Origin: Glaciozyma antarctica PI12
Taxonomy: Eukaryota > Basidiomycota > Microbotryomycetes > Kriegeriales > Camptobasidiaceae
Length of the DNA: 64,000 bases
Assembly: GCA_002917775.1 (NCBI GenBank)
Contig: KZ627150.1
Span: 1,186,307-1,250,306 of the forward strand
Direction: 5' to 3'
Program-made: the position numbers and the translations under genes
Part shown: piece after piece, positions 1 through 64,000 of the stretch
How positions within the stretch are numbered: position 1 is the first letter of the stretch
Layout: every line of letters begins with the position of its first letter
Notes under the pieces: model-generated
The model's input: the letters and a program-made list of their open reading frames with translations, nothing else
Told to the model about the DNA's origin: nothing
Databases searched by the model: none

Positions 1-175
1 CTCAATCTTTGCAAAATCCCTTCAAGAAGCCTCTCTAATCCAACCCTCCTCCACCCTCTCTCATCACCCCTCACCTCCGACGACTTAAGGCCGACCGACG
101 TCTCTCCTCACAAACTCGTGCACCGCCCTCTCTCTCTCACCTCACTCCTTGCTCTTCACCGCGATTAAACGAAGC
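1..175 (+). pseudogene. Degenerate fragment of an F-box/LRR-type gene at the window edge
   Basis: The first 42 bases are identical to the reverse complement of 12902-12943, inside the F-box/LRR-like frame on the other strand near the gap. Beyond base 42 the similarity continues in diverged form. For example, the stretch around 110-165 matches the part of the 12.8 kb gene that encodes LTNSCTTLSHLTL. The copy here lacks about 45 bases relative to the other, and an in-frame stop (TAA at about 86-88) falls in the region encoding the shared peptide, so it looks broken. It may continue to the left of the window. Whether it is a local inverted duplication or part of a dispersed F-box family cannot be told from this window. 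Confidence 0.55.
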
Positions 176-649
176 TAGGGAGCTCAAGCAAGGCCGTCGC
201 CGTTCGCAGACTCTCCAAATTCCTTCAGAGGAGGACGACACGCGACGCGTCGATCTTTTGGCTCCGGAGTCCGGAGCAGCTTGCCGTCATGTTGTCCTTT
301 TTCTTTTCCTCTCGAGTTCGGCTCTGTCTGCTCCTTAGCTGCTGGCGCTTGCTCAAAAGGAGCGCGTTTCTCACTGCTCAAGGTGGTAGCGGAACGCGGA
401 CGAAGGGTGGGCACGCGACCCCCCACTCGCATTCTGACCACCTTTCCCTTCCCGTGAGAGCGAAAGTGACAGCTCCCCTCTGCTCTCCCAGGAAATTCGT
501 GACGAAACCGCTTGGGTTAAGGGATGTGTGCCCTGCGCTGACGAGGCACCTGCTCCCGCTTTCGCCTCCAAAAACGTCCAAGTCCCGGCGCTTCCTCTCT
601 CTTCCTCCTACCTCCACCTCGACCTCAACCACTCGAACAACTTATCACC
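176..649. other. Intergenic and 5' leader of the CsbD-like gene
   Basis: No convincing gene on either strand. The last 60 bases before the ATG at 650 are rich in CT and TCC, as is usual for leaders in this window. No clear TATA box was seen. Confidence 0.4.
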
Positions 650-1638
650 ATGAACACCCACTCCAACACCCACAACACCTACAACAACCAGCCCAACGTC
701 CTCGACAAGGCCGCTGCTGGTGCGTCCTCCTCCCTCGCCATCTCGGCGCTAGCTAACCTCCCCCTCCCAGCTCTGCCCGGACACCAAACCAACGCTGGAA
801 GTGCCGGAAACGTCGCGCCTGAGGCTCACCACAGCCACGCTGGCGTCGGAACTGGATTCGACAACACACACTCTGGTATCGGCTCGCACTCGAACCAGCA
901 CTCTGCGCTCGGCTCCAACACGCACTCGACGGGCCTCGGGTCGAACAACCACTCGTCTGGCCTTGGTTCCAACACCCACTCGCACTCGACCCACGGCAAC
1001 CAGCCTAACGCGCTCGACAAGGTCGCAGCTGGTGCGTCCTTCTCCCCTCCCCATCTCAACGCTAGCTAACCTCCCCCTCTCAGCCCTCCCCGGACACCAA
1101 ACCAACGCCGGAAGCGCAGGCAACGTCGCTCCCAGCTCTGACACCGGACACAGCCTCGGCACGTTCTCCCCCCTCCTCCTCGACCCCGCTAACGTCGCGA
1201 CGCAGGACACGATTCGCACTCGCACACCACTGGAACGACGGGAACTCACCTCGCGGGCGATAACACGCACGGCCTTGGACCTTCGCACGCCCCTCCGACC
1301 AACGTGGGCTCTCACCTCCACACCCACACCGGCTCCCACCTCCCTCCCACCACCGGAACGCACACCACGGGTTCTCACACCACCGGCGCCCACCACGGCG
1401 CCTCGCCGCACTCCACGAAGCCCTCGGTCGGGGACAAGATCTCGGGCAAGATCGAGGAGGTTCCGTCCCCCCCCCTTCTCCCCCTCCCGAGCAGTCGCTG
1501 ATGTACTTCGTGCAGGTCGTCGGCAAGATCACGAAGGATCCTGTCAAGGTTCAGGAGGGTGTGCTGAAGCAGGAGGTCGGGAAGGAGGGGTTGAACCATG
1601 GTGCTGGTGCTGGAGTTGGAGGAGCGGGACGCTACTGA
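650..1638 (+). CDS. CsbD-like small hydrophilic protein with His/Asn/Ser/Thr-rich repeats
   Basis: The N-terminal two thirds is a low-complexity, His/Asn/Gly/Ser/Thr-rich segment. It holds two copies of a unit that begins NQPNVLDKAAAG or NQPNALDKVAAG and continues LPGHQTNAGSAGNVAP. Each unit is split at the same codon by a near-identical intron (720-770 and 1032-1083). The C-terminus reads GDKISGKIEEVVGKITKDP followed by a glutamate/lysine stretch, which resembles the CsbD fold (a short stress-linked helical domain, GKIKEAVGKxTGD type). The last intron (about 1460-1515) has a CTGAT branch site. The small intron near 1163-1205 does not join the frames cleanly, so that junction is unresolved. 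The stop is TGA at 1636. The function is unknown; a stress-induced, disordered protein is the likely reading. Confidence 0.7.
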
Positions 1639-2593
1639 ACGCGCTTGGAGATTAGCAGCTTGTGAATAGGAATGCATACGTCGTTTTCAGCAGTGCTTTT
1701 GGCGTTGTCGAGACAGCGAGTTCCGCTGTCTCCTCTGCTTCTCCTTCTCGCTTCACCCGATCTACGCTCCTATCGGGTACGTCGCCTCAGCCGCTGCCCC
1801 TCCTACGCCCCAGCTCATTCTCCTACCCTGGAATAGAGTTCGACATGGTCCAGGAGGGGATTGCATGAGGTTCGGAAGGAAGGGTCGAGCGAGCTGGGAG
1901 CTGGAGAAGCGGGGGGTTGCTGGGCTGGAGAGCGGATGTGGGAGCTTGTGAACGCGAACCTCGCTTTGGTGTTTATGCGAAGAGAGAGAGCGGGGAGGAG
2001 CTGGCACAATCGCGTGGGGATGACGTGCGGGTTGGGGAGAGCGAGGGATCTGGCCTGGAGGGCGTGAGGCGTACCAGCTGTGCAGTGCGGCTGGTGAGCT
2101 TTCAGTTGGCAGTTCAGTGGAGCGCAGGGAGCTGGACCCTGAGCAAGTACCCCCGGACGCCGTTCCTCCGAATCTGAGTGAAGGAGAGGAGCAACGACGG
2201 CGGTTGGAGCGCGAGAAGCAGCGCCGTTCGCACAGCACCTTCAGCAGGCCTGGACAGAGCAGATAGATGAACGCAGAGAGGCGTTCGAACGAGTTGAATT
2301 CGGTTGGGTTGACGGTCGCCGGAAGACAGGCAGGACGTTGTTCCATCTCCGCTAATTGGTTCTTCTCCTCCCTCACCCACGCCCGTGTATCGCCTCAACC
2401 GCTCAGGGCCACCAGGCTCGCCTTCAGCACCACCTCACCCCCCTCAGCAAAACACCCCTTGCGCCGAAAGCCAGGTGCCTGACTAGACCAACGCGGGGTC
2501 ATCCCCATCGAACCAGCTCCCTCGCCCTTCAACAGCACCAACGACCTCCTCCACGATAGCGCACTACCCACGCACGAGCGGCGCAAGCCCACG
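1639..2593. other. Intergenic, no supported gene
   Basis: About 955 bases between two plus-strand genes. Short open frames exist on both strands, but none shows a recognisable motif, a codon pattern like the neighbours or a matching intron set. It probably holds the 3' UTR of the CsbD-like gene and the promoter of the phosphatase gene. Confidence 0.4.
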
Positions 2594-3989
2594 ATGAACA
2601 CCTTCTCCTACCTCTCCTCCCTGTTCTCCCCCCGTCCCTCCGACTCCGTTCCTACTCCCCCAGCCCCTCCCTCCCCCTCCTGCGACTCCGACACGACCTC
2701 TACCCCACCAGAACCCTCGACTTCCTCCGACACGCTCTACCTCTCCGCACGCCGTTCTGCCCAGCCGGGCCAAGCGCCTCATATCTCCCTCTCCCTCACA
2801 GCCCCGCCGCACCTCGCCGGCCTTCCACCGACGTATGAGAGCGTGTACGCTTCTCCGGCTGACGTGCCGCTGCCGGATAGTCCTGTATTGGGGGAGGATG
2901 GGGAGCGTATGGGGGGAGAAGCGGGAGGGTGGGACGTGGGAGAAGCGAGAGGATGAGGATAGGTGAGGGGGAGCTGAGACTCAAGGCTAAGGCTGTTGCG
3001 GAGCTCGAGGCGCGGGGGTGGAGAACGAGGTTAGGGCTGAGCATCTACGTCTTCTTACGGCATCTGCTGTCATTCCTCCCCACCTTATCTCGTACCCTCC
3101 CCCTCCCCTCCCCTCCAACGCCAACGACGACGACCGACATACCAGACGACAAGGACGAACTCCTCACCTCCCTCTCCGCCCCACCACCACCCCCTCCTCG
3201 ATCCTTCTTCCTTCGCCGTACCCCTCCACCACCATCTCGTTCCGCCTCCCCCGCCCATCCTCCTCGACCCCCGCGGCTCACCCCAAAGACCCTCGTGCTG
3301 GACCTCGATGAGACGCTTATTCATTCTACCTCGCGGCCGTACAATAATGGCGCGCGACATGGGCTGAAAGTACGCGTTGTGGAGGTCGTGCTCGAGGGAC
3401 GGAGTACGGTGTATACGGTGTACAAGCGGCCTTGGGTCGACTTCTTCCTCCGCAAGGTACGCTACGCTTCCTCAGTGGACTGCGAGAGCGAGGCTAACGA
3501 GGAGCAGGTCTCGACGTGGTACACGGTCATCATCTTCACCGCCTCGCTACCCGAATACGCGGATCCAGTGATAGATTGGCTCGATGGAGGGGACGGTGGA
3601 GGAGGGATGGTAGGCGGGAGGTTATTCCGCTCCGTAGGTGCCTTTCCCCCCATTTGGCGTTGTGGGCGAAGCTGACGAGGAGCACAGGATTGCCTCCTTT
3701 CGCATGGCGCGTATGTCAAGGATCTCAGCGTCGTTGATGCCGATCTCTCGCGCGTTTGTTTGGTCGATAACAGCCCGGCTTCTTACGCTATCAACCAAGG
3801 TTCGCTCTCTCCCTGTCGTCGACGTCGACACAGCTAAGATGGGCTACAGCGAACGGCATCCCCATCGAAGGCTGGATCAACGATCCCAACGACGAGTGCT
3901 TACTCGATCTATTGCCCATGCTCGATAGTCTGCGGTTCACGAGCGATGTGAGAAGGGTGTTGGGATTACGAGGTTTCGGGAAGAGCTGA
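2594..3989 (+). CDS. NEM1: NEM1/Dullard-type protein phosphatase catalytic subunit
   Basis: Carries the FCP1/NLI-interacting-factor (HAD) signature [12 protein letters not shown] at 3295-3330; the two aspartates of DLDET are the phospho-acceptor and acid/base. It is followed by [30 protein letters not shown], and [20 protein letters not shown], the order seen in NEM1, CTDNEP1 and Dullard. A hydrophobic stretch ([17 protein letters not shown]) precedes the domain, as expected for an ER or nuclear-envelope anchor. In the NEM1-SPO7 complex the enzyme dephosphorylates the lipin Pah1 and steers phosphatidate toward triacylglycerol. Introns: 3457-3507, 3634-3687, 3800-3849, each with a CTAAC, CTGAC or CTAAG branch. 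The N-terminal exon (about 83-115 codons, proline-rich) changes frame between 2842 and 2960. A 38-base intron 2843-2880 would fit but is not certain. Confidence 0.85.
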
Positions 3990-4120
3990 AGGAAATGTAC
4001 GACGGGATTCTTATTGCGAGCGCGGTATGCGAAACTGCTCAACTTCGCCCGCGAAGGATTTCGTCTCTTGATGAGCGACAAACTACGTACTACCCCAAGG
4101 TCCTTCAAGCAAGCCGACCC

Positions 4121-5887
4121 TCAAACCCCCATCCTCTTCCCCTCCCACTCCTCATCCGCCTCATAACTCGTCTCTGTACCTTCCATCAGCTCCCTCCCTC
4201 CCTTCTCCAGGAACGAGAACGCACCAGTAGCCTTGGTGATATCCACATGAATTGCCCCCGCGATCCCCTGATGCGTCAACTCATGTCCCTGCGCCGAAAC
4301 AAAGTGCGACCCGCGCTGCCTCTTCGGACTCGACCAGTGAGAGGGCGTGATATGCTTATCTGGGTGCGTCAGACCCGTGTGCGTTCCTGTTCCGAGGAGA
4401 GAGGAGAGAGGAGGGGTTAGCGAGGTAGAGGAAGGAGAGAAGGGACGCACGGAGGTTGAGGACGGTGCGACAGCTGTGTGGCGTTAGTGAGAGGAGCGAG
4501 CGGGAGGGAAGGACGTACCAGAGTACGGTGGGCATGACGACGGCGAGAGCTCCGACGAGAGGACCGATGCCGGGGTTGGCTTGCGCGCTGCGAGAGGTCA
4601 GTGGGGATCGAACCCGAGGGGAGGTGGGGGAGACGGACAAGCAGATGAGGCTGCGGGGAGGTCGTCAGAACGGCTCAGAGAAGGAGAGGACAGGACTCAC
4701 TTGACTAGGTTGATGAGGAAGACCCAGCTGCGACGAGGAATGAGCGTCGGGGCCGAGGTGAGAATTGCGAAGGACGTACAAAAAGTAGAGAACGCCGTCG
4801 CGGACGATCAGAGCGAGAATTGGGGTTTCTTCGGTGCTCTGACGCCAGAGTTGAACGACCTGGGAGATGTATGGGAGGAATCAGCGAACTACTGCGAGGA
4901 GCGAGGTCGAGAAGCGCATCTTGTACGCCGTGAGGCTGCGAAGCTGAGCTTCAGCAAAGCTCTCAACAAATCTTGGAAGAGGTAAGGACACACGAGAAGA
5001 GAATAGCATCGACGAAGCACGGAGGAGCCCAGAAGAGAAGGTTCGTCCACTTGCGAGTCTGTCGCAGTCTCACCATCAGCAGCTGTTCCTCGTGTGGTCC
5101 TCCTACACTCACAGGATCAGGTCCAGGAAAGCACCCGACAACAACAATAGGAAGCAAGTTCCCAATCCAGGTCGTGACGCTATAGATCATGAGAGCGGCT
5201 TCGATCGAAACGATGGACAGGCACACAGCGATTATGGCGCGGTCGTTGCCCCAGAGTACGCAGGTACGAAAGCAGAGGATAAATTCAACCGAGATGGTGC
5301 TGATGACGGCGAGCGATACCTTCAAGGCGGATTAGCGGGGGCTTGCGAAGGAAGTAAAGCTGGATACGCACGACGGCGGTGGAGATGCGGTCGCAGGTCC
5401 CGAGAGCGACATCGCCCATGACGGCAGCAATGATGATTCCGGCAGCTTTTGCGAGCGATTTGAGCAAAGGTAGAGAAAGGAGGAGAGGGAGCGAGGAGCG
5501 AGGTCAGCGCGGCGAGCACAGAGGGAGTGGGAGAGAACGCACTGGCGAGACCGACGTAGCGAGAAACCAAGTAAAGGAACTTGATCGGACTGCTCCTGGC
5601 CGTCCCTGCGAAGGAAAACGGGCACATCAGCAGGAGACTGGCGGAACAGGAGACTGGGCCAACTCACAAATCGTCCGGTACTCGGAGCTGAGCGAGACAA
5701 TCCAGTCCCCTGCAAGCCAGCCAAATCAGCAAAAGCTTACAGGAACTCTGTAGGATAACACGCACAGGTAGCAGCGGCCAGCGTGGCGAGCGAGGCGTAC
5801 TTGGCAGCCTGAGCCAACTGCGCCGCCTGGAGAATTGTGGTGTGACGCCAGGAGTCCCTGGGCCTACGGTGCTGAGGTTGACTCCCA
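4121..5887 (-). CDS. DUF6533-type multi-pass membrane protein
   Basis: Read on the minus strand from ATG 5885-5887 (MGVNLSTAAQLAQ). Spliced exons give TWDWIVSLSSEYRTIW, then SSPIKFLYLVSRYVG, the N-terminal signature of the DUF6533 family that is expanded in basidiomycetes. Downstream are hydrophobic exons, including FILCFRTCVLWGNDRAIIA and TTWIGNLLPIVVVGCFPGP, consistent with seven membrane spans. A polar C-terminal tail ends KRMGV with the stop at 4121. Introns are about 50 bases with GTGCGT or GTGAGT donors. A leader intron (5889-5941) ends one base before the ATG. The biochemical role of the family is not known; a receptor-like topology has been suggested from the fold. The divergent neighbour is the O-methyltransferase. 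Confidence 0.72.
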
Positions 5888-5941
5888 TTCTGTGTGTGCG
5901 TTTGTTAGATTGGACAAGAGTGAGTGATGAAGGAAGCGTAC

Positions 5942-6490
5942 TTGACGACGGGAACGGAGTCTTGCGAGGCAGGAGCGACGAGCGGGCGAGCTGCGAGGAC
6001 GAGTCGACTGCAAGGAGCGGCGGCAAGACGAGAGAGCTTGCTTTTGAGCTCGCTGTCTAAGGCGTCCGGTAGATATGAGAGAGGAGAGAGGAGGAGGAAA
6101 GACGAGGAAAGGCGTCGCTCCCTCGCCCACTCTGAAACCCTCGAAAGGGAGATCCTCTCGGGACTTTCTTGCTGCAAGGTCACGAGTACCGAGATAAGTT
6201 AGCGAGGGGGGAGAGGGAGGAGAGCGAGTTGAACGAGGCCGCTCGAACGTAGCAGTTCCAGCGCAACCGGAGTCCGGTCGCGGTTCTCTCTTCGTCCGAT
6301 CTCTCTCTCACTCTCACGCACACGTGCTTCAACACCTGTATATAAGGTATCTGTAGCAAGCAGACGACGGCCTGAATCTCCCCCTCTGCCGACGGACGAG
6401 GTTGGCCCACCTTAAACCAAACCTCCCCTTCCGAATGGTCTTGAACTCTGAATCTCGTTTCGCCTTTCTTCCTCTCCCCATCACCCCGCC
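5942..6490. promoter_or_regulatory. Divergent promoter region with TATA-like box and CACGTG
   Basis: About 550 bases separate the DUF6533 gene (minus) from the O-methyltransferase gene (plus). TATATAAGG lies at 6339-6347, about 145 bases before the ATG at 6491, and a palindromic CACGTG (E-box core) lies at 6321-6326 just upstream of it. Both are direct sequence observations; their use is inference. A CT-rich leader runs to the ATG. It may also hold the first, non-coding exon of the DUF6533 gene. Confidence 0.5.
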
Positions 6491-8536
6491 ATGTCGAACT
6501 TCATCGGAGACCTCCGCAAGCTGCTAAACAGCTCTCTCGACACGCTCGAGGAAGAGCTCGCTGCCCACAGCCTCCCCGAGCTCACCTTCGAGCCGTCGCC
6601 GCATCCCCTTGACGACCCAGCCTTTCTCGCCCCTCCCAAGCTCTTTGAGGCGAGGAGAGTGGCTCTTATCGTTATGGGAATGATGCAGGTTCTCATCAAG
6701 CCTGCGTGCATCACAGCTTACGAGGTGAGTGGCCGCTGAAAGTGTGAGAGATCGAGCTGATGGCGTGTTGTTCGGGGTCCCTTTGGCGTGGGTCAAGTCC
6801 CCTTTCTGCCTTACCAGCTGCTCTAATCACTTTCAAGAACAGGGAGCCACCGTAGCTGCTTATTCCGTCGCATCGGAGCACGGTATCGCAACTCTCCTCG
6901 CCGGTTCGTCCTCACGGAGCATCCCCGCTCCTTTGAGCTAACTGTCCCCACGCAGACAAGTCGGTCGACCCCAAGATCGGTCTTTCAGTCGAAGGTCTTG
7001 CGTCCCAGACCTCGCTAGACGCGGGCAAGCTCGCACGCTGCCTTCGCGTCCTCGCTTCTGAATCCGTCTTTGTCGAGACCTCTCCCGTGTGTCCTCTCTC
7101 TCACTTTCCCTCCCCGCCGCCGCCTGAATCATTCTAACTCAGAACATCTTTGCGAACAAGTACGCTCCGCTCTCAGCTCGCTATGAGAACGAGGGCTGAC
7201 GATGTTTTCGCAGCCGTATCTCGCTCGCTCTCGTCGGACCCAGCGGTTCGCACAGCTGGGCTGTGCTCGCGTCAATGATTCTTTCTCACGCGCAGGTCTA
7301 CATGCCGGACTACCTGCGCGATCCTACCTCAGGCAGCACGTCCTCTTCTCTTTTTCTGAGCGCCATCGCGCGGACGAAAGCTTACGACCATCACAGCCGG
7401 ATACTCGCTCGCTTTCCAGGAGAAGCGCACCGTCTGAGAATGGCTCTTTGCCGACCCTGCTCGCTTCAACTGGTTCGTACGTCGTTCACTCTCTCTTCAT
7501 CGCCGTGTCGCACCAACTAACTCGCTTCGCAGGTCACCGGAATGGCAGGATGTGGAGCTCTCAGCGTCGCTGGCTGCGTCGCCGATTACCCTTTTGAGAA
7601 GCTCGGAAACGCCACGCTAGTCGACGTCGGAGGCGGGCAGGGCTCGCTCTCGTTCCCCATCCTCGACCGCTACCCGTCGCTGAAGCTCGTCGTGCGTTTT
7701 CCCTTCCCTCCCACTTCTTTACCTAGATAACTTAGATTCTCCTGAGTGAGCAAACGAGCTGACTGTTTTTCTCGCAGATCCAAGATCTCGCTCCCGTCCT
7801 TCCCGCCGCCGAAGCCAACCTCGAGACCAACTGGCCCTCGATCGATCCCTCTCGTGTCTCGTACCTCGCGCACGATTTCTTTGAGCCGAACCCGACGACG
7901 GGAGACGACGTCGTCTACATGGCGAGGTGGATCCTCCACGATTGGCCGGACGTGGATTGCGTTAGGGTGAGCCCTCCCTGCGATGTCGATGCGGAGCTTC
8001 GCTGATGAGAGCTTCAGATCCTCAAAGCTCTTCGAACGGGGATGAACAAGAAGAACAAGATCCTCATCTTCGGTTCGTCAATCCCTCTCCGTCCTCCTCC
8101 CCCGCTAACCTGGCACGCAAAGACATCGTCATCACCCCCGGCGTATCCTCCACCGCCTCTCCCGCCAGCTACCTCGAATCCCTCTCCAAGATTGACAACA
8201 GCGCGCCCTACTCTCCTCTCGCTCTCCCCGCTCCGATTCCCGCGAACGGGGGCTCCGCAGCGCGCGGAGAAGGGCTCATGGACTTGACGATGCTTTCGTT
8301 CTTCGAGTACGTTCGTTCCCTCTCGTAGTTCGCATGGAACTGAGTGTCGGGCAGATCGCAGGAGAGGACGCCGGAGCAGCTCAAGGCTTTGCTCTCGCAG
8401 GCTGATCTGGAGGTGCGTCTTCTTTCTGCGTCTTTTCGAGCGAAAGATGCTGAAATCTGGTCTGGGGTAGCTCGTCAAGATCTACTACACTCGTTCGGGT
8501 GTTCACGTCGCTGAGATTCAGGTTGCTGGAGCGTAA
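6491..8536 (+). CDS. SAM-dependent O-methyltransferase (plant/fungal COMT-like family)
   Basis: The start MSNFIGDLRKLLNSSLDTLE matches the N-terminal dimerisation region of fungal O-methyltransferases. The SAM-binding motif LVDVGGGQGSLSFPI is at 7619-7665, followed by HDFFEPNP and the catalytic block ARWILHDWPDVDCVRILKA around 7922-8016. The histidine in WILHDW is the expected general base. The C-terminus reads LVKIYYTRSGVHVAEIQVAGA with TAA at 8534. The coding region is broken by about nine short introns, for instance one starting at 6725 that appears to run to about 6837 and is longer than its fellows. The family methylates hydroxyls on phenolics, polyketides or sterigmatocystin-like compounds; no substrate can be named. 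No biosynthetic core gene lies nearby, so it is not an obvious cluster member. Confidence 0.85.
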
Positions 8537-8768
8537 GGGAAGAGATGGAGGGCGTCGCGTGCTTGAGTCGTTCTCGTTGTCGTGTGTTCGCAATCGAGCT
8601 GGTTTCTCGAGATGATTAGGCGATGGGGCTTTGCTATTCCGGGGTATGGTACGAGAGGGATATGTACTGAGAGTGTAAGCTATGCAAAAGACGAGGAAAG
8701 GGAGGTACTAAAGAGGTGTTGAGGTCGACAAACGAAAAACGGAGAACGAACATACGCACACGCGAACC

Positions 8769-11070
8769 CTACTCCTCCTTCTCCCCCGTAAACGAAAACG
8801 AAGGCGCATAAACGAACTCCGTCTTCGCCTCCAAAGCCCTAAAGAACGACCGACTCATCGCCGTCGTCGCCTGTCCCCCCTCATGCGGCGAATGGGAGAA
8901 CTGGAACGGGTTGGCCTGGAAGGGCTGGGAGACCTGGCGTTCTATTTGAGCGCCGTGTGGGTGAGAGGAGGGGTCGAGGAGGTAGGAGGGTGGGTAGAGA
9001 TTGTCGGAGGAGGGAGCGTAGGCTGGCGAGCGAGCGAGCTGCGAAGTAGACCGATAATCGACTGGCGGATCCCACGTCGTTCGTTCGTTCGAGCCTCGAA
9101 GACTGGATTCGGTGTATGACGAGACAGGGGCGAGCGTGACGGCTTGTCGTGCGCGGTACGTTTGCCAATCTTGCGCTCCGCCGTCGTCCGAGGGGGTTTG
9201 CGAGAACGCCCTCGTCATTCCCGTTGGCTGAGCGTCGAAGGAGGTGCGTTGGTAAATATGGGGAGGAGGGTCGTAGCTGTGCGGGGAGTGGGGACGAGAG
9301 TTGGGGAGGGGTGCGAAGTCGAATCCGGCGTTCGAAGGCGACGGATCGGGGAGAGTGCCGTAGTCGTTCCTGATGGAGGAGTAGACGGGTTGCTGAGGTG
9401 CGAGATTCAGGCTCATGAGCCCGACGGCGGCTTGTGAGGTGGCTTGGGGAGGGACGAAGGAGGTGTAGCCTGAGGAGGCGTTTGGGGGGTAGGTCGCTCG
9501 GGTGGAGGGTTGATAGGCGCCGGAATTGCTGTGAGGGTAGGAGGAAGGAAGGCTGGAGGGGTTTGAGTAGAAGGAGCCGTAGGGCGAGTAGCTAGCGTTG
9601 GAGGGTGGCGCGCCCGAGTAAAGTTGGTGAGTCGCTCCAGTCGATGCGCTCCTCGAAAGTCCTGCAGCGTACGCCCTTCCCCCCGAGTTCAAGCTGGTCC
9701 CATAGGACCCCATAGAACCCCACCGATCTCTTCCTAACCGGTCCAGGGTGTCCCGCCGGAGGAGTGAGAAGCGGCTTCGTCCCGGCCTGCGAGCTCGTCA
9801 CGACGCTGCTGTTGTTCTGCGCCTTGGCGGAAGCTGCTTGCGCTCCTGCTCGTGATTCGGAGTTCTTGGGCTGTCGGCGAGCGCGAGTCTTGGGGGAGGA
9901 GAGGAGGAGCTGGCCGAAGCCGGGCTGGCCAGGTGCGAGGCAGGACTGCGCGCGGAGGGTCAGAGGTGCAAAAACGGAGTGCGACGGGGCGAAGCGCGTA
10001 CGTTGGGAAAGTTGAGTTTCAAGAGAGGAACGAGGTCGAATCGCAAGTTCCAAGCGCAGCGTTTGGCGAGAGTTTTCGAAATCTCGAAGGGGAGCGTGCG
10101 AAGGGGAGACGAAGTCAGCTTCCGCACTCAGCCCTCCCCCGCGACGGTTGGAGATCCCTGCAAGGCAGCACGCAGAGATCCCTCCGTAACCCTCCTCGAC
10201 AGCTCTCCCGCCAAATGAGCACCGCACTGACCACGTCCCTTGGATCTTCAAGTAGCCTCCTCGCACCTTGCGAACCGATCCTGCGACTGCAGAGGGTACA
10301 AATCGTCAGCAATAGCCTCGGTAAACATTGAACCGAGCACCACGCAAGATGCATTTAGGCGGGAAGGGAGGCGTAGCGCGTGCGAAGGGAAGGAGAGACT
10401 CACTCTCAGGCTGGCTTTCGATAAGCCGTACGACATCCGCCTTGTTGTGACCTAGCGCCTTCCAGATACCAGTGAAGTTCATCATTCCGTGAGTCACGCG
10501 CGGCGATTAGCTGCGCTCCGAGGCGATAGCGACATGAAGAGCTTGCCCAGTCTCCGTGTCGATCATCTGCACAGGAAAGGGTGAGCGGAGATCCTCACGA
10601 GGAGGAGCAGAGAACGTACGATGGTGTGGCCGTTGCCGGGATACTCGTAGACTGCGAAAGACGAACGCACTCAGCCTTCCCCTCGACGCCTCTTGCTCCG
10701 AAGCCGCCACTGACCAGGAACTGCGAAGGGAAAGAGCCGTCATTCTCAGTTACTGAATGGGCCACCTCCTCCTAGAAGGACCAGCTCACTGAACCCTCGC
10801 GAATCCGTCGAAGTCGCCTGGGAGAACTCTCCGTCAGTGCTGCTTCCATCGCCGCCGGAGCTCGAGCCGACTCACGAACTTGGTCATGGTCACCTGGTGG
10901 TTGGAAGGCCAGAGACAGATAGGTGTCGGATCCTTCCCTTCGGCCGAGAGAAGGGAAGCTACCGTCCGAGGTGCTGTTGGCCCTGGCGTCCCCCTCGAGT
11001 CGGACTGCCCCGAGGAGCTGTTGCAGGAGAAGGGAGAGGTGGGGCGATCGTTGGCGGTGGGCGGCGACAT
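8769..11070 (-). CDS. APSES/KilA-N type transcription factor
   Basis: On the minus strand, exons encode VYEYPGNGHTIMIDTETGQAL, then TGIWKALGHNKADVVRLIE, then VRKVRGGYLKIQGTW, then TLAKRCAWNLRFDLVPLL. This is the order of an APSES/KilA-N DNA-binding domain (StuA, Xbp1, Mbp1 relatives). The N-terminal exon (11070-10876, MSPPTANDRPTSPFSCNSSS) is Ser/Pro-rich, and GTGAG follows at once. After the domain come GQPGFGQLLLSSPKTRARRQ and a long Ser/Tyr/Pro/Gln-rich tail (9713-8769) of transactivation type ending FSFTGEKEE. The exon carrying MIDTETGQAL runs in frame into a TAA before TGIWKALG, and no AG acceptor is visible in between, so that junction is odd. The DNA target is unknown. Confidence 0.75.
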
Positions 11071-12522
11071 AGTGGAGAGCTGGATATCTAAGAAGTCGAA
11101 GCCGAGGAGTGTCGAGATGAGAGAGGGCTTCGAGAGGCGACGCCGAGGGAAGAGAGACGCCGCGAGCGCTCGATCTGGCCTGCGAGCTCCTGCGCGCTGT
11201 TCGAAGGGAGTCGGCGCTCGCTGATCACTCCTTGCTTCCAATCCCCTGGTGGAAGAGAAGCACTGCACTGCTAGAACAAGGCGAAGCTCTCTTCGCAGCG
11301 ACCGACCAAACCCGCGTGCTCGGCCAGGCGAGGTTCGAGCACGCGCGCGGCGCCCCTTGTCTCGCTCTCGGGGGCGTGGTGCCTTGTTTTGCGCTTACTT
11401 CTGGGTCAAGAGTCTGCACAAGCTCACCAGCTTCCGTAGGCCTGTGGAAATGCAAGAGCGAGTCAAGTTGGCAAAAAAAAAAATCGCATTCTCAGCGTGC
11501 GCTCCCGTTCTTGTACGTGCGAATTGGTGCGAAAGGGGCAACCTTCCATCTTACTCGCTCGCTCGCTCACTCACACACTCGTGCGAATCTCACAGCTAGA
11601 CTCCTGCCGCCAGCAGCATCAGAGGCAGCGGGCGCCAACATGTCTCACTACAAAGTGTTGTTGTTCTCCTAGACTCCTTCCCGGCAAAGCATGTGTTTAC
11701 GCCTCGCCGGCCTTCTTATCCGCTTACTCTGTCACTCAAATCCCTTTACTAACCTCCTCTCGTCTTGTACTAGCTCGGTAGCCTCGATGGAATCGCAGAG
11801 GAGTGTGCGGTGCTCGCGGATCAAGGTGAGATCTCGACTCCTCTGTTGACTCACCAAGATTAGATCAGTTCGTTCGGTAGACAACGAGAGAAACAGTTGA
11901 GGCCCGGGGAGAGAAGACGACGCTTGCGATTGTACCCAGTCTCGCTCAACTCGCGCGCGTGCCTGATACGCGAGAGTCTCGGGCGCCTCGCTCGTCGTCG
12001 AAGGATAAAAAGGAGCAGAATAGAGCACGCGAACACGGGGAGCTAAAGCAGTATACCCGCGACGTCGGTCCGGAGGATGCTGTGTAATGGCGGACGACGC
12101 GTATCGAGCCGCACTTGGGGCGAGAGAGAGAGAGAGAATGGCTCCGTGGCGGTGACCAGAAGTGTGTTGAGTCGAGATGGAGAAAGTCTCCGTGCAAGAG
12201 AGCAGGGCATCATTTTCGCGAGAAGCGGGGTCGCGACCGGCCCTCGGGGGTGCGGTGCGATGGCTCGATGTTTCGGGAGAGCTTGAGTCGAGAGAAGAGG
12301 AGATCGTCCCTGCAGCACCAAAAGAGCAGAAAGGACTGCGAAGACCCAAAAGCAGCGATAGCAGAACTCAGGCACGGAGCGAGGGCGAGCAGCGAGGGCG
12401 AGCGAAGTTCTTGGTAAGGCTCGAATCGGTACACCTGTCCAGCACCACACACTGCAGTCACGAATCGAGTCAGCACAAGCTTACTGAACGGTCCTGCCAA
12501 AACAACGCACCTCAAGACACCA
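11071..12522. other. Region without an intact gene
   Basis: Promoter side of the APSES gene, then about 1.2 kb with no convincing long coding frame apart from the short possible dehydrogenase remnant at 11640-11868. The (GA)n-like runs and A9 tract at 11476-11484 are low complexity. Confidence 0.4.
11640..11868 (+). pseudogene. Possible 5' remnant of a 2-hydroxyacid dehydrogenase gene
   Basis: ATG at 11640 gives MSHYK, then a GT donor at 11655. An intron with an ACTAAC branch ends TAG at 11771-11773, and the next exon reads LGSLDGIAEECAVLADQGEI. The short peptide resembles the extreme N-terminus of D-isomer 2-hydroxyacid dehydrogenases, which begin KVLLLGxI..A.EEW..L..IAE. After this the sequence has no recognisable NAD-binding or catalytic exons, so at most a truncated copy is present. 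The similarity is weak and could be chance. Confidence 0.22.
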
Positions 12523-13081
12523 TCACCTCCCAGTCCAAACGAGCTCCACCCCCCTCCGCATGCACTCCATCTTCAGCTGCACCAACCCCGGCATCACTCT
12601 CTGCTCCAGCCCTCCCCCACCCTCCAGCACAATCTTTTCCAGCTTCTTGAACGCCCATCCCTCCCTCAGCGACGGCAGCACCATGTCCCCGATCCGTTCG
12701 TTCAGCCTCCCCGAGAGCGTCCAGGTGCGAACCTGCGAGGGGAGTGCAGGAAGAGGAGTACCAAAGCCGAGAGTGAGGTGCGAGAGGGTGGTGCAGGAGT
12801 TGGTGAGAGGGAGGAGAGGGGTTAGGTCGGCGCCGGGGTAGTAGAGGTAGAGGCTCCGAAGCTGTGGGGCGATGAAAGAGAGGGGGAGAGCAAAGTAGCG
12901 CTGGATTAGAGAGGCTTCTTGAAGGGATTTTGCAAAGATTGAGATAGGTGAGAGATGGATGGGAAGGTAGTGGATCGCAGGGTGAGGTTCGGACCGCCGA
13001 GTCGGAGGTGAGAGAGGCGAGATACGAAGGGACGCGTGTGGTCCAAAAGAAAGGAAAGAAAACAAACGTAAAGTAAGTGAG
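12523..13081 (-). CDS. F-box/LRR-like protein, C-terminal part, truncated by assembly gap
   Basis: Minus-strand frame ending at the TGA at 12523. It reads LIQRYFALPLSFIAPQLRSL, then CTTLSHLTLGFGTPLPALP, then LEKIVLEGGGGLEQRVMPGL and ends ELVWTGR. The spacing of leucines is that of irregular leucine-rich repeats at the C-end of fungal F-box proteins. Another frame just upstream (VSRLSHLRLGGPNLTLRS) also looks LRR-like. So either a short intron or a frame change lies near 12.95-13.0 kb, or the copy is damaged. The N-terminal F-box would lie in or beyond the N run. A broken relative lies at the left edge of the window. Confidence 0.5.
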
Positions 13082-13428
13082 NNNNNNNNNNNNNNNNNNN
13101 NNNNNNNNNNNNNNNNNNNNNNNNNNNNNNNNNNNNNNNNNNNNNNNNNNNNNNNNNNNNNNNNNNNNNNNNNNNNNNNNNNNNNNNNNNNNNNNNNNNN
13201 NNNNNNNNNNNNNNNNNNNNNNNNNNNNNNNNNNNNNNNNNNNNNNNNNNNNNNNNNNNNNNNNNNNNNNNNNNNNNNNNNNNNNNNNNNNNNNNNNNNN
13301 NNNNNNNNNNNNNNNNNNNNNNNNNNNNNNNNNNNNNNNNNNNNNNNNNNNNNNNNNNNNNNNNNNNNNNNNNNNNNNNNNNNNNNNNNNNNNNNNNNNN
13401 NNNNNNNNNNNNNNNNNNCCAGAGCAGC
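13082..13428. other. Assembly gap (run of N)
   Basis: 347 undetermined bases. The gap cuts the F-box/LRR-like gene on its 5' side. The true length is unknown, since gaps are often given estimated sizes. Confidence 0.99.
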
Positions 13429-14660
13429 ATCTGCGCTAAACCCCTCCAGTACAGGATGAGTAGAGGAGAGGAGCGGAGGGTAGGGTCGGGATTGTAATTT
13501 CAGCTAGAGCAAAGAGAGAAGGCAAGGAGGTGAGGTGTGGATTGGATTGGGGGCATGGTGTGCTGTGCTGAAGAGCCAGGGGAGGAGCGCTGCAGAGGGG
13601 GGAGGTCAGCGAGGCAGCGCTCCGAGCACAACGGGGACGTACCGTACTGGCGTGCACAGAGCTGGTAGATCAGTATGGGAGTATCTCCCAGCCGTAAGAG
13701 CAGTGCAGCTTCAACGCAAGCAGGTGGCGCGGTGAGGTAGAACGTCAAGAAGGATGCGGGGCAACTTCGACCGCACTCTCTTCCAACAGGGCCGACGCCA
13801 CGCCCACACCGGGCACCTCAGTAACGGTATCTTCGGACCCCAACGACAGCTCGTCCATCGTCGACGAACTCGCTCTCCTAGAGGCGCAATTTACCCGCGC
13901 GCTCGACCTCTCAGCAACCATCGGCTCAGGAGGCCGCCCAGCCTCGTCGCCCTCCAGGATCGTTTGGCGGATGACAGCATTGTGGATAAGCGGCGGGTGA
14001 GGGCTTCTGTTGACAGGGGAAGGCGTGGGAGGAGAGCTGACGACTGGGGATCGGGGACGTGCTGCTCATGAGTCGCCGGCACCTGCTCTCGCTGCTGCTG
14101 CTTCACCTACGTTCATTGCGAAGTTGGAGAAGAAGGCCACCTCCGACGAATAACGGCCCGCTACGGTTGCTGCTGCTCGTCGCCCTCCTGCAGAGATCGG
14201 GACAAAGGATGCTGAGGTCCTGGTGAACTACGCCTCTGCAGGTGTACACATCTCTTGAGCGAACGGGTCGGTTTATCTTGCACAGCTGCCCAGGGTGTTG
14301 GGCCTTCAAAAGAGTGAGCGGTCAACCTCATGGAACTGCCAGGGCCCCAGCCGTGATCCTCCTCGGCTTGCTGCTCGTTCTTCCCTCTACACTCCGCTCT
14401 GACTCCCCGGTGCTACTCAGCTCAAGAGCACGCACTTGCATTCCTCCGTCACTGCACCCTCTTTGGCGTCCCAGGCAAGCATCACAAGTCCAGCCATCCA
14501 CACTCTCCTCGTCCTGCTCCACGCCGAATGGTACCAACCCACCTCGCACCCGCGCTCGAACGTCGAATACTCAATTACCCGCGCCCAGCTCAGTGCCTCT
14601 CGTTGAACCGGGCGGCGAACTCACATCTCCCTTGCCGACCGTGTCTGCAGACGCACCATT
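13429..14660. other. Gene-poor region after the gap
   Basis: Apart from the weak exon-like stretch at 13790-14000, both strands hold only short frames without motifs. Composition is less biased toward coding than in the flanking genes. Confidence 0.35.
13790..14000 (+). CDS. Weak exon-like fragment, unrecognised
   Basis: Following an acceptor-like CTTCCAACAG, the frame reads SSSIVDELALLEAQFTRALD and then LSATIGSGGRPASSP before a TGA at 13998. The amino-acid make-up is protein-like and the 5' boundary looks like a splice site, but no start codon, partner exon or family could be found. It could be a single surviving exon of a gene interrupted by the gap region, or chance. Confidence 0.2.
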
Positions 14661-14662
14661 CC

Positions 14663-14751
14663 TTCTCCTTCTCCTTCTCCTTCTCCTTCTCCTTCTCCTT
14701 CTCCTTCTCCTTCTCCTTCTCCTTCTCCTTCTCCTTCTCCTTCTCCTTCCT
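14663..14751 (+). repeat. CTTCTC hexanucleotide microsatellite
   Basis: About 14 uninterrupted copies of the six-base unit CTTCTC (equivalent to TTCTCC), ending in CTTCCTCTCC. It would encode poly(Leu), Phe-Ser or, on the other strand, Glu-Lys or Glu-Gly alternations, none of which sits in a supported gene. It lies about 100 bases beyond the truncated end of the PHD copy. Confidence 0.95.
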
Positions 14752-14847
14752 CTCCTTCTGCAGCTCTATCAACACCATAGATCATCCAGAGCATGAGCTC
14801 GGTCGGACGGTCTCCCCCTCTTGCTCCCAACTCCCCTCAGGGCCAAC

Positions 14848-15520
14848 TCTCACGATCCTTTTTCGATCCTCCACTCCTCCCCCTCCCTCGCAAAATAATC
14901 ATTCTTCCCAGAAGCGTTCTTCAGCGCTGTTTCGCTGATCTCAGCCTCTGGCTCCGACCTCCCTACCGCCGTGACGAGCTGTGCGAGCGTCCCTCGCTCG
15001 TTCGGGAGGGCGATCAGGGCGTGTGCGAGGCGGTGGACATGCGCGCGGTTGATTCGAGGATTCGAAGCTGAGGAGAGTGAGGAAAGTGAATTGCACGCGG
15101 GGCAAGTACAGGAGGAGGGAGGGAAGTCGGAGAAGCCGAGGCAGGAGAAGTGGAACCATTTGATGTCGCAGGTCTCGTCCGCGCATTCAACGCTCTGCCG
15201 AGAGGCATTGAGGAGAATCAGTGAGCGAGAGTGAGGACGTACGTGATCATCCGTGCTCGGATGACGGCAGGCGCAACAAAGTTTCTGCAAAGCGAGCTTC
15301 AGCCCGAGCTTCGCACGCAGCTACGTGACGAGGTCGAGGAAGTGGCTGGCGAAGTTAAAGCTGTTCGTGGACGTGGGGTTGGAGGAGTCGCTGGTTAGCT
15401 GGACTAAGAGGTGGCAAAGGTTTGTTGCGGGGGAGCTGGACGATGGCGTCGTGTTGAAAACGGGAGGGATAGAGAGAGGAAGCGAAAGCGCCTCCGTTCC
15501 TCAAATTGATCGCGGGCTTC
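14848..15520 (-). pseudogene. Truncated third copy of the PHD-finger/helical-module gene family
   Basis: Minus strand. Exon KLCCACRHPSTDDH is followed by a 49-base intron at the same place as in the intact paralogs, then SVECADETCDIKWFHFSCLG and CTCPACNS, which together form a C4HC3 PHD finger. Next comes RLAHALIALPNERGTLAQLV, the start of the helical module found after PHD1 in genes A and B. The module stops within WRIEKGS at about 14848, where the paralogs continue with the WR-ALRGL block. There is no N-terminal domain, first module or second PHD finger, and an upstream in-frame TAG must be spliced out for the reading to hold. It looks like a partial gene copy beside a microsatellite. Confidence 0.6.
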
Positions 15521-15639
15521 GCGTGTTCGCTGCCCATCAATCATCTCGAGAGCTCCACCAGTCTAAGACGCTGTACGGTACTGAACGGATGGTAAGATTA
15601 CGACAACGAGATACTGCACGCCCCTCCCCAACCCCCTCG

Positions 15640-17830
15640 CTACCTCGCCACACAAGCACCGCACCTCCACCCAGGCCGCACGTCCGCGTCCTTCAGCCCC
15701 AAACACCTCATATGATACCATCCCCTCGGACATCCCTTCTCCGACCCCGCACACTGAATCAACTGCGTCCTCGGATCAGCCTCGCTGCCCGACCCTACTG
15801 GGAGCGCACTCACCTCGCCCCTCCTGGTGCTCGACGGTACCTGGCAATCGCACCACAAATGCTGTTACCGAAATCTCATAAACCTCATCAGCTCTTCCGC
15901 GCCATAAAGAGACTCACGCTCTCCACCTCCCCCTCGAAGCACTCCAGCCCCCTCAGCGCATGCTCCCTCCACCCCTCCACAATCCCCCACCTTCCCTCGC
16001 TCTCCCCGAAACAAACGTTCCGCCCCAACACCGTCCTACACTCACTCGTTCCGACCCTGCTCTTCGCAACCACCTCGTCGAGCGTCCCGCGCTCGCTCGG
16101 AAGACTGACGAACGCATGAGCGACGCGGTAGAGAATGAGGTCGAAGCCTTCGCACGAGAGACAGACCCAGGGTACGTCGAAGGAGGTCGGAGGGTCGGCG
16201 AGGCAGGAGAGGTGGTACCATCCTACATCGCATTCCGGAGCCGCGCAGCCGATTGTCTGCTCGAGGGATCAGCGGAATGCGAGGGAGAGAAGGGAAAAGA
16301 GCGTACGTCTGAGTCGGTGGCGGGACGACGACAGGTGCACCAGAGCCGATCGTTCTCCTCCGCAGAGCCGATGGTTGAATCAAGACCCATCAACGCGCTC
16401 TTCTTCCAGACGCTCTTGATCCTCCATCCGCCCTGGTGGCGTTCGAAGCACGCTTGCTTGGCGAGGACGTTCTTGATGGACGAGAGCGTGATGACCGTCT
16501 TCCAGGCTTTAATGACAGCCTGAATGGCGTCGGGTGTAGGAGGGGAGGAGGCTTCGAGGGCGTGGGCGATGTAGGCGATTGTAGTTGAGTGGGTTTGAAG
16601 AGAGGCGGGGCGAGGGGGAAAGGAAAGGGGGAGGGAGGGGCTGTTGTTGCTGCACTTGGAGGAAAGCTTGCGACGCTTCGTTGGTGCTGGGCTGGCATAG
16701 GAGGTGGCGGAGGTGGACGCCTACGAAAGGTTAGCGGTGCTGGTGGAGGAGGGGGAAGAACGCACGGGAGAAGACTGTAATCCTGAGCTCTTGCTCGTCG
16801 TCGAACGAGTCCCGTAGCCCGAGATCGCTGGCGACGCCCGCGAAGCGACCGACTGCGTTCGCTCAGGCCTTGCAGGAACCTCGACCCAGAATCCAGCGGT
16901 CTGCGTTCCCATCACTTCGCCCTCGTTGTCGAGCTCCATCTTCTCCCCCACGTCGTGCATCGCACGCTTGAGGTTCGCAGCTTGGTCGTCCCAACGCCCG
17001 GCCGCCGACTCGGTTTCGTACAGGTCGTCCTCGTCCGACTCGTCCGACTCGTCCTCCTGGCCCTTGAAGCGATCCGCAGTCTCTTCCTCCTGCTCTTCCT
17101 CGATATCGCTCTCGGGAACAGGAGACATTTGGCGTCGTCCAGGCTGCCAGATGAAGGTTAGCTTTCGGTCCGCGAACGAGGACGAAGACGCCGCACCTGC
17201 TCGTTCACAGACATCCCGCGCTCATACCTCCGCACAGGCGTAGACTCGGGAACAGCTTCGGGCGCAGGCTTGGGCTTCTCCTCGTCGGGCTCCTGAGGCG
17301 GCGTTGGCATCTGCTCTGGCTCTGGCTCGGGAGCTGACAGTCGTAAGTTCTTGCGCCGCAGAGGCGGGTAACGCTCCCTGCATTTTCGACCGTCAGTGCC
17401 TCTCCCAAACGCCAACGCCAACAGAGACCGCGACTCACTCCGCGAGGAACGCGGCCTTGGACAACTTGAGGAGCCACTCGCGCCGCTCAATCGTCTCCCT
17501 CGTCATTCCCTCCGTCCCATCCCTCTTACTATCTTTCTCCTCATTCACAAACGCCCTCGCGACCAAAGCCAGCCCGAACCGACCCCTCTCAATCGCGTCC
17601 GCCTCGATAGACGCGTCGCCGTAGATTCCCTCGAGGACTTCGCGGAGGAGCGGCCAGGTGAGGTTTGAGCTGGAGAGGTTCAGCAAGAGGCCCAGAAGGC
17701 GGTCGGCGGCGTAGGAGGAGGGCGAGGCGAGGGGGATAGAGGAGGAGGTAGGGAGGCGGTCGGCCAGCTCGCAGAGATCTACGAGCAGGGGGTCGCCGCG
17801 CGAAGAGTGGCTGAAGCTCACGCTGGACAT
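15640..17830 (-). CDS. Two-PHD-finger protein with repeated helical module (paralog A)
   Basis: ATG at 17828-17830. The N-terminal domain contains WPLLREVLEGIYGDASIEAD and ERREWLLKLSKAAFLAE. Next is a Pro/Glu- and Ser-rich acidic linker, then module 1 (IAHALEASSPP to ACFERHQGGWRIKSVWKKSA, LMGLD). PHD1 is LWCTCRRPATDSD, then CAAPECDVGWYHLSCLADPP, then WVCLSC. Module 2 is YRVAHAFVSLPSERGTLDEV to VCFGESEGRWGIVEGWREHA, LRGLEC. PHD2 is LWCDCQVPSSTRRGE, then CAGSEKGCPRGWYHMRCLGL, then WRCGACVAR and the stop. All zinc ligands (C4HC3) are visible in both fingers. PHD fingers read histone H3 tails, so a chromatin role is likely. Introns split both fingers between the second and third ligand. Paralog B lies at 25.9-28.3 kb. 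Confidence 0.75.
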
Positions 17831-18280
17831 GGCGAGGAAGCCAAACGGCGGGTGTTAAGTCCTGCGAGTAGAGCGTAGGAGGGAGAGGATTGGGGCTCGT
17901 CGCGCGTCGCGTCTCGAGAGGGCCGCCAGCTCGAGCTGAGGTTTCGCTCCTCTCCTTCTCCCCTTCAGTCTCTCGTTCAAAGGTGCCAACCAGACGCCGC
18001 GGATTAGTACAGAATCTGTTCCAAACGCCACGTCAAGATGTTAAGACTGAGACGTAGACTGGATCAACTGGAGAAGAAGATCCAACTCGTCTCGAGGTTC
18101 GAAACTACCCAAGTCCAGCATACACTGCGATAACTACCAGAGCGATATCTCCCCTCGCAATGGGCTCGGGATCCTCATTCCAACACAAGAGGACACGTAC
18201 TCGCAGCTCGCCACGACCTCCGCTCCCCGCACCTCCCTAGCCTCTCTCCTTCCGACCACATCTTCACCTTCCTCTCCGCG
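17831..18280. promoter_or_regulatory. Divergent intergenic region between PHD gene A and BEM46-type gene
   Basis: About 450 bases separate two divergently transcribed genes, so it should hold both promoters. No clear TATA box was seen. A CT-rich leader precedes the ATG at 18281. Confidence 0.4.
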
Positions 18281-19712
18281 ATGGGGTTCCTCCCAGACGC
18301 TAGCACCCTCCTCAAATACGCCGCCTCAACCGTTCTCCTCTCCCTCACCGCCGCCGGAGGACTCCTTTACCACTTCCAGACCTCCATCATCTACCCCTCC
18401 TCCCTCCCCGACGGTCAGCACCGTCGCTTCCCACTGAAGGCCCAGCTGATGAAACAAACGCAGGCTCTCGCATCAACGTCTCTACACCAGCAGAACATGG
18501 ATTGCCGTACGAGGACGTCGCCCTACTCACTCCTGACGCCGTCAAGATCAAGGCCTACCTCCTCCTCCAGCAGTCCGATCCTGCCAGTCGACCGACGGTA
18601 GTGCTGCTTCACGCGAACGCGGGGAACGTGGTGCGTCTTTCGTTCTTGCCCTAGAAGGGGAATTGGGAAGGGAGGTCGCGACGGGAGCTGATGCAGCGTT
18701 CGTGGGACAGGGTCACCGGCTGCCGATTGCGAGCGTGTTTGTGAGGAAGATGGGATGTAATGTGTTGGCTTTGTCGTATAGAGGGTGCGTTTTGTGGCTT
18801 GGGTGCGGTAGCGAGGGACGCAGCTGATCTCGCGGTGCGCAGGTACGGTCTGAGCGAAGGGACGTACGTTCTCCTCCCTCTCTGCGTTCCCCGTTGGCAC
18901 CCGCTGAACTCTTTCGCAGTGCATCAGAGAAGGGACTTCGGCTCGACGCGCAGGTGGGCCTTCTCCCCCACCCTTCTCAGCCGCACCTCCTGACCTCGCT
19001 CCCCCAGACTGCGCTCGACTACATTCTCTCGCACCCTCAACTCGAGAAGACCCAGATTTTCCTCTACGGCCAATCCATCGGTGGAGCAGTCGCGATCGAC
19101 CTAGCCTCTCGCAACGCCACTCGAGTTCGTCCTCCCCCCTCGCTCCTCATCCCCAGCTCACCCCTCGCACAGGTCCACGGCCTCATCATCGAAAACACCT
19201 TCCTCTCCCTCCCCAAACTCGTCCCTCACGTCCTCCCCTTCCTTACGCCCTTCGTCTTCCTCCTCAACCAGTACTGGGTCTCGGAAGCCCTCGTCCCTTC
19301 CCTCACTGGGATCCCGGTGCTCTTCCTCAGCGGCGCGAGGGACGAGCTCGTACCGCCGGCGCATATGAAGCTACTATTCGAGGCGTGCGGGAGTGGGAGG
19401 AAGGAGTGGAAGGAGTTTGAGGACGGGACGCACAGTGCGTTCTTTTCCTTCCGTTTTCTCAGCCGCGAGCTGACGGGCGCAGACGATACGTGCATGCAAC
19501 CGCACTACTTTGCTACGATCGCTACGTTCATCGAGGCGCATACCCCGGTCATGGAGGTGCCTGGAGAGAAGGAGAAGGGACCGGCGTCGGTCGCGAGTTC
19601 TACGACGAGCTTTGAGATGGTCGAGGAGCTGGAGGAGGAGGAGGGGTGGGGGAGCGGAGCGGAGTTGGGGAGCGTGGTGGATCTTGAGGAGGTGTTGAAG
19701 GAGAAGCTGTAG
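18281..19712 (+). CDS. bem46: BEM46/ABHD13-type alpha/beta hydrolase, membrane-anchored
   Basis: The N-terminal hydrophobic segment (LKYAASTVLLSLTAAGGLLY) acts as a membrane anchor, followed by FQTSIIYPSSLPDG, typical of the BEM46/WAV2 family. Later exons give SYRGYGLSEGT, then QIFLYGQSIGGAVAIDLAS with the nucleophile Ser of GxSxG. Next are HGLIIENTFLSLPKLVPHV and PVLFLSGARDELVPPAH, whose Asp is the likely acid. The catalytic His is at the split exon DGTHNDT. The C-terminal extension is acidic (VDLEEVLKEKL, TAG at 19710). About seven short introns break the frame. BEM46 proteins act at the cell periphery or ER in polarity and cell shape; the enzymatic substrate is not established. Confidence 0.85.
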
Positions 19713-20293
19713 GTGGGGAGAGGGTGTAAGGGATATGTCTGCGATGGTGGAGGAGCGGGCTCGAGGGAGGTGTTCTCTGCTTCCCTGGAGTGAGTGTTTT
19801 CGACAATGCCTAAGGTCTTGCGCTGTCGACTGCAAGGCTCTCGTGCTTGCTCGTTCAGCGGAGGTGGACGTCGGTTGATCCGGAGGAACGCCAGAGTACT
19901 CGCCCTGACCGTCGCATTCCCCCTTCCTTTGACGATGGCTTCGTTCTCCGTGTTCCGTCTTGCCTCGCTGACTTGGTACGCTTACGGCGCACTCCAAACG
20001 AGCGATAACTTGCAATAAAATACACAAATATTCGAGAAGAACGCAAGTCGAGAGAAAATCAACAAGGCAGCTCTCCTCTCCCTCCGCCCAGTCACCCTCT
20101 CGTCCCTCACACCTTCAGCCTACGCCGTCCTTCTCCCCTCTTGCCGTACAGCAATCCTCTCGCCCCTCGCGTTGGTGGACCTCTTGAACGCCTCAGTCGA
20201 CCGACCACGCAATCAGCAACGCACCCCCAAACAATCCTCATTCACCCCGTCCTCCAGCCACTCGACAACCAGCCGCGCCTGCGCCGTACTCAG
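19713..20293. other. Intergenic, no supported gene
   Basis: About 580 bases between two plus-strand genes. AAAATACACAAATA near 20016 is AT-rich and could serve as a polyadenylation or promoter element. Nothing else stands out. Confidence 0.35.
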
Positions 20294-22260
20294 ATGGCAG
20301 ACATCCTAAGCGACCTTACCATCTTGGCCGAGTTCCAGGGCACCAGGGTCCCAGGTGCGTGGTCGCGCAATCCCAGCCCACGCAAAAACCGCACTAACAA
20401 GGCCCTCTCGACAACGCAGAAGCCTCCCCCTCCGGTCCCTGCCTCTCCCTCTTTGGGCCGATCCTCACCCACCCCTCCAGCACGACCTTCCCCTGGACCC
20501 CTCTCCGCCACGCCTTGAACAACTACTTTGGAGGCGCACCGCTTGCCCTCGACCCGAACAAGATCAACTCGGGATGGTGCGGACTCAGCCTCATCCTCAC
20601 CGCTTTCCGCCGCCTCGAGGTCGTCGACAGTGAGCTCGAGACGGCCGAGTTGTTGAGTTGGCTACAGGCGCTCAAGGTAGCGGCGGTTAGGAGGAGGTGC
20701 GTCCTTTCTGCCCTTGTTTTTCGCTTTGGCGGGGGTGCTGGAGCTGATCGTGCGTTGGCTTTACAGCCTGGCGTTCGAGATCACCTCGTGCAACGACCTT
20801 CAACAAATCCTATCGACTCTCGCAGAGCCAGTCCCTGCCGCCGAGCTCGCCAACCACGCCAGAGCCAGGTCCGTCCCGTCCTCCTTCAACGGCCGCAAAC
20901 TCCCGCTGACCCCTCACGCATGACTGCAGGACCTCGAGCGCGCCTTACGCCAAACCTCTCGCTTCAACTTCGTTCGAACGTGGATCAGACGCTACTCGCT
21001 CCCCGCCTCCTTCGACCGTCGCCACCTCCGCCTCTCCCGAGTCTTCCAACCCGCACGTCGAGTCCGGCTTGGACCGCAAGCGCTCTCCTGGATCGGCGGG
21101 ACACGCGAGTCCGGCGGCGAAGAAAAGGCGCTCCAACTCGCTCAGCCATATCGCTATCGTTGGCCTTGGAGGCCGACCGCGCGACTCGACCGTCTCGACC
21201 TCTGCCGTGCGTCGCTCCGTTACTTTCCTCCTCTGCGACGCAAGCTGACGACCCTACACGCAGCTCTCCTCCTTTGCCGACTTCTCGGATCATCACGACA
21301 TGGATCTCCCTGACTACTCGTCGTCGGAAGAAGAAGGCAACACAACGACCTTCCGCCGCCCCGCCGCCGTTGCCGCCGCCGCCTACTCCCCCTCCTCGAA
21401 GCCCCACCCTCCCGCCACCGTGACCCAAAAAGACGCTAAGATCAACCTCCTCGCTCAACGCCTTTCGGAAGTGACGGGCATCAGCCTCGACAAGTGCATC
21501 GAGACGATCGGTCGTTTCCCCGACGACGACCTCTCCTCCATCAACCCTCACTCTCCTATCCCCGCTCAGTTCCTCCCGCCGCTGCCGCAGAAAGCTAAGC
21601 CGAAGCCGAGGAGCAGTAATGCCGGGAGCAGCAAGTATGCGAGCAGCAAGCATGGGAGCGAGGACGCGTCGATCGCGGGGACGAAGCCGACGAGGACGCA
21701 GAGGCCGCATGATCCTAATAGGCCTAGCTTTAGCTACTCGGCGCTTATTGGACAGGCGATCCTCAGCACGGCAGAGAAGAGGATGAGGTTGGCGGAGATT
21801 TACGATTTCGTTACCGACAACTGTGCGTCCTTTCTTCGCTCGCTCGCTCTTCGTAGAGGCTCGACGATGACGATGATAAGCAGACGCCTACTACAAGAAG
21901 AACGAATGCGGATGGCAGAAACCTCCGATCCGGCACAACCTCTCCCTTCAACCCGTCTTCCGCAAAGTCCCCGACGTTGCGATGCCCGGCAAGAAGGGGT
22001 GTTTCTGGACCATCATCCCTGGCGAAGAATGGCGTTTCGCGAACGGCGGGTGGCTCAAGATGGAAGCGGGGAGGGGCAAGGTCGTCAAGGAGAAGAAGGA
22101 CAAGGTCGTCAGGAAGAAGAGTGCTGCGGCCGGGAGGAAGAAGAAGGAGAAGGACAGTGAGGAGAGCGAGGAGGATAGGAAGTTGGACAAGGAGCAGGAG
22201 GAGTTGGAGGGAGGGAGTACGGTCGATGCGCTTTATTCGGAGGAGGAGGAGGAACGTTGA
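20294..22260 (+). CDS. Forkhead-domain transcription factor
   Basis: The C-terminal half contains RPSFSYSALIGQAILSTAEK, RMRLAEIYDFVTDN, an intron, then AYYKKNECGWQ and IRHNLSLQPVFRKVP. It continues through PGKKGCFWTIIPGEEW to a lysine-rich basic tail and an acidic end (EEEEER, TGA 22258). FSYSALI, the recognition helix with IRHNLSL and the WTI wing are classic forkhead features; helix 3 binds the DNA major groove. The first exons (from ATG 20294, MADILSDLTILAEFQGTRVP) encode a globular region of about 180 residues, with PWTPLRHALNNYFGG, that I do not recognise. A Ser/Pro-rich linker with a basic cluster (SPAAKKRRSNS) follows and could act as a nuclear signal. The sequence between GWQ and IRHN reads slightly off the consensus (normally GWQNSIRHN), so an intron boundary or a small base change lies there. 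Confidence 0.82.
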
Positions 22261-22339
22261 GCGAACGTTGAGCGCAGGGTGATACGGTGAAATATGTTGC
22301 TTTGCTGGTGATTTTACATCCTCCTTCGCCGTCGTATTC

Positions 22340-23333
22340 TCAGGCGCGTTTCGAGTCCAAGCTATCCAGACTCTCCTTGGCTGGTCGGTTCTCCCCCTCG
22401 AGCGAAACCGCGTCGATCGCCTCAATCCCAAGCTCGTACCTGCGTTCTCGTTAGCTCCATCTCTCCTCGTGCAAGAGGAAGAACGTACCGTCCCTCCGCA
22501 GGTCCCAGAACGCTGATCCCGACCGTTCGAACTTTGGTCCGCATCATCTCGATCTGAAGCTCGCTAAGGTCTCCGCTGTTGGTGAGCGTAAAGTCGGAGA
22601 AGGGGATGAGGACGTCTGTCCATTCGTGCGGTGCTTCGTCGGAGGAAGGGGAGGGGAGCCAAACGCGATGTTGGAAGAGGTCGGAGCGAACTGCGAGAGA
22701 GGGTCAGCGAGGGTGTCGACTCGAGCGAGGAGACGACGCACCTGGTCCATCGGTCTGGATATTGACGAAATACCGCATCCCATCCCCCGAACTCCTCACT
22801 TTCAGCCTCAGGAAATCATAAAGCGACGTATCCCACGTCCTCGCCCCAAACATCGTCGTCCTCGACTGCTCCGATCGCGCATCAGCTCTCCCTCCCCTCG
22901 CGCGCCGAGGAAGAACACACCTTGCTCCTCATCCCAGCGTACCCACCACGCTCTATCACCCCGTCCTTCCTCCTCCCCTCCCTCAGCTGGCTACTCAAGC
23001 TCCCCCAAAGCCGCCCCTTGTTCTCCGGCCCTAGATCGAGGTGAACCGTGCTCATCCCCCCTGCACCTCATTAGCTCTCCGTCCTTTCTCCCACAAGAAA
23101 AGGCGCGCACCGAGATCCCCATCGCATCCTAGCACGAACTGCGAGACGTCCTCCTTTGAGCGGAGAGGGAGGAGGGGGAGGACGGTCTTGTGCACGGGAC
23201 TGGGTTGGGCTCGGAGGACTGTGCGAGGGGTTAGCTTGGTGAAGGGCAGGGATGGGAGGGACGAGCCTTCGGAGGAGCGGTCGCGGAGGTGCTCCATCGA
23301 GCGACTGAGGTAGGAACGCCAGGCGGTTGACAT
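22340..23333 (-). CDS. CIA30: CIA30/NDUFAF1-type complex I assembly factor
   Basis: On the minus strand, starts at MSTAWRSYLSRSMEHLRDRS and later gives FVLGCDGDLG, then GMSTVHLDLGPENKGRLWGS and GYAGMRSK. After an intron comes WDTSLYDFLRLKVRSSGDGM, then RYFVNIQTDGP and EWTDVLIPFSDFTLTNSG. The D-G-D-xG-G-S/T-T-V pattern followed by GRLWG and GYAGMRS is the CIA30 domain (galactose-binding-like fold). It ends with a TGA at 22340 after a Ser/Glu-rich tail. CIA30 helps assemble the membrane arm of mitochondrial NADH dehydrogenase. No strong N-terminal presequence was seen beyond a basic, Ser/Arg-rich start. Four short introns are visible. Confidence 0.82.
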
Positions 23334-23578
23334 GGCGGCGTGCGATCAGGCGGGTTGATTGAGGTGCTTCTGGGCTGGGGGCTGGGGGCCGTGGGAGGGG
23401 CTGAAATGATACGGCGTAGGCTGGGCTTGGGCGGGGTGAGTGGGAGAGGAAAGGAGAGCTACTCGGTCGTCGTCGCCTCTTGTCCTCCTCCCGCGTTCGT
23501 GTTCTGCTTCTGTTCTCTGCTTTGTCCTTGCTAGTTTCTGTACTGTATTCCGTGCCGTCGTAGTGACTTCGTACCCAG

Positions 23579-23648
23579 TGAGTTGGCACCGCTCAACCGG
23601 CGCCATCCTGAGCGCGCATGGTCCGCGTTCGCTAACGCCTTCGTGCAG
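23579..23648 (+). promoter_or_regulatory. Leader intron ending directly at the start codon
   Basis: GTGAGT at 23579, a GCTAAC branch sequence around 23632 and GTGCAG at 23643-23648 make a complete intron whose acceptor abuts the ATG at 23649. If used, the first exon is non-coding. Confidence 0.5.
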
Positions 23649-25697
23649 ATGGAACGCGCCAATGTCGAAGCCCTCACCGCCGACCAGCTCTCCATCGAAA
23701 CGCTCTCCTCCAACCCCCGCATCCCGACCTCCAACGCCTTCGAATCCCCTGCCTTCGCCCCCTTCGCCCAACTCCTCCTCGCCCGCGAGGACCTCAACTG
23801 GGAGACGGTCTACGCGCTCCTCCAGGAGCAGTTTGCTGAGCGGGTAGTAGCGAAGGAGAGTATTGTTGGAGGGCGGACGAGAGTCAGGACGGTGCTGAGC
23901 GCCATGCGGACGGCGACGGGGTCCGAAGGACGCGAGTACGAAGTGGCGTTTTGGTGTTGGAAGCTTAAGAAGGCGGTGGATAAGCAGATGTGAGTCTTCT
24001 GGGAGTAGGTGGGGAAGTGGTAGCTGAAGGGTGTGCCGCAGTGCTGATTACGAGGGCGAGGTCGAGCCGATTGTGGAGCAGGCGAGGGACGCGACGAGTC
24101 TTTCAGCGACTCCCGCGCTGGATGTTGGGGGAAACGGGGCGTACGTTCCCTTTCTTCTTTTGTGATCTGGGTACCGAACTGACTCTGCATCTCCAGTGCT
24201 GCACCTCCCTCCCCTGTGCCGACGGTGACCTCCTCGGACCTCGACGCGCTCACCCAGCCCAGCCCAGCCTCGCGTCCGTCGGGTGCTCGAAGACCGTTCT
24301 CGACTCCCCGTAAGCCCAATCCTCCTCTTTTGAACACTAAGCTCATCCGTTCGTCGTAGTATGGCCACACCTAAAGCCTCGACCTCCCGCTTCTCTCCTG
24401 TACCCTCAGCGCGACCTTCCTCCGCGTCGCCTACGAAGCCGAAAATCTTCAACGTCGCTTCAATCGAGTGCGTCCGCTCTTATCTATCAGTCTCGGAGTG
24501 TTCCTGGCCCTCTGGCAGCCTCAGCGGCGACACCTCCGACGAAGAAGAAGCCAAGCCCTCGCTCGTCAAAGCCACTCCTCTCCCGTTCGTGTTCCTCCTT
24601 TTGATCGCACAGTCACCACATTTCTGACTCGGGCTCCTCCAGCGTCTCGCTCTCTTCCCGCAAGAAAACGACCCTGGATCCCTCGCCCCGCCAGTTGAAA
24701 GCTCAGCTCGCGCCGCCTCCTCCGCCCGCATCCTCGCCGTATGCGACTCGCAGCGGCGTACAGCTTTTGCTTAACGCCAGCGTGTCACTGAAGCGTTCTC
24801 TCGCGGACGGACGAGAGGCAAGCGGGAGCGCGAAGAAGGTTCGATTAGACGAGACGCTGGCTGCGAAGGTGCGTTCACCTCTCTGCTGCGAAAGACGGGA
24901 GCTCAAAGTCGTTGCAGGATAAGAGTAAAGGTCGCGTGAAGAGATCTACGTCGGCAGAGCCGGAAGTCGTCGAGGTGCAGGACGCCAAACCCAACGAACG
25001 CATGGACGATGACGCTACGCTCGACGACCATCCAACTGTCGACATCATTCGCGATACGCTCGTCTCCCTCCCCTCCTCCATCGACCTCACCCCTCATCCC
25101 AATTCCCTCGACCCCTCCCTCTCCCTCTCCTTCACCCGTTCCCAAATCGGCGGCAACCCCCAGATGCTGATTCAAGATGGCTGGGCCGGCGAATCCTACT
25201 TCGAATGGAAGCGCCATCTCACCCTCAACAGTGGATACAACATCGATGCTCGCAATCCCGGCGACCCCATCGTCCTCTTCTCCATCCCCGAGGTCCTCGA
25301 GAAGCTTCGCAAGGAGCTCTTTCGCGGTATCGCAGCGTTTGCCTGGCGCGGGACGAACGACTGGCTGTATAAGGGTATGCAGGAGCTGGCGATGCCGTTG
25401 GGGGAGCACGAGTACCTGCAGACCGAGCTGGGAGAGCTGGTCGGCATGGTGGGAAGGCGGAGGGAGACGCTGCTGAGGGTGCTCGAGGCGCACTGTCAGG
25501 GGAAGAATCGGTGGGGCAGCAAGGTTCTTGCAGCTTGGGGTTTTAAGAGCAGGACGTACGCTGGGGCGGTGGAGGAGCTTGAAACGAACCCTCAGGCGAG
25601 GATGGTGTTCATCGTCGCGAGGTGCTCGGGGTTCGACGAGGAGAGCTTGGGGGAGTGGGTGAGGAGAAATGGGAAGGGAAATGGGAAGGAGGAGTAG
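23649..25697 (+). CDS. Unrecognised acidic/Ser-rich protein with conserved-looking C-terminal domain
   Basis: The start (MERANVEALTADQLSIETLS) leads to a helical region, AFAPFAQLLLAREDLNWETV to VAFWCWKLKKAVDKQM. A Ser/Pro/Thr-rich linker follows, broken by several introns, with SGDTSDEEEAKPS-like acidic patches and SGSAKKVRLDE. The last large exon (about 24919-25697) encodes a compact domain: GGNPQMLIQDGWAGESYFEW, LRKELFRGIAAFAWRGTNDW, TELGELVGMVGRRRETLLRV and MVFIVARCSGFDEESLGEWV. It ends with TAG at 25695. I do not recognise the family. The layout (short helical N-domain, long disordered middle, folded C-domain) suggests a nuclear scaffold or regulator; that is inference only. It converges on PHD gene B, about 170 bases away. 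Confidence 0.6.
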
Positions 25698-25870
25698 AGC
25701 AGGAGGTACCTAGTTGAAACTCGCGGGCCGTCTTGGACCCTTCGATGTCCGAACGCAGAATTTCGACCTCGCTCGGCCGTTCTGTCTCCTCTCGTCCTCC
25801 TCCGCTTCGTACGCGCCTTAACTGCTTCCGAAACTCGTTCAGCTCCAGACGCACACCAACAAGACTGATT

Positions 25871-28250
25871 TCAAGCAAGAGACGACCTCCTGGACCCCCA
25901 GTTCCTATCACCCCTGCATTCGTCGCACCTCCATACATCCTCGACGTCCTCCATCTCCAAGCACTCAAGATGGAACCACTCAATCCCACAAGCCTTTCCC
26001 GCGCACTTGACCATCTAAATCGCACCCGTCAGCCATCATCGCCCGCCCGCGAACAACAAGCCACTCACCTCGCCCCTCTCCGTGCTCGTCGGCGCTCCGC
26101 AGACGCACCACAACCTCTGCTCCGCACTCAGAAACTCCCTCAATCCGACAGCGAAACCACTCACGCTGTCCTCCCCTCCCTCAACACACGCCAATCCCCT
26201 CAGCGCATGATCCCTCCACCCCTCCGCAATCTCCCACACATACTCCTCGCTAACGAAGCACACGTGCCCCACCAGCGTCCCCAACAGCTCAACAGAGATC
26301 GAGTGATGCGTCAGGCTCCTTCCTCTGATTTCGTCGAACCTTCCTCGCGCGTTGGGGAGGGCGATGAGGGCGTGGGCGATTCGGTAGACGGTTTCGTCGC
26401 TGGAGGGGGAGGGGGGGGGGGGGGGGGGGAAGAGCGGAAGGAAGAAGTGCAGTTGGGACAGGTCCAGGTCGTGTCGCAGGAGGGAGGAGAGGAGAGGCAG
26501 GAGAGGTGGAACCACTTGATCTCGCAGTCATCCTCAGCGCAGCGAACGCACTGCGGGTGCAAAGTGAGAGACTTCCGGAGGGTTGAGAGAGCTGAACTTA
26601 CGTCCGAGTTGGTCGCTGGACGACGGCAGCTGCAGAACAGTTCCTGAAGACGACGCAAGAACTCGGTCAGCGAGAAGCTTCGCATGACCGCGAAAACAAC
26701 GCACGGCGTGCTCGGTGCCCTTCTTGCAAGGAAGCCCCATCAACGCGCTCTTCCTCCAAACTTCCTGGACCCTCCACCCTCCTCCGACGTTCTCGAAGCA
26801 CTCCTGCGCTTGAAGAGTGTTGAGGAGCGTCGTCGGCTTGATCGGAAGATGCCACGCCTTGAGCTGAGTGAGGATCTTGGCGCGAGTGGCGTCGGGAAGA
26901 GCGATGAGAACGTGCGCGATGATGGCGATGTTGGGAAAGTCGGAGTTCAGGTCGGATGGACAGGAAAGGGAGGAGACTTGCGCGCCCGTGTGGCGGGTGG
27001 GTTGGGCCTTCTTTGCGCGTTTGGTCGAAGATCTGGTGGGAGAAAGGGTGGAGAGAGTCGGAGACGGGGTCGAGGAGGATCTCTGAGTGATTTAATCAGA
27101 ATCAGAGGAATGTAACCCGGGAGGGACGGTGGGGACGCACGAGGGAGAGCGAGAACGAGAGCTGCGACGCGCTCGAGTTCGCAGATTGCGGGTCCGGTTG
27201 CAGCTGGAACTCGGAGAAGGCTTCGAAACCCGCCGACGTAGGGTAAAGCTGCCTCCAAGCCGCGAGGATCTCGCCCACTTTGTCCTCGCCATCGTCCATC
27301 GGCGCCGTCTCCTCGGTGACTACTCGCTCGCCATTCCCCGCACCCATGGCAGCCTCATCCGCATCCATCGACTGCTGAGTCTCATCGCGACTCTCCTCTG
27401 GAACACCCATCTCGAGCGCCTCCTCGGGTTGGGTCGTCCTAGCTCGCTCGACCGCCTTCTCCTCGTCGCTCTCCGGGATCGTCGACTTCTCGCGCTGGAT
27501 TCCATCCGTTCCATCGGCCTCCTGAACAAAATACTATCAGCAACAGTACTCGGAACGAAGATGAAAGCCACCAACCACCTCGTCGACCGCTATCTCCATT
27601 CCTTGCTCGTGCGACGGATCAGACGCAGCTGAGATCTCTGGCTTGTTCTCATCGGCTGAAAGAGCACGTTCGGACTTCTGGACTTCATCGGGAGCCAAGC
27701 TACGATCGACGAGTGGGTATCGCTTCCTGCACCAGAGTCAGCGGACCCCGCCGGAGCGAGAGGGAGAAGCTCACGAAGCCTCCAGCGCCGCTTTCGAGAG
27801 CTTCAAGATCCACGTGTCGCGCTCAATCAATTCCGAGTCTTCCTCCAGATCTTCGGCCATCCCAGCGCGCTGCTCGAGCCTCCCAAAGGCGCTGCACACC
27901 ATGTTGAGCCCGTCAAACCCGCTCTGAATCGCTCCGGACTCGATGCTCGGCCTGTCGCCAAAGCACGCCTCGAGCACCTCGCGCAGGAGAGGAAAGGTGA
28001 TTGGAGGAGCGTCGGCGGGGAGTAGAAGAGGGGCGAGGAGGGTGTAAGTCTTGGAGTCGCGGGTTGCGGCGGGGACGGAGGAGCTCCGGAATTTGGAGAG
28101 CGTGGTGAGGCGGTGGAGGAGGTAGGAAGGCGCGGAGGGGTTGAGGGAAGGAATACGGCTTTCTATTTTGTAGTTTGAGGAGCCAAGCGAGGCGATTCGA
28201 GAGCAAGAGCTGGGTGGTACGAGGGAGAAAGCTGCAAGAGGAGCTCCGGG
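25871..28250 (-). CDS. Two-PHD-finger protein with repeated helical module (paralog B)
   Basis: Same plan as paralog A. The N-domain has FPLLREVLEACFGDRPSIES and ERDTWILKLSKAALEAS, with an intron at the same codon as in A. An acidic linker follows. Module 1 runs from IIAHVLIALPDATRAKILTQ to ECFENVGGGWRVQEVWRKSA, LMGLPC. PHD1 is LFCSCRRPATNSD, then CAEDDCEIKWFHLSCLSSPP, then WTCPNC. Module 2 runs from YRIAHALIALPNARGRFDEI to VCFVSEEYVWEIAEGWRDHA, LRGLAC. PHD2 is LWCVCGAPTSTERGE, then CAGKACGIEWFHLECLEMED, then WRCDEC; the stop is at 25871. No ATG could be placed in frame; the frame is open up to about 28256, so the first exon may be missed. A run of 19 G (26411-26429) lies between PHD1 and module 2, and the frame changes across it. 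Confidence 0.72.
26411..26429 (-). repeat. Homopolymer of 19 G (C on coding strand) inside PHD gene B
   Basis: The tract encodes a poly-proline stretch. PHD1 is open in one frame before it and module 2 in another frame after it, so the tract length sets whether the halves join. An assembly length error is the simplest cause. Confidence 0.85.
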
Positions 28251-28462
28251 CTGAGAAGATCAATCTTCTTCTTCTTCTCCCCAGCTCTCCTTCCCTCCTG
28301 CTGTCCTACAACACCTCCAGCTACTGCTGTGCGCTCCCGACCTAGTTCCCTCGACCGCGTCCAAGCACGGCCCCTGCTCTCCGCTTTGGGCGACGAATCG
28401 TTCACAATCGAGTCCGGCCTTGCTTTTCTCCTCTCCCTCTCCTCTGCTTTCTCTTTCCTGCC

Positions 28463-29372
28463 ATGCCTCCTCGCAAATCTCTTCAACCTATCTGCGCCAG
28501 CGCAGTCTCCACTGAGCGCGCAGGCCAACGACCCCGCAACGCCGCGAAGCCCTTGCGATTCCTCGAGGACGATGCTGTTGTTCTCACGGCGGTGTTTTCA
28601 GACGATTCTCTAGCGTCCGTGCGCGTGAGTTCAGCTGAATTTGACTTCGGTGCGCTGATATCTCGAGCAGAGCCGTCTTGGAGCGGCTAAGGTCAAGCTG
28701 CCTCGGTCGACGAGGATAGCCGATCTGGCGGGCTTTCTGGTGAGCCGAGTCCTTTCCCTTTCAAGAGGTCTTACTGAAGAGTTACGGATCCAGGCAACTA
28801 CTGAAGAAGAAGACAAAGCGTTGCTCGTCGCCACCTCGGAGCGTGATGTGGTTGCGAAGGAGGGGGACGCTCTCGCTCTTCAGCTTGCAAAGGCGACCCA
28901 GGACCTCGATTCGGCTCAAGTAAGTACAACCGTACACCGTGCTGGTACTTCAACTGAAATGTTTGCTTCAAGGCTTTGGCGCAAGATTATCTCAACCAGA
29001 TCGCGTTCCTCCAGCTCTTGCTCGACAGCGCCCTCAGCATCAGTTCGGTAAGCACGACTTCCTCGGTTTTAGCCTCGAACAGAAGATTGACCGACGTCCA
29101 CAGACACTGCAAAACTCTCTCGCCATGTCGCTCAGTCAGAACGAATCCCTCGCCAACTGCAATCTCGCACTCGCCCAGCAGCTCGCTACGAAGGACGCTT
29201 CGTTACAGCCGATTCTAGTGAGGCTGTTCCCAATTTGGCTGCTCATAAAACGCAGCTAAATCCTGAGGAGCGTCCTGCAGCACCGTCTGTACGCGTCGGG
29301 GAAGGAGAACGCAGCTCCCATCAACACGGATTTGGACCTCGTTCGGCAGCTCTGAAGCCACGGGGTCGTTAG
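28463..29372 (+). CDS. Small coiled-coil protein, unrecognised
   Basis: ATG 28463 gives MPPRKSLQPICASAVS and then KPLRFLEDDAVVLTAVFSDD. The next exons are SRLGAAKVKLPRSTRIADLA, TSERDVVAKEGDALALQLAK, ALAQDYLNQIAFLQLLLDSA and SLANCNLALAQQLATKDASL. The spliced protein is about 200 residues, and much of it has heptad-like spacing of Leu/Ala, so a coiled coil is likely. Introns begin GTGAGT, GTGAGC, GTAAGT and GTAAGC. The last exon is ambiguous: the in-phase reading stops at 29370, while a different frame reads ASGKENAAPINTDLDLVRQL and stops at 29352. It is divergent from PHD gene B, about 210 bases apart, so a shared promoter is possible. I do not recognise the family. Confidence 0.55.
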
Positions 29373-29792
29373 CAGAACTGGTGGATAATATAAGTGTTGA
29401 TATACAATGTGCTTGGCGTGCATCCGACGCTCGTGGGTTGTCGGAGTGAGGCGTCAAAGGGAGTTCCGGACTCCGGGAGTGGTCTTAGGAGGACTTTGTG
29501 GGTTCCTTTCTCTTCCTCCTCTTCCTCCTCTTCCTCCTCTTCCTCCTCTTCCTCCCTTTCTCCTCGCCCAGAGCTTTACCACCTCGATTCTACCAGGCGG
29601 TGTAGCAGGAGGGGACCCGCGCCTTTCTTCGCTACGCTCGAGCCTCCTAAAAGCCCTTTGTTCCCTCCTCGCTACTCTCATTCCGCAGGCTCCTCCTCTC
29701 TCTTCCCTCCACTATCACTTTCCACGCACTCTTGACGAGTTTGCCTTCGACTTTCCAGCTCTTGACGAGCCCCCATCCTCTTTCCACCCTCC
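29373..29792. other. Intergenic with TCTTCC-type low complexity
   Basis: Contains an imperfect CCTCTTCCT repeat at about 29511-29556. No gene was supported. It should include the promoter of the first chitinase. Confidence 0.4.
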
Positions 29793-32063
29793 ATGCATCT
29801 TCTCTCGACCGTCGGCTGCGCCGCGTTCTTCCTCCCTTTGTTCCTCCGTTCCTGCGCCGCTTCTCCCCTAATGCATGATCTCCTCCTCATTTTCAATCCA
29901 ATCAATCTAACGAGCTTCCCACAGCGTGCAGTACTGGCCTTCCTACTACTCCTCCACCCAATCCCCCTCGCAGATACCCTGGGGCTCGACCGACATCGCC
30001 TACCACTTTGTGACAGAAACGACGGCGCGAGGAATCAAGAGTCCTGATAGCGGGTCTATTGCCAACATCAAGTCGTTCGTCGCTGAGGCGCATCAGCGTG
30101 TGTGCCGGTCTTGTGAAGGAGGGAGGGAGCTGATGCGGAGTCGCAGATGGTGCGAAGGCGGTCTTCTCGGTCGGGGGATGGACGGGGAGCGTGTATTTCT
30201 CGACTTTAGTTGGGTCTGAGTCGAGCCGAGCGGAGTTCTCTAAGCAGCTCGCGGCGTTTGCGAGGGAGTATGATTTTGATGGGGTCGACCTCGGTGAGGA
30301 ATCTCGCTAATCGAATCGCCGAACGTGCTGACTCTGAAACAGACTGGGAGTTCCCTTACGGCGTGGGGATGTAATTTACTCGTATCTCCTGCTCACACGA
30401 AAACAGGACTTACCTCGCTTCGCAGTGGCGGCAACCAAGTCTCACCCGACGACACTGCGAACCTCCTCTCATTCCTCAAGGTCCTCAAGAGCGATCTCGG
30501 CGAATCTAGCATTATCACCGCCGCTGTGGCTATGACTGGCTTTATCGGTCCCGACGGGAAGATCCTGAGCGACGTCGCCGAGTACGCAAAGTACATCGAC
30601 TACCTGAACTTGATGAGCTACGACGTCTCGTTCGTCTATTTCGTCCTCCGTATTTGCGCTGGCTGACTTTGAATCTTAAGCGGCGACTGGTCGAGCACTA
30701 CTGGCCCGAACGCTCCCCTCGACAGCTGCTCCAGCGACACGAGCGCCTCCACCGCCATCAAATTGTGGACTTCAGCCGGATTCCCCGCTTCCCAGATCCT
30801 CCTGTGCGTCAATCTCTCTCCTTCCCCCTCCTATCCCGCCTCTCTCCCATCCCCCCCGCCTCCCATCCTCCCTCCTCGCCATCCCCGCTCCTCGCTGACC
30901 GAGCTTTGCAGCGGGATCCCAGCCTACGCCCGCAGTTTCACGACCGTCTCCTCCACTCTCTCCACTCTCTCCCTCTCCGACGGTTCTCAGACGAAACTTT
31001 ACCAAGCGAAGACGTCCGTCGTTCCGCAGGGAGACAGCAAGGAAAGCTGTGGGACAAGCTGCTCGGGTCAGTGGCAGTATCGGAACATGATCAGTGGCGG
31101 AGTGAGCTTTCTTCGTTTGAGGGTGAGAGGGGTTGGCTGATAGGATTCGCAGATCTTGTCGAAAGATGGGAGGACGGGGATGGGAGGCTTTCAGCGGTAT
31201 TGGGACAACTGTACTTCGACGCCGTTCCTGTTCAATCCCGAGTCTAGGGTTTTTATAAGCTTCGATGATGCGGAGTCGGCGGCGCTGAAAGTGGTGAGTC
31301 GGTTTCGCAGCGAGGTCGAGGGTTCGCGCTGATGAGGTGTGCAGACGTTCGCGGTGGAGCAAGGTCTTGCTGGGGTGTGAGATCTTTCCGCTTTGAGTTT
31401 AGACTGTGAAGATGCTGACTCCCTCGCAGAATGCTGTTCGACAGCACTGGCTTCACGAAAGACGTCTACGCAGCGATCAACAACGCTCTCGGGACCTCAT
31501 CTCCGACTTCCCCTGTCTTCAAGGCTCCCTCCTCTCCCACCAACACGTCTGGATCTTATTTTTCAACATCATCAAGCAATTTGAGCACCACGACGCAATC
31601 TTCCACCTTCGTACCTTCGTCCCCCGACGCCGATGGCGTTGCGAAGCTCGCTACCGAGACCGACGGGGTTGCGAAGCTCGCTATCCCTTCGTCCTCCTTC
31701 TCCCCAATCGACTTCTTCTCCTCCGCAGCCGACTCTCCGTACTCCTCAACCCCCGACGCCTTCTCCTCCACCCCAACTTCCTCTTCCTCTCCCACCTCTC
31801 CCACCTCCTCCACCGCATCCTTCACCTCTCCCACTTCATCCTCTCCAATCTTTTCCTCTAACCCACTCAGCACCACCGACGCCTCTCCAGCCACCTCCTC
31901 TTCTCCCGAAACGATTCGCTGCGATAGCGGGACAACTTGGTCGCTGTGCGTCGATGGCGAGTGCCAGTTCATGGGAGATGTAACGGCGGGAACCAAGTGT
32001 GTTGATGGAGCCTTGGTGTGGACGGGTATGAGGAGGGTTAGGAGGAATGGGAGGACGTGGTAG
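29793..32063 (+). CDS. GH18 chitinase-like glycoside hydrolase, secreted, with Ser/Thr linker and Cys-rich C-terminus
   Basis: The signal-peptide-like start MHLLSTVGCAAFFLPLFL is followed, after an intron, by VQYWPSYYSSTQSPSQIPWG and STDIAYHFV, the beginning of a GH18 barrel. The catalytic motif YDFDGVDLDWEFPYG is split by an intron (about 30293-30342); it keeps the DxxDxDxE residues, with the last Glu as proton donor. Further on are ITAAVAMTGFIGPDGKIL, YAKYIDYLNLMSYDVS and MLFDSTGFTKDVYAAINNAL. The C-terminus is a long Ser/Thr/Pro-rich linker, probably O-glycosylated, then CDSGTTWSLCVDGECQFMGD and TKCVDGALVWTG, a short four-Cys domain that may bind carbohydrate. Stop TAG 32061. The tandem neighbour at 32559 lacks this tail. 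Likely role: chitin remodelling in the wall. Confidence 0.82.
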
Positions 32064-32558
32064 CGAGCGAGGGGATGGTGCGAGGCGAGGAGGTGATTTA
32101 TAGACACTGGAATGCGGTTTTTGCGGAGTCCGCTCTTCGTTTTTTCTGGGTTCTTATATACGTTCAGACACGTACAGATCGCTTCTGTTTGCTCAAAGGA
32201 AATGAGAGAAAAAGGCACAAAAAGCGAAGGTTGAGCTGATCGAAACGGGGGGGCACGCGGCGCACTGGAAGACTTCCCGCCGCCCAGCGCGGTTAGTGTA
32301 CTCTCCTCTGCCCTTGCCCTGCTTCCTCCTTCTGCTCCTGGTGCTTGCGACCTCGTTCAGCAACACAGGGTACGTCCGACGTTCCCACGCCGCCGCCCGG
32401 ACTTGGCGTTCGACCCACGCGAGTGAGGGCGGAGCAGCAGGTCTTCAAGCTTCCCCCTTGCCGTGAACTGACTTCCCGGCAGAAACAGCGGCCGTTAGCT
32501 ACATACCTACAGGTCCACTCTTGCCCCCTTCCCCCCAGCTCCAGCGACAGCGGCGCCG
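32064..32558. other. Intergenic between tandem chitinases
   Basis: About 495 bases; TTATATACG near 32154 is AT-rich. No gene was supported. It holds the terminator of one chitinase gene and the promoter of the next. Confidence 0.4.
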
Positions 32559-34280
32559 ATGCTCTTCCTCGCCTGGGCCTTTGCGCTCGTTCAACTCGTT
32601 CCGACTCTTCTCCAGCCGGCAGCTGCTGCACCTCCCGTCATGCGAGTCTTCTACGCGTGGCGAGGGGATACCTGAGCTGACCCATAACACTCCCAGCGCG
32701 CAGTACTGGCCGGCGTACAGCTCTACCGTTCAACCTCCGGCTGCGATCCGGTGGAAGGCGACGCACATCGCCTACTACTTGTGCGTACCGCTCGCCTCGT
32801 TGTGGAAGAAGGAGGAGCTGACTCGCGCGCAGCGTTACGGTCACCACTGCCACTGGATTCGAAGTTGGCGGCGGACAGCCTCTCTCCGAGATCACCGACT
32901 TTGTCACCAACGCCCACACCTGTGTGTCCTCCTCAGGCAAGCCTCGGCAAGAAACTGATAATCTCTTCTGCAGTCAACTCCAAGGCAGTCTTTGCTCTCG
33001 GTGGATGGACCGGCAGTCAGTCGGTACTTGCTCGTCTCGAGTGCCGGCAAGCGGTTGGCCTTTGCTCGCCAGCTCAAGGCGTTCTCGGATCAGTACGACT
33101 TTGACGGAATCGACCTCGACTGGGAATACCCCAACGCTGCTGGCATGTGCGTTCCTCTCGCGCCCAACATCTTCTCAACGACGGAGCTGACCTCTTCGCT
33201 GATGCAGTGGGTGCAACCAACGCGCGCCTGAGGACTCGGCCATCTTGCTGGCGTTCATCAAGACGCTTCGGACAGTTTTCGGAGCGAACAAACTTATCAC
33301 GGCTGCGGTGTCGGTCACTCCTTTCGCTCGCCCCGATGGAACTCCTCGCCTCGATGTCAGCTCGTTTGGGATCTACCTCGACTACATCAACTTGATGACT
33401 GTGAGTTCGTTCAGCGTTGCGATATGGAGCTTTCGCTGACTTGGTGCCGCAGTACGACATCTCGTCAGTCGTTTCCATAATCTGGCGTTGAGCGAGCAAG
33501 GTCTGACTCTCTCGCTTCTTTCTAGTGGTCCCTGGTCAGCTACTACCGGTCCCAACTCTCCTCTCCAGAGATGCGGAGCCGATTCGAGTGTCGCGACTGC
33601 CGTCGACGCCTGGGTCAGTCGCGGGTTTCCCGCCGCCAAAATCTTGGTGTATGTCGTCTCATCTACTCCTGCGACCCACCACTGATCCCCACTTTTCGCA
33701 GCGGCATTCCCTCCTACGCCTACTCCTACACGACTCTCAGCGCAACCCTCACCAACACCACCTTCGGAGGCTTCGACTCGCAGATCTACCAAGCGAAATC
33801 CAGCGTCATCCCCCAAGGTGACAGTCGCGACTCCTTTTCCTCCGGCACCGACCAGTGCGGCAACTCGGGCTCAGGCTTCAGCGGGCAATGGCACTTCAAC
33901 ACGATGGTCACAGGCGGCGTGCGTTCTGCGTTCTCTCCGCTCAAAGAGATTCTCCTTGCTGACGAGGACGCGCAGATCCTCTCGAGGGATGGGCTTACGG
34001 GACTCAAGGGCTACACGAGGTACTGGGACGCCTGCACCTCGACTCCTTTCCTCTTCAACCCCAGCAACAAGCGTCTCATCATCTACGACGACGCTCAGTC
34101 GTCCGCTGCCAAGGCTGTAAGCTCTTTCGATCCTCGCTTCGTCGCGGGTGCTGATTTGTGCGACAGGAATATGCGATGTCGAGGGGATTGGGTGGAGTGA
34201 TGATCTTTGACAGCACTGGATTCACGCTCCCGGTCTTCACGGCGATGCAGCAGAAGCTCGGGCTGAGGAACAAGACCTAA
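32559..34280 (+). CDS. GH18 chitinase-like glycoside hydrolase, secreted (tandem paralog)
   Basis: The start MLFLAWAFALVQLVPTLLQP is a signal peptide. Next come AQYWPAYSSTVQPPAAIRWK, an exon rich in Gly (FEVGGGQPLSEITDFVTNAH), and YDFDGIDLDWEYPNAAG with the complete DxxDxDxE motif. Then follow LITAAVSVTPFARPDGTPRL, YLDYINLMTYDIS, GPWSATTGPNSPLQRCGADS, GIPSYAYSYTTLSATL and GGVMIFDSTGFTLPVFTAMQ. The stop is TAA at 34278. It shares intron positions and the IDLDWE, YLDYINLM and FDSTGFT blocks with the upstream gene, so the two are tandem duplicates. It is shorter, ending at the catalytic domain without linker or Cys-rich tail. Secretion and chitin cleavage are inferred from the family. Confidence 0.85.
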
Positions 34281-35206
34281 TTCTCCGCGCGTTCACTTAT
34301 TTGTACGTTCCTTTTCGCTTCTTGTTGAGGGGAGAGTTGCTGATCGCTTGACGCGCAGAATTTATCCTGCACCGCGAACATAGCATCTCATCTCCTTATC
34401 GAATTGACCACATTCACGCCGACGCAAGAAGCTTGACTTCCTCGTTGACTCGCAGTTCCTTTCTGCTTGAATAACTTCTCGCTTTCGCTGCTTCTGCTGC
34501 TCGTGTTGCTCTCAAGCAGCTCACTGCTGAATGCTTGCTTCGAAGAGGTCTCGGCGCGCGCGACGCCTCGCTCGCAAAACGCGGTACTGCTCGCTCGTTC
34601 ATTGTCTTCGTTCGATTCCTTCTACACTATCTTCGCTACGCTACTCTGCAGCCATTCCAACTCCCACCTTCAAAAAACGACGGCAAGTCCGCTGAAAGTC
34701 GTGCACGACCCCCTCTCCCAGTCCGCGTCCAATCAATCCTCCGCCCCGTCTCTCCTCCTCTCCTCTGCCCAGCTCAGCATGCCCGCCGTCCTCCCCCACT
34801 AGCCACCACCTCCACCCTCTCCTCGCTCCCGCTAACCCTCGCGCGGATCTACAACCTCGCCCTGGGTCTCCTACGCTGTCCTGGGAGAGTGGGGGGAAGG
34901 ATCGGTTTGCATTTATACACTAATCATCTTTTGAGATTGGTGAGAGGTGCTGGGAACGAGATGGGTAGAAACCGTCGCAGCCGAGAGGACCTTTCGGGAG
35001 CTCGCGGAGCGAGTCCACCTTCGCTTCACACACCTCCTCGCCAAGACGGTCACTGCGTGTTGACTTTCACAGATATTCAGCTTAAGGAAAGAAAGACAAG
35101 ACCGTCACTCGGTTCAACAGCTTTGAAGAACAAGAGAAAAGGAGATGCGGAATCGACTCTCCATCTCCCCCGCTCTCTACCATCGGTACAACGTCGCTAC
35201 ATTCAA
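34281..35206. other. Region without a supported gene
   Basis: About 925 bases between the chitinase and the broken F-box frame. Open frames of up to 265 codons run through it but lack motifs and read like antisense or CT-rich noise. Confidence 0.4.
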
Positions 35207-36480
35207 CTAAACAAACGCATCAAACACCTTCACCTTCAGCTCAATCCCCTTAACCATACACAGCGTATAAATCGTCCTCACAAACTCACCACCGACCCCC
35301 GTAGCCGGACCCCCGTCGCTCCTCACCCATAGCACCACCTTCCTTACTTTCCTGAACGTGTCCCTACTCGTCAAACAAAAATGCATCTCAGCGAACTGCG
35401 TACCCAATTCTCTCCTCCCCGCCGCGGGTCCAAATTCGAGCGCCGTCACCTCGCTCCCGCCGAGCGTCTCGAACCAGTTCTACGGGAGACCGGTGGCGGC
35501 GAGCGAAAGGTGCTTGAGCTTCTTGAATCCGAAGATCCTGGTGGTGAGGGCTTGGGCGAGAGGGAGGGCGTGTTGAGGGTTTTGGTTGTTGACGGAGGGA
35601 GAGGTGGGTGAGGGAGGTGGCGAGGGAGGTGAAGAGTCTGATGATGGCGTGAGGATTGGGAGGGGAATCGAGGGGGAAGAGGAAGGTGGATTCGAGGTGG
35701 CGAAGGAGAGGACTTCGCAAGCGGAGGATGTCGAGAAAGTGAGGCTGGAGAAGGAGGAATGGGACCGCAAGGACTTGAAGGTTGACGAGCGGGTGCCAGG
35801 GGTGTGGAGCCCAAACTTGCCGCTGGGAAGGGATGTGGTTCAAGCCATCGATAGGTGGCCCACGGCAGACGATCGTATGGAGAGGAGCGTTCGGACACGC
35901 TAGGGTGGCGTTGAGAAGGGCGAAAAAGGTGCTGGGGCAGTAGGGGAAGTCGAGCTTGAAGACGCGTAGCGTTGGTGCCCACGTCTTGAAGTGATCGTGA
36001 ATCTCCATCTCCAAGGGACGAAGGAGGAGAATTACCATGTAGTCCCCGCTTGGGATGGGACCAGTGTGCTTGATCGTGAACCGACTGAGGCGAGTGCAGG
36101 CGAGGACGAGGCGTGGAAGGTGGGCCGAGGGGCAAACAAAGTTGCCGTCCTCGATAGCTCCCTAGAGGGTGTTGAGATTCATAACGATCGAGAGGTTTCG
36201 GACCTGCTGCCAGCGAGGGAGCGAGGCGTCCAGGACGAGTCCGCGAGGAGGAAGTTGCTGAGCCTTCGAGACGTGAAACTGCACTCTCATCCTCGGGAGT
36301 ACGACGCGATAGAGTGAGCGACAGGTGGCGGCGAGGGCGTGAATCGCTCGTTGCTGGTCCGCGAGGCTCGTCCCGGAAATAAGGGAGAGAACGATCTTGA
36401 GGAGGAGTTCGTTTGGGAGGCATTGGATCGGGGAGAGAAAGGTCGGCGCACGAGGAAAATTGTAGAGGGGCATGATATCG
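35207..36480 (-). pseudogene. F-box/LRR-type protein gene interrupted by in-frame stops
   Basis: The minus-strand frame reads LSPIQCLPNELLLKIVLSLI and IHALAATCRSLYRVVLPRMR, an F-box motif. It then runs NLSIVMNLNTL, TAG (36162-36164), GAIEDGNFVCPSAHLPRLVL and TLRVFKLDFPYCPSTFFALL, with LRR-like spacing. Near 35600 the sensible frame shifts by one, giving RIFGFKKLKHLSLAATGLP. A TAG (35480-35482) follows, and the same frame continues NWFETLGGSEVTALEFGPAA to FVRTIYTLCMVKGIELKVKV and a stop at 35207. Both TAGs sit where glutamine (CAG) would read naturally. A small intron (GTCCGA to CTCTAG) could remove the first stop but would also remove protein-like sequence. A decayed gene or clustered assembly errors both fit. 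Confidence 0.6.
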
Positions 36481-36571
36481 TCTTCGTTCTGCGAGTTTAA
36501 GGATGTCAGCCAACTGCTGAACGGCGAGAGCGAACAGACGTACCTCGGCTTCAGGTGAGCTCGGTGGCGTC

Positions 36572-37330
36572 GTCAGCCCTTGGAAATCATCCTCGGTTCC
36601 CGCAAGTTCAGTTCTAGAGTCAGCGAGAGGAAAGATGCTTTTCGAGAGCTGACGTAGCTTTTGACCCCAGCACGACCGCCGCCATCCTCTTCATCCCTCC
36701 CCCGTCCATCGCTCTCCGCATCCCCTCTCCACCTCTCTCCAAATTCCTCAGCACCTCCACCGCCGCTCCTTTCGTCGCAATACTCGCGTCGCTCCCCAGC
36801 ACATCGATTACGGGACCGAAGAAGCCGGCCTCGAGGAGGGCGTCCGCGTTGCCGGCGAACGAGGAGAGTGCGAGCAGGCATTCGATAGTTGGTGCGGCGG
36901 TCAATTTCGCGAGGCATCTCGCTGTAGATGGGGCAGGAGAAGGAGAAAGAGAAGCACGCCGCGCTGGACTGCACTTGCACGGCCGGCATCTGGTGAGCGA
37001 GGGTTAGCCAGGAGATGAGTGCGAACCCGATTGAACGAGGTCTGTGATGGTACGAATGACTTCGAGGGCGACATGCTCCTCGACGTCGATCTTGCCAAGT
37101 TGGCGTACGGCGTTCGCTAGCTGCGATTGGTCGGCGAACATTCTCTCGAGGAGGAAGAGGGCGGTGCGAGATTTGGTGATTCTGAGAGTGCGGAAGAGAC
37201 GCAACGTGTCAGCTCGCCGTCTCGGCCTAGTCAAGGGCGTATCCTTACAAACGAGTGTGCGGAACAAGGAAGAGAGGGAGAGAGGGAAAGAGACCAGAAA
37301 CACCTGATGCTGGCTATCTTGCAAGAGTAC
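36572..37330 (-). pseudogene. Armadillo-repeat-like exons joined upstream of the F-box frame
   Basis: Minus-strand exons read TKSRTALFLLERMFADQSQL, LGKIDVEEHVALEVIRTITD and, after an intron, LTAAPTIECLLALSSFAGNA, GFFGPVIDVLGSDASIATKG and AAVEVLRNLERGGEGMRRAM. Helical repeats with this spacing resemble armadillo/HEAT proteins. A GTCAG to CTCTAG intron then joins in frame to LAGTEDDFQGLTTPPSSPEA. A further intron joins in frame to NEDDIMPLYNFPRAPTF at the F-box start. So the exons can be read as one ARM plus F-box gene, or as an ARM gene whose end happens to splice well. No start codon was found, and the 5' end runs into a CTC repeat shared with the divergent gene. Status uncertain. Confidence 0.4.
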
Positions 37331-37380
37331 GCGCGTGGGTGCGGTGGGGCCGACTATCGACTAGCCTGAGCCTGAGCCAG

Positions 37381-37416
37381 CTCCTCCTCCTCCTCCTCCT
37401 CCTCCTCCTCCCTCGT
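37381..37416 (+). repeat. CTC trinucleotide repeat in the divergent promoter
   Basis: About eleven CTC units in a row, 20 bases upstream of the ATG at 37434, between two divergent genes. Confidence 0.9.
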
Positions 37417-37433
37417 CCTGCCTGCAGGGTACG

Positions 37434-38837
37434 ATGGACGCCACTAAAACAGCAGCAGAGCACGAGCACGAGCAGCCGCTCCCTTCGTTCCCCACGCTCT
37501 CCATCGACGGCGACGGCGCCGCACCAGAAGAGCACGAACCCACCTCAGGCGATAACGACGAGGACGACTTAGAGGACGAAGACACCCTCGCCTCCCCCTC
37601 TATCCCTTCCTTCAAGCTCCCCGCCCTCGCACCTCAGCTCGGCGCCCTCTCCCTCCCTTCCCCCGTCTTCGCCGGGAGCTTCCTCAACCTCCTCGAACCC
37701 ACCGCGCCGGGCCCCCGCCCTCGAACCAGCTCGACTCTGGGTCGTACGAACACGCACACGCGTGAGAGGGAGCCGACGATGGCCTACAGTCGTCCACGGG
37801 AGACGGCGGATGGGAGGGTGAGGAGGCCCGGGAGAGAGGAGGAGGTTTGGCAGGCGTGCTTTCCGGACGTGGCGATGGAGCTGGGGGTGGAGGATCCGAG
37901 TGAGTGGCTCGAGGAGGAATGGAGGGAGCTGGGGACGTTCTTGGAGGAGCGGGGGTACAGGGTCGACGTGGATTCTGGCAGGAGTGGGGTGAGTCCTCGA
38001 GCTTCTCTCTTGTTGGGCTTGAAGCTGATGGGACTGGACTGCAGCGGTCGACAGAAGCCACACGCATCTCCGACTCACTGCCTCTCCACCTTCGCCTCGC
38101 CCCAATCGACGAAACCTCCTACGAGCTCGACGTCCTCGAGCACCTCTCCTCTTCCTCGGTGCGGTCAAACGCCAGCTCGCAACGCATCGTGGCAACAGTT
38201 CCCGTTGTTGGCATCGTTCCGCTCAGCGAGGCCTGGACTGCGGTACTGACGGAGCGATGGGAGCCCGTTCTGAGCGTTTCAGCGAAGGAATTCCCATGCT
38301 TCGCAAAGGACGTCGCCGCTGTACGTTACTGCCTCCCTAACCTCACTAGATGCGCTCATACCGATCTTCTGAACAGGCCCTCTCCTTCCTCCACACGAAC
38401 CGCATCGCCCACCTCTCCATCTCGCTCTCCTCTATCGCCCTCTCGCCGGCTCCCCCTCCCACATCCACCCTCCTCCCTCGCCCGACCACCCCCACCGCCC
38501 CTCGATACTCTCTCACCAGTTTATTCCTCTCCCTTCAAGCCGACCCTCTCGCCAAAAGACCGACCCAGATCACTGGCACCGGTCCCGCGCCCGAGATGAG
38601 CGACGAGGTAGGCTACGAGCCTTTCGCGGTCGATCAGTACTGTCTCGGTTTGCTTTTGATGGACGTGGCGAAGGTTCGTCTCGTCTAGCTCGCTGGAGGA
38701 ACGAGGAGCTGATGAGGGTGCAGAGCGCGGGAGTAAAGGGAGTAGAGGAGGTTGTGAAGGGGCTGACGGTGAGGGAGCCAAAGGAGAGGATGAAGGTGGC
38801 GGTGGCGTTGGGGAGGCTCAGGGAGATGTATCCTTGA
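37434..38837 (+). CDS. Protein-kinase-like fold lacking catalytic residues (probable pseudokinase)
   Basis: The N-terminus is acidic (EEHEPTSGDNDEDDLEDEDT) and Pro-rich. The rest follows a kinase outline: YELDVLEHLSSSS with VATVPVVGIVPL as N-lobe strands, then ALSFLHTNRIAHLSISLSSI, where active kinases have HRD-x-K-x-x-N. Next are GYEPFAVDQYCLGLLLMDVA, equal to the activation-segment end and helix F, and GLTVREPKERMKVAVALGRL near the end, resembling the last helices (DPxxRxxxxxxL). The catalytic Asp, Lys and Asn of the loop are replaced (HLSIS), and no DFG was found between the loop and helix F, where a Pro/Thr-rich insert lies. TGA is at 38835. A scaffold or allosteric role is likely. Four short introns are visible. 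Confidence 0.62.
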
Positions 38838-39266
38838 GACTTGGGAGGAGAGCATTCGCACTCGTTATTTTCGCATTTCTTTTTCTTGCATCTCCATACC
38901 TCATTCCATAATTCCCTCGCTTAGCAACAGCAGAAATACAGCATAGATTCGTATCTGGACGCCGAGAACGACCTCCGCAAGTCCTCCAGTCTCAGCCTCA
39001 GGCTTCCAGTAGTGTCAGTTGGAGTGCGCCACGAGCGCTGGCGGCCCAGGAAGAGCTCCCTCAGTCGAGACGGGTACCAGCGGTATGAGATTCGAGCAGG
39101 GATAACGAGTCCAAACTCCTTAAGCAGGCTAGCGTTGTCGACGAGTCTCTCCCGGAACTCCGGAACTCCTTCGATCAGCGACGCGTGGGCCTCGATTCTT
39201 TTTGTTCCACCTGAGTACCTGAGGCGGGCCCCCCCTTCTTCCTCCGCTCCTCTCCCTGCGCTCAGC
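38838..39266. other. Intergenic, no supported gene
   Basis: About 430 bases before the GH16 start codon. No element was recognised beyond T-rich runs near 38867-38890 that may belong to the 3' end of the upstream gene. Confidence 0.35.
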
Positions 39267-41532
39267 ATGCGCTGCTCCCCAGCGCGACTCAGCCCTGCTC
39301 AGCTGCTGGCTCTCCTCGTCCCCCTGCTCTGCGCGTTCGTGTCCGCCGCAGCTCTTGGCGAGGACGCAAGTCTGTTGGAACCAGCTTGCGCGGTCTCAGG
39401 AGCCTGTACGACAGAGCCTTTGCTGCGGGAGCAGATCGTAGGGAGCAAGCGTGAGTACCTCGTGGCGTGGAAGAGGGGTGGAGCTGATGAAGGAAGCAGT
39501 GGAGAAGCGAGCGGCGACGTGCAAGACGGCGACGACGTGCAAGGCGGTGCTTCCGCGTTACGGGTACCGTACCTGCGAGGGAGGATCCTGCAAGATTCGT
39601 GCGTGCTTCTCAGCTCTCCCCTCCTCTTTCGGCGGCTGATTATTGCGGGCAGGCTGTTTGACAGGGTACTTCATGACTTCCACCGGCACCTGCGTCCCCA
39701 ACTGCGTCGCTGCAAAGTGCACGCAGGCTATACCGGCTTACGCAACTCGCACTTGCACGACGACAAACTCGTGTTCATTCAGTGAGCTCCTTCTCTCCCC
39801 GCTTGCGACCGCATGATCACTGATATTTTGAGCAGAGTGCAACACAGGCTACAAGCTGAATGCAGCAAGGACCGTCTGCTACAGGCCTAAGACCAGCTCC
39901 TTCGTGCTTGCCACCAAACTTCCTACAACAACGAGCAGAACTTCCACCGCTTCGAACGCCGCAACGACCACCAGAGCTCCCAGGTACTCGACCTCCACGA
40001 GTACCTCCACGAGGCTTTCAGTCGTCTCCAAAAACAGCAACAGCTACACCATTAATTCCCACCACCACATCCTCCTCAACCACAACTTCGAGATCCGCCA
40101 CCTCATCCTCCACTTCCTCCCTCGCCCCACTCGTCACCGGGACGCTCAGAAAGACGCACGCCGGCCCAACCTTCTTCTCCGAGACCGACTGGACTTTCGA
40201 GACCTTTGCCGATCCCACTCACGGACAAGTCAAGTGCGTCTAGTGCGCTCTCGTCCCTCGGTCGCCCTTTCTAATATTTCTTGCAGCTACGTCAACGCCT
40301 CCGTTGCGGCCTTGAACAACCTCGTCTATGTCAACGACCAGAACGTGGCAATTTTATCGGCGGATATGGGGTCGAATCTTGCGCTGGGGCAGAATCGGAA
40401 TAGCGTACGAATCACGTCGAAGGAGGTCTACAACGTCGGTACTCTCGTGATTGGGGACTTTTTGCGGAGTGAGTTTTTGCTGCTCGCTCGAGATAGACGA
40501 GGAGGATCCTGATGAACCTCGCAGTACCGTACGGATGCAGCGTTTGGCCGGCGTTCTGTGAGCTTTCTTCGCGCGCTGATGGAGGAGGATACTGATGCGT
40601 TAATGCGCAGGGATGTTTGGTCCCAACTGGCCACATGGAGGAGAGATCGTGCGTGCTTATGCCTCACGAACTCTCGACGCTCGCTGACCTCTTTCGCAGG
40701 ACATCGTCGAGGGTTCGCATTCTCTTCCCTCCAGCACGCGCCAGCAGAACAGATACTGATAGCGCAGAGGTCAACAACGGAGAATTTGGAAACCTCATGA
40801 GCGTTCACTCTGCTCCAGGCTGCACACGCAACGACTCAATCCCCATGACCGGCGGCAAGATTGGCGGCAACTGCGACGTGCGTGTCCTCCTCACCTCGCT
40901 GCTAAAGCTCGCTGAACCAATTCGCTCGCAGGCTACAGATCAGGACTGGGTAGGCTGCAGCGTCCGGGATACGAGTACTCGCTCTTACGGACCCGGATTT
41001 GTCGAGGACCAAGGCGGCGTTTGGGCGATGCAGCTCGCCACCACTGGGTAAGTTTCTGCGTCTTCTCGCTTCGCCAAAGCCTCGCTAACGTCGCCTTATA
41101 ATCCAGCGTATTTATCTGGCGCTGGCCCCGCAACGCTGTTCCAGCTGATGTGACGGCCGGAGCTCCGGTTCCTTCGTCCTGGGGAGCGCCGATGGCAGCG
41201 TGGGGATCTTCGACATGCGATCCGGCCAAGCACTTCAAGGATTTGTCTATCGTAATGTGCGTCTTCTGCTCTCTCCCCTCCCTGGAATCTCGCCTGATGA
41301 AGGGTTGGGCCAGCAATATTACGACGTGTGGAGATTGGGCTGGAAGCCAGTACGTCTGGCAGCAGACGACGTGCTTCGCCAAGTACCCGACTTGTGCAGC
41401 GGTAGTGGCGGATCCGGCGAACTTCTCAAAGGCGTGAGTGGGAGTGCTGAGGAGGTGGAGCGGTGCGCTGATTTTGGTTTCGGATGATGCAGGTGGTTCG
41501 AGATCAATTCGGTCAAGACTTACAGCATCTAG
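39267..41532 (+). CDS. Secreted GH16-family beta-glucanase with Cys-rich N-terminal domain
   Basis: ATG 39267 starts a signal peptide (LLALLVPLLCAFVSAAALGE). A Cys-rich region follows over several exons: ATCKTATTCKAVLPRYGYRT, CVPNCVAAKCTQAIPAYATR and CNTGYKLNAARTVCYRPK. Then comes a Ser/Thr-rich linker. The GH16 domain begins at GPTFFSETDWTFETFADPTH and continues YVNDQNVAILSADMGSNLAL, YGCSVWPAFW and GPNWPHGGEIDIVEGVH with the ExDxxE catalytic motif (nucleophile and acid/base Glu). It ends AWFEINSVKTYSI, TAG 41530. GH16 enzymes of this type cleave or transfer beta-1,3/1,4-glucan in the wall. About a dozen short introns are present. Within the linker (39990-40060) the reading frame changes; a 38-base intron is possible but does not fit perfectly. 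Confidence 0.85.
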
Positions 41533-41745
41533 AGAAGTGCAAGCTTCGTACGAATCCCCTCAATTCTTGCGGAACGACGTCAACCAGGCGAATCGCAGAT
41601 ATCTTGCAACTAAACCCAATCTTTCGCTCGCAACAATATGCGCGCTCGCTCTTTCCCCTAGGCGGGCACGGCTGAAGGAACGACTCGCCGCAGAAATACG
41701 AGCGGAATCAAGCGAAGCGGGATAAGGCACTGCTTGCACCTCCAA

Positions 41746-42764
41746 CTACCTCGCCCTCCCGTCCAACATCGGCTTGCTCCCCGAAGCTCGCGCCCTCTCC
41801 TCCTCCCCATAAGCCCCATTCAGCATCGCCGCCACCAACGCCTCCCGATACCCCACCTGACTCCTCACTTCCCTCTGCGCACTCATCAGCCCGTCCCGTC
41901 GCCTTCACACGAGCGAGAAAACATACCTCGACTTCGCATGCCTCGATGATGATGCGCTCGGGATCCCACTCCTCCCCCGGTGCGAGCTTGAACTTTGCTA
42001 CGAGAGTCGTGTCGACTAATTCGGGTAAGATAGTCATAATCATGTACGGCATGACAGTAACGAGGAGGTATTGGGTGCTCGCGGGCCGCTTGATGTTCCG
42101 CAGAGCGCCGTCGAGGATCGCTTGCGGGACTTCGTTCTGAAAGACTTCCGTCACGATAAATGCGTCGGCTTTGGAGGTCCTGTAAGGACGAAGGGGTTAA
42201 ACGTGAAGCGAGACGGGAGGGAGAGAGGCTGACCAGGCGGGATTGAACTCGAGAGTGATCGAAAGCCGGAGGTTCTTAGGAGGAGGAGGCCAGAAAGAGG
42301 GCCAGAAAGCGTTGAAGGTGAGGTGGGAGGCGAGGCCAAAGACTTGGGCGTGGTAGCGCGTGAAGCCCAAGAGCATCTGGTGTTGCTCCTTTGGGCTCAG
42401 CTCGCGCTTCGGGAGCGCGCTCAAGTCCTTTCAGCAGATCTCTTTGTGCTTCGTGTTTCCAGTCCAACTTCTGGCACTCGACTCTGCGGAGAGCGTTAGG
42501 AACGAGTGTGGGAGGGAGAAAAAGACGAACGAGCAGTACCGCGCTCCGCACCGTCCGCACTTGAGCATCGTGCCTTTGCGCGAGTGCTCAGCAGTCCGCT
42601 TGCACGAGAGGCACTCGGGCTGGTCTGCGAGCGGGTTGAGCGCTGCCTGCACTGCGAGCGAGGTCGGAGAAAGGTCAGCGTCGCGCGTCCTCTGCAAACT
42701 CGTCGGGTGCGCACGTACTGGCGTGCAGGAGCAGCGAGTTGACAGGTCTGGCAAGAGAGCTCAT
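41746..42764 (-). CDS. MYND-type zinc-finger protein
   Basis: Minus strand, ATG 42762-42764 (MSSLARPVNSLLLHA). After an intron come ALNPLADQPECLSCKRTAEH and GTMLKCGRCGARYCS, then after another intron ECQKLDWKHEAQRDLL. This gives C-x2-C, C-x2-C, YC-x3-C-Q-x2-DW-x2-H, the MYND pattern with its last Cys not obvious. Downstream are LTFNAFWPSFWPPPPKNLRL, FIVTEVFQNEVPQAILDGAL and STQYLLVTVMPYMIMTILPE, an unrecognised domain found in fungal MYND proteins. The end is YREALVAAMLNGAYGEEERA, with a TAG at 41746. MYND fingers bind proline-rich peptides in partner proteins. It converges with the GH16 gene (213 bases apart) and diverges from the ligase gene. Confidence 0.72.
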
Positions 42765-42903
42765 CACGAAGCAGTAGACGGTCCTTGGGAGGAAGGGAAG
42801 CCTCGAAGCTGAAGCGCTGAAGGCCAACCTGGGGGCGTTCGCTCCCCTCTGTCCTTTCCTTCCTCCTTCGCTGCCGAACTCAATCTCCTCGCCCAACAGG
42901 TGG

Positions 42904-44799
42904 ATGCTCTCCCGCCTCGCCTGCTTCTCTCCACTCCGCGTCCTCGCCGTCCAAACCCCGCCTAGACTCCCTCTTCCCCGCTTGAGCCGGTGCCTCCTCT
43001 CCACCTCTGTCCCTCTCCGAACCATGTCCTCGCCCTTCCCTCCGCCTCTACGACAGCTCGCACCCGACGAATCGGTCCAAGTCCCTTCCGCGACCAGCTC
43101 ATCCACCTACACTTGCAAGCGGTCCGTCCCCCACCTCTTATCCTCCCCACAGGCCGCTGATGCCCCCACACAGAGTCGACGACCACTACACGTGTCACTG
43201 TCCCGCCTGGAAGATTCAAAAAGGTCGTGGAGTGGACGCTAGGACGTGCAAGCACCTACGCCAGCTGCTCGGGGATCCGTGAGCCCCCTTTCCGCGTCAC
43301 GTCGAAGTGGGGGAGGAGCTGAGGAACGCAGGTACGAGGATGCGCGACTGGCGGCAAAGGGATTTGCGTTGCCGTTGCCTACTGCCAAGGCTGCGAAGAA
43401 GAGGGCGGCACCGGTGGCTAAGGCGCCGGCGAAGGCGAAGAAGGATGCGGAGGAGGTGGACGACCCGTCGCCGCCAGTCGCCAAGGAGAAGAGGGTGGTG
43501 GAGGTGCTCCTGGCGAAGAAGTTTGAGATTGGGGGGAAGCTTAGTCCCGAGGGGTGGTGGATGAGCGAGAAGCGTGCGTTCCTATTCCTCGTGCGGTGGT
43601 GGTAGAGCTGATGCGATGACGCAGTGGATGGGATTCGAGCTTACTGGGACGGGGAGGGAGTGCTTTGGAGTAGGCTGGGGAACCAGTTCTACGCTCCCAA
43701 GTGGTTCACCGACAGTGCGTCCTCGTCCTCCCACTCCTCCCTCCTCGCTGAACCGCGCTGACCAGACGATCGCAGAGCTCCCGCAAGGCCACACTCTCGA
43801 CGGCGAGCTCTTCCACTCTCGCAACAACTTTAGCGCCGCCAGTTCCATCGTCCGCTCGCACGCCAGCGAGAAATGGGGCGAGCTGCGGTACCAAGTACCG
43901 TCCCCCCCCCCCCCCCCCTCGCCGCGACCTCGCTGACTCCCCAAAATTAGGTCTTCGACATCCCCTCTCTCGCTCACCTCCCCTTCGAAGCCCGTCTCGC
44001 GCACCTCAACACCCTCTTCCCCGGCTCAGCCGTCCTCGCCGCCCCCGGCTCCTCTCGCCCCGTCGCTCCCTCCTCCGTCCTTCCCTCCTCCCTCTCTGTC
44101 GCACCCGACGCTCCTGCGAACGCGAATGGCAAGGCGAAGAAAGTTCGCTCAGACTATACCTGGGTCATAGGGTCTATCGTCGAGCTGGTCGAGCAGAAGA
44201 AGTGCGAGGGGATGGCGCATTTGATCGAGTGCTTGAAGGAGGTTGAGGCAGGGGGTGGGGAGGGGTACGTTCGTTCCTTGTTGTACTCTGTCCTCTCTCT
44301 GACGATGTTTTCGCAGGCTGATGCTGCGCGAACCGAAGAGTCTTTACGTTAACAAGAGGTCCGGAACGCTGCTCAAGGTCAAGACGTTCTTCGATGCCGA
44401 GGCCAAGGTTGTTGGGTACGAGCCTGGGAAGGCGAGCTTCGTTTCTCAGCGAGAGTTGGGTCGTAGGCTGATGCGCGATACAGGGCAAGTACGTCGGGAT
44501 GACGGGGTCGCTCGTCTGCGAGATGGAGTCTGGCAAGCGGTTCTCATGCGGGAGCGGGCTGAATGACGAGCAGAGGTCTGATCCGCCAAAGGTACGTTCT
44601 CCTCCTTCCTCGTCGCTCGCTCGCTGACGAACCGACGCAGATCGGAGCTATCATCTCGTACCGCTTCCAGGAGATCACGAAGGATCAAGTCCCGCGCTTC
44701 CCGACGTTGGTGGGCGAGAGGGTCGATATGCTCGTGGCGAAGGACGCGGACGTCGGGAGCAAGGCGGTGAAGAAGAAGGATGGGGAGGACGAAGAGTGA
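42904..44799 (+). CDS. ATP-dependent DNA ligase with SWIM-type zinc finger and mitochondrial-type presequence
   Basis: The first ATG (42904) gives MLSRLACFSPLRVLAVQTPP and an Arg/Leu/Ser-rich, acid-free stretch to the next ATG at 43024 (MSSPFPPPLRQLAPDESVQV), a good mitochondrial presequence. Next is YTCHCPAWKIQKGRGVDART followed by CKHLRQLL, a SWIM zinc finger (CxC...CxH). The adenylation domain has SEKLDGIRAYWDGEGVLWSR, with motif I KxDGxR; the Lys takes AMP. Later come GNQFYAPKWFT, TLDGELFHSRNNFSA, LREPKSLYVNKRSG and LLKVKTFFDAEAKVVGY (motif V Lys). The C-terminal OB domain includes IGAIISYRFQEITKDQVPRF and PTLVGERVD. It ends EDEE, TGA 44797. The adenylation and OB layout is that of minimal ligases of Chlorella virus and kinetoplastid-mitochondrion type. 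It seals nicks using ATP. Introns have GTGCGT or GTGAGC donors. Confidence 0.83.
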
Positions 44800-45194
44800 G
44801 GGGGGGGGGGGGTTGTGCAACGTGCTGGCGTGCTGCTATGTATGTTTTCTTAGCTTTCGCTCTCATCTCTACTCTGGCGTGGCGTGCTCGGGCTGTAGCC
44901 AACCAGGTCGTTGTCGCTCACAACCTGCTCGCTCGCCGAGGTTCTGTTTCCTCCGCAATTTTTTTCTCGCTGCTTCAGGGCGAGGGTCCGACTTCCACCA
45001 GCTTCCCCTCCGCGAAATTCGTCGTCCCGTCCCAATCCTCTGCGTCCTCCTCGTCCTCCTCGTCGTCTCTCGAGGCGAACACGAACCGGACCGCGACCGG
45101 GCCAAGACCGGTTACCGTTGTTACCCAGAGCGAGGACGTACTTGCGCTCTTCCAAGTGGATCCAGCTTGATCTCCTCAAGGTCTCCACGCAACA

Positions 45195-46801
<1,607 letters not shown>

Positions 46802-46991
46802 GTTGTGAATTTGGTTTGAGTCGATGCCGTGCGGGGGAGAGCGAAGTGGTGATGGAGAGAGAGGTTGGGTGAGCAAGATAGAGAGCAGGCGGTAGGAGGA
46901 GCGAGGTGGGGAAGCAGTTCGACGGAGCAGCGAGACGAGCGAGGTCAACACCTCAAGTCCTCCTTCCGAATACAAGCACAACACCCTCCCT

Positions 46992-47665
46992 CTAATCATG
47001 CGGCACCCTAAACATCCCTCCCTTCTCCACCAACCCTTTCACCTCGCCTCCCAGCCCCTCAATCCCCCTCACTAGCTCCTCAACGAACGCATCGCTCACC
47101 CCATCCTTCCCCCTCGTGTAGATATCGAGACCCGCAGGCGTGAAGAGCGTCGAAGCAAAGTACGTTACGACCCATTCTGGTTCCTCGGACGTCGGAGGAT
47201 CGGCGAGGAGGTTGTAGCCTAGGAGCTGCCATTGCGAAGTAGCGATCATCAGGAGTCCCTTGCCTCGCCTGCGCCCCGTCAGCTCCTTCCACCTCCAGAG
47301 AGCGAAGAGCGCACCACTTCCAACGACCCCCTGCGCCCGGTTCGAGCTTGTCCACCCCCTTGACAGTCGAAGGCGACTTCCCGGCAGCGTCGGAGAGTTG
47401 GTTGTATGATACTAGGTCGTCGAACGTCGTCTCCGCAGCCCCGGGGACGGGAGTGTAGGTGATGGTAACATTCTTCTTGTTCTTCCAGAGGGGAAGGGTG
47501 GAGGCGATTCTGTGCGAGTGGGTTAGTGAGGGATGGGAGGTGTGGGGAGCGGGGGAGGAAAGGAGAGCGGGGAGGCGGGACGTACACGTTCCAGGTGCCG
47601 AGGAGGGAGGAGTAGGGTGGGGAGGGGAGGGAGGAGGAGTTGGGCGGGAAGAGGGTGAAGGACAT
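46992..47665 (-). CDS. Lipocalin-like small protein
   Basis: Minus strand, MSFTLFPPNSSSLPSPPYSS then LLGTWNV, intron, IASTLPLWKNKKNVTITYTP, FDDLVSYNQLSDAAGKSPST and GGRWKWCALRSLEVEGADG. After another intron come ATSQWQLLGYNLLADPPTSE, EWVVTYFASTLFTPAGLDIY and RVPHD, with a TAG at 46992. The order GTW near the start, then beta strands, and WVVTYFASTL toward the end matches small fungal lipocalin-like proteins. The core would bind a hydrophobic ligand. No signal peptide is evident. Its 3' end faces the oxidoreductase gene (190 bases apart), and its 5' end is divergent to a small membrane protein. Confidence 0.6.
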
Positions 47666-47907
47666 TGCTGGGGAGGTGGTGAGAGGAGGGAAAGAGAGAC
47701 CTGGTACGACGACGCGAGGTCGCTTGTCCTTCTACCACTCCGACTTGGGACAACTCGCTCAGCAAAGGCCTTACGAGCTCGTATTAACAGCCCAAGGAGC
47801 CGCCAGCCCGCCTGTTGAGCCGCTGCTGAACCAGCACCACCTCGGAACCAGCGAGGGACCCTCTCCGACCCTCCCTCGCGCGTCCATCTCTCCAGCTCCG
47901 ACAAGGC

Positions 47908-48330
47908 ATGTCCAACACGACCACCGATCCCGCGTCTCCCCTGGAGACGAAAGGCAGCAGGTGAGCTCCTCCCACTCGCCCTCTGCGCCAAGCTAACCCC
48001 CACCTAGCGACGACTTCCAGTCGGCCTCAACCATCATCGTACGTCCCTCCTGCTCTTCCCACCACCGCGCTAAACCTTCCTGCAGGCCGCCGTCACAGTC
48101 GTAGGATTCATAGTCCTCGCCATCGCGTCCTTCCTCCTGTTCCTCAAGATCACTCGCGCACTGCGCTCGAGGAGGGAGAGGAAGAGGAGGAGAGTGGCAC
48201 TGAGGAAGAGTGGGGGGATGGAGAAGAAGAGGAGGAAGGGGAGGAACGCGTTTGAGGAGGTCGAATGGGAGGGAGTGCCGGTGAGTGAGGTGTGTGTGGG
48301 GTGGAGGGGAGCTGACGAGAGTAGGCTTAG
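47908..48330 (+). CDS. Small single-pass membrane protein, unrecognised
   Basis: ATG 47908 gives MSNTTTDPASPLETKGS, then by splicing SDDFQSASTIIAAVTVVGFI and VLAIASFLLFLKITRALRSR, a clear transmembrane helix. A strongly basic region follows (RRERKRRRVALRKSGG, KKRRKGRNAFEEVEWEGVP). The last intron ends GAGTAG, after which the frame reads Ala and stops (TAG 48328). About 100 residues. The positive-inside rule puts the basic tail in the cytosol. No family was recognised. Confidence 0.5.
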
Positions 48331-49268
48331 GATGGTGGCAGCTCGTGTGCTCTAGGCTCACTGGATGCCGTGGAGAAGGTACTTATCAAAAGCAGTCGTC
48401 GTTGAGGAGGGTCGGAGCTGATGCGAGGTTGTCGGCAGGCTTCGAGCTCAGCTCTCGTCGTGCCGTCCTACAAGAGCTGCCTTGCGTTCGAGGGCTACTG
48501 GCGCAGAATAATACGCGAAGGACCTGCTTGCTTCCCTCCAGGTGCGTTGCCATCTCCCGCCCTCGCGCCGACTGCTTGCTGACCTTACGCCTGGAATTCC
48601 AGTCCCTCGCAGTGTACTACCGCCCTGTTTGTTCGCTCCTCAACTACAGCTAGCTTCAAGGCCCTCTCAGTATTCTAGACGTCAAGTACTGTAGATTGTA
48701 GGTCTCATCGTTCCGCCGCTCTCGACCTCGCTGACCTCGTCCTCTCCCAGACGCTTGACCTGTTGTATTGCGCTTTGTCTCCGCAAACTTGTCGCAGCTA
48801 TCATGCTCCTCAATTATTGAACGCTCGCGCAACGGACGCAGTATCTTTCGTGGACTCTACCTCCTCAGAGCTCCGTCGCCCTGCTCCCTCTTCGGCTGCT
48901 GCTCGCACTCTCCCCTGCTCGCCTTTCGTCTCGTCCGCGCTCTCCTGCAACCCAGAACGCTGTTATCCTCCTCAGCTATCGCAGCTCCTCTCTGAAGCTG
49001 TTCGTTCTCCAAACTCTCGCGAAAGGAAACATGGAATCAGTTCAATGCCGCGGAGAACGAGAACGAGGCGCAAAGCTCGGTGGAGCGCAGAGAGTCGTCT
49101 GAGGGACTTTGCAGCAGGATCCACGACGCAACAGAAGCAGAACAGAGATCTGAAAGAGGGCCAAAAACAGGCTCGCTCCTCGCTGCCGCCAGCCGATCGT
49201 GACCCAAAGCCCTCGTCGCCGTAGCCTCTCTCCCTCCTCCCCTTTCACCTCAAAAACCGCCGCCAACG
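48331..49268. other. Region without a supported gene
   Basis: Roughly 940 bases of short frames on both strands with no motif. It ends at the ATG of the DUF1295 gene. Confidence 0.4.
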
Positions 49269-50982
49269 ATGGCTCTCCCAACGGCTCTCCCAACTCCCTA
49301 CGCCGCCTTCCTCCCTTCCTACTCCTTCAACCCCGCCGTCCTCTCCTTCGCCTCCAACCTCCCAACCTCGTACGCCCCCGCCGCCCTCAAGGCATGGTAC
49401 CTCACCGCGAACCCGCTCCACCCTGCGCTCCTCTTCTCAGGGGTTATGAGCTTCTTGGTGTGGATCGTGGGGGAGATTACGGGTGAGTTGGGTTGGGGCG
49501 GGCGTGTGGGGTAGGGGTGACGACGTGGAGGCGTTAGGCCGAGGGGTTGAGCGGTTCGCTGAGGTTGTTGGGAGGTCTAGGGTGCTGGAGGTGCTAGGCT
49601 GGAGGATGGCTTTGCACTGTGGCTGGCAGGCCGCCGATCTGGAGCTGCTGAGGAGGGCAACACGGACCAGTCGCTCGTCTGCTCTCGCGGGTTCGTGCGC
49701 GAGGCAGCTGGGAGTCACTACGCGTAGCGCGATACACTGTGGCGAGCAAACTACGACACACCAGCGAACAACCTCCTTACCTGAGAGCCACAGTCGCTAA
49801 CGCCTCTGCTCTCCAGGCAACGTCTCTCAAGTCGACCGCCTCTGGACCTTCCTCCCGATGATCTACAGCATCCACTTCACCATGTGGCCCAAGTGGACCG
49901 GCACGGGCGAGCTTGACCAGCGAATGCTCCTCGTTCTCGGACTCCAGACGCTCTGGAGTCTTCGCCTCACCACCAACACCTACCGCCGCGGATTCTTCAA
50001 CCCGTGCGTTCCTTGCGCCTATTTCAAGGAGCTGGAGAGGATTAACGAGACGAACGAGCAGGTCTTCTGAGGACTACCGCTGGGACATCGTTCGCGCGCG
50101 CATCCCCGTCTGGCAGTTCAAGCTCAGTGCGTTCCTCTCTCCCCTCCCAACACCTCGCACTGAACGGGCGCACAGTGAACTTCTTTTTCATCGCCATCAT
50201 CCAAAACCTCCTTCTCGCCGCCGCCGAACTCCCCCAGTACCTCCTCCTCACCCTCACTCCCGCCTATTCGCCCGCCTACCGCGTCCCCGCAGTTGGAATG
50301 GCCGACTACGTCCTCTCGGCCATCTTTGTTGGGATCCTGTGCATTGAGATGCTCGCAGATAACCAGCAGCAGCGGTTCCAGGCGTTCAAGGCCAAGGCGA
50401 CCAAGAGCGGAAAGACGTTGACAGTCCAGGAGCAGGGACGGCTCAACAGGGGATTCGTGACTGAGGGATTGTGGGCGTGGTCTCGTCACCCCGTGCGTGT
50501 CCTCCTTCCTTCTTCTTGCGTATCGCTGACTAGGGACGCAGAACTTCGCCTGCGAGCAATCGACCTGGTACATCCTCTACGCCTTTACCATCGTCCCCTT
50601 CCTCCCCGCCTCCCTCTCCATCTCCACTCTCGCCAACACAGTCGCTACGACGGATGTGGTCGGTCTCGGCAAGAGTCTGCAGGGATTGCTGTGGAACTAC
50701 GCCATGTGGTCCCCGATCACGATGTCGATGCTCTTCTACTCGAGCACGCACTTGACTGAGGAGATCTCGAGCGCCAAGTACCCGTGCGTTTCTTCTCCCT
50801 CCCCTGCGATGGTCCTCCCTCGCCCCTCCGACCTCGCTACCGAAAACGAAACTAATCGCTCTCGCAGGCTTTACGCGCAGTACAAGCGCGCGGTCGGAGA
50901 GTTCTGGCCCCCGATTACGGTGCTCAAGAGCGTCTGGTTGATGCTTACGGGGCTGAGGAGTGAGGTCAAGGAGAAGGTTTGA
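49269..50982 (+). CDS. DUF1295 / steroid 5-alpha-reductase-like multi-pass membrane protein
   Basis: The start MALPTALPTPYAAFLPSYSF leads to SGVMSFLVWIVGEIT. After a long intron come GNVSQVDRLWTFLPMIYSIH, LLVLGLQTLWSLRLTTNTYR, SEDYRWDIVRARIPVWQF, VNFFFIAIIQNLLLAAAELP and LWAWSRHPNFACEQSTWYIL. It ends TGLRSEVKEKV with TGA at 50980. The RLWSxxP, RLTxNxxR, EDYRW and SRHPNFxxEQ blocks are characteristic of DUF1295 proteins, a branch of the steroid-reductase / isoprenylcysteine-methyltransferase-like fold in the ER membrane. The first intron (about 49482-49815) is some 330 bases, unlike the 50-base norm here. The substrate is unknown. Confidence 0.82.
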
Positions 50983-51412
50983 AGGATTAGCGGTGGGGGA
51001 GAAGAAGAGGCAGTAATTTCGGTGGGGCGAGTGAGGACGGGGGGAGCAAAATGGATTGGATCTTATCGTTCAGCTAAAGGAGAGCTCACTTGAGGGTTCG
51101 TCGTCGTCGTCGTCGTCGTCGTCTCGACAGCTCTCCTTCGCCGCAACGTCAACCCATCAGGCGATCTTTTGCCCGGTCACTTGGACCTTTGCCTCGACTT
51201 GAGTTTCGTCTCGAGCTGCTTTGCTACATAGAACCAGCTGGCCGGCGGACTACAGGGAAGGGACAGCTCAGGCAAAGGGTGAGCAGGCACGAGTTCGAAG
51301 CGCGCACCGGCCGGCAATCGCGACTCACCAACCTTCCTCCGTCAGGGACCACCGCCAACGCACGAGCAAACACTCACAGGAGCGCGAGCAGGAGACAGGC
51401 GGAGGAGCAGCC
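50983..51412. promoter_or_regulatory. Upstream region of hybrid histidine kinase 1 with GTC repeat
   Basis: About 430 bases. An uninterrupted run of CGT/GTC trinucleotides lies at about 51094-51122. A frame is open upstream of the chosen ATG, but the ATG at 51413 begins MTVPLAAAGAAIPAASDDLP, which parallels the start of kinase 2. Confidence 0.4.
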
Positions 51413-54400
51413 ATGACCGTTCCTCTAGCAGCAGCAGGAGCAGCAATACCGGCGGCCAGCGACGACCTTCCTCCTCCCCTCATCGGCTTCCTCTCCGCCT
51501 ATCCTCACCCAGCCTTCGTCCTAGCCGCCTCTCCCCTCCACGAAGCTCTCGTCGCCCGACGCCCTCTAGGGCACTCCACCTCCCAAGACGCAGAACCCGA
51601 AGGCCCCTCTATCGACCTCAGCACCGTTCCTGAGCCCTCCCTCTCCAGCCGCGCGTCAACGGCACCCTCCCCTCCCGACCTTACTCCAGCCGACCAGATC
51701 CTCTCTTCGGCTTTCGCTACCCACTCTGCTGCGTCATCTGCTGCTGCGCATCCGTCGCGCTCGAGCTTGCTCGAAGGATGGGATCAGATCGCTCATCATC
51801 CGAGTCGGACGGCGGAGGGAGCGGTAGCAGCTTTGTATGAGCAGAGGGCGGCGGAGGAGGGGAGGAGGGACGTTGTGGACCGGCAACGGGCCATCAGTCG
51901 GAGTGAGGAGAAGGTCGAGGGAGGGTGGGGAGGGGGACAGCGGTTGGTGGGAGTAGGCGGACGCGAGGGGATGGGCAAGGGACTTGCAGAGCTGCTCAAG
52001 CCCTTATGGGGGAACGCACGTTGGGACGACCTCGTCAAGAAGCGGGGAGGGGAGGACGACGCGGAGCTGGGCGTGCTTGCGCTCGTCGGGCGGCAGGACG
52101 CGCAGAAGCTCCTTGCGCTCCTCGTCAACGTCCTCGAGCCGCTTTCGAAGGACGGGTACGAATCGACCAGCGAAACGCCCGAGACGACCTACACCGCGAC
52201 GATTCAGCTCCGATTTCCGGTCGAATCGATCCACCACCGCTCGCTCGCTTCCAGGCGACCTGCGGCTCCTCCACACCCTCCGACACCCTCGGCGTCGAGC
52301 GATTCGACAGCGACCGTGTCGAGCGATTCGAACGCGTACATCGAGACGCCTTTGACGACCTCGAACGAGCTGCGGGAGCCCTACCTCGACCTCGTTGCGA
52401 CTCTCCTCCCCTCCTCCAACCACCTCATCCTCACAACAGTAGTGCACCACCTCTTCACCGAACCTCCTCAGCCTGCCGCCGACCCATCCCCCGTCATGCC
52501 CCTCTCTCGCCCTCCCCTCGCACAACGCCCTTCATCCCTCTCCTCCCTCTCCTCCGCCTCGTCCAACTCCACCATCCGCGCTCCCATCTCTCCTGCCCTC
52601 TTCTCCCGCACCTCCGAGCCCCAATCAACCGACCGAACCCCCGCTCCCCTCCCACAATACTCGGGCGTACCGTACGGGATTCCTGGCGTCCCCTCCCCAC
52701 CGAGTGAGGGGTTCCCGCACGGATATCTGGTGGAGAAGAAGAGGAGGAAGAGGAAGGAGGAGCGGAAGTTCAGGGCGAGTGGAGAGGGGTTGGAGGAGAT
52801 TGGGGAGAGGGTTGGAGGGGCGAGGGAGTTGACGGTGGAGGAGGAGAAGGCGGAGGGAGAGGAGGGCAGGGAGAGGAGGAGGGACGTCGAGGAGATGGGG
52901 AGTGGGAGTACGACTGCGAACCCAAGTCGGCGCGGGAGTATCAACGTTAGTGAGACGGATAGCGAGGACGACGCGATGGACACGATGGACGAGGACGCCC
53001 TCGACTCGAAGCTCGGTGCCGTCAGCCGACGGGGAAGCAACACGGGTCTCGCGCCGCCACCTTTCGATCCCAACCTCATCGTACCCTCTCCCCCCTCGCC
53101 GCCAACCTCATCCAGGAACGACTCTCTCGTCAGCTCCCCTCGCTCCCTCTTCCCAGAATCCGACGACCCCTTTCTCCAGTTCCTCTCGACCACTCCGATG
53201 GGCCGACTGATTCGTGCGTACGCATGGGAGAGGAGCCCGCTAGGTTCGATTCTCTCGTGGGAACGAGAACTCAAGGTCATGGTCACCCTCATCCTCGCCT
53301 CGCCGTTCCGAGGAGCGATCTGGTACGGGGAGGAGAACGTCCTCATTTACAACGACGAGTACGCGATCGTCGCGGGGACGAAGCATCCGGAGATCTTGGG
53401 CAAGTGAGTCGCGTTCCTGGTTTAGAGTGTACTGGAGAGTAGTGGGCTGACGAGAGTCAACGGTTAGGTCGGGCGCAGAGGGCTGGTCGGAGATCTGGGA
53501 TACGGTGCGTTGTCGTTCCTTCCGTTCGTGTTGGGACGAAACTGATGAGGTGAGCGCAGCTGGGACCGCTGAGTGCCAAGGTCATGCAGGGAGAGACTGT
53601 CTCCCACTTCGACCACCACCTTCCCATGCTGAGGAACGGCTTCTTGGAGGAGACTTGTGAGTCCTCTGCGTTGGTCTGACTGAGAGCGAGCTGACTCGAG
53701 CGGCGACAGATCACATTTGGTCGTTCATCCCCTTTCGTGGTCCCGATGGCCGGGTTTTGGGTTACGAGAATCCTTCCTTCGAGTGAGCCGTCGTTGACCA
53801 GGTGTGCGATCTCGGGCTGAACGTCTCGCGCAGGACTACCGCAAGAGTCGTCGCGGAGCGCCGCCTGGGGACGATTCGCGACCTCGTTCAGATCACGTCG
53901 CTGGCGCGCACCGTCAAGGGTCAGTCCATGCCTTCCTCGCGATCATGCTCCACGCTGACTCGTCTGTCGTTCGCAGACTACTGCCAGAAGACGCTTCACT
54001 CAATCTCCGGCAACGCCTACGATCTCCCCTTCGCCCTACTTTACATCTGCGAGCTCGTTCCGACTACGAACAAGCGAGGGAGCGATTTTGGCGCACGAAG
54101 TCACGATGCGACAGCGAGGGAGGTCACCACGACGGCGTCGGTCAAGCTCACTCTCGAGGTACGTTCTCCTACCTCCCGGCGTTCGCTTCGCGCTTCGCAC
54201 TTAAACTCATTCACTACGCAGGGCACGATTGGCGTTCCAGAAGATCACGCCTCTGCTCCGGAGGAAGTCACGATCGCGGTCGACTTTGGCACTCCTCACC
54301 AGACTCCCAGCTCGCACGAATCCGAAGCCTCCTCAACAACGTCGGCCACGGCATCGACTTCGACACCAACGGGAACGGACAAGGCGACCATCTGGCCGTT

Positions 54401-57400
54401 CCGCGAGGCGTTGCAGAAGAAGAAGCCCGTTTTCGTCGCGGATCTGGCGGGCAGGACCAAGGGGTTTGCTTCGCGAGGATGGCCAGACGAGCCGATAAAC
54501 GCGGTCTGCATTCCCGTCATGTTCGAGGGCGATACGCTGGCGCGTCCGAAGGCGGTACTCATCGTGGGGCTGAATCCTCGACGGCCGTGGAACGAAGGTG
54601 AACTTGCGTCGGGGGACTGGGAGCGATGCTCGAGCTGATACTCTCGCCCCGAGCAGTCTTCGCAACCTTCCTGCATCTCCTCACGCGTCAAATCGCCACC
54701 GGTCTTTTCTCCGTCTCTGTACGTCACGATCCGCAGCCCGCACTCCGCATCTTGCTCTCAACGTACCTGCTGACGCTTTCGTGCAGTCCACCGAACATGA
54801 TACCCGTCGCACGGAAGAGCTCCTCGCCCTCGACCGAGCCAAGACTTCATTCTTTGCGAACTGCTCGCACGAGCTCAGAACGCCCCTTACGCTCATCTTG
54901 GGACCGCTCGATGATGTTCTCCACTCGAAGGACACGCTTCAACCGCAGGATCGCGAGCGCCTTCTGACGGTTCAACGCCACGCCAATAGGTTTGTCATTT
55001 CGAGCGTCGCTGCGAGGGTTCAGGACTGACGTTTGCTCGCAGGCTCCTCAACATGGTCAACACACTTCTCGATTTCAGTCGGCTCGAAGGAGGCAGATTC
55101 GACGCCACGTTCCGACCCGCCAAGTGCGCTTCCTCCTCCACTCCCTCCGTTGCCGCACTGACCGACTGCCGTCGTATCCAGCATGGCCGCAGTGACAGCG
55201 GACCTCGCCTCTCTCTTCCGCGCAGCGATCGAGCGGGGCAAGATTGAGTTCGTCGTCGACTGCGAGGAGGATCCTTCAGACAGTCGGCCAGTCTACCTCG
55301 CGTGCGCCTTTTCCGACTCCTTCACTCCTCCAACGTGGCTGACGTTGTTCCTGTTCGTTCTCGCAGCTCCGAGCTGTGGGAGAAGATCGTGTTCAACTTA
55401 CTCGGGAATGCTTTCAAGCGCGTGACTTGAGCTGATGTCGAGAGGGCGATGGCTGACTGAGTGGCTTGCTCAGGTACACATTGGAGGGACGCATCACGGT
55501 CCGGGTGTGCTTCAGCCCAAAGGAAGCCGTCTTGCAGGTCATCGACACTGGGTACGTCGCCGAGGTGTGCTTATTTTTTCGCTTCTGACCTCAGCGCGCA
55601 GGTGTGGAATCGAGGAGAAGGAGCTAGGTCGGATTTTCGACCGGTGAGCCCATCTTGGAGACCTTCCTGCTCGACCCAGCGCTGATCGAAGAGTTCCCAG
55701 GTTCCATCGAGTCGACAACACCTCCCGCACGCACGAAGGCACCGGCATCGGTCTCGCTCTCACGCTCGAGCTCGTCAAAGTGCTCGGCGGGACTCTCGAA
55801 GTCGTGAGCGAGGTTGGCAAGGGCTCAACGTTCTCCGTTCGCCTACCTCGTGGGGCCAGCCATCTTCCTGCTTCGCAAGTCGTCACGAAGGTGGCGGAGA
55901 GCGTTCGCCTTCCTCAGCGCGCTCAGCACAATCTCGCCATCATCGAAGAAGCCGGTTCGTCCTTCGTCCTCCAGAGCTCCTCGGTCTCGCAGCAGTTCAT
56001 TTGACTCCCGGTACAGCATCGTGGCGGATCGAATCGTCTGATACGTTGAAGGAGATCCAACCGTCGTCGGCTTCGAGCACGGCGAGCAATCAGAGCTCGG
56101 GCGAGGACACATTCCTCGTGACGGCCGACCTCCTTAACCTCAAGAGCTCGACGGTACTTCTCGCAGACGACAATCAGTGCGTGACTTGCGCGTTGTAGCG
56201 CCGCCGCTATTCTGAATACTCTCACCTCTCAGCGATCTTCGTACCTACATCGCCGGCACGCTTTCGAAGGGTACGTCAGCTTTCGCGTCTCGCTCCGTTT
56301 CAGACTCTGACTCGGCGTACGTTGCAGCGTTCACCGTCGTACAGGTCGAAGACGGGCAAGCTGCGCTCGAGTACTGCCTGCGGAAGCCACCTTCTTTGGT
56401 CGTCACCGACATCATGATGCCGCGACTGGGTAAGACTACTCTCTTCATACTCGAGGAAGCTCTTTGCTCACGATGTCAATTTGCAGATGGGCGAGGTCTA
56501 CTTGCAGCGCTTCGGGCGAACCCTTCGACGGCGCTCATTCCCGTCATCTTCCTCTCTGCTGAAGCTGGTCCCGAGGCACGCGTCGATGCTTTCTTCCATG
56601 GCGCCGACGACTTCCTCGTCAAGGTAGCTCTCCCACTCGTCGACTGAAGGCCTCATGCTGACGACCGCCTCTTCGTCAGCCCTTCCAATCTCGCGAGCTC
56701 CTCGCCAGGGTCAACGTCCATCTGCAGCTCGGCAAGATGCGTAGCGAACTGGAACGTCGAGGTACGAAAGCGATCCGTCTGTCTAAGCTTGCGGCTGCTG
56801 ACTCGCCCGTTCATTCGCAGTGGAAGAGCGGACTCGAGCCCTTATCGAAAGCGAGATGCGCTATCGAGGCCTGGCGGATCGCTACAGTACCCTCTCCGTA
56901 CTTTCCCCAGTCGGAATATTCATGACAGACGCTCAGGGTCGGATGAGCTGTGCGTGCTTCCGCGTCTTCCTCCGCACACACGAACGCCGCTGACGTCTCT
57001 CGCTGCCAGACGCGAATCCCAAGTTCTACGACATCAGCGGCCACCCCACGACCAAGCCTCTCTCAGAATGGCGCGACAGCGTCCTACCCGAAGATCTGTC
57101 TCGAGCGGAGGAGATTTGGGTCAGCGCGATCAGGACCGGCGAGGGTGGGACACCTCAAGCGAAGCACATGAAGTTCCGGTGGCGTCAAGGGTGAGCGGCG
57201 ATTCTCTCGACCTCGACACGGTTGCTGATCGCTCATTTCTCCAGAAACTGGGCTCAGTTCGAGTTGCGACCGTTCCACGAGTCGGGCTCAAAGCGTGGGT
57301 TCGTTGGCGCGATTACCGGTTCGTTCTCTGCCTTGTGATCTGCCGCTGGGCGAAGCTGACGATTCACAAACAGACATCACGCGGATGAAGCAAGTCGAGG

Positions 57401-59360
57401 AGGAGCACATCGCGAGCACCGACCAGCGCGCTGCCGAAGCCGAGGAGAACCGGCGGCAGATGGAGCTATTCGTCGACATGGCCAGTCACGAGTTGCGCAA
57501 TCGTGAGTCGTCCTTTCTGCCCCGTCTTGCCTGGCTAACCCAGTCGCTTCCCGCGTGCAGCTCTCAGTGGCGTCTGGCAGAACGCCGACATTCTCGGCGG
57601 AAGTATCGAGCGGATGCTCGAAACGCTCGAGGAGATTCAGCGAGACGGTGCCGCCGACAGTGGCAAAGCGTTGGAGGACCTGCGCCAGGAGCTACAGGAG
57701 AACGCCGAGGCCGTCGATTCGATTTTGTTGTGCGCGAACCACCAAGGACGCATCGCCGATGGTTCGTCCTCTTCTCGTACCTTTTTGCTGCCCCACTGAC
57801 CTCAACTCAGATATCTTGAACTGCTCGAAGATCTCGATGGGGTTGCTCTCGATTCAGTTCCTCCCGCTCGACATCATCTCAAAGGCCAAGGAAGTTCTCC
57901 GCATGTTCGAAGTGTACGTCCCATCTACGTTTCGCTAAGTTACGCTGACCCGTTGATCGTCTTCAGCGAGTGCCAGCAGAAGGTCATCGCCCTCTCCCTC
58001 GCCGTGGACGACTCGATCGCGGCTCTCAACGCGGAATGGATCCTCGGCGACGGCGCACGCCTCTCCCAGATCCTCATCAACATGCTCTCCAATGCCGTGC
58101 GCTACACCGCCGAAGCTCAAGTGCGCAAGATCGTCGTCCACGTCGCAGCCTTTAAGGGGCCTCCCCCGGCGAATGAGCGCGCCATGCGCGTAGCGGGGCC
58201 GCAGTCCGAGTCTCAACCTACCGAGCTACTGAAGGAGAACGTTTGGATCGAGATTGGGTGCGTCTCCGCTTTCGCACGTCCCAACATCTGCTGATTCGGT
58301 CCCGCAGCGTCGAGGATTCTGGCAAGGGCCTCAGCTCCGCAGAGCTTGATCGACTTTTCGCACGCTTCGCGCAGGCGAATCCCAAGAGCGATCAGTACGG
58401 CGGGAGTGGACTCGGTCTCTACGTTTCGAAGAAGCTCGTCGAGCTTCACTCGGGATTCATCGAGGTCGAATCAGCTCCCGGACAGGTGCGTAGTCCGCCT
58501 CTCCGTGTCGAAACGAGCACTGACCTAGGCTTTACAGGGGAGCATCTTCCGCTTCGCCATCCCTGCCGCTCGAGCCGGTCCTCCGCCCAAGGGTACTCCT
58601 CCCCTCCCTACCCCGGCTGGTCACCTTCTCGGTATTCGCAGCAAGCGTCCTCCGACCAGCAGCGGCGCACGTACTCCCATATCGGAGGAGCCACCGATCC
58701 CCGCGGCCACTGCCTCCGACACGCTTCACGTCCTCGTCGTCGAAGTGCGCGTTTTCGCCTTTCCTGTCGAGCAGCTGCTAACCGCCCGACCGCAGGACAA
58801 CCTCATCAACCAAAAGGTAATGGTTCGACAGCTCAAGCTCGCCAAGTTCGTCGTCACGGTCGCCAACAACGGGCAGGAGGCGCTCGATATCTTGCTTTCG
58901 CCGAAGGCTACGACTTTTGGACCTACGAAGATCGATGTTGTGCTTATGGATATCGAGGTTCGTCTCGCTCTCTTTGCCTCTCGCGCACATACTGACTCGT
59001 CTCGACTGAAGATGCCAGTCATGGACGGCCTCACGGCGATTCGAAAGCTTCGCGAACTCGAAGCTGACGGGGTCGTTCCGGTCCACTTCGTAAGTTTCCT
59101 CTCGCTTCTTTCTCTCGTCCACTGCTGATGTCGCTTCGTCTAGGGTGTCATCGCTGTCACTGGAAACGCACGTCAAGGTCAAATCGACGCGTGTCGCGAA
59201 GCTGGATTCGACGACGTGAGTTGCTCACGCGATACCCCCCTGCGCCCTTCCGCTGACCTTTCTCTCGCAGGTTGCCATCAAGCCGTATCGAATGACCGAA
59301 CTGCTCGCTCAGATTGAGCTCCTCACCGGTGCTGAGGCCACAGGCGCACCGCCGAATTAG
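51413..59360 (+). CDS. Hybrid histidine kinase with two kinase cores and two receiver domains
   Basis: Order seen: a Ser/Pro/Glu-rich N-terminus; a PAS-like sensor (FLSTTPMGRLIRAYAWERSP to GAIWYGEENVLIYNDEYAIV); and a GAF region (YCQKTLHSISGNAYDLPFAL). Kinase core 1 has H-box NCSHELRTPLTLILGP (about 54860) and ATPase motifs VIDTGVGIEEKELGRIF and GTGIGLALTLELVKVLGG. Receiver 1 has VLLADDN and VVTDIMMPRLDGRGLLAA (about 56140-56720). PAS 2 is SPVGIFMTDAQGRM. Kinase core 2 has H-box VDMASHELRNPLSGVWQNAD (about 57470), then LINMLSNAVRYTAEAQ and YGGSGLGLYVSKKLVELHSG. Receiver 2 has VLVVEDNLINQKVMVRQLKL and VVLMDIEMPVMDGL. The stop is TAG at 59358. Roughly 2,200 residues with about 25 introns. It should feed an Ypd1-type phosphotransfer protein; the stimulus is unknown. 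Confidence 0.88.
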
Positions 59361-59717
59361 GGCGATGGACTCTTTTCTGTACTTGTTCCTGTAGGGGTTT
59401 CTAAAGAACGGTATCTACTTTTAGCACTTGAATACACGAGATTCTGCAGTCAAACTGAGAGGAAGCTGGTCCTGCTCTGCCCTGCTCAGGGTTACTTTCC
59501 GCTGCCGAGGAGTTCAGGCGGCAGCGTCCCGTTCTCCTCTCCATTGTTCATTGTTCATTGTTCGACCAGCTCAACTCGCAGACCCTCGCCTCTGGAGGAC
59601 AAGATACTCCCTTTTGGCTCATCGGCGTCTGCAGGCACAGGCGCGCCCTACAAGTCAGCTCGAACGACCGACTCGAGCTAGTACGCGGCAGCACCTTCTC
59701 CATCCTCCGCCGGCACC
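59361..59717. promoter_or_regulatory. Spacer between tandem histidine kinase genes
   Basis: About 357 bases. A short direct repeat of TTCATTG (three times, about 59541-59562) is present. It should contain the end of kinase gene 1 and the promoter of kinase gene 2. Confidence 0.4.
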
Positions 59718-62700
59718 ATGGCCACTGCTGGCCCCTCCTCCGACCTCGACCAGCTTTCCCTCCTTCCCTACTTGGCGGCATCTCCCTTTCCCACCGTCCT
59801 CTTCCCCGCCGCCCCTCTCCTCGAAGCTCTCGCCGCGCGCACTTTTGCGTTTGCTCCCACTTCGACCAACTCTCAAACGGAGGTCCTCGCGATGCCTGGA
59901 GCGGGAAGGAGGAATGCAGGGCACGCGGAGGCAGGCGGTGGAAGCTGGGGGATCCAGAAGGAGGAGGAGAGGAGGGCAGCGGTCGTGCTCGGAAGCCTCT
60001 TGGCGGCGTTGCAGCCGGAATGGACGAACGAAGCTTGGAGGGAGCTGGAGCGGGGATGGAGGAAGGAACCGGTGCTGGGCAAGGGGAAGGGGAAGGCGCG
60101 AGAGCAGGAGGAGGAGGGAGCTGATGCGGAGATGGTGGATGGGAGTGCGGGTGGAAGTGGGGCGGACCATCGCGCTCAGCTGGCATTCCTCAGCAGGGAG
60201 GAGCAGGGTATCGTGCTGTCGATCCTGCTGGACACGCTTGAGGACGCGGAGAACGGGTTGATGTCTCGGCAGCCCTCGTCAAGGCCTCCGCCCGTCCAGC
60301 TCAACCTGCTCTCCCTCTCCGCAACTCTCCTCCCTTCTCACGTCGTTCTAGTCGGAACCGCCGTCGCCACTGCACCTTCCTCGACCTCTCCCTTTATCTA
60401 CCCCATTCGACATACCCCTCCGCCCCTCGTCCTTTCTAAACAGCCCTCCTTCGCACCAACATCTCGCGCCCACCTCAGCCTCGCATCTCTCCCTCCCCTC
60501 CCTTCCCCCGTCTTCGATCTTTACCTTGAATTCCTCGGCACGACGCACATGGGTCGCATGATACGGAACTATCCCTGGCACACGAGTCCGTCCTTCCGTT
60601 TACGTACCGCACTTCGAGAAGCTGACCGCATTCCACAGGCTCTATCGGTCCCATCGCGCAATGGGGCCCCGAACTCAAGGCCATGGTCTCCTGCATGCTC
60701 GCCAGCCCATTCCGGGAAGCGATCCTGTTCGGGCCGGACCATGTTATCATCTAGTAGGCTTCTTTCGCTCTCTCTCGCTTCGCAAGCTGACACCTGTGCT
60801 GCCAGCAACGATCACTATATTGGCGCCGCAGGACAGAAACACCCCGAGCTGCTCGGAAAGCCCATGCGCGAGGGCTGGGGCGATCTTTGGGAGGAGCTGG
60901 GACCTGTCGCAGAGTCGGTTATGCGAGGTGGGTGTCTCCCTCCTTCCTTCCCTCGGTAGAGCCTTGCTGACGCTACGTTCTCTTAGGCGAGATATTTTCG
61001 GTCGAGAACCACTTTTTGGCGATGGAGCGGAGCGGCTTCGTCGAGGAGACGTACCACACTTTCGCCTACGTTCCGTTCCGAAACACATCGTCTATCGTTC
61101 TAGGGTTCCTCAACGTCTCCTTTGAGTAAGCATTCGTGCTCGGGTAATCTGGGGACGCAGCTGATACCTGAGCCCACAGGACGACCGCGAGTGTCGTCGC
61201 AGCCCGCAGGCTGGCGACCGTGCGGGACCTCGTCCAGTCCACATCACTCTGCCGGACCGTCGCAAGTTCGTCGCAGCTTCTATGTCCCTCAGCGCTGCGT
61301 TAATCAGTACTCTCGCAGGCTTCTGTAGGGCAACCGTCGAGTCCCTCGCCATGAACGTTTACGACCTTCCCTTCCTCCTCCTCTACACATCGCACGTCGT
61401 GACCAACCAGCCACCCAGCCTTCGCCAAGTCAAACCGAGAGAGAAGCAGCCAGATCAGCTCAAGATCAAGCTCACTCGACAAGTGCGTTCCTCTTCTCGC
61501 CTCCCAGCGGAACACTCCTGACCCATTCGCAGGGCGCCGTCGGCGTTCCTGATGACCACCCATTCTCTCCTTCCGACGTCTCAGTCGACCTCACGCCGAT
61601 TCTCTCGCGCCACTCCTCTTCGTCCAGCTCCTCCTGTACCCTTCCGGACGCCAAGCCGCGTCGCGACCACTGGAGCTGGCCTTTCGAAGAAGCCTGCATG
61701 CGTCGCGAACCCGTCTTTGTCGAAAGCCTCGGCGATTTGACGGCGAACCTCGAGCGACGCGGTTGGGAGGAGCCACCTCGACACGCAGTCGTTATCCCCG
61801 TGTTCGCGGAGGCAGGGCAGAAGGTCCCGCAGGCCGTGCTCGTCGTCGGAATCAACTCGCGAGGAACCTACAACTTGCTGTACGCGACTTTCCTGCAGCT
61901 CGTCGGCCGCCATGTCGCGATTGGCCTTCTCGCAGTTTCGGTACGTGCTTTCCCTTCTTCGGCGCTGCCATAAGCTGACTGAGTACTCGCAGATTACCGA
62001 GGCCGACGCACGACGCTCAGCAGAGCTACTCTCTCTCGACCGCGCGAAGAGCTCGTTCTTCCAGAACGTCAGCCATGAGCTACGGACGCCTTTGACGCTG
62101 ATCCTGGGGCCGCTCGCGGACGTGCTCGCCCACCAAGAGCTGCTCTCAGGCGTGAACCGAAATCGACTGCTTACGGTTCAACGGCACGCGAATCGGTGAG
62201 TCCTGCTCTGGGGCTTTGGCGGAGACCAGGAGCTGACTTCAGCGGCAGGCTGTTAACGATGGTGAACAAGGTGCGTCCCTTCGCTCGAGCTTAGCAATCT
62301 CGCTGACACGCCTGCCCTCCAGCTTCTGGATTTCTCCTCGCTCGATGGAGGACGGATGCGGGCTCAGTTCAGGCCCGTCAACCTGGTGCGTTCTGGCACT
62401 CTGCCACATGCGCGCCAGGTGCTCACGATTCATCCAGGGAGCACTCACGCGCGACCTCGCAACTTTGTTCCGGGACGCAATCGAGCGAGGCAAGATCAAC
62501 TACATCATCTCGTGCGACGAGGATCCTCCAGACAGCTTGCCTATCTACCTGGCGTGAGTCCTATTGTCCCTGCGCAAGGAATATCGGAACTGAGGCTGAT
62601 GTTATCTCGCAGACCGGAGCTCTGGGAGAAGGTCGTGTTCAATGTGAGCTTTCTCGTCCGCCTCACTCGCACTATATCTGACGAATGTCGCCCAGCTCGT

Positions 62701-64000
62701 TGGGAACAGCTTCAAGTACTGCCTCTACGGCGAGATCGAAGTCTCAGTGCGGTCGACCCTGGCGGAGGCCGTCGTATCCGTTCGCGACACCGGCGTCGGG
62801 ATTCCTCAAGAGGAGCTCGGCCACATCTTCGAACGGTACGTCCACGCCTTTCCTAGCTACGTCTCAGTTGCTGACATCATCTCGCTCGTCAGATTCCATC
62901 GTGTCGAGGGCACCTCTCGCACAGCCACCGGGACCGGTATCGGTGCGTGCTGTCGCGTATCTTGAATTACCGAGCTGACCTTTCCTCGCTTCAGGACTGG
63001 CGCTCACGCTCGAGATCGTCAAGCTTCTTGGAGGCGAACTGGAAGTGCAGAGCGAAGTCGGCAAGGGCTCGACGTTCTCGTGAGTCAACGCCCATCTGTC
63101 GCAGCGTCTCCTGCTGATTCCACCTCGCCAGCGTCCGCTTCCCTCGCGGATTCACGCATCTGCCCATCGAACAAGTCGAGCACGAAGCTGCAGTCGAGAT
63201 CGTCAAGCCCCCGGCGCAGCGGAACCTCTCGATGTGCGTTCTCTTCGCGCTTTGAAGCTTGCTCGTCGCTGACCCTCCCATGCGCCACAGCATCGAAGAA
63301 GCTGCTTCATGGCGGCACGATATGGCGCTGGACCGCGATACGCTCCACTCATCGGCATCCAGTTCGGGCGGGTCGGTGAGCGGCTCCGCAGACCGCTCCT
63401 CTCACGAGGACTACATCGTCTCGACGGGTCTGTCCTTCCATTCTCGTGAGCCCGCTTTCGGAATCTGACTCTTCGGTCGCAGAGCTTCTCAACCTCAAGG
63501 ACTGCACGGTCTTGCTCGCGGACGACGCGAACGACATTCGCAGCTACGTCGCGAGCATCCTCTCCAAGTCGTTCCACGTCGTGCAAGTCGCCGACGGCCA
63601 AGCCGCCCTCGAATACGCTCTTCAAAGCCCTCCTTCTCTGATCGTGACGGACGTGATGATGCCTCGGCTGGGTACGTCGTCCCTATGACGAGCTCGGTTT
63701 GTCAATGCTCATTTGAGTTTGTTCCTGCAGACGGTCGTGGACTTCTCGCTGCCCTGCGCGCCAATCCCACGACGGCGTTGACGCCTGTGCTCTTTCTTTC
63801 GGCTCAGGCGGGAGCAGAGGCTCGCGCAGAGGCGCTGGAAGCAGGCGCCGACGACTACCTCGTCAAGGTAGCTCGATTTCTGCTCACTTTCGACCCCGAC
63901 TGATCGTATCGCTTGTCAGCCCTTCCAAGCTCGAGAGCTTGTCGCACGCGTCAACACTCATTTACAGCTCGCAAGGATGCGCGCCGAACTGGAGAAGCGA
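59718..64000 (+). CDS. Hybrid histidine kinase, tandem paralog, partial at right edge
   Basis: ATG 59718 gives MATAGPSSDLDQLSLLPYLA. The PAS-like region reads FLGTTHMGRMIRNYPWHTS, LKAMVSCMLASPFREAILFG and KHPELLGKPMREGWGDLWEE. The GAF region reads SLAMNVYDLPFLLLYTSHVV. The kinase core has SFFQNVSHELRTPLTLILGP (about 62050-62110), RLLTVQRHANRLLTMVNKLL, ELWEKVVFNLVGNSFKYCLY, SVRDTGVGIPQEELGHIFER and TGTGIGLALTLEIVKLLGGE. Receiver 1 has VLLADDANDIRSYVASILSK, LIVTDVMMPRLDGRGLLAAL and ADDYLVKPFQARELVARVNT. It runs to the last base, where LQLARMRAELEKR matches the linker to the second half of kinase 1. So the full gene probably has the same double plan. The intron pattern follows kinase 1, supporting tandem duplication. 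Confidence 0.88.

Follow-up and report, generated by a model that had tools for sequence, protein, structure and literature searches.

The two paralogous genes A and B found in the window, the whole stretch of 64,000 nucleotides analysed here, would seem to encode a lineage-specific pair of chromatin-binding proteins, in which a unit joining a forkhead-type winged helix to an ING-like PHD finger has been duplicated and whose ancestor was probably linked to gene E, a forkhead gene nearby. We give this reading a probability of roughly 55%. Both proteins follow the plan N-domain, acidic linker, module 1, PHD1, module 2, PHD2 (Table 1), as the first-pass annotation had described, and the gene models and the homology bear this out. 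The module count given there also holds, with four full modules in A and B and one more in a third copy, C. That annotation was mostly right in what it observed, and overall it is partly confirmed.

Table 1. Features of the A, B and C copies and of genes D and E (positions are those of the window).
Feature	Position	Strand	Description
Copy C	14480..15320	-	Decayed PHD1, module 2 and PHD2 remnants
Gene A	15640..17830	-	7 exons, 624 aa
Gene A PHD2	15640..15861	-	Intron 15763-15813 inside; intron 15862-15917 ahead of finger
Gene A module 2	15918..16142	-	Acidic, pI 5.7; homologous to module 1
Gene A PHD1	16152..16348	-	Intron 16257-16306 inside; eight zinc ligands; ING-like by sequence
Gene A module 1	16382..16594	-	Predicted winged helix, basic, pI 9.8 (AlphaFold2, Foldseek, charge)
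Gene A N-domain (exon 1)	17439..17830	-	Ends at phase-2 intron
Gene E	20294..22261	+	N-domain, NLS-like stretch, forkhead domain about 21708-22075; six exons, one open reading frame
Gene D	23649..25697	+	N-domain-like first exon; no recognised C-terminal domain
Gene B	25871..28163	-	Paralogue of A, same plan; not intact as assembled
Gene B PHD2	25871..26116	-	Intron 26015-26068 inside
Gene B module 2	26165..26398	-	pI 5.7; 47% identical to A module 2
Gene B homopolymer	26411..26429	-	19 bases, C on coding strand; reading frame differs on either side
Gene B PHD1	26449..26643	-	Intron 26551-26601 inside
Gene B module 1	26705..26941	-	pI 9.6; 46% identical to A module 1
Gene B N-domain exon	27775..28163	-	Upstream in-frame ATG absent

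Genes A and B and the third copy

The spliced reading frame of gene A runs from ATG to TAG without interruption across six GT-AG introns. Gene B encodes a protein 40% identical to it overall. Where both genes had been described as intact paralogues, the paralogy stands, as does the intactness of A, but B is broken as assembled, with PHD1 and module 2 in different frames on either side of the 19-C tract and no ATG for its N-domain exon. The frame change reflects either real slippage or an assembly error; a homopolymer of this length is a usual site of sequencing error. An exon starting at 28464 is a possible source of the start codon. The codon-position G+C of the B exons is gene-like, but as the same is true of the decayed copy C this is little informative. 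Copy C is a pseudogene: its module 2 is interrupted by a stop, a (GGAGAA)n tract is present and what is left of the second finger is spread over several frames.

The defects in B, taken together with the stop codon in C, could mean that the whole cluster is decaying, with B and C both pseudogenes and A alone, or none of them, functional. This seems unlikely given the uninterrupted 624 codons of gene A, the position of the frame change in B within a homopolymer and the retention of every zinc ligand in A and B despite their divergence.

Similarity between the modules is well above chance, with nine of the ten pairs scoring above all 1000 shuffles and the remaining pair, A1-C2, equalled or beaten by one in 1000. 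Equivalent modules of the two genes score 152 (A1-B1) and 172 (A2-B2), while the four combinations of a module 1 with a module 2, within and between A and B, give 55-101, so the internal duplication predates the duplication of the gene.

Fold and affinities of the module

Module 1 of A is predicted by AlphaFold2 to adopt a winged-helix fold, its three helices leading into a wing of two strands; the prediction was made for this module only, and module 2 is likened to it through homology. The folded part spans about 70 residues, rather than the 95 or so first proposed. When the model was compared with solved structures using Foldseek, the first six PDB rows were all forkhead domains of FOXN1 or FOXN3, so that the structure prediction called for in the first-pass annotation gave a folded domain with forkheads as its nearest solved folds. 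Alignment of a module profile to the forkhead profile with hhalign gave a probability of 83%, reached by none of 200 shuffles on either side, although single modules gave only 1.7-9.0%. The alignment is collinear over 59 columns, and forkhead was favoured by a wide margin over linker histone and over MarR, for which the control set held 30 sequences, one with an internal stop. A Fur set obtained from one scan was dropped as its members were at least 90% identical.

Direct sequence searches do not recover this relationship. Pfam forkhead (PF00250) was listed for none of the five modules up to an E-value of 10, and a search of PDB sequences with the module profile gave no matches. No Pfam model names the module, in keeping with the earlier remark that its signature belongs to no named domain. 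The loose resemblance to forkhead recognition helices noted at first sight is thus upheld by AlphaFold2, Foldseek and the controlled hhalign comparison but not by Pfam or HMMER. The IRHNLS motif of the recognition helix, invariant in six relatives, is absent from the modules, and the modules further depart from forkhead proteins in being duplicated and joined to PHD fingers.

It is possible, though doubtful, that the winged helix of the module has some other origin (SAMD1/KAT6-like, linker-histone-like or convergent) or one that cannot be assigned, its likeness to forkhead reflecting no more than a common fold. The margin over MarR and linker histone, the exclusively forkhead rows at the head of the Foldseek results and the forkhead identity of the neighbour E, which shares the N-domain, all argue against this. 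Similarity to forkhead, as judged from the predicted structure and the profiles, appears the preferable assignment for module 1.

Module 1 is basic in both proteins (pI 9.8 in A and 9.6 in B), close to the forkhead domain of gene E at 9.2, and module 2 is acidic in both (5.7). The basic module 1 may contact DNA, with the acidic module 2 having a mainly structural or protein-binding role. A rather less probable view is that neither module now binds DNA and that A and B serve as scaffolds between proteins or as subunits of a co-repressor, with histone tails read by their fingers. The acidity of module 2, the loss of the FOX motif and the long acidic linker ahead of module 1 would all suit such a role; the basic charge of module 1 in both proteins would not.

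PHD fingers, introns and relatives

All eight zinc ligands of the Cys4-His-Cys3 pattern are present in each of the five fingers (A1, B1, C1, A2 and B2). The Pfam PHD model (PF00628) matches protein A at 25.2 bits against a cut-off of 24, in two stretches of which the best covers residues 574-621, while the second half of B PHD2 scanned alone gave 15.5 bits, below cut-off. An exon-wise search of the same genome with this model found 12 matches, none of them within the window, where the fingers are missed because introns split them. These introns lie at a common position in the fingers, as previously claimed, and are in phase 0 in both fingers of A and B by their coordinates and in C PHD1 as read by eye, which fits the suggestion that module and finger were duplicated as an exon unit. 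An extra intron precedes A PHD2 and B PHD1 and is lacking at A PHD1; B PHD2 (where a 48-nt intron is in frame and also readable as coding sequence) and C PHD1 possibly have one too.

The closest solved sequences to A PHD1 are the fingers of ING and Yng2. In ING3, Tyr-8, Ser-15, Met-19 and Trp-31 are described as forming the cage for H3K4me3, with Asp-23, Glu-30 and Trp-47 contacting R2 (PMC5000080). Mapped by eye in the order A1, B1, C1, A2 and B2, the equivalent of Trp-31 is present in all five fingers, as in ING and Yng2, the Tyr-8 position is W, F, C, W and W (aromatic in four of five), and the Met-19 position is T, C, S, L and M. Unlike the ING-type fingers, all five have alanine in place of Asp-23. 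Most of the ING-like methyl-lysine cage is retained in finger 2, which may read methylated H3K4.

Other chromatin proteins combine the same folds differently. KAT6A and KAT6B (MOZ and MORF) are described as having two winged helices and a double PHD finger (PMC9908889); as described there, helices and fingers form two blocks, whereas they alternate in A and B. The Polycomb-like proteins PHF1, MTF2 and PHF19 have the order Tudor, PHD, PHD, DNA-binding winged helix (PMC10137883) and so, by the domain content given, likewise join PHD fingers to a winged helix in a chromatin-targeting block, but without the alternating repeat. In protein A Pfam finds PHD only, with no MYST domain, as a KAT6 acetyltransferase would have, and no Tudor or ING domain.

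The host of the two genes is a little-studied basidiomycete, a Microbotryomycete. Single-protein searches found the module nowhere else in its genome. Two further searches, run against 5.8 billion proteins and scoring only candidates that share exact words with the query, found no relative. With residues 360-624 of A, none of 1215 candidates reached an E-value of 0.001; with the A and B profile, 7998 candidates were scored and a single row at 2.3, ING-type by name and Pfam label, was unusable. With gene E as query, the equivalent search scored 7997 candidates and placed 67 of them at E ≤ 0.001, the top ones being forkhead proteins of Microbotryomycetes, so the database does hold this class. 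Literature searches, judged by titles and the opening of abstracts, turned up no description of a fungal protein in which winged helices and PHD fingers alternate.

The N-domain family and a possible origin

The N-domain has no match in Pfam and in gene A is predicted, with moderate confidence, to be helical. Six loci of this genome carry it, as do forkhead proteins from related genera. Its occurrence in forkhead, gene D and Rua1-type genes is new here, the first-pass annotation having overlooked the wider family. In A, B, E, D and the Rua1-type regulator the N-domain exon ends in a phase-2 donor at the same codon. Gene E, 2.5 kb from the nearer gene of the pair, matches PF00250 with an E-value of 3.2e-26; its reading frame stays open in four of the eight splice combinations tried. 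The Rua1-type regulator (PF14616), which lies elsewhere in this genome on contig C16, has the N-domain of A and B, but where those proteins continue into modules and PHD fingers it has a C-terminal Rua1 region.

The N-domain of gene D gave no BLASTP alignment to that of gene A, and a Pfam scan of two of its exons found nothing over cut-off. It is kept in the family because hhalign gives 61.5% to the A/B/F N-domain profile (0.8% to the E-type profile) and because of the shared donor. Fragment G, which contains one stop, was found from gene D at an E-value of 1.6e-8, although its locus was unlisted at E ≤ 1 when the retrieved loci were searched by tblastn with gene D; it is retained on its donor position.

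Since A, B and E have the N-domain in common, with the phase-2 intron at the same codon, we infer that the ancestor of A and B probably arose beside, or from, a neighbour of the gene E type, carrying N-domain and forkhead. A diverged forkhead-type winged helix with an ING-like finger would then have been doubled within the gene, followed by duplication of the gene itself and decay of the third copy. The N-domain might provide a link to partner proteins, perhaps including other transcription factors that carry it. Going further, and tentatively, the exon for this new helical N-domain could be mobile, seeded by a forkhead gene and joined within one fungal lineage to several chromatin and DNA-binding bodies unrelated to each other (forkhead, Rua1-type, D and A/B); duplication of the forkhead domain in alternation with PHD fingers in the last would have given a nucleosome reader of four parts, brought together with the neighbouring forkhead factor by its N-domain.

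On the preferred reading, that of a duplicated forkhead-PHD unit with an E-linked ancestor, a DNA-binding fold has apparently been turned into the repeating partner of a histone reader within a narrow lineage. Because a possible parent gene lies only 2.5 kb away and an intron marks the unit exchanged, this route from transcription factor to chromatin reader would be open to test.

Structure of the paralogs and their PHD fingers

Gene A encodes the N-domain, an acidic linker, module 1, PHD1, module 2 and PHD2 in that order, and Pfam recognises PHD alone in the protein, at 25.2 bits (cut-off 24) in two stretches. Gene B, which is 40% identical to A, has the same order with introns at matching places, bearing out the single plan that the first-pass annotation had proposed for both paralogs. 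Its description of the two as intact stands for A, which is uninterrupted, and is not supported for B, which as assembled is not intact: a homopolymer separates PHD1 from module 2, with a different frame on either side, and the N-domain exon lacks an in-frame ATG. B may be truly broken or may be mis-assembled, and it may have a 5' exon at 28464 whose donor would stand at 28405. The third copy, C, is a pseudogene.

Each of the five fingers has the full set of eight zinc ligands as well as the cage Trp. In the PDB, the sequences nearest to PHD1 of A belong to fingers of the ING and Yng2 type (12 distinct sequences, E-values 2e-4 to 6e-4). As described in PMC5000080, the cage residues are Tyr-8, Ser-15, Met-19 and Trp-31, and Arg-2 is contacted by Asp-23, Glu-30 and Trp-47. 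Aligned by eye, PHD2 of B keeps an aromatic residue, the Met, the Glu and both Trp; in PHD2 of A, Leu replaces the Met and Gly the Glu; PHD1 has Thr or Cys at the Met position; and all five fingers have Ala at the position of Asp-23. From this residue comparison PHD2 would be a better candidate H3K4me reader than PHD1, probably with an altered affinity.

Features of the window and of two further contigs
Feature	Position	Strand	Description
Undetermined bases	13082-13418		337 N, downstream of copy C; masked stretch or assembly gap
Copy C	about 14480-15320		PHD1 and most of module 2 kept, followed by a stop, a (GGAGAA)n tract and remnants of finger 2 spread over several frames
Gene A	17830 to 15640	minus	six GT-AG introns; single uninterrupted 624-residue protein
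Hydrolase	18828-19712	plus	alpha/beta hydrolase (Hydrolase_4, E-value 7e-11), between A and E
Gene E	20294-22261	plus	N-domain shared with A, NLS-like stretch, forkhead domain
Gene D	23649-25697	plus	N-domain-like first exon; weaker member
Homopolymer in gene B	26411-26429		19 bases
Chitinase-like exons	30298-31140	plus	weak glycosyl hydrolase family 18 matches; single exons below the Pfam cut-off
Homopolymer	43902-43918		17 bases
Homopolymer	44800-44812		13 bases
N-domain of gene F	contig C16, 210844-211182		joined to a Rua1_C transcription-regulator domain
Fragment G	contig C11, 5176-5466		fragment of an N-domain, some 5 kb from one contig end; weaker member

Possible relationship of the modules to forkhead domains

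For nine of the ten module pairs the score was higher than in any of 1000 shuffles; for the tenth (module 1 of A with module 2 of C), one shuffle reached it. By similarity, module 1 of A pairs with module 1 of B and module 2 with module 2, so the unit was doubled before the gene. Three single-protein queries, run in six frames on the organism's own genome, found the module at the A, B and C loci only, a search by which distant copies may be missed; one extra match, on contig C10 (E-value 0.05), spans residues 66-100 of a query 101 residues long, which extended into a finger.

We consider a forkhead origin of the modules somewhat probable, at about 60%. With hhalign, the five-module profile matched 63 forkhead domains, made up of gene E and its database relatives, at 83% (E-value 8.6e-6) with a score of 32.2, against maxima of 18.7 and 19.2 when columns were shuffled 200 times on the forkhead and the module side, respectively. 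With gene E and its 15 best matches excluded, the figure was 84.6% (52 domains). The four modules of A and B reached 75.4%, the two module-1 sequences 6.0% and the two module-2 sequences 14.7%. Against the four module sets a MarR control (30 sequences) gave 0.3, 0.7, 1.0 and 0.5%, and a linker histone control (six sequences) 0.2, 0.6, 1.4 and 0.1%, two of these last four having scores that exceed all 40 shuffles. As a yardstick, forkhead matched linker histone at 34.5% and MarR at 2.0%. Several results count against a forkhead origin: six close forkheads alone gave 2.9% and single modules 1.7-9.0%, Pfam reported no forkhead match for the modules, hmmsearch of the PDB with the modules found no match, and the FOX motif IRHNLS was not found in them.

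Module 1 is basic (pI 9.8 in A, 9.6 in B), as is the gene E forkhead domain (9.2), and module 2 is acidic (5.7 in both). These charges suggest a split of labour in which only module 1 would contact DNA.

The N-domain family and its setting

The spliced reading frame of gene E is open through to the forkhead domain in four of the eight splice combinations tried. Its best relatives are Microbotryomycetes forkhead proteins, including one from Pseudohyphozyma bogoriensis that is 55% identical, with 97% of the query aligned, and relatives with a matching plan occur in this class. A 920-residue P. bogoriensis protein also has an N-domain of the gene E type and no precomputed Pfam domain; it may represent another N-domain gene, lying on the contig of the forkhead relative P0001. 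The N-domain of A finds F at an E-value of 0.004, and F as query finds E (3.4e-7), B (1.1e-6) and A (0.003). The spliced frame of F is open into the start of Rua1_C (six splice models), and a piece joined by eye across the next intron matches PF14616 (E-value 1e-21). With hhalign, the N-domains of A, B and F match E and its relatives at 98.6% (E-value 1.4e-15).

BLASTP gave no alignment of D with the N-domain of A, and the scanned exons of the C-terminal region of D had no Pfam match over the cut-off. G matches D (E-value 1.6e-8) with one stop within the match; tblastn did not list it, and nothing downstream was recognised as a clear C-terminal body. A donor-like GTG[AC]G lies exactly 11 codons and two nucleotides past a conserved Trp in all six loci, a pentamer that starts at 0.37% of window positions. 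This fixed distance speaks for D and G belonging to the family, and it suggests that exon boundaries delimit the N-domain as a unit. Its predicted structure is helical (mean pLDDT 71.7), with no fold match found.

Four of the six loci sit within 13 kb. The genome comprises 18 contigs (19.98 Mb), and in 2-kb steps the window has a G+C content of 49-62%, about 60% for most. Together with the relatives of gene E, this points to a Microbotryomycete as the source. Homopolymers of at least 12 bases occur in the window only at the three positions tabulated.

Relatives of gene E are readily found in the database that gave none for A or B: the A-region protein search left none of 1215 candidates at an E-value of 0.001 or below, and of the 7998 candidates scored with an A and B profile one matched at up to 10, with an E-value of 2.3; its name is that of a chromatin-modification protein. 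A and B are therefore lineage-specific, or very fast evolving, or have relatives unannotated in that database.

Proposed action on nucleosomes

KAT6A/B are described as combining tandem winged helices, which bind DNA cooperatively, with a double PHD finger (PMC9908889), and Polycomb-like proteins as combining a Tudor domain and two PHD fingers with a winged helix that binds CpG (PMC10137883). Going by these descriptions, A and B have the principle in common with both and differ in that their domains alternate; Pfam finds in A neither a MYST domain, for the comparison with KAT6A/B, nor a Tudor domain, for that with Polycomb-like proteins. We think that A and B may dock on nucleosomes, where module 1 would bind DNA and PHD2 the H3 tail, with the N-domain putatively meeting partners.
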